A stretch of DNA of 64,000 nucleotides from Lophium mytilinum. Lineage: Eukaryota > Ascomycota > Dothideomycetes > Mytilinidiales > Mytilinidiaceae. Made by a program: the position numbers and the translations under genes. Position 1 is the first letter of the stretch; each line of letters opens with the position of its first letter. Of the stretch, positions 1-64,000 are shown piece by piece. Below the pieces are notes generated by a model that worked only from the letters and a program-made list of their open reading frames with translations, made no database searches and was not told the origin of the DNA. The DNA is taken from contig MU004184.1 in assembly GCA_010093605.1 (NCBI GenBank), positions 1,631,897-1,695,896 on the forward strand, read 5' to 3'.

Positions 1-2615
1 CTGTGGTGCTGCCGTGCTCCATTCTTGCTGACGAGTCCATTCTGTGCTCCAGCACACCAGCGAGCGACGACTATCTCTGCATCTCAGCGAGGCTGTGCAC
101 GTCAATCGCCATTCTATCTGCGCAAATCCATACTAGAATTCCCTCAATCAATATTTCGGAGTCCGCCATCGCTGATATCCCTTCCTCCCTTTCTTCCATC
201 GATAGCCGGCCACCAACCCAAAGCATCACGAAGCTAGCCCAACTCGCGTATCTAACTTCACCAAAAGCCATTTAGCCTCACAACTCCCATGCACATCTGG
301 CACCACCCACACCGCTTGACAATCCTGGGGATGCGGCGCCTGGCCACGTCGCCCACGTCCTGTCGATCATGAACATGCCCGTTGGACGAAGCTCCACGAG
401 AGGCTCACGGGCTCCCGTGGCGTGCAGCCCACCTTTCCCCTTTCTGACCTGGGACCCCAATTTGGCATCCCCATTTGACGCCTGACAGCTCTGACAGCGG
501 TCTGGAGGTCGATCGAAGCTCCTTACTCGCTGGTTCCTGACGCTCCTCCACCCCGTCTCCCCCAAACCGGCGCCTCAGTCCTCTTCCAGAAAACCCTCCA
601 AAGAAGGGCGCCACCGCCCCGTGCCGCCGCCTCTGCGTTGGCGCGCACGGGGTCCAACACGCCCCGTTTCACGGCATTCGAGTTCGTGGCGGCAACCAGC
701 GACAAGACGGAGCCTCTGAGAAAATCGCATGTTTCTTTGTTGTCAGTGGCTACATATGCCAATTTCCTCTTGCCGCCTCACAGCAACCATCATCCTATGC
801 TTTCCGCTGCTTTCGCGGAAATTTGTCCCAAAAGCGTAACAATACGAGTCCTCCAGTGAAAGGGAGAAAGCATGCCAAACCCAGCACACTCTCAAACAAG
901 CAGGTCTACACCCCGCTGCTGATGATACACAGCCCTACCAGACCCTATTGCAAGCTACTGGATGCACATTCCACATTGCCATGCTACCTAGTCTGGTCCA
1001 TGTGCCATCCCCTTCCGCATCGTCCGTATCGCAGTTGCGGATCAATTGCATTCGGGTAAAATACGAATGCTAAATCCCCGGGACCAGCCTAGCACGAACA
1101 TCACCCGCCCATCCACTAGTTTACCATTCGCCAACTCACCAGTGTCGTTATTCGCCCCAATTCCAGCACATCCTCCTCGCTTGTGAACTCCCCAGTCTCA
1201 CTATTTGCCTCCCCCAAACTCCAACACTCAACCATTGCGCTCGCTTAGAGATCTCCGCTCAGAGTGGCGCACTAGAACTCAAACCCCTCTGCAGTCGCCT
1301 CCCCCATCATTCGGCAAGCCAGAATGCGTGAATCTGCAATGCAGTATGGTCTATCATTTTCTATTTTTACATATTGTCCTAAGTTCCAAATCCTATCCTG
1401 CACATTTCTCCGACTACATCCTATCACCCCAAGCGAAATTTGCCTCTCTACCCTTGCACACAGTAGGGCAAGCACCAAGCACCCAGCTAGCACTTGCTGA
1501 CAAGCCTCATCGGGTCTGGAGTCGGAGACATTCTCAGACATCCCAATCCACAATAAATAGTGGTCCCGCTAAACGTGTCAAGCATTGTGCCAAGTTTCCT
1601 ATCGCTGCTTTTTTGAGGCCACCACGACTCGTGCTGGGGGCGATCCTATCGCCGCAGCGCACCATCCACATCCGAACCCATGTCCGGCCATGAGGAATGC
1701 AGAAACAGGGCAGCGGTGATTGCGGAGAGCAAATACGGTAGGGCGTGTACATATACGGATGTGACCGGCTCACTCTGCCTACATGCATTGCTAATGCTGT
1801 CGTCTCCGTCTCCGTCTCCGTCTTGGTTGAACTCCTAAGCTTCCCTCCCAACGTCCTCCCAAATACGTATAACTAAAATAAGGGGGCTGCCCATGAAAGC
1901 TGTATGCATAACGAATCCAACCAAATGTCACAAATTTCAAAGTCTCAAATATTCGCAATTTCCGTACCAAAATTTCGGGATCGACGTTCTCTTCGTTGTA
2001 CTGTACAACGAAATCGTAACATTACACTTGGTTATATCAATCAAAGGTTATACTGTTTTTGCCGCCGATAATACAGGCTCGTACAGAGCTTCGGAATACA
2101 GTAGACTCGCCCAACCTCTATCTCTTACCAACAAGGGTACTGTTTCTCTAAGAGACCTGCGTCAATTGCAAAATGACTTTGGTAGTCCAATTCAATCTTA
2201 CAATTAATTATTATGTGGTCTACTCCCCTATTTCCGCTACCTGCTCCTACCTTTGCCTAGCCAAGCTGGGTATGTCACCCTCTGCATATCCATCTTCCTC
2301 AGCGCCAACGCAAAAACAAATGCGCACGTGCAGCGCTCTTAGTCTTCAATTTTTGTCCCCCATGTGGTTGCGACCTTCAGCAACTGCGCATAATTATGTT
2401 ATTTCCCTCCTTTTCCGCGACGTGTCTTTGCAGCTATATCATTCATAGCTTCCTTCCAACCTTCTACGCTTAGTCATCGTAGATATCGTCCTCAGCTTAT
2501 TCCCTCCCCCAGCCCTCGTCCTCAGTTGCTCATAAACTTCCAACTTGTCGCTCTTAAACTCCCCCTCTTCCTACGCAAAGAATGACATTACAATACCACA
2601 TAATCGTAAACTGCC
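1..2615. other. Intergenic, no supported gene
   Basis: Short open frames occur on both strands but none has a recognisable domain or splice-linked continuation. A hexamer-like pyrimidine run (CGTCTC units) lies near 1800-1823. Otherwise I see nothing in this stretch. Confidence 0.5.
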
Positions 2616-2660
2616 TTGCACTACCCCGCGCCGGGAGTCCCGCACCATGGATCTAGTACA

Positions 2661-2742
2661 ATGTGGGGGATGATCGTAGGGAGAAGCATAGTTGGGCTGG
2701 CGGTGAGCAGTGCGAGCTTTGTAGTGCCGTTATATGTTCCTA
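2661..2742 (+). pseudogene. Relic of an MFS sugar/inositol transporter
   Basis: This open stretch reads MWGMIVGRSIVGL followed by AVSSASFVVPLYV. It matches the conserved loop and membrane segment of fungal sugar/myo-inositol transporters of the major facilitator superfamily, where a GR-x-hhGhGhG-x-AS-hhh-PLY pattern is typical. Only about 27 residues remain. The frame runs straight into the 9 bp tandem repeat, and no other transporter motif is visible on either side within a few kilobases. I read it as a fragment of a once complete transporter of about 500 residues. Chance resemblance cannot be excluded because the segment is short. Confidence 0.45.
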
Positions 2743-2750
2743 TATTCACT

Positions 2751-3047
2751 CTTATTACTCCTATTACTCCCATTACTCCTATTACTCCCATTCCTCCTCT
2801 TACTCTTATTACTCCTATTACTTCTATTACTCCCATTACTCCCATTACTCCTATTTCTTATACTTCTTACACTTCTTACACTTCTCACACTTTTTACACT
2901 TCTTATACTTCTTACACTTCTTATACTTCTTACACTTTTTACACTTCTTACACTTCTTACACTTCTTATACTTCTTATACTTCTTATACTTCTTACACTT
3001 CTTATACTTCTTATACTTCTCACACTTCTTACACTTCTTACACTTCT
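2751..3047 (+). repeat. Minisatellite, 33 perfect-length 9 bp units
   Basis: This is an uninterrupted array with a strict 9 bp period: 297 bp is exactly 33 units. The first 12 units are of the type CCTATTACT. The remaining 21 are of the type TACACTTCT or TATACTTCT, so two repeat families abut near 2859. Because 9 is a multiple of three, every frame stays open and would encode tripeptide repeats (Ile-Thr-Pro, then Tyr-Thr-Ser). No unit gains or loses a base. Confidence 0.95.
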
Positions 3048-3063
3048 CAGTGAAACTGTCGTA

Positions 3064-4266
3064 GCTTAAGGGCAGCCGTGTGCTTACACCACTACTCTAA
3101 GAGCTGGGGACTAGTAAGGGAATCGGGTATTGGAACTAGGTTCTTATAAAGCACGGTGAAAACGTAGGTGCAGTCCCGTATTGCAAAAGATATCTCTAAG
3201 GATGGATGACGAGTCTAGTCTTGTTAACTGGCTTGGGATAGATTAAGTCCAGGCGGCGAAACGATGGCGAAGCCGAACACGAAGCTGAGCAGGGTAGATA
3301 CGTAGCAGGAACGAATTCTTCAGCCGGCTGCGGTATACAAATCGCCGAAGAAGTAAATTAGTGACATTGAGTTTTAGTGTACTACATATTGCAAAGCTCT
3401 TTTTCCTCTTAAGCTCCGTTGGTACGCAGAGCCAGGTTTCTATGTTGGGCTTGATTTGAAAGTAGAAGTGTAATGCGTTTAGGTGAATCCCCACTGCTAT
3501 AATCTAACTAGTCTGAAGCCGAATATCAAACAAGTCACGGTCTGATGAATGGTTAAGATGTGATAAAAACTATACAGTCTGGCATGTGATATAATTACCG
3601 GTTTCTTCTAAGAATACTCTCCTCACGTATTGCCTGAGCTTCATTTAAAAATAGCGTTGCTTCGTAGACGGCTATATGCTTGCGATGTTCATTTAATCAT
3701 GCAATCCTGAGGCGCTACTTACATAGGTAATTGAATCAGTAAGAAAGAGAAAGGAGGGGTGTAGGATTAAATAAAAGAAGACGACGCAAATTTTTTAGAG
3801 TTGTGAAGCGTCTTTGGCCTAAGAGAAACGAGTTCATAGACTGGAATAGATAGGCCGTCACAGATCCGCCTACGTTTTCCACCGCCACTTGAAGTGCTTT
3901 AAGTCATTTCAGGCCATGTATGTAGTTCTGCCATAAATACACGAGGCATATCGCTCTACCAATGTCGAGTCCCTGAAAACGTACAGACTTTCCTAAACAG
4001 CGACAAAAGAGCATACGCAGATTCTCGTCAAGGCTCCGCGGATGATGATTTCTCTCGAACTGATCATGTATGTTGGCTGCAGAGTAACTGGGAGTGAATG
4101 GGACGGAGGTGCCTTATCGATAGTGGGGTGCCAAGAATTCTAGGATCTTAAAATCGACCGCGCACTATGCCGCCAGAATCGACGTCGACAAAGACAAGAA
4201 CAACCACGTCGCCGCCCTGTCTCCCCTCCTACAGCCCACCAATTTTCCCACGACGCCGCTATCACC
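3064..4266. other. Intergenic, no supported gene
   Basis: This AT-richer spacer lies between the 9 bp repeat and eIF3m. I see no coding signal. The last 100 bases probably hold the eIF3m promoter and 5' leader. Confidence 0.5.
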
Positions 4267-5637
4267 ATGCCGGCGCCGACCACCACTCTACTCATCGAGG
4301 GTACCTTCGAGGAGCTCGTTGACGAACTTGCAACATACATCGACAATTTGAAAAAGGCACACGGCGATGAGGAATCCAACATCCAGGCCGAATGCACCTC
4401 GCTATTAGCAGAGAACAAGAAGGACGATGTGTTGAAGAAGCTGGTGACGGGTAGTGCCACCCTGAACGAGGCCCCGGAGAAGGGTGAGTTCCGCATATTA
4501 TGTTTAATCTAAGTTGGAACAAGCATCTAACAAAACTGTTGCGCAGAATTCATAGCCGCCTACAACCTCCTCGTCCACCTAATACGGCAATCGCCAAATC
4601 TAAACATGTTCCTCCCCCGCGTGTGCCAGAACCTCACCGCTCCAGTCAGGTCCTCGCCAGCCAACGGCGCCGGCCTGGCCCTCTCCATCCTCAGCACTGT
4701 CTTCAACACCCTGCAGCCAGACAATGACAACCGGTATCATGTGTTCCTCGCCATTCTAAACGTTGTTCGACGGAGCACCAACTTCGAAACTCTCCGCCCC
4801 CAACTGAAGCATCTCGACCAGTGGCTAGCGGCTTGGGACATGGATGAAGAAGACCAGCGGAAACTCTACCTCGCTATTGTTGAAGTCGCTACTGTTGCGG
4901 GCGAAGAGGAGCAAGCCTACCAATACCTTGTTCGGGCCCTACGAACCATTCCCTCTGACGAACTGTCGACCCCAGAATCGCAACAACTCTCCCTGCGCGC
5001 GCTCAAATCTGCCCTCACCCACCCGACCCACTTCGACTTCCAGGATCTTACTGCCCTAGATACCATCCAGGCTCTCCGCAACTCCGATCCCATCTACTTC
5101 CAACTCCTCGAGATCTTCACCGCCGACCTCTTGGACGACTTCAACGATTTCAAGGACGAGCATGACGGCTGGATCGAGGAGCAGGAGCTGGATGCTGATG
5201 CGTTGAACCGGAAGATGCGACTCCTAACACTCGCCTCGATTGCCGCAAGCACCGGCCAAACACGCTCTCTCCCCTACGCCCATATCGCCAAGGCACTCCA
5301 GATCCCATCCTCCGACGTCGAAATGTGGGTCATTGACGTGATCCGGGCCGGCCTTGTCGAGGGCAAGCTATCTCAGCTCACGCAGACCTTCCTCATCCAC
5401 CGCAGCACGTACCGAGTCTTTGGCGAGAACCAGTGGCGCGAGGTCGCATCCCGGCTAGACATGTGGCGGAACAGCTTGGTCGGTGTGCTGCAGGTAATCC
5501 AGATGGAGAAGGCGAGTTTCATTCAGATGAAGGATGCAGAGAACAAGGAGATCGAGGCGAAGCTTAATGGTGCGAGCGGTAGGGGAGGCGGGTTCTCGAA
5601 GATGACATCGAGGAGAGAGGAGCCGGAGTTGGAGTAG
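4267..5637 (+). CDS. Translation initiation factor eIF3 subunit m (PCI domain)
   Basis: There are two exons, 4267-4483 and 4547-5637, giving 435 residues. The 63 nt intron starts GTGAGT, has a CTAAC-like branch site and ends GCGCAG. The join restores the frame as APEK-EFIAAYNLL. The protein is all-helical. It ends in a PCI domain (roughly residues 210-375, including SLPYAHIAKALQI and VIDVIRAGLVEGKLSQ) and a charged C-terminal helix. Length and order match fungal eIF3m (CSN7B-like), a non-core subunit of the eIF3 complex that recruits mRNA to the 40S ribosome in the cytoplasm. The first ATG after an in-frame stop was taken as the start. The identification rests on the PCI domain, the overall layout and remembered family sequences. 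Confidence 0.88.
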
Positions 5638-5990
5638 AGGAGTCCTGTTCCCTTTTCTTCCCTTTTTATTTTGGGCGATGGGATGAAGTCAGTAGGTTAA
5701 AAGATCGGGCGCGGGTGGGTCAGGCGGGCTTGGGTTGCATCTCTCGGGTGTGGGATCGATCAAGGGATGGTACGAAGACTCAAGAGGTACGCGTACATGA
5801 CACATGGCTCATGTACCATAAGTCGTGGAAATGAAATCCATCCAAAGTCTCTGTTTTCTTGCAGACCCTCCAAGAGTGCTCGAGTCTCGCAGGTCCCTGC
5901 GAAGGTTGATCCATGATCAAGGCACGTCTAGCTGTTGGGACATAACAATGACCTACAGCAAGCAAGGCTGGTAGCAATGAGGTTCGACTA
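5638..5990. other. 3' flank of eIF3m
   Basis: The segment after the stop contains a pyrimidine-rich tract at 5645-5670 that suits a 3'UTR. No gene is seen. Confidence 0.4.
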
Positions 5991-6790
5991 TGTATACAAT
6001 GTCTTCTTTGGTCAACGTTCGGACGCTTTGACGGAGTCCAGCCCAAGCGGAGCAAGAAGAAGGTATAGTAGAGGACCTCCACTTATTAGAACCAAGTCTA
6101 GTTGCAAGTTGTCACATAATCAACCACGCAAGAGGAATTACTAGACGCGGAGAGGTACACCGAGTGCCCGCTTTCTAACCTAGAAGCAACGAGCCCTGAA
6201 TCAGGTCTCCAGAAAAAGGATTAAAAGAAGCCGCTGAAGCGCATCTATTTATTAAATTAGAACTCCAGTTACAAGTTATCACATATTCAACCGCGCAAGA
6301 GCTTTTTTAGTAGACGGGGAGGGGTACGCCTCGTGCCTATCTTGGTACCCCTTTTTCAACCTAGAAGTATACGGGCCCTAAATCAGGTTTCTAGAAAAAG
6401 GATTAAGAGAAGCCGCTAAGGTGCTTCTAATTATTAGGTTAGAACTCCAGTTACAAGTTATCACATATTTAACCGCGCAAGAGCTTTTTAAGAAGACGCG
6501 GAGGGCTACCCCTCGTGCCTATCTTGGTCACTCTTTTCTAACCTAGAAGCAACGGGCCTAAATCAGGCCATCGACAAAAGGCTCAGGAAAAGCTACTAGA
6601 GCACCTCCACTCATCAGAATTAAAGTCTAGTTACAACCTTTCACATAATCAACTGCGCAAGAGCTTTTTAGATATACGCGGAGGGATGCGCCTCATGCCT
6701 ACCTTAGTAACCACATTCTTAATCTGCAAGTAACGGGCTGAGATTTTGTTGGATTATGAAATTCATCTATAGCAATCGTGGCTGGTAGCA
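5991..6790. repeat. Diverged ~180 bp tandem satellite, about 4 copies
   Basis: The landmark GTTACAAGTT (or a one-to-three-base variant) occurs at 6101, 6268, 6450 and 6630, so the spacing is about 167-182 bp. Each unit carries the same order of blocks: a GTTACAAGTT box, a TCACATA-TCAACC-GCGCAAGAG box, an ACGCGGAGGGG-like box, a TAACCTAGAAG-AACGGGCC box and an AAAAGGATTAA-GAAGC box. A related flank (GGCTGGTAGCAA) appears at both edges, near 5966 and 6781, which suggests partial end copies. No unit has a long open frame. Confidence 0.85.
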
Positions 6791-7028
6791 AATAAGATGG
6801 ATGCTGATGCAGATGAAATTCACTTTCCGCCAATTGATCAGGCTATACCAACTGCAAACGAACAAACTTTCGAGGAATCGCAATTTTCATTTAATGTAGT
6901 AACTCGCTGCACACCTCCAAAACTCCTCGAAGGCCTCCAAGAAGGAGTGGCACTGGAAAGAAGACACAACGAATAACGCTATTCCTGCCGCTTCGGAGGT
7001 AAAGCAACAAACAAACTCAGCAGACATC

Positions 7029-7954
7029 TCATGCCTTAGGCCTCGTGCCTTTTGCAAAGAAGACAGTCCGCTCCATCTTCTTCCCTCCAAACTCCATATA
7101 CACCTTCTCCTCCATCACACTAATCTCAAACCCCACCAAGCCCGCCTCCTCAAAGAACGCACGAACCCCCGCCTCATCAAACGAAAAGACCTTGATCGCA
7201 GCACGCATGTCGCTCGGCAGATCCGCAGGCTCGTGGGAATGGTGCCCTTGATGGTGCGAGTGGTCATGATGATGGTGGCCGTGACTATGCTCGCCATGTC
7301 CTTCCACGGTGCCGTGGAAGACGTCCGTGTCCGGCCCCTGGAGGAAGTCGCTGATGACGAGCACGCCGCCGGGCTTTAGTCGCTCGGTGAGGCGCTTGGT
7401 GCAGAGGACGACGTCGTCGAAGTGGTGGTACCCGGCGCTGACGACCGCGAGATCGAAGTTGAAGAATTCGGGCCCTGAGAGCGCTTCGGGGGGCTCTGGG
7501 GCGAATAAGTCGCCTACGACGGCGGAGATCTGGGAGTTTGGGAGGCTGGATGATTTGGCCTGCTCATTGTATGCGGCGACCATGTTCGGAGAGATGTCGA
7601 TGCCGACTGTGGTAGTTACGTAAGGGCCTAGTGCCTAAGGAGGTCAGTAGGTGGACAGGAAATGTGTGCGTGACATATCGAGCTTACTCGGGAGACCATG
7701 CCGGTTCCACATGCATAGTCAAGAAGTCGGACGGTCTTGTCAGAGTTGGTGGCGTCTTCGTCGAGGAAGTCTACTCCAATCCAGTCACGACGAGATCGGA
7801 AAGCCTCAATCAGCTGTGGGCCCAACTTCTTAGCCCAGGGCGAGCCATCGTACATGTCGGTCAAGTTGCTGTTAATGAGTGAGCTTGTGTCGACATCAGA
7901 AAATGGAAGGTATCTTTACTCGAAAAACTTTCGATTCGCTTCTGCTAGGGCCAT
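7029..7954 (-). CDS. Class I SAM-dependent methyltransferase with His-rich loop
   Basis: There are three exons on the minus strand, 7954-7920, 7868-7688 and 7634-7029, giving 273 residues. The first intron begins GTAAAG and ends TTAACAG. The second begins GTAAGC and ends CCTTAG. Joining gives an N-terminus MALAEANRKFFD-NLTDMYDG, typical of this family. The Rossmann motifs are LLDYACGTGMVS (motif I), VGIDISPNM (motif II), FDLAVVSAGYHHFDD (motif IV) and LKPGGVLVISDF (post motif). Between the core and the last strands is a loop at about residues 185-206 in which 13 of 22 residues are histidine. The substrate is unknown, and small-molecule methylation in the cytosol is the default guess. The gene ends 309 bp before TYW3 begins on its far side, and both are on the same strand. 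Confidence 0.85.
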
Positions 7955-8263
7955 TTTGATTCAGTCGAGGATTAGAAAAGTGAAAGATGATATGGAGGCT
8001 TTGCGTTGGAATCTTGATGGTTTTTTCTAGGTTGCGCTGGAACAACGGTATCTTTATACAAAGCGCAAAGCGCCTCCTCGCGTAGCGTTTAGTGTGCTGG
8101 TAGTGGAAGTCGCCGACCATCCATGCTCGGAGACATTTCACAGAACGTTCCTATTGGTCCAGAGAAGTTGCAAAGTTCTTCTTCGAGAGTGATATCAATA
8201 GACAAACCGGAAGCTTTTATGAACCTTCAGGCAGACGTTTCGCGGGACCATTGGACTACGGCA

Positions 8264-9246
8264 TCAGTCGAACATGCCGCCAAGATCAGCGTCCGACTCA
8301 TGATTACCGTCCGTATTCTCTGCATTATGGAGGCTTTGCTGTCGAATAAGACCTTCTTGCCTCTTCCGTTGCCGTCTAACCTCAGGATCTTCGTATCCCT
8401 TTTTCACATGCTGCGGTTTGGCAGAGCCATTCGCCGAAGCATGACTATATTGGCTGTGAAGAGCATCGCGGAACCTGAGGATGCGGTCACTGTTAATTTG
8501 AAACCTCTCATTGGCCAGCCCTACCATCATCCGGAGATAGTCTTCATCGATAAAGGCAACGTTACAGCCACTGGGGTCTTGATAACCTATTATGGAATCG
8601 AAAGAGAACCCAGCAGAGCGAATGGCGACCATGGGATTTGTTTCTCCCTGCACGGAATTGAAACCCATAGCACCACTTTCTCGGAATGCAGCAGTGTTTG
8701 CAGCAGATAGAACGCGTTGAGCATGCTCAAACGAAGCCGTCAATAAGTGCAAGATCTGTTGGAGTGTTAGGAAGTTGGTAAAACGTTGCATCAGAGAGAG
8801 TCGAGCGTTACCATAGGCTCAAACTTTAGATGAATGTATCGTCGCCCTTGCTCGTGATACTGGACATCCGAGCTTCCTAAAGACTGCAATCCAAATTCGC
8901 TGAAAAAGGAATGTTTAGAAGGACGTTTCGAGAAGTCGATTGGATCATGAGACACGAAAAGCCAAGTACCACCCCCTCCTTTGCCCCCAGGTGTGGCACG
9001 GGAGGGGTCATTGTCGTCAAGAGTCTCTAGTGTTGGAACGTTCTTCTTTCTACCTTCCAGGAAGACGCTAATTCTACCAGCGCAGCTACTTGTTGTCACT
9101 AAGCCATCCAAGGCGTTGATCTCATCGATGAGAGTTCGGATGCCTTCATCGATAGAGCCTTTAGGAGATAGGTCGTTGTAGTCGTCTACAGGTACAGCAA
9201 GCTGCTGGAGTATGGTTGCCTTTTTGGCTTCAAATAGAGACGGCAT
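8264..9246 (-). CDS. TYW3: tRNA wybutosine-synthesizing protein 3 (TYW3)
   Basis: There are two exons, 9246-8812 and 8755-8264, giving 308 residues. The 56 nt intron starts GTAACG and ends CCAACAG, and the join restores KFEPM-ILHLLTASF. TYW3 is the S-adenosylmethionine-dependent methyltransferase that makes the third step of wybutosine at position 37 of tRNA-Phe. Diagnostic features are the SSCAGR motif at residues 53-58, the GTWLFVSHD block, the HLKFEP block and the AAFRESGAM-GF segment. The C-terminal tail is charged and low in complexity. The start codon lies 179 bp from the divergent DUF2461 gene, so the two probably share a bidirectional promoter. Confidence 0.9.
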
Positions 9247-9425
9247 TGTTTACGGCAGGATGGTGTTGAGGTTTTTGTCGTGGGGTTCGAGCGGCAGATC
9301 CCCAAAGTGCGGGTCATTGCGCACGGACTCCCTCCAAATTCAACTCCACATTCCGACCACTTTTGTAGCTTCACACAACAATATCAGGATCCAATTTGGA
9401 TACATCGGACCTTTTGAATAGAGCT
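9247..9425. promoter_or_regulatory. Divergent promoter region, TYW3 / DUF2461
   Basis: The 179 bp between two divergent start codons must hold both core promoters. No specific motif is assigned. Confidence 0.6.
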
Positions 9426-12400
9426 ATGCCTCGACGCTCAGCAAAGCAAGTAAAGGCTTCGGCCTCCCGCAGCTCCTCCAAACGACCTGCATCCCCGAAG
9501 GCAACACCCATCCGGCAGTCCAAGCGTGCCAAAGCTACCCCTGCCAAAAGCTCATACTTCGAGCACGACTCCGAGGACGATGTTGACGATGCAGTCTCGG
9601 AGTTTGCAGAAGATGCCGACGGCGGAAAAGAGTCGGTCTACGACGAAGACGAAGCTAAAACAAGCCCATCGCCCTCTGCCGAATCTGATATTGAAGCGGA
9701 AGACAGCAATGACGAGGACGAAACGCCACGCAAGAAGGGTCAGAAAGCCCAGCCAAAGAAGGGAGTCTCAATGCCAATCCGAGGTGGCACCAAAGACAAG
9801 GACCTCTGGAAGACGGGTGCCAAACTGCCACCCGGATCCCAAGTAATCATCAAGAAGCCTAAAGCTCGTGACGCCGGGGACACGCCGTACACCGATGAGA
9901 GCATTCACCCCAATACTATGCTGTTTCTGAAGGACCTTGCTGCAAACAACGATCGGGCTTGGTTGAAAAGTAAGCTAATTCCTACACTTGAAGTAGAGGT
10001 GTTGCAAGAGCTGGCTTGATATGCAAGAGGCTTCACGGTCTTTCAAGTTACCTGCAGCTAAACGGGTCTTCTAGTGCATGATCCGGACTATCGAGCTTCT
10101 CTTCAAGATTTCACGACTTTCTTGGATTGTCTTACGCAAAAAGTCATCGAAGTCGACGAGACAATCCCTGAGTTGCCTGTGAAAGATATTGTCAGTTTCG
10201 AGATAGCATGAACATGGGCCACTGGATTTGTCTCTGACGCTGCTGTAGATATTCCGTATCTACCGCGATATTAGGTTCAGTTCGGACCCTACCCCCTACA
10301 AGGTGAGAGCCCGTCTCAGTTTGCTTTCGTTAGCATACTCAAGGATGTGTGCGGCGCAGCTGGCGACCGTCATGGGGGAGGCACAACGTTCTTCTGGTGG
10401 AGCCACGACATGTTGGCTTGCAAGTGCAGCTCCAGATTGTTACACACTCCTTAGGGGCCCCTTCGAGCATCTCACTGGCCATCGCCCAGGCTATGGCGAT
10501 GTGACATATCAGCTCTTGCATATGAGCGTCTGCTAACGGTCTCTAGACTCATTTCTCGGCTGCATGGTTAGCTTCCGGCCTATCTTTCATGCATGCAAGT
10601 ATTGATATTTGAGTAGGTCACGCACTGGCCGAAAAGGACCATATGCAGCGTATTACGTGCAGATCAAGCCTGGTGGAAACTTTGTCGGTGAGTCTTCGTA
10701 TCTCATTATTTAGCTGCATTGGCACAAGAGCATCTCGGGGGCACTGCATCTACGCGAGCTCTTTGAGAGTATGCATGACATGGCGACAACAATCCTCAGG
10801 AGTCCTGCTGTGGAACCACAAACAACGTAGGATGCCGTCTACGGCACTCCTTACCCGTGTGCTTCAGCACTCCATGCAGCCCGCATGATTGCTCACTGAG
10901 GCTCCTGGCGTGAAGCACAACCTTGACGAGGTTGCTTGGGCATGGGACTTGACTTGTTGCACAACCAATTGCGTGCACGCAAGTCTACATCACGTACAAC
11001 CAGAGGCGGGGAGAACATGGCTGCTTCTTGGACTACGTCTACAGAAGTGCAGCAAGTGCATGCTGCATGCAGCATCGCTCAGGCCCACGGGAAACCCATG
11101 AGATTCGACCTCTTGTACTCCCACACAAGCCGCAACTTGGTCAACAGGGGCTCGAGAACCGCAATTTCAGCTCCGTTCAACTTCCAAGCCTCATTCGCCA
11201 ATGCGGCTCTAGAATCTGGCTGGATGATGCCTAGGCTGTGTTGTCCATCGAGTGACGCTGTCTGGACTGTTGACGCCTCAGTGTCGGCCACCGCAAGCAT
11301 TGCTCAACGGCCGCCAGTATATATAGTCTCCTCCATATCGCGCTTTCTCGGAAGGTTCGGTCAAGAGGTCATTGCTTGTGGGGCGCTTTTTGTGCAGTAA
11401 GCGTCGATTGTGAAAGGGCGGTGGGTCCTGGTGCCAGGTGGACCGCCTAACGATCGCGACGAAAGTCTAGGGAGGAGGATGTGGGCTAGCACGCACGACG
11501 CTGAAATCTGCGAGCTTCAGTCAACTGCAAGCTTGTATAGGCTGTCGGATTGAGGTAGTATGATGAGGTGGTTGATGACGGCGTCTGGAGACTGGAGTGC
11601 GCTGCAACGGTCAGCCGAGGGGTCAACAGCAGACTCGCACCCAACAGGAGCCAACTGGATCCAATACGCTGCTGCAGTTGGACCATGAGGAGGATATATA
11701 GTCGTCGCATGCCTTTTCCAGGAGAAACAGCAGCCCTCAGGTTGTTTTTCTCTGTTGGATCGAGGTGTCTGTCGCCGAAGCAATCTGACCACAGCCTAAC
11801 AGTTCGACCTCAGTAGCTTGGACAGCAGACTGACGCTGCACTGATGCCCTGAGATGTCTCTTTGCCATTCAGCGTGTCTTTGTGTATTCTTCTGGCAGGC
11901 TAACGCGTGTTTGAAGGTGGAGGACTGTGGTGCCCAGCAGCTGAACCGCTCGGTCTCCTGCGACGCGACATCGACAGGAAGCCGCACAACATCAAGCGTG
12001 TGCTCACTGATGCTGGAATCCGACGAGCATTCCTCGGAGGGGTTGCCGACAGCGAGAAGAAGGCTGTGACTGCGTTCTGTAGTCAGTCCGAGAATGCGTC
12101 GAACGCGCTCAAGACGAAACCCAAGGTCAGTTACTTCAGTTCGTCTCACTTCATCAAGCAAGCACTAGGTCGCATCACCTGCCAGGGGCTGGAGCCCTTA
12201 TGAAGCCTGTTTAGCAAGCAGACACTGGTGAGTCTACTGCTGTTGAGGTTGCCGTTGGGTTGTATACACGCGTCCCGAGTGCAGCCAGTGCACGACAGTC
12301 GATAGTACGGTCATTCAGAGGAGAAAGCAACAGAGATTTCGAACTGTCTCGTCCATACAGACATGGAAAGACGATGCAATTGATGGCTTGAACGGAGGTC

Positions 12401-13574
12401 GATGGCTGTAAGGGCGGGTGCGGGTTAGGTCCCTCGAGCGGTCGCTACCAAGACATATCAAAATGGACCAATGTCATTGGGCGGAACAACAGCATCCCGG
12501 AAGACCTCCTGAATTATGGTAAGGAACCCACTCCGATTGAATATATAAATCTTGCTAATAAAATACTCTATACGTCTATCCATAACAACACCTAAAGCCC
12601 GCTGAGAAAATAAATGGGTGTTGTTTTGGAACCCATCTCCTCCTCAGGAACAACCGGCCCTTCTCCATCGTCGATGCGACGGCGTCACCGGCGCGGCGAA
12701 CCTTCTTCTAAACCGCTTCACTACGCCAGCACTTGCGGCCAAGGAGATCAACCTACATGCCTACTTGGAAGATAGTCCGACGTGTAATCAGGGGGACTGA
12801 CTATCAAGGAACCATCACTGATACAGCCCCCTATCGGCTTATCCATTGAAAAAGGCTAATGTGAAAGTCTAACTATTGTTTCTGGACACGCATTTCTGAA
12901 GCGAGCGTCTTCCATGTTATGCCGAAAGAAAGAGCAGAACTGACAGACTCTGATAGGGATATGAGAACGATCACAAGGACATCCAGCTCCTGCGACTGAG
13001 GAACTTCACCATCGGGACGAAGCTGGCAGACGATGAGGTCGTCGGACCTAAGGGTCTGGACCGGATAGTCGAGCTGCTCTCGCGCCTGGCGCCCTTTGTA
13101 AGTGCCCTTTCCATCCTTGCGTCGCGCCCGTCTTGCCGTCCTCAGCACCAAGGACGGGGGCGACGGATCAGACCATATTCTGCAGCGGATCAGAGCGGGC
13201 GAGCTGAAGGGGGGGCAGCGGGCGGCCTCGATGCAGCAGTCTTGCGGTTTTCAACTCTGGTACCCTAGCTGGTAGCCTTCGCTGGCGCTGGTGCGTTGGC
13301 ACTGCAGGCGGAGAGGCCACCTGAGTCCATCCGCAGGCCGGGCCACGCCGCTGCTCGCTCGAGTGCTGAGTCGCTTGCGCCTGCGAGTCGCCTCCAAGGC
13401 CGGTGAGCTGGCCCATTTCCCCACCCAGCGCTAATGTGGGCACTGCCGCAGATCACATACCTCAACAGCGTCGTGATGCCCGACGCAGCCGCGGATTCGA
13501 GCAGCGACGAGGACTCCTCAGAGGCGGAGGGCGAGGACGAGGGCGAGGACGAGGGCGGCGAGGAGGGGGAGTAA
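9426..13574 (+). CDS. DUF2461-domain protein with strongly expanded introns
   Basis: I assembled eight exons: 9426-9969, 10075-10190, 10249-10302, 10547-10566, 10617-10687, 11917-12125, 12957-13097 and 13452-13574. They give 425 residues with consistent phases throughout. The N-terminal ~150 residues are basic then acidic low-complexity sequence (MPRRSAKQVK onward), suggesting a nuclear protein. The DUF2461 (TIGR02453) domain follows, with IFRIYRDIRFS, PYKTHFSAAWSRTGRKGPYAAYYVQI, GGLWCPAAEPL, RDIDRKPHNIKRVL and LLRLRNFTIGTKL. The tail is Asp/Glu-rich. The family's biochemical role is not known to me. Odd points are a 20 nt micro-exon (exon 4) and introns of 244, 1229, 831 and 354 nt in a genome where introns are otherwise about 50-120 nt. 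All junctions fit GT-AG. Conserved protein motifs continue across each large gap, so this is one gene and not two. Confidence 0.85.
10688..11916 (+). other. Oversized intron 5 (1229 nt) of the DUF2461 gene
   Basis: It starts GTGAGT and ends TTTGAAG, and splits a glycine codon between NFVG and GGLW. The interior is moderately GC-rich with no recognisable transposase or reverse transcriptase. Two TATATA-containing segments near 11318-11336 and 11690-11704 look like a diverged inverted pair, each next to a GGAGGA/TCCTCC block. That may mark the arms of an inserted element, but the match is imperfect. Confidence 0.6.
12126..12956 (+). other. Oversized intron 6 (831 nt) of the DUF2461 gene
   Basis: It starts GTCAGT and ends CTGATAG in phase 0 between TKPK and GYEND. 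No coding or transposon signature was found inside. Its origin is unknown. Confidence 0.6.
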
Positions 13575-16500
13575 CGCGGATTTGCGACGAGGGGGGTAGT
13601 CGGGCAGGATAAGCCTGTGTGCGGCGAGACAGGCAGCAGAATACCACAAACGGCATGCAAAGCCCTTGCAAATACGACGGCGACGGGCTGCGATTGGCAC
13701 AGCGTGCGTGTGGTGCTGGGTGACGCAGCGAATGAACGTGGGCGTAGAGCCGCCCCGGCAGAGGCGCATCTGCTCTCCACTTACGTGCAGTAGCGTCGTC
13801 TGCCCTCCCGCCCGCACATGAGCTGAAGGTCACGTTACCTGCTAAGCTGGCCGCCCGACAGGGAGGTCCTTGGGCACCGAGCCGAGTTCTGCCGCGATCG
13901 AGCTACGGCCCGCTCCATGTGCTTTTCTGCGCCCGCGTGCCCAGGTGTGGAGAGAGACAGTGCGCCGAGGAACAGCCGGTCCGCTGCGCGCTGTGACAGC
14001 ACTCCCCTTCACAGCCAACACCAGCCCAGCCATTGTCACCAGTCGCATCCTGCTCATGCATAGGCATCCATCCATCGCACTGCCGCCTCGCCGCTCGCCC
14101 GAACTTGCTTTTCGCTCGCAGCAGGCCGTCAGCAGCTAGGGCTGCCATGCTACGCCCCGCCGCGCGCATCCTGGTCGTGCTGCCGGGAACGGTTTGCGAA
14201 TTGTTTCTGAGGGACGGCCCGCATTCTGTGCAAATTGGACTAGGGTGTCAGGGCTGTGCCACTGCTTCCAATCTAACCCTCCACCTCGTCCGCACACGGC
14301 CGCATCTGGCAGACTGGCACCCACCCGTCGGCATCCTTCGCCGCCGTTGAAGATTATACCGCTGCATGTGCGCCTGCGGCGTCGCGAGTGTGGGGTCGAG
14401 CGGTGTGGGTGGTCCTATTTCCTGTCAGAAGCCGGCTCGACGGGGTACGTCTTGTCCGAAGCGCTGCTCGTCTGCGTCCTCTTGGCAAATGGGCGGCCGA
14501 ATTGGCGCTGGAGACGGGCGAGTGCTCAACTGTACGGAAACTGTTGCATCTTGGTGTTGTCGCTGGGCGTGGAGAGGCTCGCACGTCAGTCCTGCGGTAG
14601 CGATGGATCGGCGCCGTGAGCTCACCAAGCATCGTCGCCGTATCACGGCCCTGGATACCGCATCGACCCTCGATACCGGTCAGCTGCTGGAGGAGAAGGT
14701 GGCTCCCCGGCCCCGACGGTGAATTTTCCAGATCGTCCCGCACCACATGCGTCCCCTGCTGCTTCGCTGGCCTGGTCGAGCATGATGCAAACGGATGCGA
14801 GGGAGAGGGCGCGGACCGATGAACTGCGTATAGCCGCAGCCGATACACTGGGATCCTGTGCGTCCGTCAATACTGGGCAACGTCAGCAGGCTCTTTCCGT
14901 CGTCTACATCTTGCAGACGACGCCCTGCACCTCCATCACGATTCCTTGTGTGACGGGCAAACGCGGCCAGGATAGCGAAGCACAGTTCTGCACCTCGCTC
15001 CAGACCGCGTCACAAGACCTGCCAGACTCCCTCTTCTCTGACATCGGTGAGGAGGAGTGCGGCGCAGCGGGCCAGGATTGATAACGTCGTTGGCGGGGCT
15101 ATCACATTTCCGTCTCGTATGGTGTTGGTGGCAGAGCACGCTGCAGAACACCTTCAACACATGCTCTATTGGGGTCACCGTCCCGACCCGCGCGGGGCCA
15201 AAAGCAGCTGACGCGATGATGGCAGGCAGATGCGACTCGGGATGCCGCCGACATCGCGCTGCGGGCTTGGTCTGGTTGTGGGAAGTGAGGAGTAGCGTCT
15301 GGAGTGGCAGAGCGCCTCAGGAGCACTGCAATCTGCATGCAACTCGCAAGATCGCTTGTCCCCGTCGATATGCGGCCTAAAGGCCCGTTATAGGCGCAGC
15401 GTGACGGCCGTGCGACGAAGCGCGACGGTTGCACAAGCAGTCTGATATTATTCCCTAGACGCGCTTTTCCCGCCAGCCCACGCCATCCCACCATCGCCAG
15501 TTTCGCCCCGGCCCGTGATGTTTCAGCGATAGTTCCCGGCGGGCGCCCTGCACTCTCCCGCTGTCCGGAGTATCAGGGACAGGAACTGTGCAACTGCCCG
15601 TTCCCCTGTTGCTGTGGGCAGCCTTGGGCGCAAGCAAACGCTGCAACGCAGGCTGACGACGCCGAAACCGTCGACTGCGAGCCCGTGGCCACGGCCGTCC
15701 AGTGCCAACACACGCTGCCCAGGCTCTCTGGCCACACACCGGTCGGTTCGTGAGTCCTGTTCCAAATGCCTCGGCGGGCGTGCATGGCGCTATGATAGGC
15801 GGCCGCTGCATCATACGAGTTCTGGTAAGCACGGGAGGAGCCCGATAGTGCTGGAATGAATCTGACGGGTACGGGCCTGTTGATCCTATGACCGCGAAAG
15901 ATTTGCTGCGTTGCGGCGGCGGCGCTGGATTGGATTGCAAGCCCTGCGATCGATGGAGACGCTCAACTAGAGGCGTTCCCTCCAACACCACTCCTGCGAC
16001 GACATCTGCTTGCCACCAGCAGCGCCATCGCCAAACGGTTCGCGCGGCGGCTTGGTTCGCCCCCCGGTAGGTTTCGCCATCATTGCCAGCTGCGGGAAGG
16101 CCGGCACTATTATAGAGCATTTCTCGGTTCCCTGGGCCTGTCAGCGAATGGCCAGCGCGGGGACTGGGTTTCCGGGATGCTGAATCGAAGCACCCGGGGC
16201 AGACGAGCGCATGTAACAGCGGGCAGCAGCACGGTGAGTTGCCCACTGTGATTCGAGCCCACACCGGCAGTGACGACATGGCTCGCGGACGACGACGGCA
16301 GGGCGAGCAGCGCACATACGGCCCGCCGGTCGGCTCTATTTTGACTTAATATCTCCAGAGTTGCGCGGCAGCCTCAGCTCGCTTTGCTGACGTGCGCTGA
16401 CTGGCCAGGCGCAGCACCACCAACAGCCTTTTACCGTCGCGCATTCTGTGATTGGAGGATGTCAGGAGGCCGCATTTCAGGCCGATCCACCCCCCGACAG

Positions 16501-18672
16501 CCCTACTGCCCTTTGTCCCTCGGCGTGCAGCCAAACGAGCGCCCGGCCTGTGACTGGGGAGCACCCGCTGACCAGGGTTGCGGCTGGCGCGCCGGCCCCT
16601 CGCTGTGACGGGTTCGCAGGGCCGTGGGTCGGCCAGCAGCGTCAGGGCCTTCAGGGAGGGAGGCCCAGAGGGTGGAGCTGAGAATGAGGGCCTCGTCGTG
16701 GCAGGTGACGTTGGCACGGCTGCGACGGGTCTTGGACGGGTCTTGGAAGAGAGGCGCGCCATGGTTCGCAGCGGGCGGGAGTCCTTGTGGTCGGGAGTGG
16801 TTCGCCCCCAGCGGCGTGGTGGGTGGTAAAGGGTGAGAGGGTGGAGCTGGAGTGGTGGAACTAAGATAGGGTTTTGCCGCGCCCGATACGCACCCTGTAG
16901 CGCGGCCGCAGGGACTCCAGGGAGGGCGGCCGTTAGACGGACGGAGAAGGCCTGTTATGTATAGTCTGCGGAGCGTGGCGGCCAGGAAAGCGGACAGCCA
17001 GAGCAGAAGGGCATGGATGGAGACGGGCAAGTGGGCGGGAAGTGGACAAGCAAAAGCGGATCGAGCAAGCAGAAGCGGAACAAGCGGCGAGCGAGCGCGT
17101 CAGGGTGCGTCAGCGCTCGAATATGACTGCGGCACAGTAGCTGGGGCATGCGGCGTTGAGGGGATGAAGGGGATGAAGCGTCGAGAGCGTTGCAAGGCCG
17201 TTGAGCGCTGGATGTGACGATGCGTGGAGTCTCAAGTCTCAAGTCTCGGCATCTGCGTCGTCTGAGAAGGGAAGTGACGGCGCTGGGGGTGACAGCCTCG
17301 GATGTGCCGTACTCAAAGTGACAAAGTGAGGTAAGCTGCAAGTGGGCAGGTGATGTGAATTCTATTCTCTCAGGGCGCGGTGTCAACCAGGGACATGCTG
17401 CTTTGTATCATCGTCAGGGTGACTGCCTCGTGTGCGTCGTGTGCTGCGGGCCTCGTGGCCTCGTGGCCTCGTCGACTCCACCGCGGTGCCCAGGTGGTGT
17501 TTTTGCGACTCCAATTTAATCGCGGAGCCAGGGCAGCCACGAGGCGCTCTGCAGCGTGCAAGAGTGCGGCGGGCAGGTCCGCTACGGGCCTCAGCTAGCC
17601 TGTAAAGTTAGCTGCAGCTCCAGTTTCTCCCTGCGGAGATCCCCAGGCCCGCATCCACCAATCGTCCAGCCGAACGCCACGGGCCGACCAGCAGCACGGC
17701 TAGGGACAGGCTAGGGACAACCTGGGTTTCTCGTACCCTTGTTCAGCGTCCTACATAGCAGCATCGCCCCAAGCCGTCGTCTGTCAGAAGCTGGCACTGC
17801 TAAGCTAGCTACATCGATAGCACGCCTGGCACACTGGGATCCCGTACACTATGGCAGGTCACGCAGCTGCTTTGGGCTGGTCACGCCGGCCGGCCCGTCT
17901 GCTGCCACCCGAGCCCGCTCTCGCCGCAGTGCAGCAGCGTCTTGGTCCACGGTCCTTAGTCCTGGCGTGCGCGGTATTATTTTGCGAGGCCACAGGCCCA
18001 ATGCACAGCTGGCACACCGTACCGTCGCTCGGCGTGGGGCACTGCAGCCAGCCGACCGACACGCCTGAAGCCTGAGCCTGAGCCTGCACGCAACTTGCCG
18101 AGCAGCAGTAGGCCTGGCAGACCTGGGACCTTGCCCTTGGCTGCCCGCCCGCGATGGATGCCAGGCCCGAAGCCGTGCCCGCTTGGGCCGCGACAGGGAG
18201 GCAAAGGGCAGCCGACGGTGACGGCAGGGAGGTGGCCGGTGCTGGGTAGTGTGGGTGATGGGTGATATTAACAACGGCACGCCTTCCTCGGGCTGTTCTA
18301 GTGGCCCTCTGCCGTCTTCCCAAAAACTCGCCCTCACCCTCTCTCGGGTCTTCGCCTCCAGAGTGTCGGATCGGAACTCTCCCCACTGCGCCCACGACCT
18401 CCAGAGCGACGAGACCCTCGACACGCCCGTCACCAAGCCCGCCCGCCGCCTCGGGCGCATCGATACATCTCCTCTCCACCCCTCCAACGATCGCCTGAAC
18501 CCTCACCGAACCTGCATCCTGCCCGCCTGCTGCTTGGCGCAGCACTGCCTCTCTGACCTGCAGCCCTCCCGCCTCCTGCGGGCCGCCCTCTTCTGTGCTA
18601 CACCAAGCCCGCCGCGAATCACCTCCCTCCCTCCCCGACCACACGCTCTGACACCGCCCGCGCGCCCTGGGC
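13575..18672. other. GC-rich gene-poor region upstream of Zn2Cys6 regulator
   Basis: About 5 kb of GC-rich DNA has many 60-290 codon open frames on both strands at once. That is expected from the low stop-codon frequency at this base composition. None shows a domain, and none is clearly favoured by splice continuation. The last kilobase on the plus strand turns pyrimidine-rich, which fits a long 5' leader of the regulator at 18751. Confidence 0.5.
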
Positions 18673-18699
18673 ATGGTCGACGTTGCACCCGAACTTTAA
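18673..18699 (+). promoter_or_regulatory. Upstream ORF before the Zn2Cys6 regulator
   Basis: An eight-codon open frame, MVDVAPEL then stop, lies 51 nt before the main ATG at 18751. If it is in the transcript it could lower translation of the regulator. Conservation is unknown. Confidence 0.35.
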
Positions 18700-18750
18700 G
18701 GCGGATACAGACACGGCGCCGGCTGCTCCCAGGCAGGACTCTCACTACAA

Positions 18751-20154
18751 ATGTACCCCAACCACCCCGGCGGCCACGGTCACAACGGACAGAACGGCCA
18801 CAACGGGCAGAACGGTCTCAACAACGGCCACGGCGGACAGCACCCTCACTGGAATCCGAACCAGCCGCCGCACTCGCAAGCCACCAACGGCGACTACCCT
18901 CCCCCGACTCACGTATGTTGCGCTGCCCTGCGCCCTCGCCGTCTTCATTCACTGCCCTCACTGCTCCCTCACTGACCCACGCAGCAGCACCCAGCACATC
19001 TCGGGCAGCACCAGCATCATCCAGGCCATCCGCCGCCGCAACCCACCGAGCCTCGCCCCGACGCTGGTCTGCAACATCACCAGATGCCTGGATATCGACT
19101 GCCTCCGCCAGGCGACTGGGCTCGTGGAGGTCAACCGCCGCTTGATCCGTATCGCGGCGGCCCTCCGCCTCCCTATGGCGGCCCTCAGCAGCCTGCCCCG
19201 CGCCAGCGCACTGCCATTGCCTGCCGCTATTGCAGGAGACGCAAGGTAAGCTAAGTCGTTGCTCTGGCTGCGTCCCGTCACTCACGCTGCCCCCAGATCC
19301 GCTGCTCCGGCTTCGAGGCATCGGAAGACGGGCGGTGCACCAACTGCTTGAGGTTCGCCCAAGACTGCATCTTCACGCCCGTCTCAGCTCAGACGCAAGC
19401 CTTTGTGCCCGCTCACACGCGGCCTTGGCAGGGCGTTGGGCAAGCTCCGCAACTGTACGGAGCGTATGGACAGCCTCTGCCGCCGCAGACGCACATGCAG
19501 GAGGCCTACGCTCCGCCGCGCGCGCAAGGCTATCCGCTGCCTAGCCCGACAGGTCCGTATTCCGCTCCTGGTCCGTATGCATCTCCTTTGAGCTCTGTCT
19601 ACGATGATCGGGGCGCTCGTGATGCCTACAACAGCAGGAAGCGGCCCCTGGCTGAGCCTCACACCCCGACTCTCCCCCGGCCAAATCCTGCTTCGGTATC
19701 ATCACAGCTTCCCCTTCATCGAGGGCCAGGCTCCGAGTATACGTATCCTGACCCAACCGCTCTAACACCGGCCGCTGTGTCTCCAGCTTCCTCTTCGGCT
19801 TCATATCACTCTGCGCCTCAGCAGCCGCAGCCGAATCCGTACTACACCACCCAACCACCGCGCCGCTCTTCCCCTCAGAGTGCCTATTCGTACGATCCCA
19901 GTCGCACTTCGTCGTCTCCGCACACGCAAGCGGCTCCGAGCACGCCGGGAGGCACCCCTCAGCAGGCTTTCGCCCCAGAAAACGCCCTGCGCCCGCTTCC
20001 ACCGCGCTCTGACGGCAGAACTCCACCGCCGCCAACGTCGTCGTCCTCTACGAGGCCAGGGATGCGCATTAGCGACATCGTCGGCGACTCGGGCCAAGGA
20101 CGAAGCTCCACTGACAGCGATATGCTGAATCAACTCAATAGGCGACCAATGTAA
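18751..20154 (+). CDS. Zn(II)2Cys6 transcription factor, Pro/Gln-rich
   Basis: Three exons, 18751-18912, 18985-19245 and 19297-20154, give 426 residues, and all junctions are phase 0. The N-terminus is Gly/Asn/His-rich (MYPNHPGGHGHNGQ), then Pro/Gln-rich. The binuclear zinc cluster straddles intron 2: IACRYCRRRK ends exon 2 and IRCSGFE opens exon 3. The cysteines are near residues 134, 137, 144, 155, 158 and 165. Splitting the cluster just after RRRK is a common intron position in fungal C6 factors. The rest is Ser/Pro-rich and disordered, with no clear fungal-TF middle homology domain. That suggests a short developmental or stress regulator and not a pathway activator. A nuclear location is expected. 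The target is unknown. Confidence 0.87.
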
Positions 20155-23040
20155 TTACCGTAATTCTAAGACGTGATTTGGTGTTCAAGATGGGTTCGCA
20201 GGTCGGAACATGGCCTGGAGCTGGATCTCTAGAAAAAAGGCCAGAAAAATCACTCGATGTGGACAAGATTTTGAGTCTACCATTTGCCCAACCCAAAAGT
20301 TACGTCTAAAACGGAGCGAAATATGGAGCGGTCTGATCTTCGAATTCTTTGCTTTCCGGAATGCTTTTATTTGCCTTACCTCGATATACCCGTCAAGGAG
20401 TGGGTCTCGTGAGTACTGGCCGGTGCTTGTGGGTGGGAGGTACAATTGCAGCGATTTTTATGCATGCTTTCATTGCGTCTTCTTCCGTTCTCCTCAAATT
20501 CCACACAAATATCTCTCCGTCTCTCTCTAGGTCTCTTTGATCGGTGAATCTTCACGCTCGTATGGTGCGGCTAGCTCTCCGGTGGCATTTTCGGAGTGAA
20601 CTTTGGCATTTGCGCCTTCCGATGTCTCTGCGTGTTTCAAATAACGAGTGCCCATCATATTTCCATGCTTCCCGCCGCTCCGAAACTCTTCGTGGGCAGG
20701 CTTTCAATTATGGTATGCCAAACATACTTAATCTGACTACCCTACTCGTAGTCTCTATGTCTCCCCTGGTTCTCTTTCCTTGGCCAACCGCGGAAACTCA
20801 GGCGGACTAGCCTATGGCACAGTCTGAGCTGCGGTAATCATATTTCATTAGCTCCACGTGTCCGGCTCGCAAAGTTCCGTAATTCCTTCACATGATATTT
20901 GCGCGAAAAAATGGGGGCCGTCTGCGGGACCAGTGGCAAAAACCAGCCGTGAGGCCGCGAAGCACCAAAGTCCTAGCGGCCACGCAGAAGCACATACCGC
21001 TTTTGTCTCCCGCATGCATGAACGCATCGCCAATGGCGGTGTAGTCTTGCGGGCCGGCGCGCGACTTTGTTCTTCGAGCCGCCGATTTATTTCCATTACT
21101 TGTCATGCGGTCTCGGTTGTGGCTTACGTGGTTCATGTTGGTGGTGCAGCGTTGTCCTGTTAGATTGGTCGGTGGAGCAAAATGGCGGTGGACGTCCTTT
21201 CTGCATGTTCAACTTTTCTTTCCAAATAGCGAGCAGCAAGCAAGCGAGCGGATCGGTGAACGTCTAGGGGTCGCGTAGGCGGGTGGATTGCGTTGTGCTG
21301 CATTGAAGCTTTCGCTTTGATGTCTACGGTGATGGCGGTCGGCTGGTGGTGTTTTGTCATGCGACTTACCAGGCCGGAATATTTGTCTTGCGTTTTCTGC
21401 GGTTTTGCGTCGTCCAATTCTTCTCTTTTTGTTGGTTCTCGATTCTACGTTATCGAAACCTAGTGGGGTGGCGCGCTTGCTTTCGGTGCCATATGGGGTG
21501 GTTGGTTTGGTTGGGTGGGTGGCAACTCTGTTTTTTCTGCTATGCTTTGCTACGGTTGCTTTTCGGGAGGCTGTCTGAAATGTTTTTGCGTTGTTTGCTC
21601 TACTACTATTACCTATGTTGGCTGCTTTTTTTAATACGTTGCGAAAATTAGCGTAATATACGCGAGTATCTTGGTATCTTACTCACAACACCTCCCTGTC
21701 CCATCTGCACATGTCTAATTTCATCCTCCATATGTGGAGTTCGACGCAGCCGCTTGTACTATCATTATCCAGCAAGGTGCTCACGCAGTACCTCACAGTG
21801 GCGTCCATTTCCACGTAGTCACCGGACTCGAGACTGAGGGGTCGGCGGGCGCCTCTGATCGGTGAGGATGTGGTGGTGACGGCGTGTGTTCGCTGCTGCG
21901 CAACATTAGACCCTCGTCGACCAGCTCGATAGAGCGCGACTTGCTTTCGAGGGCTACAGGGCTGACGGGAACACAGGGCTCATGCACCCCGGATTGCCCT
22001 TCTCAGCTACATGCAGACGATAGAGGGAGCCACTTAAGCAAATCGAGTCGGAGTATTATTTTCCGGGTTTGGGATATTAAGCTGGTCGCACCACTCTCCA
22101 AGTCACGAATATCAAATACAACCCTGGAACATACACACCCTGGAAGCAAGCTTCGCTGTCCTTATTCCTAAACCGGCATTTACTCCCTCTAATCCAATCT
22201 AGTGCAATCCAATATCAACCCCACCCAACATCCAACACCCCCCATCAACCCCTCTCAGCCACCGGAGCAAACCCGCTGACCACCACCTCCAATCCGTAAA
22301 CCGGTATCCTCTTCCGAACCCCTGTGCTCCCGTGCTGACATGCATTGCATAATCCTCACGAAGCTGGCAGTGAGTGTCACGCCTATCTTACATACATACA
22401 TCCACCAGCGCGCGGGTTCTCCCGCTCCATACCACCCAATGCCGTCGGGGGAGAGGAGGGGGGGGAAATCGTATAAATAGACCCGGGGGAGGGGTATGCC
22501 AAGGGGTGGTTCGGGGGCGGGAAACACGATCCCTGCGTGTGGTAATCATCTCGCTGATACGTAGTGTGGTCCTGCGAGCACGCGTTCGCCGGCCCGCTTT
22601 CGATATAGCAACGGTGCGGATGCCGGGTGGAAGGCCAGCCTTACGGGTTGCCGGAAGAGAGAGGGTGGGGTGTGGATACGAGCGAGTGGGGGAAAGGGAG
22701 GGTAGGGGTGTTGAGGTGTTGGATTTAGAGTAGGGCTGACAGGGGGGTTGGGTTTGGTGAGGGCGTGCGTGTCACCCGGGGCTTGGTCACGCGAGAGGGA
22801 GTGCGATGGGATGTGGTTTTGGACGGACGGTGAGGGATGGATTGGGAGTATAAGGCGAGGAAGTGTATGGGCTGCGGTCCGTTGCGTTTTGCGCTGGTTG
22901 GACGGGGTTGGGGCAGGGCGGCCAATCATTGGGCTGGGATTGGAGTGGTCTACCGGATGCGGAAGGACGTGTGATTTGCTGGGGAAGGCACGTGATCATT
23001 GTGTGGGCGGTGAATTGATATTGGGGTAGAGTCTTGAGAA
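20155..23040. other. Intergenic, no supported gene
   Basis: This is the 3' flank of the Zn2Cys6 gene followed by a spacer. A T-rich plus-strand segment at 21350-21650 and a GC-rich segment at 22430-22930 give long spurious frames on one or both strands. No domain was seen. Confidence 0.5.
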
Positions 23041-23044
23041 CTTG

Positions 23045-23760
23045 ATAGATGTAGAGGAAAGTGACTACGCTTTGTGTATGTGATGGTCGCTCTGCGTCTG
23101 ATAGATTGAGTTCACGCGGTTGATTCTGTGGAATCTTGTAACTAAAGCAACTGAGTTTTCAGCTGAAGGGCTTAGAGGTGGAAAATCATCCTAATAACGT
23201 CGGCTTGATCTAGCGTACTCGGTTTTTGGTCAAGTAAATGGGATAGCCCAGAGTCACGTGGCGTGCACGCCGCGTCTCTCAAATTCGCTTTCGCGCGGTC
23301 GAATCTATCAATATTAGTAACCGAACCGAAAAATCTGACGGTGGGAGCGCTTCACGAGTCTTTTTCGAACCTGATGCCGCAAGTCTGATTTAGAGCTTCT
23401 GGTTGTGGGGTACCATAATTGTTTTCGCGCGGTTGATTCTGTGAGTATTTGCAACGAGAAAGAGATCCTGACCTCGGAAGCACCTCAGCCCCCTTTTCCA
23501 GAGTCTGTTGCCACAAGTTTTACTTAGGCTTTCTGATTACGAGGTTGAAAGATGTACGTGACGTTCACGCCGTGGCCACGCCGTGTCAGGTAAATCGAGT
23601 TCACTTCGGTTAGATCTGTAAGTATTTGCGACTAACTCACGCAATCCTTCCACGAAGCGCTTTCAACTTCCTTTAAACAGTCCTTTGCCGTCAACCAGAT
23701 TCCGGGCTTCCTTTGTTCTGATGAAACAAGTGACTACGCCAGGTGGAAAGTAAGTGTCGT
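23045..23760. repeat. Diverged ~170 bp tandem repeat, four copies
   Basis: The landmark TTCGCGCGGT-TGATTCTGT (or variants) recurs near 23111, 23290, 23424 and 23600, each followed by a TGAGTATTTGCAAC-like block. Each copy also carries a CCGCAAGT-TT-TTAG-CTTCTG-TT-like block and a GTGACGTTCACGCCG-like block. AGTGACTACGC occurs at both edges (near 23058 and 23731), consistent with end copies. Divergence between copies is high, so the array is old. Confidence 0.75.
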
Positions 23761-24213
23761 TTGCGCGAGAGGCTGAATCAAGCCCAAGGATAAGGTCAAA
23801 GTTGCCAAAGTATAACCGAGAGCCCGTCCGAGGTGCCCAATTCGCACTCGTATGAACTTACAAACGCCCTGAATTAGCGTCATCAGCTTTTGCCCTGCAC
23901 CTGGTACTCGATTTGAACACTCTTTTCGTATGCGGCCTCTGAGACGCGCTGAACTGGACCACGGATTTAGAGTTATCAATAGGATGTATGAACGGGAGCC
24001 AGTCTGTGCGGATTCGCCCTCTTTTGTATCTTGTTGCTAGACGTGCCAACTGATCCACGGTTTCGCAGTAGGGTACCAGAGCTCTAACATATGAGATAAT
24101 GCTACACTTAGAGCTCAAGGCTTTCGATTCACTGAGAATGCCTCAATCACGAGATGATGATGGGGAGGGTTTGATAGAGAAGACAGCGTTTGGTGCACCT
24201 ACTCAGTCTATCT
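23761..24213. other. Intergenic spacer
   Basis: No gene is seen. It includes the 3' flank of the minus-strand Rqt4-like gene. Confidence 0.45.
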
Positions 24214-25815
24214 TCAGCCTCCGCCATCCCTTAGTTGAAGATCCTCAGACCGGCCACCATATACTCCTCCGTCTAAGATCCACTGTTCATTATCAGCGTT
24301 GTCGTCTTGAACTCTCCGCCATGTCTGCTTCTTCTCCATCTCCACTCCCTTCCCCTTCGCGTCAACCCGAGCAACTGGCCGGATCAACGAACCAAGCAAA
24401 GGGTTCTGACTGAACGCGCCCCCTTTACCCCGCCCACCACTGACTATGGGTTCAGCTACTCCTTCATCCTCGTCCTCTGCCTCGCTCTCCGGGGTTTGAG
24501 GTCGGTCCATCTTAGCCATCCTCTTCACTATCTTGCCACCCACAAGATCGATCGACACAACTGCCCTCCGCTTCTCGTACTCTGGTCTTGCGCTCCACTC
24601 CTGCTCCCGTAACACCTTTTGCTGCTTCTTAAGCTGCAGAGCACGCTCCTGCGGACTAGCCCACACGCTTGTCCCCGAATCTGGCGTCTCGAAATCTGCT
24701 GCTTCATCGTGAACCCTCGTCCGCCGCGCATTCTGTGCCTGGAACCCTAGCAGTCTATCGCGATGCTCCTTCGCTTTTGCGAGTCTCTCGGACTCGGAGT
24801 CTGATGCTGGCGCAGACGATAACGGCGTTACTGAGGGCGGTGTGGCGAACGGACGCGGCGCTCTAGCAACTTCTGCGCGCTTCTGACCGGCGTTGTGCGC
24901 GGCCATCTTCTCCTTTCCTAGGTCTTCACGTAACGTGTGGAGCATTGCATGCGTTTCTTCAGAGCTTAGAAGAGGCTGGCCACAGAAAGTACAAGGACCA
25001 AGTCCCTCCTTCACACAGATGATCTTGCCACAGTTGAGGCAATTAGGCGCGGCAGCGAGTAAGGGGTGTCGCGTGGCCATGCAGTTGCACCGGCGCTTTT
25101 GGATGTTGTCTTGAGAGGCGGCAAGCGTGGGATTGGTCGAGATTTCGAGGGCACGGATGGCTGAGTCTAGATCTGCCATTGTGGAGGAGTCGCCGTGCAT
25201 GGAGTGGCCACCAGTGATGTTGACTTTGGCTTTCTGCTGTTGCTTTCCAGGTGCTGGTGAGGTGGTTCGTGATGAGACACGAGGAGGTTTGAGGTCCCCT
25301 ATCATGGCACCGGCCGCAGAAGGGGGTAGCTTTGGAGCAGGGGCAGGACTCGGCCTGGTAGTTGGAAGCTGGACGGCATCTGGCTTTTCGTGTAACGCAA
25401 ATGCGTTGTTTGGCCTGCGAACTTTTGCGTTGCTCGCGACATAGTCTTCTTCGTCCTTCTTAACATACGCGCCTGAAACGTTCCCGTAATTTTCCGGCAC
25501 GCGAGGAGGCGGCAGTCTGTTCAAACCACCTGCTTTCTTCTTCTTCGGCTTGGACTTGGGCACTTCCGATAGATCTGTTCGTGATGCGCCTGGTTGCGTG
25601 CTGTGAGATGCTGACTGCTGCTGCGGCGCACGCCGGTTGTTGAACGCGGTGATGAACTCTAGCGCTTGCGGCGTATCCCCGAGCAAGCCTTGTAGATTCT
25701 CAGCAGCCTCATTCTTGGGCAAGGTGGCTGTATGCGATATAATCTGCTTCAGTGAGTCCTCGTCAAGTGGGAGGAGGCGAGAAAGTTGAGGTAGCGCCCA
25801 GTTTGAGAGGTCCAT
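24214..25815 (-). CDS. TRIP4/ASC-1-type zinc-finger protein (Rqt4-like, RQT complex)
   Basis: A single exon encodes 533 residues. The N-terminal helical segment has a CUE-like character (residues 1-60). A basic KPKKKKAGG stretch lies near 89-97. A zf-C2HC5 zinc finger lies at about residues 243-278, with CNCMATRHPLL, CLNCGKIIC and GPCTFCGQPLL. This finger defines the activating signal cointegrator 1 family, whose yeast member Rqt4 works with the helicase Slh1/Rqt2 and Cue3/Rqt3 to split collided ribosomes. The C-terminal half is charged with coiled-coil propensity (KAKEHRDRLLGFQ). Fungal proteins of this family are about this long. The start codon is 248 bp from the divergent cyclophilin gene. 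Confidence 0.85.
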   Translation of the reverse strand: MDLSNWALPQLSRLLPLDEDSLKQIISHTATLPKNEAAENLQGLLGDTPQALEFITAFNNRRAPQQQSASHSTQPGASRTDLSEVPKSKPKKKKAGGLNRLPPPRVPENYGNVSGAYVKKDEEDYVASNAKVRRPNNAFALHEKPDAVQLPTTRPSPAPAPKLPPSAAGAMIGDLKPPRVSSRTTSPAPGKQQQKAKVNITGGHSMHGDSSTMADLDSAIRALEISTNPTLAASQDNIQKRRCNCMATRHPLLAAAPNCLNCGKIICVKEGLGPCTFCGQPLLSSEETHAMLHTLREDLGKEKMAAHNAGQKRAEVARAPRPFATPPSVTPLSSAPASDSESERLAKAKEHRDRLLGFQAQNARRTRVHDEAADFETPDSGTSVWASPQERALQLKKQQKVLREQEWSARPEYEKRRAVVSIDLVGGKIVKRMAKMDRPQTPESEAEDEDEGVAEPIVSGGRGKGGAFSQNPLLGSLIRPVARVDAKGKGVEMEKKQTWRRVQDDNADNEQWILDGGVYGGRSEDLQLRDGGG

Positions 25816-26063
25816 GATGTCGACTACTGTTACCGTTGGAAAATATACCTCGGGATCCGTATGGATAATTCAGGAAGAGGTGTTTTTGTTTCAATTGCAA
25901 TGGTGTTTGAAGGTAGTCAGTTTGAAATGTGAGGTGGGAAATCACATGGGTTTATGTCAGCAACGCCAAGACGCTCTAGCATTCCCATCGCAAACGTGCA
26001 AGGTCCAAAACCCCCGTAACCACACTGCTCACTCATCTACTTGTGCAAGGTGCAAGAGACAAG
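25816..26063. promoter_or_regulatory. Divergent promoter region, Rqt4-like / cyclophilin
   Basis: This is a 248 bp intergenic interval between divergent start codons. No specific factor site is assigned. Confidence 0.55.
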
Positions 26064-26604
26064 ATGGCGACAGATGTGGCTCTAGAAACGACTATGGTAA
26101 TAAAAGCCAATACACGGACCCATTCAATAGCTAGCTAACGCATTTAAGGGCGTCATTACCGTCGAATTATACAACAACCAAGCCCCGAAAACCTGCAAAA
26201 ACTTCGCGACCCTGGCTCAACGTGGCTACTACAATGGCATAGTAGTTCATCGTATTATCCCAAACTTCATGGTGCAGACTGGTGACCCAACTGGTACGGG
26301 TCGAGGCGGCGCCTCGATCTATGGTGAAAAATTCGAGGATGAGATCGATCCTGGATTGAAGCACACCGGAGCTGGAATCCTCAGCATGGCGAATAGCGGA
26401 CCAAATACGAACGGTAGCCAGTTCTTCATCACGCTGGCACCGACCCCCTGGTTAGATGGCAAGCACACAATATTTGGGAGGGTCAAAGGTGGAATGAGGG
26501 TAGTGCAGAGGATGGGAATGGTCAAGACTGGTCCTGAGGACAGACCGGTTGATGAGCTCAGGATCGTAAAGGCCAAGGTTGTGGAACAAACGGAGGAGAT
26601 CTGA
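26064..26604 (+). CDS. Peptidyl-prolyl cis-trans isomerase, PPIL1-type cyclophilin
   Basis: Two exons, 26064-26096 and 26149-26604, give 162 residues. The 52 nt intron starts GTAATA and ends TTTAAG. The first exon encodes only [11 protein letters not shown]. This is a single-domain cyclophilin. The catalytic arginine sits in VVHRIIPNF (R46), followed by [29 protein letters not shown] and [13 protein letters not shown]. The length and the early TTMG junction match the PPIL1/Cyp1 group, a nuclear isomerase that in animals associates with SKIP in the spliceosome. All residues needed for proline isomerisation are present. Confidence 0.93.
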
Positions 26605-27016
26605 CCTCACGGCATTTTGTATTGCCCAAAAACCATTCCACGGGCCTAGAAGTGAACACGATGGGAGAATCTCACGACAACCTTTCTACAACGGAGCGAG
26701 AGCTGACGAAAAACGTATCGAAAGTCAAAAAGGCCAATGACGGCGTTGAACATGAAAGGACGAAATAAGGTGAATAGGGCTACGTAAGTATGCTATATTT
26801 CCATCTACTGAATCCAGCAGCTAAACTTCGAAGACGAATCTAAGCTCTAACCCACAGTCATTCTTGTCAACCTTGAGGGAACTGATTCACTCTTTTGCCC
26901 GAAGTCCTTAAGGACAGATCTCATAGTGCGGTAGCTCCATGAGAAGCTTTTTTGTTTGAACGCCGATGATATGCGTGGAACGTCAAAATTCTATTCAGTG
27001 AAAAGGGTACGATTGA
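26605..27016. other. Convergent 3' spacer
   Basis: These 412 bp lie between the 3' ends of the cyclophilin and aspartokinase genes. No gene is seen. Confidence 0.5.
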
Positions 27017-28971
27017 CTAGTACAACCAGGGACCTATAGAGCGTTAGTGAGCTGGAAGGTCTAGAGACATTTGTTATCTTCAACCTACCTCTAATGAAAC
27101 TGTTCTCTTGCTCGGAATGTAGAGGTATACGCATTACGTTTGTATGCACAACTTCCATTGCAAGTAAGGCATCCTGCGCTTTCACCACGAACCTACGATG
27201 GAATATCAGCTCAAGTATCTCAGAAACTTCCAGCGATAACGCATTAGACTTGCAAGAGCAAACTTACGATATGTTTATCTCGCTGGCCCCTTGGCTAATC
27301 AGATAGATGCTTACCCTCGCACTAGCCAAGGCGCTGAAAACCTCTCCTGAAATCCCGACCATATTTCGCATCTTATGCCCGACAACCGAAATAATAGACA
27401 TGTGTTTGGCCACGGTTACAATTCCGATCTCAGAGAGCTCTGCCACGGTTTCTTCGATGTTACTGTTGCTCTTCCTCGAGCCCTCAGAAGAGACTGCAAG
27501 ACTGAGCATCTGCTGGCTGCTGCTGATGAGATCAATTGTATATTCATGGCGTCCGAGCCGCTGCGCTATTTGGCCGAGGAACTCTTGAGGTCTTGCTCTA
27601 CCGTTCGAGCGGATGTTGAACACCGTAATCGAGTCCTTTGCCGTCACAGCAGTGGGCGTACGTCGATATTGACTCTCTCCATAGTACCCGTTTTTAGTCA
27701 TAAATACAGCCTTCGTTCTCGCGGCATCGTCTTCAGATGAAACGGGCGATGAATTTCCTGGGGTAGACTTTGGGGAGGTAGTTGGTGTTGCAATGGAAGG
27801 AAAAACTATGGTTCCAGGTCTCTCTGGATGCTTCACATTCTTCAGCCGCAGTGGTATTTGCGCGTTGCAGATTTGCTCGATAGTGAGAGGATGGATCACC
27901 TGTCGCACTGTTAGAGATCTCCACTGGAAACTGAAGTACACCATCTGAATGGAAGCTTGGGGAAACGCACCTCGCTCCCGTAGTATGTAAGCTCGGCAGC
28001 CTCTTCTGAAGTCACCGTAGCGAGCAGCCTGGCCGACTTCACCTTTCGAGGATCTGCCGTAAATATGCCATCGACCTCTTTCCAGATCTGCAGCTCTTCG
28101 GCGGTGACCGCAACAGCACACAAAGCGGCACAGAGATCAGAATAGCCCCGACCTACGCTACTGACCAGCGATTCAGGCATCGCGCCAAAGAAGCCTATGC
28201 AACAAGGTTACCTCTAGCAGATATTATTATTAGGGGTCCACAAAAGAGGTTCATACCAGTAATGACCGGCACTCGTTCTCCACAACCGTTGACTTTCTTC
28301 CGAATTGCGCCCGCCAGGCCTCCCAGAAACTCAGCGGGGTGACGTCTGAATGCGGCGGCGAGCTCTTTCTGACGACTCCCGTAGGTTTTTTGGACGATAT
28401 CATCCAACACAACTACTTCGGCATCGATGTCCTATACAGATACTAGTAAGCACCGTCTCAAATGGCAACAAATGTCACAAACCTTCATTTTCAGCGAAGC
28501 AACTACCAGCCGACAAGCTAGTGTCTCGCCGACCGCCAGGACTCGATCTTGAGTACGCTCCGATATCTCGCCAATAGTCCAAGTCGCCTTAAGAAAGCTT
28601 CGGAGGTGCTCGCAGTCATTTTCGATGCCTTCGAGTAGCTCATTAAGCACGGCTTCATGGCCTTTTTGCTGCTCAGCGCCACCGACAACAGTATCCGCAG
28701 CGTCCAAGTGCTCTAGTTTAATGATGTCGATAACTCGATCCAGCTCCACGGTTGACGTCTCGCTGGAGGTCGCGAGAGTTATCGCGTCGAGGAGGAGACT
28801 TGTTGTTCCCTGTGTCTTCTGGGTGCCTGATCGAGCGCTGCAAACCACAGCGACTTTGTACCTTTTCAGATAGTCGGGGATGATGGTGCCAGTGATTGGT
28901 TCCAGCAGCTTCCCTATAGAAGTACCTCCGTATTTCTGCACAACCCATTGACGTGTCTCAATTGAAACCAT
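27017..28971 (-). CDS. Aspartate kinase (HOM3-like), first gene of the cluster
   Basis: Six exons on the minus strand, 28971-28483, 28431-28257, 28194-27971, 27899-27268, 27192-27089 and 27033-27017, give 546 residues. The enzyme phosphorylates L-aspartate, the entry to homoserine, threonine and methionine. The kinase fold begins with KYGGTS at residues 13-18 (KFGGTS in most relatives). It continues through VVCSARSG, AVGETLACRLV, ITGFFGAMPESLVSSVGRGYSD and WKEVDGIFTADPRKV. Tandem ACT domains follow, including TVFNIRSNGRARPQEF and ISVVGHKMRNMVGISGEVFSAL. These normally bind threonine for feedback control. The last exon is only 17 nt and yields RGPWLY, the ending expected for the family. Exon 1 is more diverged than the rest, so this may be a pathway-specific paralogue and not the housekeeping enzyme. 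Confidence 0.88.
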
Positions 28972-29691
28972 ACTTGTATCGAGATGTCTGGATGCTAGGA
29001 AGAATGATGTTACGATTATTTACGGACACTACATGCTATGAAAACTTCCTTGTTTATACAAGTATAGCCATTGTGTAACCCTGCACATCTCTCGTGAGGT
29101 TGAGGCGCTTGCCACTAAGTTGCTGCCGAAGGCGCTAGGGCGATGCCGAAGTGCACTGGGCCCCCACGGGTTTTGATTGTGGATCACAAGCGGAGCGGCA
29201 GCAGCCGCAGTCTTACGTCGGCATTCTAGCTTTCCTTATCAATCCCCGGGATATGGTCTGGTTTAGATCGCCTTTGGGCTGCGGCACGGAGTAACGTCCT
29301 GAGGAAGGAGATGGACTTACGATTGGCCGTGTGTCTTTGGAAGTAAGCTACGAGCAAGTACGCACAGCGGAAGCATGATGGAGAGGTTTCGTACTTTACA
29401 GGCTCGCATACAGCACTGTTTCATAATATTAGGCACACGGATTTACCACTGCTTAAGTACAATCCTCCTCACTCAACACAATTACGAGGAGTACTCCAGC
29501 CCAAAGTCAAAAGGCAGTCTGGTTCGGACTACTTGAAACTTGACATTGCGTCTAGATATCTCAAACTTTATGGGGATACTTCAAGCAGTGGTAAAGAGGT
29601 GCACAGACTCAAAGCCTATATCTGTAGTATGCAGGAGATGATGGGATCTACACTTTTCTGTACATGAAGACGAAGAAACTCTTGCAAACCC
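28972..29691. other. Spacer between aspartokinase and MET2-like gene
   Basis: It holds the aspartokinase promoter and the MET2-like 3' flank, both on the minus strand. No open frame of interest is seen. Confidence 0.45.
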
Positions 29692-31279
29692 TTAAAACTC
29701 CCCAGATTCTGCCTCCCCAAAGACGCTACTAACGATTTCATCTGGTCTCACTCCCTCGATAGAGTCTTCAAGATCCGTTTCGTAGAACCAAGGGCATCGC
29801 TCTCGGAGGTGGCACGTGATTGCCCGGCTCAGTGCCTCAAATTCTAAGAGGAACCCGTCGTGTCCGTCTTGGGACTCGAGATTGAGGAATTTCGCCTCTG
29901 GTAAAGCCTCCGCGAGTTGAACCTGTTGCTCCGCCCTGAACAGAACGTCCGTTTCTACGCTGATTACAAGGGCTTGCGGAGGGACATTCTTGAATACATG
30001 CTCAAGATGTTCTTTGTGAGGAGGTATTGGGATATCGAGCCCTAATTGTATAGGTAACCGGCCGCGGGTGACGTCGTGAGTGTCCATTTTCGCCGTGAGA
30101 TGGATGTAGCAGTTGGCATCGAATCTCTGTGAAATTCAAAGTATTAGCCAAGTTTTCAATTGCAACATATACTCGTCTAGTTGAGGGCCTGAAGAACACC
30201 GGGAGCGTAGTAGCTTGCCTTTAAGAATTTCGCTGCCTGGTATTTGAGGTAACTTTGAGCTGCGAATTCCATGGGCGCTTGACCGTTCTGATCTATACAT
30301 GGATCCATCCGAGACTCTCTTGGATTTTCATTCTGACACGATAGCGGAGTTGATCCTACGCAACTAGAAGACGACGGTGGTGTTGATAAGCCTGTCGGCA
30401 CCACCGACGTAGATTGCTTCCTTTGGGTTGCTAGTCGACGGCTGAAGCGCTCTTCGAACGAGTTGTGCGAGCGATAAGTCAGCATGGCTATCATCCTCGC
30501 CGTACTTAGTCCTTCAATGGGCTGTCCTGATGGCTCTGGAATATACCAACCGCTTTTAAAATTAGCATCCGCGTAGATGCTCATTCGTTGCGTTTCTCCC
30601 CACGCGATACCCCAGGCACTATGGTAGGCCGAAGTAGTAATCGGAACAATGTTCTTGACATATCCAACCGGTGTGCAAAGCGGCCACTCCAGGGTAGCCA
30701 TTCCACCCATAGATCCCCCGATCACAGCTGCGACTTCAGAGACACCGAGCTGATCAAGAACCATTTTTTGAATACTAGAATTCATGGGATTAGAACGCCT
30801 CCCCAACCCAGCTTTTCTGGTTCTTACCGAACGTCATCACGGACACTGGTCCTAGGAAATTCCGGACCATACTGCCGGCCAGTCTCAGGGTTGATGGTGA
30901 GAGGTGAAGCCGTCCCGTAAGGTGATCCGAGCATGTTCGCGCAAAAGATGAAGAACCGTCGAGGGTCAAACGCCTTCCCTCTACCCATCAGCGGTTGCCA
31001 CCAGTCTTCCGCGTCGGCACTGCCTGAAAGAGCGTGACAAAGAACTAGACAATTACTGCCGCTTTCGTCAAGCGTGCCCCATGTTTTGTAGGCAACAGGG
31101 ACCGAATAAAGCTGATGTCCGGACTCAAGGGTAAAGTGCGGTATCAGTGCGAACTTCTGATGTTTTACCAGATCGGCATAGTAATTGTGCGGTGCGGTGA
31201 TAGGGCTGATCTCTCGTGAAATAGTAAGTAATAAGTTCGGAACGCCGCGTTGTGGTAGTTCAGACTTACTAGTTGTCAT
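29692..31279 (-). CDS. Homoserine O-acetyltransferase (MET2-like)
   Basis: Three exons, 31279-30828, 30774-30219 and 30126-29692, give 480 residues, close to yeast Met2 (486). The enzyme transfers acetyl from acetyl-CoA to homoserine. It has an alpha/beta-hydrolase fold. Motifs are LCHALSGSADAEDWW, NMLGSPYGTASP and the nucleophile elbow VIGGSMGGM with serine at residue 172. The later acid lies near VETDVLF and the catalytic histidine is in SQDGHDGFLLE. A Ser/Pro-rich insertion lies around residues 260-300, as in other fungal homologues. Intron 1 is GTAAGA...TTCTAG. Intron 2 appears to use a GC donor (AAG|GCAAGC) with a normal CAG acceptor, and is required to give FLKRFDANCYIHL. The gene is divergent from the nitrilase. 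Confidence 0.92.
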
Positions 31280-31855
31280 TTTAGCTTTCCGTGGGAGTGT
31301 TCTTCCTAGCGATGAAATGCACGAGGATAGGTCTCTTGATGCAAGGAAAGGTCAAGGATGGACTTAATCTGGCAACACCAGATATTGACGGAAGTTTTAC
31401 TAGCACTGGCTTTTGAGGGATTCGTACGAGGTAAAGCAAAGTCCATAGACAGTTCTAACGCATCAAGTCCAGCGGTATAGTAAGGTGTTAAGACTTTTCT
31501 AAAAGCATTAAACTCACACTAGAGCTATAAGTTTCAAATGTAAGCAGGAATTACTAGTACCCGGGGATAGCTTGCAAAAGCAGCGTGGCGAATACTCAGG
31601 TAGGTTCTCCGCAGGGTTCATTTACGCGAGATATGAGATATCCTTGTTGACTCGGCGTTTGATATGTAAGTGTATCGGGGTCTGGGTCGATCTGCCGACC
31701 GGCTCGCCATGTGCTAAAAAGCACCTTACCTATGCCAGAGTTATTTTGCAGCCTCCGGTGCAGAACCTCTTTAAGAAAAGAGGTCTGCTTGATGGGTATC
31801 ACCGGAGCAAAAGACGAAGACTTGCAGACATTATTTCTCAGCATTCTCTAAGAAT
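31280..31855. promoter_or_regulatory. Divergent promoter region, MET2-like / nitrilase
   Basis: These 576 bp lie between two divergent start codons and are probably shared control DNA for both genes. No regulator site is identified with confidence. Confidence 0.5.
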
Positions 31856-33252
31856 ATGACAGGAATGCTTGGAAACACGGTCAAGGTAGCGGCAGTCCAA
31901 GCTGCGCCCGTATCCTTCAATCTGCACGAAAGCTTAGATAAGGTTTCAACACTCACCACGGAGGCTGCCAGGTCGGGTGCCGATCTGGTAGTCTTCCCGT
32001 ATGCCGCTCTCTTTCTCAGATGTCGATTAAAAGGAAGCTAATCATAACTTAGGGAAGGATTTCTTTCTGCTTATCCGTGGAGATACGCTTTTGATGCTAC
32101 GATTGGAGCTCGGGAGCCAAGAGGTACATCAATTTTACTTACCACGAATAAGGAAGATTCTGACACTCCGGGTTGCTTTAATAGGTCGAAAATGGTTTGC
32201 GAAATACTACAATTCTGCGATAGCCATTGAATCTCCAGAATTCCAGATCCTGCTCAGCATTGCTAAAGCAAACAAAGTCATTCTTTCCGTTGGAATAATC
32301 GAAAAAGATGGAGGTACATTATACTGCTCCGCAGTTCTTATTGGAAGAGATGGAAAGTTACTCTCTAACCACCGAAAGGTAGGCAGGACTCACGCTAGCT
32401 ACAGGAATGATGAACGTTGGTAACAATGACTAGCTGATCCCTACGGCGGCGGAGAGGCTAGTATGGGGCCGCGGGTCCGGAGACGGCCTGAAAGTTGTGG
32501 ATACAGACATTGGAAAGGTCGGAGGCCTGATATGGTATTTGATTGCCGTGATTTGTGCAAGCGATACATGCATCTAATGAAACGTAGCTGGGAGAACTAC
32601 ATGCCCGCCGCAAGGCTGGCGTTGTATCAGCAGGGAATTGAGTGCGTCAATCTTCGCGCGGCTAAACCTGTGAGAGCGCTAATAACAGTCTGAAGAATCT
32701 GGCTTGCCCCAAATGCCGACGACCTGCCAAGTTGGACAGCTTCGATGCAGCATATCGCAAAAGAGGGTCGTTGTTGGGTCATCTCAGTCAACCAGTTTTG
32801 CAAGGTAAGGTTCTAGAAAAGCCTCGCTGTCGATACTCATAACAGCAGGTGTCCGATTTTCCTTCGGACTATCCACCATTCACTCCTGAGCACTATGATC
32901 GACAGCCCGATGGGTCGGCTTGGACTCCGGATGCTATTCTCAACCATGGCGGCTCATGTGTCGTTGGCCCATTGGGAGTTTTTCTGGCTGAACCTTTGTG
33001 GGACAAGGAAGGCATTATCTATGCTGATCTCTCGAGAGACACTTTGATTGAATCTAGGGTATGTAAATCCGATCAAGATGATACTCCGGCGCTGATGTCA
33101 GTACAGATGGATTTCGATCCAGTCGGAAGCTACTCTCGACCGGACATATTGTGAGTTACCGCAGTCTATGAGGGGGTACATATGCTAAGAATTTGGGCAG
33201 TTCTTTGCACGTTAATACGAAGCCCGGTGTGAATGTTGTTCTGAAGGAGTAA
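31856..33252 (+). CDS. Nitrilase (C-N hydrolase superfamily), intact triad
   Basis: Nine exons are assembled: 31856-31998, 32053-32123, 32185-32378, 32434-32534, 32588-32641, 32696-32804, 32849-33058, 33107-33150 and 33201-33252. They give 325 residues, the usual nitrilase length. The phases are consistent and every intron is GT-AG. The catalytic triad is complete: Glu49 in [12 protein letters not shown], Lys136 in [13 protein letters not shown], Cys170 in [14 protein letters not shown]. Further family blocks are [10 protein letters not shown]-like [30 protein letters not shown] and [10 protein letters not shown]. Nitrilases turn R-CN into the acid plus ammonia. The specificity (aliphatic, aromatic, cyano-amino acid or cyanide hydratase) cannot be read from sequence by eye. 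A second ATG nine bases downstream is an equally good start. Its place between MET2-like and sulfhydrylase-like genes is unusual. Confidence 0.9.
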
Positions 33253-34070
33253 AGGAGACGTTGATTGCACCTCAAAGTCGACGAGGAAGAGTATGCTCAG
33301 AGCGCCAGGAGAGTCTAACGCCCTAAGACAGCGTGCTAGACTAGGCGTAGGCCAGATAAAGAAACATTTCCAGGGCCTTGTAGTAAGAGGCTCTTACGTC
33401 GATGGCTTGTTCTGCTGCGGCGAGTTACAAGATGAAAGCCATGCAGTGAAGAAGTTTGAAGAGCGCCAAGCGCTGACTAACATGCACGTGACACTCCTTT
33501 TCGCCAGTTGGACTTGTCCCTCCCCGCTCATTCATCCCTCAACAACCATATTCTACTCACAACTCCACAGGACGCCGGGCTGAGCTGGCCTAGCAAACGC
33601 ACGATCTTACGGAGGTCTATTTACAGTTCTGTGGCGTGTTCTACATATCTGATGCCGAATGCTCATAACATGGCCGTCATCAATGCCGAAGCACAGTGGG
33701 CCAGATGCCGATCGGCAAGATGCAACGGCAGAGCATTCTACAATGTTTCAACCGCCTGGGCATGCCTTATCCAATCAGAAGCGCGATCGCTCACAAGTTC
33801 CCGTGATTTTCTCAATAAACGTCGTTGATAACCCACAGGGCGCTGGTAGGCCCTATTTTTCCTCTCTATGTGTGCATATCTAGGTACGTCTTGCACGGGA
33901 TAGTGAGATTGTCAGACCATCACTGCTACTCGGCGTCAGGGAAGAGGTCTATAATGGATATGTACTGTCATTCGCCTGTCTTCCACGAGGTATTTGACTG
34001 ATGCGCTTTTTTGCTCGGGCTTTGGATTAACTCGAGCTTGTTCTTCTTACTCCCAACGCCAACACGTGCC
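33253..34070. other. Intergenic, nitrilase to cluster regulator
   Basis: These 818 bp have no supported gene. A CACGTG palindrome lies at 33485-33490 and another at 34063-34068, just before the regulator start codon. Confidence 0.5.
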
Positions 34071-36535
34071 ATGGCCATGACAACAACAAGCAAGGGCAAG
34101 GGCAAGCGAACCAAGCCTCCTGTTAAGGTAGCTTGTCTTGCTTGGTAAGTAAGATTTAGGTCTATGTTACATTCAGTTAACATAGAGTGATGCTGACGGC
34201 GATAAAAGTCGAGCTTCACGCATTAGATGTGACGGTAACACTACCTGTGCGAACGTATGTACCGAACGAAGTCAAAAACTGTTCGGGAACTGATGTTGTA
34301 AAAGTGTTTCGCCAAGGATCAAGAGTGTGTATACACCAAAAGCAACCGTGGTGGGCCTCGGGTCTCGCGGAAAAAGGCCGCTCAGTATGTTCAACCTCAT
34401 GGCGAACGAGAGCAGCAAGAGCAGTTTCTTCCCTTCGATGACCTTACGCAAATCGACCTCTCGAGTTCGCTAGAATCATATCAGAGCTCATATGACGATA
34501 TGTTCGGCGACATCATCATGCCCATGATCACGCCAGGGGCGGGACTGAAGAGCCTGGACAGTGATCAAATCTTTCATAGTATCTTTGGCAACATAACCGA
34601 GTCTAGCTCAGAGAACTCGAGTTCCTCAATCAATGAGTTCCATGCACCGGCTGCAGAATATCGACTTCGACCACGTACGTACGGAAGTGACAAAGACATG
34701 TGAGCATCACTCTTCGCTAGCCCAGATCTCTTTTGATTGCTCCATTCGAGCATTCACATATACGTGTCATCCAGGTCCGCACTTAGACCAGGCGCAAAAG
34801 CTGATATAATTCCAAGACTGAATGCGTATTATATCTACATTCATCCTTATTTCCCGATCTTGCCGCCGCCGGAGTCCGTGGTCTCTATCGACAACCCTTT
34901 GGCCGACAGGTCACACGAGTTCGAACCTTCCTCTCCTCTGAGTCTGGCTATATCAGCTATATTGTCGCTAGTGCCGAACCCTGAGGATAGGTGTCCCCAA
35001 AGTCCGGAATCCGTTCTCTTTCGGAGGAAGCAAGCCCACCTCTTTGCACAGTTGGCCATGGAGAGCATCGAGATTGAGTCGGAAATACTTGCCTCTACGA
35101 CCTCGCCTGCTGAGGCTCTCGGTAGCAAGCCGTCATTATTCAGAAGAGATCTTTTCCACCCGAAGACTCCCGTGGAGCTAGAAAGTATCCTAGCATACCT
35201 TATGCTCAGCGGCTACGAATATGCACAAAGAGGGAATCTAGCAAAGATGCGAAATAGAGCTAGCCAAGCCCTTGATGCCGCAACCCGGTTATGTTTACAA
35301 AAGGATATCACAGGGGTTGGTGATATTTACCGTGAAGCAAAACAGAGGGCTTGGTGGATGACAGTAAGCAATTCTCTTGTAGTACAGAACTATAAAACTA
35401 CAGTGGCTAATTAAAGCAGTATGTTTGTGTCCTACAATGCTCCATCGTTACTAGCACCGCTCCAATAATGGCAATTGACCATCAATCTTTCACTACCCGG
35501 CTTCCGACAATCAAAGCAGACCCTGGGGCTTGGAAGGCATTCATCGACGCCCAGCAAATGATATGGAGGTGTACAGAGTATACTATATCCTTGAAGCACA
35601 TTCTGGACTCTGGAAGAAGCCCCTCGGTGCTTGACTCGCAGATGAAAGCTCTGGATCATGAACTGGACTCGCTGATTGAAGACCAAAATTTGGATCTAGA
35701 CATAACATACTGTGACCTTGTTGACGTCGACGAAGGTGTGCTCGCAAGATCGCTCCGGGCGCAGGCCCAAATAAAGCTTCAGAGCTCTAAGATTAAGCTC
35801 CATCGGTACAGGGCATTTCAAGACGCTCCACTTTTCACTCAGAAACACTGCGATCTCCAAGAAAGATCAAAGCCCTCTTCTATCGTTACTCCTCCCTCTT
35901 GCTGTAGCGGTTCGCTGTTCTCAGAGTTTCCCATTTCTTCTCCAGACCGCATGAGGCGCACCTCCTCCGCGTCAATTTCCGAAGCGTCGTCACCTGGCGA
36001 ATCACTACTCAGCGATATACCATCGATGAAAGTTTGCTTGAAATCTGGATTGTCAATATCGAGGCTCTTTGAATCTCTCCCATATCCATATTCGATGCGA
36101 GCACTAGATACATCTTCGTTTCCATTTGCATATCACAGCGCCGTCATTCAAGCGCCCAGAACTATGCCGGCTTTTGCCTGTTGCGCAATGCAAAGCAGGT
36201 AATTACCCCGAACTACGGCTCAGAGTTTTCGTCAATCGCGTACTAATAAGACATCCGCAACAGCTATGCATTGCTCATGCTCTGCCGAAAAAGTCGTGAT
36301 ATCAACCGAGGCTCATACAGTGGAAATCCAGCTGCTAGTGGGCTCGGGGAGCTCTATTCAGGAATACGGCGTGTATTGAGTGCACTTGAGAACTATGCGA
36401 TTGCTTTTGAAGCGATTGACGGCATGCGAGGTATGCATGAACTTCATCCGTAACAACATAGGTACTGATGAAAGAAAGGTCAAATACAAGAGGCACTTGA
36501 AGTAGCTATTACTGATGATGGAGCAACGTGGTAAC
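34071..36535 (+). CDS. Zn(II)2Cys6 transcription factor, likely cluster regulator
   Basis: Seven exons, 34071-34144, 34209-34254, 34305-34699, 34775-35363, 35420-36198, 36264-36430 and 36480-36535, give 701 residues. The zinc cluster CLACRASRIRCDGNTTCANC with FAKDQECVY has canonical spacing C-x2-C-x6-C-x5-C-x2-C-x6-C at residues 22-48. The basic linker RGGPRVSRKK follows. The C-terminal part is the fungal transcription-factor domain: YIYIHPYFPILPPP, QRAWWMT-YVCVLQCSIV, then MPAFACCAMQS-SYALLMLC and ALENYAIAFEAIDGMRG. The zinc cluster is spread over three exons. It is nuclear, binds DNA through CGG half-sites as a family property, and sits inside the amino-acid cluster. A local pathway activator is the simplest reading. 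Confidence 0.9.
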
Positions 36536-37536
36536 ACACGGTGGGACCAATAGACGTGATTAGTTAAGGATACGCGTCAGCGTCTTCATCAAGTCGATTT
36601 GCGAGCTGAGCGATTTGATATCTATACCAGTTTTTACCGAAGCCGCTTGTATCTACTAGGTGTCTGAGGAGCAATTTGCGACCATATATTGACACTGTCT
36701 TGAATATCTCCTTAGCGCAACACGGCAACGGATCTAGCGGAGAGTTAGATATGTAGAGATGAGTCTCTGGGCGCGTTATCTTCCCTTGTCTACCTAACGT
36801 GATTTCCAATCACATGGGATGGGCCTCTTGAACAGTGCAGTCGTATTTATAGCTTCATTTCGGGGAATTTTGCTATGTTTACAGCGCCACATGCCGTTGT
36901 GGAGACTCGAAGAGCACGATGTCATGTTCTCGACACCATTGCTACACGCAGGACCGAGGTTCAAGATGCAAGATGTCACGTGGACTGCCACTTTATGTCC
37001 AACAAAGCCTGTTACCACAATCGTCTAGAAACTCCACACAAGCCATCTCACCACCATCTACTTCCGCGTCTTCTCGTGGCTGCGAATCTTGTCAGACGGG
37101 AAATCAGGGTGCGTAATTGTAGTACAATCTCTATTCCCCGTACTAGTGACGCAGACATCTGTACTAGTGACGCGGGCACCCATACTGGTGCCGCGGGCGC
37201 CGATGGGCTTAGACCGTTTCATGCGGGGAATGCTCTCGGGCTTTGCCTCAAATGGCTCACGGCATCCAATGCCCTCGATAGACACAGGCATGTAAAGCAA
37301 ATACAATCGGCTTCTGATAACAGGCGACGCAACGGTACCGTGGATCGGCCAGAGATAATGGAACGCATACTGAAGTCGGTGCCGAGTTCAGTCACCACAA
37401 TCACTTAGACCGAAATCATTCTCATATCTCTTATATTTAACGCATCTATCCAGTCTTCATATCTCTAATCCAGTCAATATCACTCGCACACGCAATTCTA
37501 CTATTTTCTCACGTCCCGAACTTAATTCCTATCAAC
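36536..37536. other. Intergenic before sulfhydrylase-like gene
   Basis: About 1 kb contains a 21 bp tandem repeat (listed separately) and a CACGTG at 36977-36982. Short open frames around 36875-37408 have no recognisable domain. The leader before 37537 is AT-rich with repeated ATCTC and CAATC words. Confidence 0.45.
37141..37203 (+). repeat. Three 21 bp tandem units
   Basis: Three units of 21 bp each begin TACTAGTGACGC or TACTGGTGCCGC and differ in the second half. They start at 37141, 37162 and 37183. In one plus-strand frame they would encode a seven-residue repeat of the type VLVTRAP. The array is located about 330-400 bp upstream of the sulfhydrylase-like start codon. Confidence 0.8.
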
Positions 37537-39144
37537 ATGGTATCAGGTCACTTGGGTCAAGTTACGAAGTAGGCTTTCCCCTACCGTCATATTCTATGAC
37601 CAAGGACATACTGACAGTATAGGACCCCAGAGTTTGAGACGCTTGCTCTCCATGGCGCTCAAGAACCAGATCCCATAAATGGCTCTCGTGCGCTTCCTCT
37701 CTACCAGACTGCTGCATACAACTTCACAGATGCCGCCGATGGTGCTAGCAAGTTCGCGTGGTCTAAGGATGGCTACGTCTATACTCGTATGGGCAATCCG
37801 ACCAACTCAGTATTCGAGAACCGCATGGCAATGCTTGAAGGAGGAGTTGGAGCGGTCGCAACAGCGTCTGGTCATGCTGCTCAGGTAAGTTCTACGAAAG
37901 CGCATATGCAACGAAGCTTATATGTACATCAGTTCATGGCAATTACGTCAGCATGTGAGCCAGGACAGAACTTCATCAGCACAATGAATCTCTATGGAGG
38001 AACATTCAATCAGGTATGCGGTGTATCTTCAAGTGCCGAAACTTTCACTAATTCTATAAATCAGTTCCGAGTTTATATGAAGAAGTTCCACATTACGTGC
38101 AAATTTGTTGAAGGACAAGATCCCAATAACATCAAGAAGGCCATCGACGAGAACACACGCGCGGTGTACGTGGAAACAATCGGGAACCCCCAGTTCAATG
38201 TGCCGGACTTAGAGGCAATTGCCAATGTCGCCCACGAAGCCGGAATACCTCTTATCGTTGACAACACATTCGGCATGGGCGGCTACCTTTGCAAACCCAT
38301 CTCTCTGGGTGCCGACATCGTTACCCACAGCTGCACCAAGTGGATTGGTGGTCACGGTACATCAATGGGAGGTATCGTCATTGACGGCGGCCATTTTGAC
38401 TGGTCTGCCAGTGGCAAGTTCCCCGGCTTCACCGAGCCCGCAGATGGCTACCATGGCATGCGGTTCTGGGAGACCTACGGGCTCAAAGCGCTGTCAGCCA
38501 AACTTCGCATGGACGCAATGCGTGACTTAGGTCCGTGTATGTCCCCTTTCAACGCTTGGCTGTTCTTGCAGGGTCTGGAGACTCTAGCCTTACGAGGTCA
38601 AAGACATGTTGAAAACACTCTCGCATTCGCAAAGTGGCTCCAGGCCCATCCATGCGTGGCTTGGGTCAACTACCCCGGTCTCGAATCACATACAGACTAC
38701 GCACGTGCCAAAAAGGTGCTTCCAAAAGGAGCTGGAGGCGTTCTTACCTTCGGCGTAGCTGGAAACATCAGCGAGGTTGCTGCTGTGGTTGACAACCTGA
38801 AGCTTTGCTCTCATCTTGCCAATGTTGGAGATGCGAAGACACTCATCATCCACCCTTGGCGGACAACCCATCAGCAGATACCCGACCAGGAAAAGATCCG
38901 AGGTGGAGTCACACCAGACATGATTCGAGTCAGTCTCGGCTTAGAACATATCGAAGACATCAAACATGACTTCGAGCAGGCGTTTGTGGGAGCTGGTTTG
39001 AAGCCGGCGCAAGGATGGATTCCAACATGGAAGAAGGATATGGAAAGCAAAGACTGGAACGAGGGCACCCTGTATGCACCCGCACCCGGAGCTCCCGAAG
39101 GTGTCAAGGAGATGGCTGCTCGTGCGATAAGTGCAAGCGCATGA
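37537..39144 (+). CDS. O-acetylhomoserine sulfhydrylase-like PLP enzyme
   Basis: Four exons, 37537-37568, 37623-37884, 37933-38013 and 38065-39144, give 484 residues. This is a fold-type I enzyme of the Cys/Met metabolism family. Motifs are FETLALHGAQEPDP, YVYTRMGNPTNSVFE, ASGHAAQF, VDNTFGMGGYLCKP and the PLP lysine K217 in THSCTKWIGGHGTSMGG. Later blocks are YPGLESH and GGVLTFGV, then HPWRTTHQQ. Members exchange the acetoxy group of O-acetylhomoserine for sulfide (Met17), for cyanide as a side activity, or for carbon nucleophiles in natural-product enzymes such as Fub7 and CndF. The protein is about 40 residues longer than Met17, mainly from a C-terminal tail after FVGAGLKPAQGW. Introns 2 and 3 are 48 and 51 nt, stop-free and in frame. 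Confidence 0.9.
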
Positions 39145-39523
39145 GCAAGGTTTTGGGTGCTACATTAGGTGTTTCGTTCGGGCTAGAATAACTTTGCTAG
39201 CAGAGCATTCGCGGTTGAGATTTCATCGGTTTCCATATTCTCAAAGAATGATGAAGTAACATCCCGAGAGCATTAAGTGCTTGGTTCCTTTCTTAGTAGG
39301 CACCTCCAGTGCTGTACATCGATATGTGCCCAGTCCTTTCACCTCGTCTCTTCAGCACATCGTTTCATATGATTAGCAGTCCATCAATGCGAACGTGCGT
39401 ATGTCTTCAATCTACTTAACCTATATACAACAACGACATCCACATCGAGTAATTCCATCTATCAATCAACCCTCCTTTAAAGCCTGATCCAAGCTGAACC
39501 AAGGGACGGCTCGAGATGTTGGG
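39145..39523. other. Convergent 3' spacer
   Basis: These 379 bp lie between the sulfhydrylase-like gene and the F-box-like gene. Nothing coding is seen. Confidence 0.5.
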
Positions 39524-40750
39524 CTAGTCTGTCCCTCCGCTTGTGATTCTACGACCATATCGGGTATATAGCTTAGTGAGGAGCTCCCGCGCGATCAGGC
39601 CTCGCTCGAAGGACGTTCGGGGATCAAACTTCGGACCAGAGTATGGAAATGAGACAGTCCCTGTGAAGTCGGTCTGCCCCTTTTCATAGAAGTTCAGTGA
39701 AAAGCTCTCTGCCTTCTTCAACATCTCTCTCAAACATGCACCGATGGGCTCGCCTCTCTCTTCCGCTTGCGCGGCCCAGCTCCATAACGATGGGTCGTGG
39801 AAGTCAACGCCGTCCTTGCGCGGGAGGATCTGCGCGTTGAATAGCAGATGACGCACGATTTGCATATTGCATCCATGATCGATGACTGCAGCCTGGATGA
39901 AGTCGGTTGATAGTGCGTTCCCTACGCCCAACAGAACGGCAAGGGCTGCGACAGCTCGTTCATTTCCTTCTTGGATGGCCTGGTGAAGCCCTTGCCTTGC
40001 CGTCTCTCCTGCCATCGAGCCCGCCCAATCAATCTCGCCATGAAAGCAGACCAAAACATACAGAAGATCCGCCTTGGCCGTAGTCCAAGGTCCGCAAAGT
40101 AGTCGGTCAGGAATGGCAAATCCTTCGGCGAACCCTAGATAGTCAATCTTGCATAGCTTGTATGGCCACAATCCGTCGAGGTAGCTTGGGTCTGGAGCTT
40201 GGATTCCGGTGTCGCCCCATCCACTCGCTTCTGAATTTCGTTTGAGAAGAGTATAGGCTCTCTCCGCATAGCTGAGGAAGAACGGCCATGAGAAGAAACG
40301 GCAAGCTAGGAGCTCTGATTGGAGGGTTACGGGGGGGTTTTGATCGCCACGCGTTTCGAAGAAGGCTTTGATACAAAATCGAATGCGGATGTTCTGTGAA
40401 GAGAGCTTGGCACCGAGTAGTGAAGAGCTCCGGGGTAATGCAATATTCATGCTATGGAGAAAGATGATTTCTAGAAGCTCCTGGGGAATGCCCTGGAGAG
40501 AAGGTTTCGCTGCCTCGGCCATCTTCCTGGAACGGTTTCTTGCTCTCTGCTGTCGTAGTTGTGACGGGAACTCCAATACCTGCCGCTTCACAGGCCGAGG
40601 AGCGTCGCTTCGAGCAGAGTTGTCGGAAGATGCCAGCTGCGATGGTGCCCTTCGCTTGGTGCGTTTCCCCCGGACGTTGATCGGGGTGAGGGCCATGTAT
40701 AGACAACTGGTGCCTGGGAGGCGTCGTCTCGCAAGGATTAGCGGTTCCAT
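39524..40750 (-). CDS. Hypothetical F-box-like protein
   Basis: A single exon encodes up to 408 residues. A second Met at codon 19 (40696) is an alternative start. The N-terminal third is basic and low in complexity (KRTKRRAPSQL). A short F-box-like motif follows, LQGIPQELLEIIFLHSMN, near residue 85. The remaining ~300 residues are a helical domain common in fungal F-box-type proteins of unknown role, with SYAERAYTLL, LYVLVCFHGE, ALAVLLGVGNAL and HGCNMQIVRHLLF. The last two resemble degenerate ankyrin-like helices. A possible role is substrate selection in an SCF ubiquitin ligase, by family analogy only. It is divergent from the nucleoporin gene at a distance of 167 bp. Confidence 0.7.
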   Translation of the reverse strand: MEPLILARRRLPGTSCLYMALTPINVRGKRTKRRAPSQLASSDNSARSDAPRPVKRQVLEFPSQLRQQRARNRSRKMAEAAKPSLQGIPQELLEIIFLHSMNIALPRSSSLLGAKLSSQNIRIRFCIKAFFETRGDQNPPVTLQSELLACRFFSWPFFLSYAERAYTLLKRNSEASGWGDTGIQAPDPSYLDGLWPYKLCKIDYLGFAEGFAIPDRLLCGPWTTAKADLLYVLVCFHGEIDWAGSMAGETARQGLHQAIQEGNERAVAALAVLLGVGNALSTDFIQAAVIDHGCNMQIVRHLLFNAQILPRKDGVDFHDPSLWSWAAQAEERGEPIGACLREMLKKAESFSLNFYEKGQTDFTGTVSFPYSGPKFDPRTSFERGLIARELLTKLYTRYGRRITSGGTD

Positions 40751-40917
40751 TGCGAGTGGAGGTGAATCTTGCCGGTGGCGCTGGCCTAAACCCGAAGCTG
40801 TGAGAACGGCCTTGGCGCGGAGATTCGTTCTTCCTCTCCAAACAAAACATCCCAGCTGAACTTCACTTCATCAACCTCGCGGCCGACACCGTTTAATCTG
40901 TCGCGTTACTCTCTACC

Positions 40918-42269
40918 ATGCAGGTCCACGCCGTCCCGGATGCTGAGCGCGTACACGACTCTCTTGGGCGTCAGCTCCCCTGGGGTTTCGAATATGCGGA
41001 GTGAGTTAAAACGTGCAATTCTACACCAACAACTTCAGGATAGCTAACATGTTTCTGTCGCGACGTAGCTCCGATCACAACCAGCGTCGCATACCCGAAG
41101 AGAAGGGCCCTTTCGGCAAGTCGACGAGAGGCAGGCTGGGCAAGTCACGAACCAAAACAGCAACGCCTGCGCGAACTGTCGACCAAGCGAAGCTAGAGAA
41201 CTTGCGCGCTATCGACGACATATTCAACGCCTTCAAGAACGAGCCCAAGAATAAAGAGAGCCAGACAAGTCCAAGGAAACCAGGCGGAGGTCTTGTGGCT
41301 TCACAATCGGCGCCAAACCTCGACATCGGCGGAGCCATCGCTGCGGGTAGTGCTCAACAGACAGTCTCCACAGAGCCGACGCCTGTGATTCTGTACGGCT
41401 ACGGGAGCGACCTGCAATGGGCAGCGATTGACCACTATGAGAAGGTGTCTAACGGGTTTATCTATGAGGAATACGATCGCACCCCTATGCAGCAGAGATA
41501 CAACCTCTCTCTGAGTCTGCATCGGTCAGCCGCGCAACGAAGTCTCGCCAAGGAAGCCCTCCGGGACACTAACAAGTTCGTTGGAGGCTATCACTGGATC
41601 AAAGTCACCTTCGATTCGCCAGAGTCCGCAGAGCGTGCCTGTCACTATTCACCGCACGTAATCCATGGATACCAGGTTCATGCAGAGAGATATAGAGGGA
41701 CTGGACCAAACGCGGATGTTGCTTTCCCGGCCACCAGTGGGCTTCTCTCCTCGCAAACTAGTTCGCCGAATCCGTCATCAACGACACTCCTTGCGGCATC
41801 ACAATCACAGACCTCCGAGACTGCGTCATCCGCGACAGCAACCGCATCGATACCAGCTTCCACCGTTCAAAATACCGCCAGTCGAAGTGTTGCAGGCGCT
41901 AGAGCGGGGTTGGTACTGGGAAACCGAAATCAGGCCGCTGAACCGGCAGGCGCTGTTGCCTCAGGCACGCAACGGGAACCAGCCCGGCAGCCCACCCTCC
42001 GGATCAAAAGTGCCAAACTAGGGAAGATGTTGCCAGCCGATCAAGCTGTCCTTCCAGCGGCTCCTCTCTGGCAACAGACGATGAGAAGTGTCCCCGTGCT
42101 CGGATGGGTGTTTGGCAGCGGACATGAAATTATTGGCAATCAAGTGCCGCGTAAGGCGGATGGGGGCTTCGACTCCGATGGCGCCAGCGTCTACTGGAAG
42201 TTCTGGTACATGATCGACTCTTGCTTTGGGACTGACTTCTGTGGCGTTCGGGGTGATGAAGATGATTAA
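40918..42269 (+). CDS. Nup53/Nup35-type nucleoporin (MPPN/RRM-like domain)
   Basis: Two exons, 40918-41000 and 41069-42269, give 427 residues. The 68 nt intron starts GTGAGT and ends GACGTAG, restoring GFEYAD-SDHNQRR. The N-terminal region is basic and Ser/Thr-rich. The Nup53/35/40 RNA-recognition-like domain lies roughly at residues 130-235, with PVILYGYGSDLQWAAIDHYEKV, GGYHWIKVTFDSPESAERA and HGYQVHAERY. The C-terminal part is Ser/Thr/Ala-rich and ends with an aromatic amphipathic segment, ASVYWKFWYMIDSCFG. Such a helix anchors this nucleoporin to the pore membrane in other species. The role is as a structural linker of the nuclear pore inner ring. Confidence 0.82.
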
Positions 42270-42576
42270 AGATCCACTCTCGAGATCTGGGAGTTACGGA
42301 TTGGCTCGGAACAGCTGTGGGTTGGCTTGGAAGGTTTTGCATTGTGGCATGGCATGGCGTTTCTGGCATATGTGTATTTGAACGACACATTGACATCTCG
42401 AAATCTCTTTGACTCCAAGGTTCCAAGCGTTTGGGCTACACTGCGGGCCACCATACTTCAAAATACCCGCTTCATTTTGTATACATTAGCATGGAAACAA
42501 AACACATACAAGACTTTTCTGTCCACTGCAGACGCATTAAAGTAAGTCGAGGTACGCATGACAGTAGTCAGAAGCT

Positions 42577-43018
42577 TTGGCCATATCTCAGACAACGTCC
42601 TGCCTTCCTTCCTCCCCAATGCCTCCAGCCCCACCTTGATCTGGTTCCTCATCCCTCGCAGCCTCCAATTCTTCGACTCGCTTCCCCATCGCTACTCTCG
42701 CCTCCTCAAACCATTCTAAGTCGCCTCATACCTCGTCTTGTGATTCTCCTCTTGTATCTCAATCTCGCACTTCAGCGCTTGCGTGTCGCTCTTCAGTACG
42801 TCGACGGCCCACTTGGCGTCACTCTCACGTGCGTACCATATGGTTAGGAAGAGGTTTGTTTCTTTCTTGGGGTGCAAGACAGAATGCTTGCAGTCGCAGT
42901 GGAGGCAGTCTATCTCTTCGTGTAGAAGAGCTTGGGCATCGTTGTTTCCATTCACAGCTTGACGTCTTTGAAAGAATTTTAGGTGGGCTACGGGTGCACT
43001 GGTGCAAGTACTAATCAA
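42577..43018 (-). CDS. Possible small minus-strand gene, acidic coiled-coil tail
   Basis: The minus strand shows two open stretches in different frames. The upstream one, with CLHCDCKHSVLHPKK and ESDAKWAVDVLKSD, ends at 42716. The downstream one, with EWFEEARVAMGKRVEELEA, ends at a stop near 42591. The amino-acid makeup of both looks coding: charged, helical and lacking the Ser/Pro/Arg bias of chance frames. I cannot place a convincing intron to link them. No family is recognised. It may be a short, poorly resolved or decaying gene. Confidence 0.25.
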
Positions 43019-43099
43019 AAGGATGAATAATATCCATCATTACCTCCCATCGAACTCTTTGTGGCTGTTGTTCCATGTGCCTTAGTAGCTACCAGAGCC

Positions 43100-46000
43100 A
43101 GCTTATTTTAGGATAGGAGCAGAGGTGCGAAAGAGGTTGCTTTGTTGTTCGTTCTAGACGAGGCCGGTATTGCTCAAGAGGAGACCCCATATGAAGCTCG
43201 TTTCTATCCTGAAACATTTGAAACTGAAACATTTAACGCAAACGGATCCGGCCAACTGCATCCAAGACTCGATATAAACTACTGTGATTTGCTGGAGGAA
43301 GCTAGAATTCCTATCGACCTCTATCTCTTGAACGGTGTATCTAATCTAGTTTGCTTCAGTAATCCGTTGGGAGTAGTATCGTATATTCGGACATTCTTAC
43401 ACATTTGAGCTCCTATCGGCTTCGATCTCATATAAAAACTTACTTGTGTCGTAGACCCTTGGATAGTGGCAGACCGTAACTAGTACGCCAACCCTCTGAT
43501 AGTGTTAAAAGAGTTGAACATGTTGCCACCTTGGCTCGTCCCTGACCTAGGTACCAGTGTTGTCGACCGAAATCGCTACATCTAACCGGCGCCTGTCCCC
43601 TATCTCCGCATCCACACCGCCATGAACCTATCGATCTGAGGTGCAAATGCAGCCAATAGGGTGAGCCCAACGACAGTAGTGACACACACGCCTTGGATGA
43701 CACGCAGAATTTTGACGGCGATTGCTTCAACGGCTCTACCAACGATACAGTAGCGTATGAGAAACGCCCAGGGGCTAGGATCCATATGTGACTAGATGAT
43801 CCAGTTGAGACGAGGGTAGGGATGGCGGACGAGGATGCCGCCGTGACGCAGGGTGCCTATGAAAACATACGGCATGGTAGTAGTGAGCGGAGGCAAGATG
43901 GATGAGGTAGTGGTTTCGAAAGACGTAATGGCGTGTGTCATGTAGCAAGAAACAGAGAAAAGTCGTACGTGCTCGTATTGCTGTCAATGAGGAAGATGTA
44001 CAAGATAGGGAGATATCTAAAGGAAGGTAAGGTGATACACAATAGGGCGCCGTGCACCTTCCGTGTCAGTGACTGCTCCTACGTAACAACCTGTGTAGAC
44101 AACTAGATATTAGTCTTTTCATGAGTAACTAGAAGTTCGAGGCTCAATTTTCTTTAACTCCCGCACGTGCACGCGCCCGGTCTTTGTTTACTGATACCGT
44201 GAAGTCCTGTTCCAACATCTAGCACCTAGATATACCGGCATTGTAGCCAGGGGATTGTAATTTCAAGACCGTAAGGTATAGACTCTTCAAGTTATTCTGA
44301 TAGAATCGAGAAGGCCCATAATTTTCACAGACGCAACTACGCTCTAGTGCAAGATACAGAGAGATTGCAAGTGAGAACTAAACTACAAACTCATTTGATT
44401 TGTACGTACTCCAGCTGCAAAAGTCCTATAACCCTACTCACGACTTACCATACTGGCCCTAAAGTAAGCCTGTATCTTCTTAGGAGCGGTTGATTTGACA
44501 TGTGACTACCACGGTGTCTTGAGTTGGTCCGAAGCTGGACTCATCACTCCTATCCGTACTGCAGCCCACTTTCAATATGAGGAAGATTACTGTTCTGGCC
44601 TTGTGTTCGTGGCCTTGAACTATGAATCCATCTTACTATCTTGTATGCTTGACCATTGAGCGACGCCTACCTTCATCAACACTGAAGTCGAACCCGTCAA
44701 GCTTTCCCCCAACAGCTCCAGAGACCCACTGAACCTCGCAAGACTCCTTACTTGCACCGAAGGCAGATTTTTGCAGCATTACTCTGTCCCGGGGGACTTT
44801 GCGCCAGTATTAATACGCATTGGAGATCAGCATCTCAGAAGCTCCTCCACAACTACTCTTCCCAGACACGCTCTCAGGTACATAACAAGGACCTTCACTC
44901 ATGCTCGCTGGGGATGGAGATGAGTAGACAAGGTCCTCAACCTCATTGAGAACGTTGGTGTTCGCGACAACGTGCCGAACCCAGCCCCGGCTATATCTGG
45001 TAAGTTATCGAATTTCCAGTGCCACGAGCCAGCCAGCCAGCCCCTGAAAGCCTTCAGAATCATATTTGCTTGACTGAAAGCCGTTTCTAAGATCAATTAG
45101 CCCTCGTCAGAAAGTACGGTGTGTCAGTTCTCTCATGAGGCGGTGACTGCTCTAGTCATTGTCAGTGACCCCAAGGCCGCCCATACGAAGCACTACGAGC
45201 GAGATATCCCCGCCGATACCGCTTCAACAACCTGTTTTTTGCGGAAGAGATCTGCACCATATCCCCATCTCGATGCGCTGCATCCCCGGTACAAGGACAT
45301 GCAGCAAAACCACGAGTCGGCCGCATCCAGAGCCCACAACGCGCGACTCCGGTACCCGCTCAAACCCGCTCAAGACCGCCTCCAGAGCCCCATTCGGGTC
45401 CTCTATCACGTTCCCACACGCTCGCACGTGGCGCCTATCTGACTCGGGCTGAGACCACCGCTTCTCTGCACCATCTGTCACAAAGAGTCAGTGGGAATGC
45501 CGGCTGCAGCCATCCCGCGCTACGGCCATGCAAGAATCCCACATCCCGGCTTCCAGGTCCTTGTCACAGTAGTGTGAAGGCCAAGGTTGAAGAAGCATGC
45601 CTGAGGCTTTCTAGCACGGTTATTGCCGCGGGCACTGTGCGACTGCTGACCCACCCCGGCCCTGGAAACCCCACATTCAACGCCAGTTCCGGACAATCAT
45701 ACTCGTCTATACCTGTTGCGTTGGTAGTCAGTGTGAGGTGCTAACTACGTACCCGCAGACCGTCGGCCGTTGCATGTGGAGTGGGCTAGGTTAGCTCTAA
45801 CGGCGCTGGTGTTGCATGCATCAATACTTCTGTGAAAGTGTTCGTTCATCCAGCTGCTAAAAGAGGGTTGACAAAGGAGGTTGATCAATGTAGTCCTCTG
45901 GCTCTTTACTGGAACCAACATTTGTTCGAAGCCAAGCTGCAAGGTGATGCGGTATCAGCCTGCCGAGAGGCGAAGAAAGCTTCGGAATCTCCTCGATGTA

Positions 46001-49000
46001 GCGAGTTGGCCGTCGAGGACTGGCGCGGCTAAGAGTTCCGACGAACCAAAGACGCAGGGCCGGGAGGTGCGTTTCAGAGGCATGACAGCGGCAGGTGCCG
46101 AAACGGCAGGTCAAATGTCCTGTCGAGGCGAGCAAAGGGGATGATCCGACAAGTGGGCAGCCGAAGGGTCCAGTGGCAACTGCGTGCGAGGTTCACGATC
46201 GGGTCTCTGCCGCCTTTCGGGTGAGGACAAGGAGAAATGTGGAGTGGGTATGCGCAGGGGGTCCCGCCGGGATACAGTCGAGGCGAGTTGGTTTTCAGGT
46301 TCCGTCATGATGCTCGATGATCGACTTTGGCTGAGGGGGATTTGCCGGGCGAATCTGCTCACCTACATATGTAGTGCCGGATGAGACAGACTAAACAGTT
46401 ATTCCCGTGGTGTTTCTCGCAAGGCCGCCTACAAGGGACAAGGGAATAAGGCTCTAGAAGGTACTGCGAACGGAGAGTGCCTGTCGGGCGATAGACAGGT
46501 CATAACATCGCTGGTTATTCTTACCGTCAACGAGCTTGTCGTCATTTCACATCTTACAACAGTTGAGGCCGTGGTAGCTGGAGTACCTATGTAGAAACTC
46601 ACTAGAATACCGAGTCAGACTCTATACTGGTGGGACTAACAAAAAGCACTGATCTTCCCGTTAGGTGAAGACCCGCGCACTGGCTATTCGATTGACATCG
46701 TAACTTGACTAACGTTCAAGACATAAGCACATGTTGGCATGTTCATGAGAATGCTTCGAATACTGTTCCCTCGGTAGATGATAAGTAGAAATCTGTGTAT
46801 CCTATCCTTGCGTGAGCGCGTGCGTAGATCTCCAGGTCAAGCATATGCGTGCAAGTGCTAGAAATTGAAAATCTTCCGGCGAATGGATGAACTGGCAGTC
46901 AGAACATCGTATGATTCCTGGGGCTAGCCTGCGCACAGGGGGCAATAGTGCTTTGCCGCCCAGAGCGCCGTCCCCACGGCTGCATCCCGAAAGGCAATGC
47001 AGCTGCAAGATGCGCTGCAACATACTGGCGGCCGAGCCAGGCAGCCGGGACTTGATAGTTGCATTTGCCGCTGAAAGCATTCCTCAGTATTGCTCGGATG
47101 CTTCCGGGGAATCAGGCACGTAGCGGGTCGTGCATTTTCCTTTCAGCGATCCAAACTAGAGGATCCAGGCGGTTGTCAGCGAAAGGGGCTACAACGCCGA
47201 GCACAGCGATGCAACCGAAGTTGCGCCAAACAAATGCTCTGCCGTTGCCGCCACCTGCAAGACGAAGGACCTCATCTCCATGGAGCGAAGGCCTCCTGCA
47301 CTTTCAAGGGTATGCGCACCCACCGAGGGGACAGATGACGCGGAACTGATGTGTCGACAGACAGACAGCCCCAGCATCAGGTGCCAGCACCAGGCGAGAC
47401 GTCTGACATACCTTGTGAAAATCTGATGTTCTCATGGACTCGCATAGAGATCTGCTGGGAGCAGCCATCCAGCAACAGCATTGGGCACACCCACGGGGAT
47501 TCGACGGCCAGGTAGATGATCGTGAGATCACGATCGACCACCCTCTCACCCTGCGAAGTGCTACCTTCATAACGAACGTAAATAGTATAGGTAATAGTAA
47601 TATGCCGAAGCTGAAGGCTGCCGTGCCGATATTATTTTCGTAAAGCACTTCGGCGACACGCATCCGCAGGCAGTGAATTCGTGTTGCCCCAAGAGGGCCG
47701 AAATTTCAGCGAGACAGGCCGATAGCCATACGTAGAGCACGATGCGGCTTGTCATGTACCCGGCAGAGGCATGCGACGTATCGACGGCACATCACTTTGC
47801 TGTTAAGTCTAAGCAGTAGGGCCCGCGTTGAGCTCAGGGAGGGGACGGCGCCTCTCATTGTGGAAGCGGAGTGGAGGCACCCACTCCGGATAATATGAGG
47901 CTTGGCCCGACATACGGCTCACAGAAGTCGAAGCCCCAGCCGAGTCGATGCCGGCGGCCGTGGGGGATGGATCTACGTCAGCCGTTCACTGAACCCTTGT
48001 TGCAACGCAATAATACCACGGCCTAAGACCCATAAACGGTATCATATGGCATGGGGTCCCGCAGCCCTGAAGCCGTTTCGCTAGTTGGGTTACGCTCAGC
48101 GCTGTCAACCCGAATCCGTCAGCCGTTGGCGCTAGGGTTCCCGTTCAGGCTCTGTGCCGCTTCCTTTTGGCAGACTTTGCTCTCTTTCCTGCCTCCACCC
48201 ATGGTGTGTGATGGGTTCAAGGGTTGGCGCCGCGTCGCTTGTGTCCCCGGTACTGGTTCAATTATCGCAGCCAATTCAGAGCACACGTCGCTTGCTAACC
48301 TCTATTTTTACTCTACCGCATAGACTTCGAATGCGGGGCCGGAGAGATAGAAGTCCCCGGGAGAAAGCCAGGATTGAGAGCCCGACATCACATGTCTGTC
48401 GTGTGGTAAGAGCCGTACAGATCTGATTCATGGGGATTCGAGACGTGAAGAGCACGGCCTCGAGCAAAGGATCGGCCTCACACGCTCATGTGGCATGGCA
48501 TCCCCAGAGGCTAGGGCGGCAGCCAGCTGATCAGCCAGGACTAAAGCATTGCTTTATGCGAGGCTAGAAGGTCATTGGCTGACACACGACGGCCACACGA
48601 GACGGTCCAGGTGGCCCGCACTAAGTGCTATCGAGAGAGAGGGCTGAATCATGACGAGTGTGCGACACCACTGCGACGGAGACCACCAAGAGCGTCTTCA
48701 AAACTGTGGGTAATATGGAGTGTTGTGTCTGAGTCGTTTTCTGAGCTCTTCCATGTACGTTATGCACGTGCTTTACGAGGATGCTGGCGATTGGAGCGTC
48801 TTCCGGCTGCTGCCAGCATAGTGGAGAGCCTCATGGCGGGTTAGATCAACAAGGTGGTCAGAGCCGCGTGCAATATAGAAAATTGGTATGAGTTTACAAT
48901 GATTTGCTTGGGCAAGGAGCTGAAGTGCAGGCCGAGAAAACATCGTAATCATGCGCGGCAGGGTCATGTAACCCAAAGAACCAAAAGGGAAGCTATGAGA

Positions 49001-52000
49001 TAGGAAATGGAGGGTGACACGGATACTTCTGGAATTTTCAGATTGCCGTGCATGCATCTTGCTTGCATCAACGTAGCCTAAAGAGGCGCTGGCTGCCAGG
49101 TCAGCCTCACTCTCGGGGGCACTCTCCTTTGAGCTGGACATGAATAAGTTTCAGAATGAAGGGCATTGGGATCATGCGCCCAAGCGACGAGACCCCCGCA
49201 CATACTGTATGTAAAGGCCATTGTCGCCAGAACAGGCGGGACAAGGACATGGCTGCGAGAATATGATGTACGGATGACAGCGTCGAACGTAGCCGATAGT
49301 CGCCAAGCATCAGGCGGCCGTAGGAAGCCTCCTCTGGCAGTGGAACAAAACCACGGTGCTTGCAGATGCCATGCGAAAAGGGCATTGGTGACGGCCCGGG
49401 GTGGCTGTCGCCGTGTAACGGTGAAGGAAGAGGCGTCTTTGCTGTAGGGCTCGCTCGTGCGGCTTCGATCCCGGAGGGACAGACAGGGCCATGGCCAGAC
49501 GTCAAGCAATTGGAACCGGGATCGGCGACGACGCAACGTGCGTGCAAGCGAGCCAGAGATGGCGGGAGAGGAGCAGGGGAGAAGTGACAGGCTGGGCTGG
49601 ATCCTGGGCAACCAGGGGCCGCGGGCTCTTCCAGGATGCCCCATGGTCGTGCTGAGGTCGCGGGGTGAAGCAGATCGCAGCTCTGCTTCTGCTGTGGGAG
49701 CCAATCGGGACCGTGCTAACTGGCATGCACCAGGTGTGTCCGATCGGTTCAATTTAACTACGTCCCCAGGGGCGGTTCAAAGCACTGGCCCAAAGTGCTG
49801 CTTTGTTGAGCACTCGCAGCGCAAATTGGAGCAGCAGGCATCGCTAGCAACTGTCAGGAGGCATCGCGAGGGTGCTCCACTGTGCTAGCCATAACGTGGC
49901 AAGAAGTCCGGAATAGAACTGTGAATAGGGGCAATGGATGTTGTTTGACTGTACGAAGACTCACCAAGATACGCAGACCTCCAGCAGGACGTCCAGCCTT
50001 GGAAGGAGGGCTCGTTGCAGGTGGGTTCCAAGGTTGGCTACACTGGGTGACTGGGCAGAATTACTTTTGCTGCTTTTTGACTTTATTCGCGCCAAGCGCC
50101 TCATGTTTCCGAACCTGGGGCCAATCACTGAAATGCGCTTCAATGTCCGCTGGACAGACACGAAAACTCGTGCTGCGCCTGCAGAGAAATGTGCCGAGGG
50201 TGCATCTGGTGTGAGGTTTGCAGCGACGAAGGCACGCGAAAGCACGCGGCTGCTTTGAGACAACACGGCCCGGCCTGGCGACGATGCTCGATGCTGGCCG
50301 ACGGCGAAGGCTGCAGATGAGCGACCGAGTGGCCCGGCGCCGGCGAGCAGGCCCACGCCGCACAGTCGTCAACGCTGAAGCCGGGTAGGGGTCCACGCCA
50401 GGATCGCGCGAATCCGCACGTCCCACGCAGCCATGGCAGCTCCTTCGCCTGCCCAGGTGCGCGTTGATTCAGCATTGCATGTGTGCTTCGGGGAGGCGGG
50501 TCGAGAGAGCGGGAGGTGACGATTCTCATCCAGGACAACGCCCTCGCCTCCAGACGCCTGCCCAGACGCCCGCCGGTAGTGGAGGTTGCACGAGCGATGA
50601 CATGACGGGGCTTCTAGACGCCTTCGGCTTGGGGAAGCAGCCGAACGATCGCCCTCTGCCGCTCCACCTGGCACCGTCGTCAAGCTGCGTGAGCTGCCAC
50701 GTCCATCCTTGCGGCCCCCAGCCGTCGCCGTCAACTCTCCCGGCAGATCATGCACACCAAGACCTCCCCTGCCCGAAATGGCCGCTCCCTCGGGCGAGCA
50801 CCGCAGTTCGACAAGAAGGCTGCCCTCTCTTTCTCATCTGCATCTGCCCCCTCTGCACCACCACTGGGCTCTTTCTTTGCTCGCGGCCAGACCTGCGGCC
50901 ACTCTCCGCCCTACCTGTCCTGTCGGGTGCCAGCAAGCGATGCTGCAGGAGGCTGTCATCTCCACCGCCCGCCGCAGTGAGTGTGGTCGTATCCGGGAGC
51001 CCGGGACAAGTCTTTCTCTGGACATCGTGCGACAGCCATCCCATGTCACGAGAGCCGCTCTTCAGAACAGCGCCCTTTGATGTCCCTGGATTAATCTCCT
51101 GCCCCGCCTATCACGCCCACGCGCCACGCGAACGGCGGCGTCATTGGATGGGCCTCGAGGATCTGATATCACCCGTGTTGAAGGCTGAGCGGCCGCGGGT
51201 AGCTCGGCGACGCTGACGAGGCCGACGATGGGCTGCCGATGGCCGCCACCTATGAGAATAGACTCGAATAGCGGCGACGGCTGACTGCTAGGCTGCTGAC
51301 TGCGGATGAGCGACAAGATGATGGCTGATGGCGCGGGAGGATCCGGTTGCCGGGGTCGTCGACGGTGCGGTGCACTCTGGGAATCGGCGGCGACCCGCTG
51401 TATCGACGATGCTGTATCGACGATGCTGTGCCGCAGTGGTGCCGCGAGGAATGTGAATCGGCGCGAGGATGCAGAGATGTGGCGCTTTGCAGCAAAAGAG
51501 CATCGCTGTGGCATCGTCATCAGAGCTTGCGGGCGGCCATGGGAGAATGGGGAGAGATTCCGTGGTCTCGGAGGCCCTGGAAATCGACGCCTGATTATGG
51601 AGACGCCTAGCTGCGACGCCTGATTCTGACACGGTGACTCGGCTCGGCCTCGGGCTCGCGCCGGGCTAGGAAGCTAGAAGTGCTAGTATTTCGAGGACCA
51701 AGGGACGATTGCGGGAGGTCAGTGGTGACAACGCGCCAACGCCAACGCCAAACGTGGCTCCCAGGTTTTTTGATCGACCCGCCAGATCTCCTCCACACAC
51801 AGCAGCGCCAAGGCCAGGTCGACAAGCCGCCATCCGCCCTCACGGGCATCGCATCATGCACGACGACTGCAAATCCACTGCAAATCCGCTGCAGTCACGA
51901 CGCCCCCAAGCCCGCTGCAGATTGCTAAACTGGACTGCTGCTGCACGCACCGCGCCAGCCTCAATACGCTCACTCCCCGGCGGCCTGCTCCACTCTACTG

Positions 52001-53640
52001 GCTTCGTTCTTTTTGCTTCCCGCGCTTGCCTGTCCGCCTACGCCCTCGCTCCGCTCCCCCCAAGACCTCGCTGAAACGTATGGCCTCCGCAGACCCCATT
52101 TTCGGACGTAGTGCGACCTGCCGGCAAGGCCGCGGCGGGGGACATCGTGAGAGGCTCGCGGGCTGCTGATGAGGCACCACACTCCACCAGGCCGGGCAGC
52201 GAGTCAGAAGGGCGATGCGGCCACACAGTGAGACGACGTGCTGGCTCAGGCAACGCACCGGCGCCAGCGACGTGGAGAGACAGGCCGCCGCTGGACCATG
52301 GACGGAGCCGGCGTCCAACGCCGCCGCCCTTAGATCAGCCATGCGAAGATCGTCGTTGAGCGCCCTCGAGCCGTTCGCTCGGAGGTTTCCACTGGGCTGC
52401 TTGACACAGCGCGATCAGCAGCCGGCGGCCCAGCGCGCTCGAATAGACTGCTTCTGCGGGCGATGGTGGGCGCCTCGCTCGCCTGGGAGCACGCTTTTCT
52501 GGCACCCCTAGTAGAGCGGGACGCTTCGTCGTTGCTCGCACCCCAAAGGCGGCTGGCGCAGACTAAAGTGCCGTGTGTCCCTCGTCCTCTCCAGGCGACA
52601 CGGCCCAGGACGGCAGCCAGGGTCCTTAAAGCGTGAGGCCTGTCTCTTCTGCTTCGGTCCCATCCATGCGTCCTCGCTGCTGAGCGCTGTCCCGTCGAAC
52701 CACCTGCCCGCCTCCGTTTGCTCTCGCGCCTTGCCGGATCGCTGCATCGCTGCCACTACTGCTGCCGCTCGCCGTCTCGTCGTCGACCATCGCTGCTGTG
52801 TTCTTGCCAGACAGCCCGTCGGAGCATCTCACGTCGCACCGGTGTCGTGTCCCGTGCCCGTCACGTGCTACTCCGCTGCCTCAGGCGCCTGAAGATCATC
52901 GTCACATCGTCAACCACCACCGCCGGCCATCACCAGCTCTCCGATCGAACCGTGGCCTGTGTCATTCGCGGGCTCGAGTCAACAGGGCCCTGGCCGACCT
53001 GTCCGACAGGCTCACGCAGCGTCAGGATTCAGCAGCAGCATCGCCCGTCACCATCCCATCCCATCCATCGCTAGTGCCGTCACGCACTCCGCACCCGCCC
53101 AGGAATCGGCATCCCAGCGGCGCCCACCTCTGTCACTCTAACCGAGGACTTTATCCGTCACGCTGGACTCGTGGGAGCTTTGCCGCTGTGTCGCTCCGCC
53201 GGCCGCCCTCCTGGTCGATCTGCGGCGCATCACTGCCTGTCCTTGACGCGCCCCTGCTCGCGTCATTCCCCAAAGCGCTCGACAGCCGGCGCGGTATAGA
53301 TTGCCCGGCCGGGGTGCTTGTGGATCTCCGTCCCTGCCCGAGAGACTGCTGGCCGCAGGGAGCACGCTGCTCCAACGCTTGTTGCGCCGCCTGTCTGCAC
53401 TGCCGTTGCGAACGCTGAGCGCGGCCAATTCTCTTACAACGGGCCGCCCTCGCAACGTCGCGCAAGTGCCTATCGCGACCAGGGCCCTCGTCCAGCCCAA
53501 GTGCACACCCTGTCCCAAGACCCACCCTGCTGGCAACCGTTTGGAGAGACGTACTTGAACCCTCACCAGGCCCGCTGCCCTGTCCCGCTGTCGCCGCATT
53601 AGCCTCCGCCACGGCTCGCAGACTGCTCCATATACTCCTC
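43100..53640. other. Long gene-poor region, GC-rich from about 45 kb
   Basis: There are more than 10 kb without a confident gene. Between 44750 and 45430 a few plus-strand fragments look protein-like (LNLIENVGVRDNVPNP, then VIVSDPKAAHTKHYERDI after a GTAAGT/TTAG pair), perhaps a decayed gene. From about 45 kb the DNA is GC-rich and open frames of 60-250 codons overlap on both strands, so they carry little weight. The distal part (52.6-53.8 kb) becomes pyrimidine-rich and may be the 5' leader of the C2H2 regulator. Confidence 0.5.
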
Positions 53641-53795
53641 CTACGCCCACTCTTCACCGTCTTCAAGGCCGCCTCCCAGCCTACACGTCCCGCCTGTCTG
53701 CTGTCTGACCAGCGTTGTCTACTCTTCTTTCTCCTCTACTTTCCGCTCTGCTTCCCTCTCTGCTCCGCTCTCTGCCTCTCCCTCTGCTGCGATCT
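53640..53795 (+). promoter_or_regulatory. Pyrimidine-rich leader of the C2H2 regulator
   Basis: A long CT-dominated tract of TCTCC, TTTC and CTCTG words runs up to just before the start codon. CT-rich tracts next to start sites are typical of strongly expressed or long-leader fungal genes. Confidence 0.5.
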
Positions 53796-53816
53796 ATGAG
53801 CGATGCAGCTTGCTAG
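53796..53816 (+). promoter_or_regulatory. uORF overlapping the first start codon
   Basis: A six-codon frame, MSDAAC then TAG, starts 7 nt before the ATG at 53803 and runs through it out of frame. It stops 1 nt before a second in-frame ATG at 53818 (codon 6 of the longest frame). Confidence 0.45.
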
Positions 53817-54978
53817 CATGGTGCACGCCAGCGGGAGAGATCGCGAGGTGTACGACCATCGTCAACACCAGCAGCACTTCTACGCTCACCAGAGCCGCCA
53901 CCACGTCCCCGTCGACGTCCCCCAACCGCCTGTCCACCACTACCCCCAGCCCCAGCAGCACCCCCAGCAAGAGTACCACTACCGCGCGCCGCAGTCGCCG
54001 CCCTCGCCGCCCGTCGAGGAGGCGAACAAGCCCTCGCTGCCCTCGATATCGAGTCTACTGGGCATCGCGGATGGTGATAGAGCCAACTCCGAGACCGGTA
54101 AGCATCTTCGGCGCATTACTGCGTGATCTCCCAGTATGCGACCCCCCCACTGACCGACAGCAGCTGGAATGAGCCCGCACCAAAGTCAGCAGCAGCAGCC
54201 GTCGCCCTCGACGCAGCATCCGCCGCAGAACCCGATATCTGTGCAGCAGCCAGAGAGCCGCCCGGAGCAGACAGCGCAAGCTTTCGGTCCAGCGATCGTG
54301 AGCAACCCCAGAATGACTTTGCCGCCAACGCCTCCCATGCAGCCGGAGTCCGTCGTTGACGGGAACCAGTCTCCATCCGCCGCCTCCACGCACTCCTCGG
54401 TGGCACCACAGCCGTACTATCTCGGCCAGTCCCTCAACAACATGGAGCCGCACCAACAGCGGCAACATATCCCGAACCCACCCATGGTTAAGCGCCATTC
54501 ACTCCCCTCTCAGCAATCCATGTCTCCCTACAACGCCTCTCCATACGTTACCTCCCCGTATGGCTCCTCACCCGGTGCAGCCTCCAACGGTTCCTTCTAC
54601 TCACCAGAGACTCATCCTTACCCTGCCGCTGGTATGTACCAGCAGCGACCGCTCCCATCAAACTTTGCACCCCAACAGATGCCCATACCGGTAGCATCGA
54701 ACCCAGCGAACCCTAGCAATCTATGGCAGCATCACCATTACATTAGCCAGTCCAGCCAGTCCGCCTTTCCCCAATCACCGGACCGTTATATCTGCCCGAC
54801 CTGCAACAAGGCCTTCTCACGACCAAGCAGTCTGCGCATTCACAGCCACAGTCACACAGGTGAAAAACCATACAAGTGCCCTCAACCGGGGTGCGGAAAG
54901 GCATTCAGCGTGCGCAGTAATATGAAGCGACACGAACGCGGCTGCCATGCGGCTGCCAACGTCATGTCAACATCATGA
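53803..54978 (+). CDS. C2H2 zinc-finger transcription factor (FlbC-like)
   Basis: Two exons, 53803-54097 and 54164-54978, give 369 residues. The intron starts GTAAGC and ends at a CAGCAG doublet. The N-terminal half is His/Gln/Pro-rich with a short conserved-looking [10 protein letters not shown] segment near residue 85. The middle is Ser/Pro/Gln-rich. Two adjacent C2H2 fingers close the protein: [20 protein letters not shown] and [21 protein letters not shown], joined by the TGEKP linker. This C-terminal pair, with [12 protein letters not shown] and [14 protein letters not shown], is what I associate with FlbC, the activator of conidiation in Aspergillus. The assignment is from memory. The start may be 53803 or the ATG at 53818. 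A very long GC-rich upstream region fits a developmental regulator. Confidence 0.88.
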
Positions 54979-57900
54979 CGATTTCACGGCGAAGTCTGCA
55001 CGTAATCGAGCAACACACAGAGACGAGTACGATCTAACGGCGTTCGTGGCGCAAAACCAATGGTCGGTGGGGAAAGGGGGTTATTGAAAGAGTCTTTTGT
55101 CCTTCGTTGTGGCCGTCGAAGCCTTGCTCTATACCATGTGTGCGAAGCACCGCGGACGGCGTTTTATGGGGAAGAAACGGCGTTTGTGTATTGCATTTCC
55201 CGTCTGCATTTTCTCTGGCGTTTTCTCTATTTGTCTGTTTCTCCACCCGACTTGTGCGCGGCAAGATAAGATCATGTTTGTGAGGAACTGAATATTTGTC
55301 CGTATCAGCCCTTGCTTTGCCAGAAGACAAGACAAGAGGCTTTCTATCGCTTCAAGCATAGACGTCGGACACCTGGCGGTTATGGTGCTAGTCCACTTTG
55401 ATTACCCACCATCGAATTATGCGTGTACATTATGGACTCTTCGGCTCTATGCGATACAATCGTGAGTGGCCTAGGAAATTATTCCAAGCTCAAACAAATT
55501 ATCACATACTTCCTAACGTGGATTTCCTTGATCGTTGAGCTGTACTGACTCATTGAGCTGGAGCGAGCGGCACGCGAAAACCTTGCTGCATTGAATAAGG
55601 GTTCCCTTTCATTACTTTAAGGGAGGTCATGGCGCTGCCTGCCCACGAGACGTTAGGTCCCACTGTGCCATGGATTGTTTTTCCAATAGAGTACACGGAT
55701 TCCTTCTAAAGTCTACGAACGCTGTCTGCGACCAAATTGTCCCATCTTTGGCTACCTTCAACATGTGTTCTGACAACTCGACAATTTCACATCCCTCACG
55801 ATACTACTGCCCTGAGGCGATCGCTAAAGAATCACAGATCTATTGGGGCACTGGGCATAGCGTATTTCCTGACCGCTACAGATCCGGACGGCCTTGGTGG
55901 AAACGGCTTAGCTGCTCCCTTACCTTGAATTAGGATCAACGTACATAGAATCGCGGCTTGATGCTAGTCGACGTGTCACCCTCACTGTACAGCAGCACAA
56001 TGGAAGCCAGCCTCTGCTTTGAGGCATGATCTACCTGTTAGCTTATGTATGGTCGCCGTCGCTTCTTAGGATGAATAGAAGTGATGGATGTAACTAATCG
56101 AACACGCTAAAGCAAAGGACATCATAGTGCACGCCGCTTCAGGGTATGAATATGCAGCTTGATTAAAAGGAAGATCGAAAGATCGAGAAGGCACATCCCG
56201 CGCTGGGCACCCCGGGGCAGTTGCGGAGACATCTCCGACGACAAGTCTATTTCATCGACAAAAAACACCCGGGCCTTGAATGTTCTCCAAAACGCTGGAC
56301 TCTATATTCACATCTAACACCACAGCAAACGCATACTTTCGGAGGATTTTGCTGCACATCAGTCTCTGATTGGACGACTCGTCTTCCAGAAGGAACAAAA
56401 GGGACGATCACCTCCACTGGATTCGACCCGCCACTTCCCGTAGCGCCAGCACCTCGAAAGCAGCCACCACGCCTTGCATGACCCAATGCATTGCGTACAA
56501 CACCAAAAGGCCAAAACGCAAACTCAAATGCTCGCGGCACCGCTTACTACCCGCGTTGCATTGTGCGATAAATGCCGCACCAGCCGTCTGCGACTATGCA
56601 GAGGCGTCGTTTTACGACGTCCAAAGTCAGAAGTCCATGACTTCCATCCGCGTATTCGCGCGCCACATAATCCTCCCGACGGGACCGCACGCTACGCAGC
56701 ACAGGTGTCAATCCACTCGGTGTAACGCGAGATGCAGATGAGGCGCCTGTCAGCTGTCATGAACTGGCGGTCGGTAACCAGTCACGAAAGTGGTCACATA
56801 TCACATTATCCGCACATCCCGCAGTCGAACCTTTGGAAGCAAACATGGCAGCATGTGTAAGGCTCGAAACGGAATCCCAGGGCCACTACTGCATCCATCG
56901 GGTACGCGCAAGCGCGACAAACACGCCAGCCTTGCAGCACATCCCGAGCCGACGTCCCAAGCAGCCGAATGAAAATCAAAAGCAACCGATAATCGCCTTC
57001 CAGTAGGGGAACCCTATCCGCCTTTCCGCCTCCTCGTGCTTGCCAAGCCAGCCTTGCTCGTACTGATCATGCAGGGCTTCTGACCGTCTTTGCTTTTGTC
57101 CGTCTCGACGCCCACCTCGCGAACGTAACGAGATAGTGCGTCAGCGCCTTTACATACTCTCAAACTAACCCCCCCTTAGCCTCCCACGCGAAGGCTCTGT
57201 TGGCACTCACTGGTCGGGCCTGCAGGCGCAACTCGGCGGTTACCTTTGCACTACGCCGCGAACCTTAGCACTAAAAAGCAAACAATCCTCGCGTCGGGAA
57301 GACGCGGATCCGTCCGTGGGCTGCATCGACGTCCACGCTTCAATGGCGGGGGAGCCAACCGCGCCGTTGTACGAGAAAAAGCATGAGGGAGTGTGGAGGA
57401 AAACGCCTCTTGTCTCCAAACGGAAATAGTCCGCCTCGCGTGCGCAGATCAGTCCGGGAAACGAGGGCACGGCTCGCTTTCGCGTTACAGAACTGATGGC
57501 GCTTGTCGCCGTTTCTCGGCGCCCGAGGTTTAGGCTTTTGATATTGCTTCCTCCCTTTCCCCCTTGTGTGATGTGGAGTTGAGGTGGGTTGTTCGCAGCT
57601 TGCATGGGGGTTTCTCCATAGCTATTTTTCACGAAAACGTCCGACAGTTCTTGGCAATTAACATCAGAAACATTTGAGTGTCTCCTGTAGCTCAGCGACT
57701 TGACAACAACATGCGCCAATACTAGGGCAATCAGGCAAACATAACCTACAGTTTCGCAGGACCCAGTCATGAGATGGACTCGGAACAAGCAGCAGCCTTG
57801 AAAGCATCCAAAAAGAGATCAGAATGTTATTTTCCGTTGTGCTTCCCATCGGGAACAAGTTACCTCAACATCTCTTTCACCGTCTTATCATAATCATACC

Positions 57901-59126
57901 AAAAGACTGATTTCATTCACCTCAATCACGTGACCGATCACCCACCCCTCTTTTTCATCACTACGATACTCAGCTTCCCGTCTCATCTCCTCCCACACTT
58001 CCCTCATCTTACCGCACCACCATCACCCTGTCAATATCTATAATGGAGCCCTTATACCATCCTTAATCATCCCCCGGGAACGACCCATCCGCAGCATCCG
58101 CACCCCCAACAGCCCAATTTCGGGCCGCGTCCGGGGTTCAACGCAGGGCAGACCGGCACTGTGTCGGAATCAAGCCGACGTCATGGCGGCAGCGCCCAAC
58201 CTAGCGGTTGCCGGGCTCTTCACAACGGCAACAAGGGAGGTCCTGAGAATCAGCGCGTAGCGCGCCTTGTAGCCGGATATCCAGTCCCTTCATGATCCAA
58301 GCAATCGAGGCGGATGGGACAGGGGTGCAGCTGGCCAGCCTCGGCAGCGTGCGAGAGGTCATTTTAAGGTACTCTCGCGGTGCGACGGATAGGCGTGGGC
58401 TGCATTGCGGATCCGCGCCGAGTGGAACACGCACACGACAGCTGGTACGCTACGCATGCTGTGGGATGGGGGGAGGGATGGCTGGCGTTTTCAGTGAGCC
58501 TCGGGTTGTGCGACGGAGATGCGGTTGGGATGGGCTGGTTGTGTGACGCGGGGGCGAGGCTGTCGTGCGCCGTCGGGCACACAACGGGGCGGCATGTCTT
58601 AGGCGGCCCACGAGTCGTGGTGGGATGGATGGGTTTCCTGTGACAGTAGGTGTGCGTGCGGGCAATTGGGCTGGGGAGGCTGGCATAAAGACTTTGAGTG
58701 CTTTTAGAGTACGACGTTGTCGGCTGCTTCCGCTGCAGGGTTGAACGCTGTAGTGAGTGGGAGCGAGATGATCATGATCTGATGTTGTGGAAGGACGATT
58801 AGGGCGGTGGGGGATGGCCTTGCGTGGAAGACGCTCAGGTGGAGTTCCACGCAATGGATGAACGGGCACTCGAGAGGGAAGGGATGATGCTTGTATACGC
58901 CATGTGGACGGTCATCTGAAAGAAAAGGGGGGAAATGGCCTGTATAAGCCATGTGGCCGCTGGAGTCTCAGCCCGTTTCTGCTATATTGCTTAACCTGAT
59001 CGTGTCTATGGGGCCGGGAGATCCCCAATAGTGTCTCATGTCATAACGCCTAAACAAATTTCTTCCAAAATATGTACCCACATCCAAAAAAAACCGTCTC
59101 GTGAGGCTGTCCGGCCGTGTGCAGTT
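54979..59126. other. Intergenic, no confident gene
   Basis: A 4.1 kb spacer. The longest frame (57240-57788, minus, 182 codons) has one possible membrane segment near its start and no known domain. Other frames, such as those near 56221-56741, are short and lack splice-linked continuation. GC-rich DNA at 58200-58700 produces antisense frames. Confidence 0.45.
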
Positions 59127-59939
59127 TCACAGCTCCCAAATCGAGTCGCCCGACTCCACTGCCTCCTCGGCGCTGAACAAAGATGCCATCCATGCGGATC
59201 CCCACCACGCGTCTGTCTTCTTCGACTCGCCGGGTAGGCGGCACTGCTTGACCTCCTCCTCCGTGACATTCTGCCACTCCTTCAGCGGGATCCATCCAAT
59301 GTACGCGCGGTCGCCGAAGCCGCCAATCCAGTAGACCTCCTTCACGACCAGCCGCACCCACTTGCTCTCATGGATCCGGTTTCCAGGCAGCCAAGCGTGC
59401 GCGTCCGGGTGGTACTTCACAAAGCACCCGGTGACATGCCCGCTCTTGACCTCCTCCTCGCTCAGCTCCTCTAGTTGTCCAACAAGGGAAAACCGCGGCA
59501 GGGCAGCCGCGCTGATGTGCGCCGGAGGCTTGAAGTGCGAGAACGGCGGGACCCACCGCAGGGACAATGTGATGTTGCTCCCCGCGGCGACGTTCTTGAA
59601 CGAGGTCGCGATGGAGATTGCGAGGATGGTGGGGTTGCCCGTAGCGGGCTCGCAGTCGGCGAAGTAGTCCATGAGTCCGATCGGCGCGCCGGCGACGTCT
59701 GAGGGCCGGTTTTCTGTTGGCCATGGGAGCTGGGAGGATGGGAAGATGGTGGATAGGGTCCCGATGGAGGTGAGGTGGAGGATGCGACGAGCTTGGATCG
59801 CGGACTCGTGGACGGTGGGGATGCGGTAGCCTGTCGAGGAAGGGTCTTCGGGGTTGGAGAAGATGTGTTGAGGGGAGGGGAGCGAAGATGCCCATGTGAG
59901 GGTGGCTAGGAGGGGCAGTGAGGCGAGAGAGAGGTGCAT
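59127..59939 (-). CDS. CREG-family secreted protein (PNPOx-like fold)
   Basis: A single exon encodes 270 residues. An N-terminal signal peptide, MHLSLASLPLLATLTWA, is followed by the CREG/pyridoxamine-5'-phosphate-oxidase-like domain (PF13883 type). Its motifs are ESAIQARRILHLTSIGTLSTIF, LMDYFADCEPATGNP, TLSLRW, LPRFSLVGQLEEL, GCFVKYHPDAHAW and VYWIGGFGDRAYIGWI. Proteins of this family enter the secretory or vacuolar route. They bind neither FMN nor pyridoxal phosphate in the animal homologue, and the fungal function is unknown. The length matches fungal members, and the signal peptide supports this start. The GC-rich coding sequence gives long antisense shadows. Confidence 0.87.
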   Translation of the reverse strand: MHLSLASLPLLATLTWASSLPSPQHIFSNPEDPSSTGYRIPTVHESAIQARRILHLTSIGTLSTIFPSSQLPWPTENRPSDVAGAPIGLMDYFADCEPATGNPTILAISIATSFKNVAAGSNITLSLRWVPPFSHFKPPAHISAAALPRFSLVGQLEELSEEEVKSGHVTGCFVKYHPDAHAWLPGNRIHESKWVRLVVKEVYWIGGFGDRAYIGWIPLKEWQNVTEEEVKQCRLPGESKKTDAWWGSAWMASLFSAEEAVESGDSIWEL

Positions 59940-60295
59940 GGCGAATGTCGTTGACCGCAGCCGGAGCGTTTAGTGAGCTGTGAAGAGGTACGAGAAGCTG
60001 TAGATTGACTAGTAGAGTTAAATAAGAAGTAAAACAAGACAGAGAGCTTGAAGCGTGAAGCGTGACGCAGGAAGCAGGTCGTTGATATCATGAAACGGAG
60101 CTGAGGTGGAGTTGAGCCGAGCTTTGCCGTTCCGATAGCGCCACGTGCATCCTGACTCCTAAAGGTTGATCTTAACAGGTCTAGCAAAATCTATGGACAG
60201 TATCTTGAATTTGAATGCAATTTGGCATCGCTCTCGGCGTACAAGAAATCCGTGCTGAGCGGTCCAAATTGATAGCAATGGACAATAAAAAGAGC

Positions 60296-60300
60296 AAAAA
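60296..60300 (-). terminator. Pol III terminator of tRNA-Val
   Basis: TTTTT directly follows the discriminator base on the minus strand. A second T-run lies a few bases further on. Confidence 0.85.
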
Positions 60301-60383
60301 TGATCACGTCCAGGTTTGAACTGGAGACCTTTCGCGGAACTAATTTGTTAGGCGAACGTGATAACCAACTACACCACGCGACC
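60301..60383 (-). tRNA. tRNA-Val (anticodon AAC) with 9 nt intron
   Basis: The 83 nt gene on the minus strand folds as a cloverleaf. The acceptor stem is GGTCGCG against CGTGATC (two wobble pairs), with discriminator A at 60301. The D arm carries the A-box (TGGTGTAGTTGG). The anticodon stem is TTCGC/GCGAA with anticodon AAC at 60349-60347. The T arm is TCCAG/CTGGA with loop TTCAAAC (B-box). A 9 nt intron at 60345-60337 sits one base after the anticodon, the canonical place. A run of five T follows the 3' end directly (60300-60296), a polymerase III terminator. Removing the intron leaves 74 nt. Confidence 0.93.
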
Positions 60384-61084
60384 GTATATGAATGTAGAGG
60401 CAAATTTTACAATATAAGTACTATCATGTTACTCAGGGGAGAATCTGTTCCTATTCTAAGTCTACCCCACTTTATATGCGGCAATCAGCTAGTGTATGGA
60501 ACTGAGTGTCACCACTACTATCTTCAAAAGATTCACAACTTCGCCAGTCTGATTCCAAATTGCTTCGAACATGAATCAAATTGTAGAGGTCAAGAACATC
60601 ACATAGGTTGCTTAGGAATACTCGATTGACTGGAGTACCCTCTCTCGCCGCTCCCTTAGAAAGACAGTATCTCGATCGGATGCGCATGAAAATCAACTAA
60701 ACCTCGATGCTGCGCAGTCAGCTGCCCCTGCGTATGTACTACAAGGAAGGCTATTTAGCACACAACCTAATTTCATATTCTTTCCGCATCTATACAATAT
60801 TTTGCGACTATCAAAATCACTCTGAGCTTCTCTTTAACCTAGGAGCTGAAGATGAATTCTTCATGTGTGTAACTATGCCAATCCGGTAGCAGACGCGTAT
60901 GTATTCGCATTGTGACAATTTCAGTTATTCGGTGACTTAGCCATCACGAGTCTACAAACGGAGTGACGATGATTACCGCCTTCATCTAGAACATAGGTGT
61001 CTAGAACCACATTTGGCCGACTTTGGCAAAGACCTTATAGCTTTATATTCATTTTACAACACGTCAACTAACCTGATCGATCTA
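60384..61084. other. Intergenic, AT-rich
   Basis: No gene is seen. Short frames here lack any recognisable motif. Confidence 0.4.
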
Positions 61085-61710
61085 TCAATCGGTTGCATAC
61101 AGACTCGTCGACCACAGTTGAGACACAGCCGAAATATTCCAGGTAACGGGGGCTTCCTCCTTCGTCCAGTAGGGGTAATGGCCCTCCGAAACTCTTACCG
61201 CGGCTCTGCCTCTGCCTGCTTGATAAACATTGTTCTCTTTCCATTTCACGCACCACAACTCTACCAGCGTAGGGAGATCTTCAATGTCTTCAGGTCCTCG
61301 GACTAGGTGTACCAATCCAGATCTATACGCCGCCTCATCTTCGATACCACTGACCTTGTATCTGGAACCGAGTGATATCGCCTCCTCTTTCGGCAACCTC
61401 CTTACTTTCCTCACCGGCTTTTTCGGCAACGCCAGTTGAGAAGATAGGACCTTTCTCGATGTCATCGCGAGCATCATCCATTTCTTCCACTTTCTTTCAG
61501 AGGACAGACATGGTCTTCGGGATCACAAGTTTCATTGAATACCAAATTGATAAGCTGCTTTGACTCATGTGCCATGCATAATCTCCCCTGGGAGCTTTTC
61601 CGCGACGGCACGATTGGAAAGAGGCTGACATGTCGGAAAGTAAAGTGTTCTTTAGAAGTGTTGCATGGTTGATGTTGAGCGATAGAGATGATACTCTTGA
61701 ACTGTTCATA
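61085..61710 (-). CDS. Probable multi-exon hypothetical gene, 5' end unresolved
   Basis: The minus strand holds a chain of coding-like segments. The first is an open stretch with NYEQFKSIISIAQHQ and LINLVFNETCDPEDHVC (about 61705-61490). The second is acidic, with DDARDDIEKGPIFS and EKAGEESKEVAERGGDITRF. A good 55 nt intron (GTCAGT...CACCTAG, near 61358-61304) then joins it to VRGPEDIEDLPTLVELW and EGHYPYWTKEEAP. The last segment runs open to a stop at 61085. The link between the first two segments is uncertain, and I find no convincing start codon. The family is not recognised. The composition argues for a real gene, perhaps lineage-specific. Confidence 0.35.
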
Positions 61711-61921
61711 ATTGCTCGCATTAAAAAAAGAGAAGACGCAGGTGACGAAGTTTTGCTATATTAAGGCCGTTGCCTACCACAAGTGAGTAACAATGTTAAA
61801 GTAAGCTGTGTAGTATAAATTAGCACATAGGAGGAAAGCGCTGAGTCGTTTCTCCGCACTGTAAGCGTCATACCGGGCTGAGCATTATCAGTCACGCTAG
61901 CTAAGTTACACAGACATAACG
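61711..61921. other. Spacer before eS30 leader
   Basis: The presumed promoter of the ribosomal protein gene lies here or just downstream. No specific element is assigned. Confidence 0.35.
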
Positions 61922-62132
61922 ATGACTCAGCTCTCGGCTAAATCCAACAGCGATTTTGAACTCGTCGTCTCCAGCGTCAAGGAGTCACTACCTACAACCA
62001 AGACACCAGTCGTCCATCCTGTAAGTCTACCCCGGCATCTCAAAGGAACGCTCACATTCCTCTGCTGCCCTCTGAATTTGCGCTTTCTCGCACCTCTCTG
62101 AACAACCGGCTAACGTTTGTTTCGCCACCCAG
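61922..62132 (+). promoter_or_regulatory. eS30 5' leader with likely 5'UTR intron
   Basis: A strong intron, GTAAGT at 62022, GCTAACG branch site and CACCCAG ending at 62132, lies 28 nt before the eS30 start codon. The leader upstream contains an ATG at 61922 with a 33-codon frame up to the intron. After splicing that frame would run past the main start codon out of frame. Either transcription starts downstream of 61922, or translation of eS30 has an overlapping upstream frame. Confidence 0.5.
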
Positions 62133-62160
62133 AAGAACCCGACACCCACAAACCGCAATC

Positions 62161-62525
62161 ATGGGAAAGGTCCACGGATCCCTCGCTCGTGCCGGAAAGG
62201 TCAAGTCGCAGACACCAAAGGTACGCTAAGCCCAACACAATGAGAGATGGAGGACGGATGCGGTGATGGAAGATGGGGGCCAAGCGCACACGAACGCAGC
62301 GGTGCTGGAAGCAACACTTGCTGACGAGAATCTTGCAGGTTGAACCCCAGGAGAAGAAGAAGACCCCCAAGGGCCGCGCCAAGAAGAGAATAACTTATAC
62401 CCGCCGATTCGTGAACGTCACGATGACCGGTGGCAAGCGAAAGGTACGGACAAGCTGAATGCCATCACATATTGATGTGCCGGAGTCTAACACTCGTGCA
62501 GATGAACCCCAACCCGACCACATAG
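62161..62525 (+). CDS. RPS30: 40S ribosomal protein eS30
   Basis: Three short exons, 62161-62220, 62339-62443 and 62502-62525, give 62 residues. The protein reads [20 protein letters not shown], then [35 protein letters not shown] and MNPNPTT, matching eS30 along its whole length. It is a highly basic small-subunit protein near the decoding region. Introns are 118 nt (GTACGC...TTGCAG) and 58 nt (GTACGG...GTGCAG). It is a standalone gene without the ubiquitin-like fusion found in animal FAU, as is usual in fungi. Each exon is too short to appear as a long open frame. Confidence 0.96.
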
Positions 62526-62914
62526 ACAATTCCAACGAAGGGAAGGGGACGGAGGAGGACAAAACGGAGCGGCGGGGGATTTCCTGATGATTTCTCGACT
62601 CTCGGAACTGGCTATGACTCTGGATCAGAGGCACTGGGACTCGCGTCGCCAAGGTGGAAACGTCAGGTTCACTTGATGATACAACCCCATTCTTTGGAGG
62701 AAAGGGCATACTCACGGCGTATGTTGTATATTGGGCATCAACGGGATCTTTTATCAACGAAGCTCCTTGTTCTCTCTCTCAATTCTGCACCATGCATGCA
62801 TTCTCGTCTTTCTGTTCGTGACAAGAGCCTCTGATCCGGAAAGTGGGACTCGAGGATCCGTGCACAGTCAGCTGGTAATTGAATGCGTCTCCTTTGACTC
62901 TCGCACACCTACCT
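62526..62914. other. eS30 3' flank
   Basis: No gene is supported on either strand. Confidence 0.4.
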
Positions 62915-63378
62915 ATGCGGACTGTCGCTGACGTCACATCATCAAGATCAACCATTGTATCTCGTCTTAACACGCCAGAAGCACTCAGCTCACCTACTAA
63001 GCACCAATGCAATGAAGGCCTCGAATCAGCCATTATTTTCAACGAATCCGCTTCTCCATTCGTTAGTTATGTCACCCTTGGCGACTCTCTGCTTGCGCGT
63101 GTATTGTAATCCGCAAGACCCATAGACTACCACGGCACAACACCAAAGCGATGGAAACGAATACAGAGCCGGTGACTGGGACGACTTGAACAGTGGTGAT
63201 TTCGTCGTACGAGTTGTTGTCAACGTCCTGGATTACACTAAAAGTGCCCTGCCAAGTTGCGTGAGTGGGCCAAATGCCGCGAAGACATCGGTAAGAAGTG
63301 CCAATGAAGGCTTCCCCCCAACCTCAGATGTTTGGCTTACTCTTCACTACCTAGGAGGTCTGGCCTCTCTACCTTTAG
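62915..63378 (+). CDS. Candidate small hypothetical gene
   Basis: A possible three-exon gene is 62915-63061, 63126-63260 and 63355-63378, giving 101 residues with every junction in phase 0. Introns are GTTAGT...CATAG (64 nt) and GTGAGT...CCTAG (94 nt). The predicted protein contains HQCNEGLESAIIFNESASPF, then DGNEYRAGDWDDLNSGDFVV and a short C-terminus VWPLYL. The composition of the middle exon looks coding. No family is recognised. A competing open frame lies antisense over exon 2, so the strand is not certain. Confidence 0.3.
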
Positions 63379-63860
63379 GTATGGTAACTGTGTAGCAACG
63401 TATCCCCATTGGAAAATCTCTCCCAATGCAATACATTCGTCCAATTCACGCCGTCGATAATTTTGATTCCAAGAACAGACGAAGACTCCGCAAAATCATA
63501 GCGCACATACTCTTATTCGCAATCAAGGTAGATTTGATGACGAAGACAGTCTTCTACGCAGAATCTTCCAGCTTGATTCGGGGGCCACGTGGGTGCACTT
63601 CACCTGTGTTCGGACCAGCCAATGAGGAGACTGCCCGATCAGCTAAGCGAGTTCTTATTCACGAACCCAGAACAATAGCAAGATCACAATAGCAAGACTC
63701 AATAACGCAGATTTCGAGTTCAAAATGACTTCTCGAATTATCCTGGTGCAAGACTCTTCTTTACGACAACTCCCTCCTTGGATCTCAAGCAGTACTCTTG
63801 ACCTGACTTTCTTATTTCAATCCAGCGACATTTCAGCGACCAACAGCCCAGTCTGAGAGC

Positions 63861-64000
63861 ATGTTTGATCTATCGAGCGCCAATTCGGCTTGCGACCTCA
63901 ACGGAGTCCTGCAGTCCATCTCTCCCAAAATCCCAGTTCCCACAATCGGCATGTCTCTAGTCATCAAGTCACCAATCGTCACCGCCGCAACTCCTGCCAG
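63861..64000 (+). CDS. Possible 5' end of a gene cut by the window edge
   Basis: An ATG opens a frame that stays open to the last base (MFDLSSANSACDLNGVL, then KIPVPTIGMSLV). A TTTCAG acceptor-like site at 63832-63837 could precede it. There is too little for a family call. Confidence 0.3.
   Translation, partial: MFDLSSANSACDLNGVLQSISPKIPVPTIGMSLVIKSPIVTAATPA

What the first reader, a model, noticed from the sequence alone, without database searches (positions are those of the whole stretch)
27017..39144. Five-gene O-acetylhomoserine cluster: aspartokinase, MET2-like, nitrilase, Zn2Cys6 regulator, sulfhydrylase-like enzyme
Seen: five complete genes in 12 kb. Aspartokinase and MET2 are on one strand. 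Nitrilase, regulator and the O-acetylhomoserine (OAH) PLP enzyme are on the other. Known: genes for methionine synthesis are normally scattered in fungi. The fusaric acid cluster carries an aspartate kinase (FUB3), a homoserine acetyltransferase (FUB5), an OAH PLP enzyme (FUB7) and Zn2Cys6 regulators, and relies on primary metabolism for the two middle steps. Inference: this is a dedicated supply line for O-acetylhomoserine feeding an uncharacterised product, with a nitrilase as a new component. No PKS, FUB6-like reductase or FUB8-like NRPS is in the window.
Basis: partly seen in the sequence, partly recalled or inferred. Interest (0 to 1): 0.88.

Follow-up and report, generated by a model that had tools for sequence, protein, structure and literature searches.

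The report
Fungal O-acetylhomoserine–nitrilase gene cluster
A fungus carries, side by side, its own private copies of genes that make the activated amino acid O-acetylhomoserine, an enzyme that uses it, a nitrile-cutting enzyme of the kind that handles cyanide-derived amino acids in plants, and a regulator, which together look like a kit for fixing cyanide into glutamate, although no experiment has yet tested that.

Summary
Five intact intron-bearing genes (26991-39144) encode an aspartate kinase, a homoserine O-acetyltransferase, a nitrilase, a Zn2Cys6 regulator and an O-acetylhomoserine (OAH) PLP enzyme. Separate copies of kinase, acetyltransferase and OAH sulfhydrylase, presumably housekeeping, lie on other contigs, so this is a dedicated OAH supply. 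The fusaric-acid analogy is only partly right: FUB7 is sister to this genome's other MET17-like enzyme, the cluster enzyme branches before yeast Met17, and window+FUB7 is rejected (AU p=0.00125); no PKS or NRPS domain matched in the window. The nitrilase is the new clue: its best solved match is plant NIT4 (299 vs 174 bits), whose substrate is a cyano-amino acid. Best explanation (0.4): OAH + HCN gives gamma-cyano-alpha-aminobutyrate, a reaction published for a Bacillus OAH sulfhydrylase, and the nitrilase turns it into glutamate/glutamine: fungal cyanide fixation. Against: two near-invariant residues at or beside a pocket-lining motif are replaced (T194N, R198L), bacterial NIT4-type genes rarely adjoin OAH enzymes (1 of 80), and nothing was assayed. 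Main rival (0.3): OAH supply for an unknown natural product.

The parts
26991..28971 (-). aspartate kinase (second HOM3-like copy), 5 exons, 573 aa; last exon uncertain
   Evidence: AA_kinase + ACT; TIGR00657 289.1 bits over cut-off 208.7; 40.9% to the C17 kinase; kinase and ACT parts equally conserved, 46.8% and 45.7%
29692..31279 (-). homoserine O-acetyltransferase (second MET2-like copy), 3 exons, 480 aa, second intron GC-AG
   Evidence: (NF001209 MetX 347.3 bits over cut-off 331; TIGR01392 417.4 under cut-off 500); 47.4% to the C6 MET2 model
31280..31855 (.). shared divergent promoter region MET2/nitrilase, one AGATATG site at 31629
31856..33252 (+). NIT4-type nitrilase, 9 exons, 325 aa; E49, K136, E143, C170 kept; R68 present; T194N and R198L unusual
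34071..36534 (+). Zn2Cys6 transcription factor, 7 exons, 701 aa
   Evidence: Zn_clus 28.5 bits over cut-off 21; Fungal_trans 19.5, below its cut-off 23
37537..39144 (+). OAH-dependent PLP enzyme (OAH sulfhydrylase family), 4 exons, 484 aa, K217 the invariant Lys of TKWIGGHG
   Evidence: (TIGR01326 609.9 bits over cut-off 495.1)

Best explanation
The cluster is a self-contained, separately regulated cyanide-fixing route. Aspartate kinase and homoserine acetyltransferase push carbon from aspartate to OAH (the two middle steps come from primary metabolism). The OAH enzyme replaces the acetate of OAH with cyanide, giving gamma-cyano-alpha-aminobutyrate (L-cyanohomoalanine), and the NIT4-type nitrilase hydrolyses its nitrile to glutamate and/or glutamine. 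The Zn2Cys6 protein switches the set on. Net: aspartate + HCN becomes glutamate, one carbon longer. Shown here: the genes, their families, their separateness from other copies in the genome, the NIT4 kinship. Inferred: cyanide as the nucleophile, the nitrilase substrate, and joint regulation.
For: A nitrilase beside an OAH gamma-substituting enzyme suggests a nitrile with an amino-acid tail. The nitrilase's best solved match is Arabidopsis NIT4, 298.9 bits against 174.3 for the next; own nitrilases on C5 and C3 do not show this (119.7 and 130.3 bits to NIT4, other nitrilases higher). It falls in a 38-row group holding AtNIT4 (SH-aLRT 100, quick tree). NIT4 is a beta-cyanoalanine enzyme, and two fungal NIT4-like nitrilases act best on beta-cyanoalanine (PMC7503981: outline, passages, section 2.3, first part of the discussion). 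R68 lies 102 residues before the catalytic Cys, as in NIT4 (R95/C197) and as position 80 lies before C182 in Capsella nitrilases; a conserved Arg there goes with NIT4 specificity (PMC6214922, passages). An OAH sulfhydrylase of B. stearothermophilus forms gamma-cyano-alpha-aminobutyrate (PMC9317851, passages; of the cited 2003 paper I saw the title only). P. pseudoalcaligenes keeps nit4 in a cyanide-induced cluster with amino-acid genes such as cysM and metF (PMC11049912, PMC8567248, passages). Second copies of AK and MET2 fit a reaction that uses OAH stoichiometrically. AGATATG occurs 6 times in 3 of 4 cluster promoters and once in the rest of the 64 kb; 0 of 300 shuffles reach six with at most one outside.
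Against: Nothing was assayed. At and beside a pocket-lining motif the nitrilase has T194N (T in 80 of 80 bacterial relatives) and R198L (R in 79 of 80), both kept in AtNIT4 and the own C14 nitrilase, so its substrate may not be a cyano-amino acid. R68 is in 80 of 80 bacterial relatives, so it marks the group and does not prove specificity. Fungal NIT4-like enzymes also cut arylaliphatic nitriles (PMC7503981). The own C14 nitrilase is NIT4-like too, yet no kinase or OAH-enzyme hit lies on that contig. The OAH enzyme keeps 36 polar columns invariant among 16 OAH sulfhydrylase-family rows and shows no cyanide mark known to me. Only 1 of 80 bacterial nitrilase relatives has an OAH enzyme nearby; 0.19 expected by chance. 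The AK promoter lacks AGATATG; with up to four copies allowed outside, 1 of 300 shuffles reaches six. No cyanide-insensitive oxidase was among the window's Pfam hits. The AK ACT part shows no sign of lost feedback control.
Confidence: 0.4

Rival explanations
1. A FUB-like supply line for an uncharacterised natural product: the OAH enzyme joins the homoserine skeleton to a carbon, nitrogen or sulfur nucleophile, and the nitrilase trims a nitrile in a precursor or product. Works like FUB3/5/7 but is not derived from FUB7.
For: Same three functions and Zn2Cys6 regulation as FUB (PMC6738028, passages); separate copies of all three enzymes; changed nitrilase motif. A methyltransferase-domain ORF lies about 19 kb away at 7032-7634.
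Against: No PKS, NRPS, oxidoreductase or transporter domain matched in the ORFs of 150 aa or more, so no nucleophile maker is in view; the OAH enzyme is not in the FUB7 lineage. Partners could be encoded elsewhere or in short exons.
Confidence: 0.3
2. A conditional sulfur (or methanethiol/selenide) assimilation set that makes homocysteine or methionine from OAH under special conditions, with a nitrilase that handles unrelated plant nitriles.
For: OAH enzyme scores over the OAH/OAS sulfhydrylase cut-off (TIGR01326) with 36 invariant polar columns kept.
Against: The genome already has another MET17, MET2 and aspartate kinase; it does not explain a NIT4-type nitrilase between MET2 and the regulator.
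Confidence: 0.15
3. The nitrilase serves beta-cyanoalanine (from OAS or cysteine plus HCN, or from plant hosts), and the OAH genes are needed for methionine repair during cyanide stress; a cyanide-response cluster without a gamma-cyano step.
For: Characterised NIT4-type enzymes of plants and fungi prefer beta-cyanoalanine (PMC7503981, PMC6214922); in P. pseudoalcaligenes nit4 sits with sulfur amino-acid genes.
Against: Needs a cyanoalanine synthase, none recognised in the cluster; T194N and R198L depart from the NIT4 norm.
Confidence: 0.1
4. Accidental neighbours with no joint function.
For: The five-gene set was seen in one genome only; no fungal relatives could be searched.
Against: Expected about 2.5e-6 by chance; all five frames open; similar GC3 of 48-55% in the five genes against 68-69% in the other copies.
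Confidence: 0.05

Closest known systems
Fusaric acid (FUB) cluster of Fusarium
   Same: dedicated aspartate kinase, homoserine O-acetyltransferase and OAH PLP enzyme with C6 regulators (gene list seen in PMC6738028, passages)
   Different: no PKS, NRPS-like, dehydrogenase or transporter match in the window's ORFs of 150 aa or more; has a NIT4-type nitrilase; OAH enzyme is not of the FUB7 lineage
Bacterial gamma-cyano-alpha-aminobutyrate synthase (OAH sulfhydrylase of B. stearothermophilus; product also reported from Chromobacterium violaceum in 1970)
   Same: same enzyme family and the substrate OAH (the 1970 report seen as a reference title in PMC13320846)
   Different: I saw no description of a dedicated OAH supply or nitrilase with it; one review table gives its organisms as bacteria, while the same paper's text says that a list of enzymes including it occurs mainly in bacteria and in some fungi and mammals, without saying which (PMC13257105, passages)
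Plant NIT4 and fungal NitTv1/NitAb nitrilases
   Same: best solved match, catalytic tetrad; R68 is 19 residues after the first Glu, as R65/E46 in NitTv1 and R64/E45 in NitAb by my numbering (PMC7503981)
   Different: [10 protein letters not shown] in place of APTADxRxxW; clustered with OAH genes
cio-nit4 cluster of Pseudomonas pseudoalcaligenes CECT5344
   Same: NIT4-type nitrilase grouped with amino-acid genes and a regulator gene, induced by cyanide (PMC8567248, PMC11049912, passages)
   Different: bacterial, with a cyanide-insensitive oxidase and CysM; no OAH-forming genes in the list seen; its authors doubt that CysM makes cyanoalanine

Membership tests
Fusaric acid (FUB) cluster | PKS FUB1 and NRPS-like FUB8 | tested here: not met
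   no such Pfam match in the 57 ORFs of 150 aa or more; the rest of the genome was not searched for them
Fusaric acid (FUB) cluster | FUB7-lineage OAH enzyme | tested here: not met
   AU p 0.00125 against window+FUB7
Fusaric acid (FUB) cluster | aspartate kinase, homoserine acetyltransferase, Zn2Cys6 regulator | tested here: met
NIT4-type nitrilase | closest to NIT4 among solved nitrilases; Glu-Lys-Glu-Cys tetrad | tested here: met
NIT4-type nitrilase | conserved Arg at the specificity position (Capsella position 80) | tested here: met
   R68, spacing 102 to Cys as in NIT4; also in 80 of 80 bacterial relatives
NIT4-type nitrilase | motif PTAD-x-R shared by AtNIT4 and nearly all relatives (not known to me as a defining feature in print) | tested here: not met
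   PNADDL
NIT4-type nitrilase | high activity on beta-cyanoalanine | not testable with these tools
   needs enzyme assay
OAH sulfhydrylase family (TIGR01326) | score over curated cut-off and PLP Lys | tested here: met
   609.9 over 495.1 bits; K217 invariant
gamma-cyano-alpha-aminobutyrate synthase | forms the product from OAH and cyanide | not testable with these tools
   no sequence mark known to me
cyanide hydratase / dihydratase | closest to these among solved nitrilases | tested here: not met
   114.3 bits to cyanide hydratase 9ofa and 148-157 to cyanide dihydratases and 28to, against 298.9 to NIT4

The most novel reading that the evidence does not exclude
A eukaryotic gene cluster that fixes hydrogen cyanide onto O-acetylhomoserine and hydrolyses the product to glutamate/glutamine, with its own private OAH supply and its own transcription factor: a gamma-carbon counterpart of the plant beta-cyanoalanine route.
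Probability: 0.35. Interest if true: 0.85.

Novelty: new variant of a known kind. Interest (0 to 1): 0.62.

Why it matters
It would show that fungi can use the OAH branch to deal with cyanide, beside cyanide hydratase and beta-cyanoalanine hydrolysis, and it gives a natural substrate to test for a fungal nitrilase; [quoted passage not shown] The product L-cyanohomoalanine is a methionine analogue that E. coli methionyl-tRNA synthetase loads into protein, although it did not slow growth there (PMC13320846, passages), so a paired nitrilase would make sense. If the natural-product rival is right, the cluster still points to an unknown OAH-derived compound.

Tried and rejected
FUB7 lineage: rejected. 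Bacterial guilt by association: one locus (L092, Chloroflexi MAG) has a homoserine O-succinyltransferase-family gene, an OAH enzyme and a divergent NIT4-type nitrilase side by side, but it is 1 of 80. In its phylum 32 of 301 genomes gave 33 nitrilase matches; 30 were fetched as loci (three were not), several with less than 1.5 kb of flank, and only the same locus has the OAH enzyme. CGG/CCG spacing motifs: none passed my threshold of three sites and twice the expectation. GATA sites: 0 to 5 per kb by promoter, 2.2 in the window. Feedback-insensitive AK: no sign. PLP hits on C3, C7, C17 and C4:2343001 gave partial or unlike models and the C19 and C5 ones only 29-31% identity; not counted as copies. 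AA-kinase hits on C19, C4:1237250, C1 and C24 are not aspartate kinases by tblastn. Paper searches: (nitrilase, O-acetylhomoserine, aspartokinase, fung) found 0 papers; searches listed none that announces such a cluster in title or abstract start, but searches listed 20 of 73 and 20 of 101, one search listed 5 of 269,062 because either term sufficed, and only the open-access library is searched. Structure prediction was not used. The organism was not identified; 'filamentous ascomycete' is my inference from introns, gene types and genome size.
Full report
What is there. The window lies in a 43.18 Mb, 24-contig genome (C4:1631897-1695896). Reading the sequence and splicing by hand gave five open genes with fungal-type introns: aspartate kinase 28971-26991 (minus, 5 exons, 573 aa), homoserine O-acetyltransferase 31279-29692 (minus, 3 exons, 480 aa, one GC-AG intron), nitrilase 31856-33252 (plus, 9 exons, 325 aa), Zn2Cys6 regulator 34071-36534 (plus, 7 exons, 701 aa) and OAH PLP enzyme 37537-39144 (plus, 4 exons, 484 aa). 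Pfam and, for the four enzymes, NCBIfam agree. Neighbours are of other kinds: a C2HC5 zinc-finger ORF (24217-25869) and a cyclophilin (26131-26601) on one side, and on the other two ORFs without Pfam match (39527-40867, 41010-42266), the second of which resembles a nucleoporin from recall only. Of the 57 stop-to-stop ORFs of 150 aa or more, 49 were scanned, one (36803-37405, in front of the OAH gene), and seven are exons of the five genes. Eight of the 50 matched a family: the two just named, a C2H2 zinc finger (54154), an eIF3m-like PCI protein (4531), a methyltransferase domain (7032-7634), two pieces of TYW3 (8267, 8794) and a CREG barrel (59130). None is a PKS, NRPS or transporter. Shorter exons were not scanned.

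Second copies. Pfam scans of the own genome and a MET2 protein search found an aspartate kinase on C17 (40.9% to the window kinase), a MET17 on C15 (55.8%) and a MET2 on C6 (47.4%; 57.5% over the first part); models, comparisons. I call these housekeeping copies by inference. A third MetX-like protein on C6 (1626980) is more distant (34%). The remaining AA-kinase hits are not aspartate kinases: tblastn of both kinases finds only the C17 locus among the loci checked. One kinase, one MET2 and one MET17 within 12 kb is expected about 2.5e-6 times (arithmetic that takes gene positions as random).

The OAH enzyme is not FUB7. In the PDB the window enzyme is about equally like yeast Met17 (511 bits) and FUB7 (506 bits), whereas the C15 enzyme is much closer to FUB7 (722 bits) than to yeast Met17 (616). 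In a 16-row tree the window enzyme branches outside yeast Met17 + (C15 MET17 + FUB7), support 99/97 for those three; holding window and FUB7 together costs 33.5 log-likelihood units (AU p 0.00125). Window with FUB7 and C15 costs 13.6 (p 0.009), but that group was named after a first tree had been seen. It looks like an old paralogue. It keeps 36 polar columns invariant in all 16 rows, K217 among them, and differs at 14 columns where at least 14 of the 15 others agree. Its letter make-up is flagged as unusual.

The nitrilase is the strongest lead. Against solved structures it hits Arabidopsis NIT4 at 298.9 bits, then another nitrilase at 174.3 and cyanide-degrading enzymes at 148-157. Of three own paralogues tested, C14 also hits NIT4 first (231.8); C3 and C5 do not. 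A scan of prokaryote genomes, capped at 592 candidate stretches, confirmed 411 relatives and kept 80 (identity 42-50%). In a quick tree of 85 rows the window protein falls in a 38-row group with AtNIT4 and C14 (SH-aLRT 100); its place inside is unresolved and its end branch long. E49, K136, E143 and C170 are kept in 80 of 80 relatives and in the window protein. R68 is 102 residues before the catalytic Cys, matching AtNIT4 (R95, C197) and position 80 against C182 of Capsella nitrilases (PMC6214922, passages). PMC6214922 names a pocket-lining motif that, from its G209W mutant, starts at residue 209, which by the same spacing is window 197-200. R198L lies in it and T194N three residues before it; the relatives have R in 79 of 80 and T in 80 of 80. 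This may mean a changed substrate, which fits a longer cyano-amino acid but fits other nitriles too.

Published facts used. Fungal nitrilases NitTv1 and NitAb act best on beta-cyanoalanine and also on some arylaliphatic nitriles (PMC7503981: outline with abstract, passages, section 2.3 and the first part of the discussion). B. stearothermophilus has an OAH sulfhydrylase that forms gamma-cyano-alpha-aminobutyrate (PMC9317851, passages). A review table gives that enzyme's organisms as bacteria; the same paper's text says of a longer list of enzymes that they occur mainly in bacteria and also in some fungi and mammals (PMC13257105, passages). The compound is loaded by E. coli methionyl-tRNA synthetase but did not slow growth (PMC13320846, passages). 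In P. pseudoalcaligenes nit4 is in a cluster with cysM and metF and is induced by cyanide (PMC11049912, PMC8567248, passages), although the authors think that CysM may not make cyanoalanine.

Regulation. In four promoter regions AGATATG/CATATCT occurs six times, in three of them (31629; 33644, 33875; 36747, 37423, 37458), and once elsewhere in the 64 kb (42582). None of 300 dinucleotide shuffles gave a 7-mer with six copies in at least three regions and at most one outside; with up to four outside, 1 of 300 did. It is absent from the kinase promoter and from 1 kb before the modelled starts of the three other copies (the C6 start is unsure). The motif was found by searching k-mers of 7 to 10, so treat it as a lead. 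GC3 of the five genes is 48-55% against 68-69% in the other copies, which suggests a different expression level or history.

Bacterial neighbourhoods. Of 80 nitrilase relatives with up to 8 kb on each side (1.10 Mb in all), one (L092, a Chloroflexi MAG) has an OAH enzyme and beside it a homoserine O-succinyltransferase-family gene. My first search used the window proteins as queries and missed that gene; searching the 80 loci again with it found no other. Chance gives about 0.19 OAH enzymes in that much sequence. In the phylum search 32 of 301 genomes had a nitrilase at E 1e-60 or better, and among the 30 loci fetched only the L092 locus has the OAH enzyme within the flank. So bacteria give no statistical support, only one striking parallel.

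Verdict. A dedicated OAH cluster is well supported. What it does is open: cyanide fixation through gamma-cyano-alpha-aminobutyrate is, in my view, the reading that best explains why a NIT4-type nitrilase sits inside it, at about 0.4; a natural-product supply line is close behind at 0.3.

Noticed in passing
L092:349-4405: Chloroflexi MAG locus with a homoserine O-succinyltransferase-family gene, an OAH enzyme and a divergent NIT4-type nitrilase side by side; singleton among the loci examined.
   Followed up: partly
window 30127-30218: GC-AG intron (AAG|GCAAGC) in the MET2-like gene.
   Followed up: no
G000:C14:1051437-1052165 (L030): Second NIT4-like nitrilase of this genome (231.8 bits to 6i00); may be the widespread ascomycete NitAb type, not tested.
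   Followed up: partly
G000:C6:1626980 (L050): Third MetX-like protein, 34% to the window one; resembles a serine O-acetyltransferase-type enzyme from recall only.
   Followed up: no
window 31629, 33644, 33875, 36747, 37423, 37458: AGATATG/CATATCT in three of four cluster promoters, once elsewhere in the window.
   Followed up: partly
L131:7980-8927: Granulosicoccus nitrilase is the only one of 80 relatives without the motif Arg (APTADDEPTW), partly like the window motif; its neighbours were only listed as ORFs.
   Followed up: no
window 42500-46500: Stretch with only one ORF of 150 aa or more (45169-45744, no Pfam match); nature unknown.
   Followed up: no
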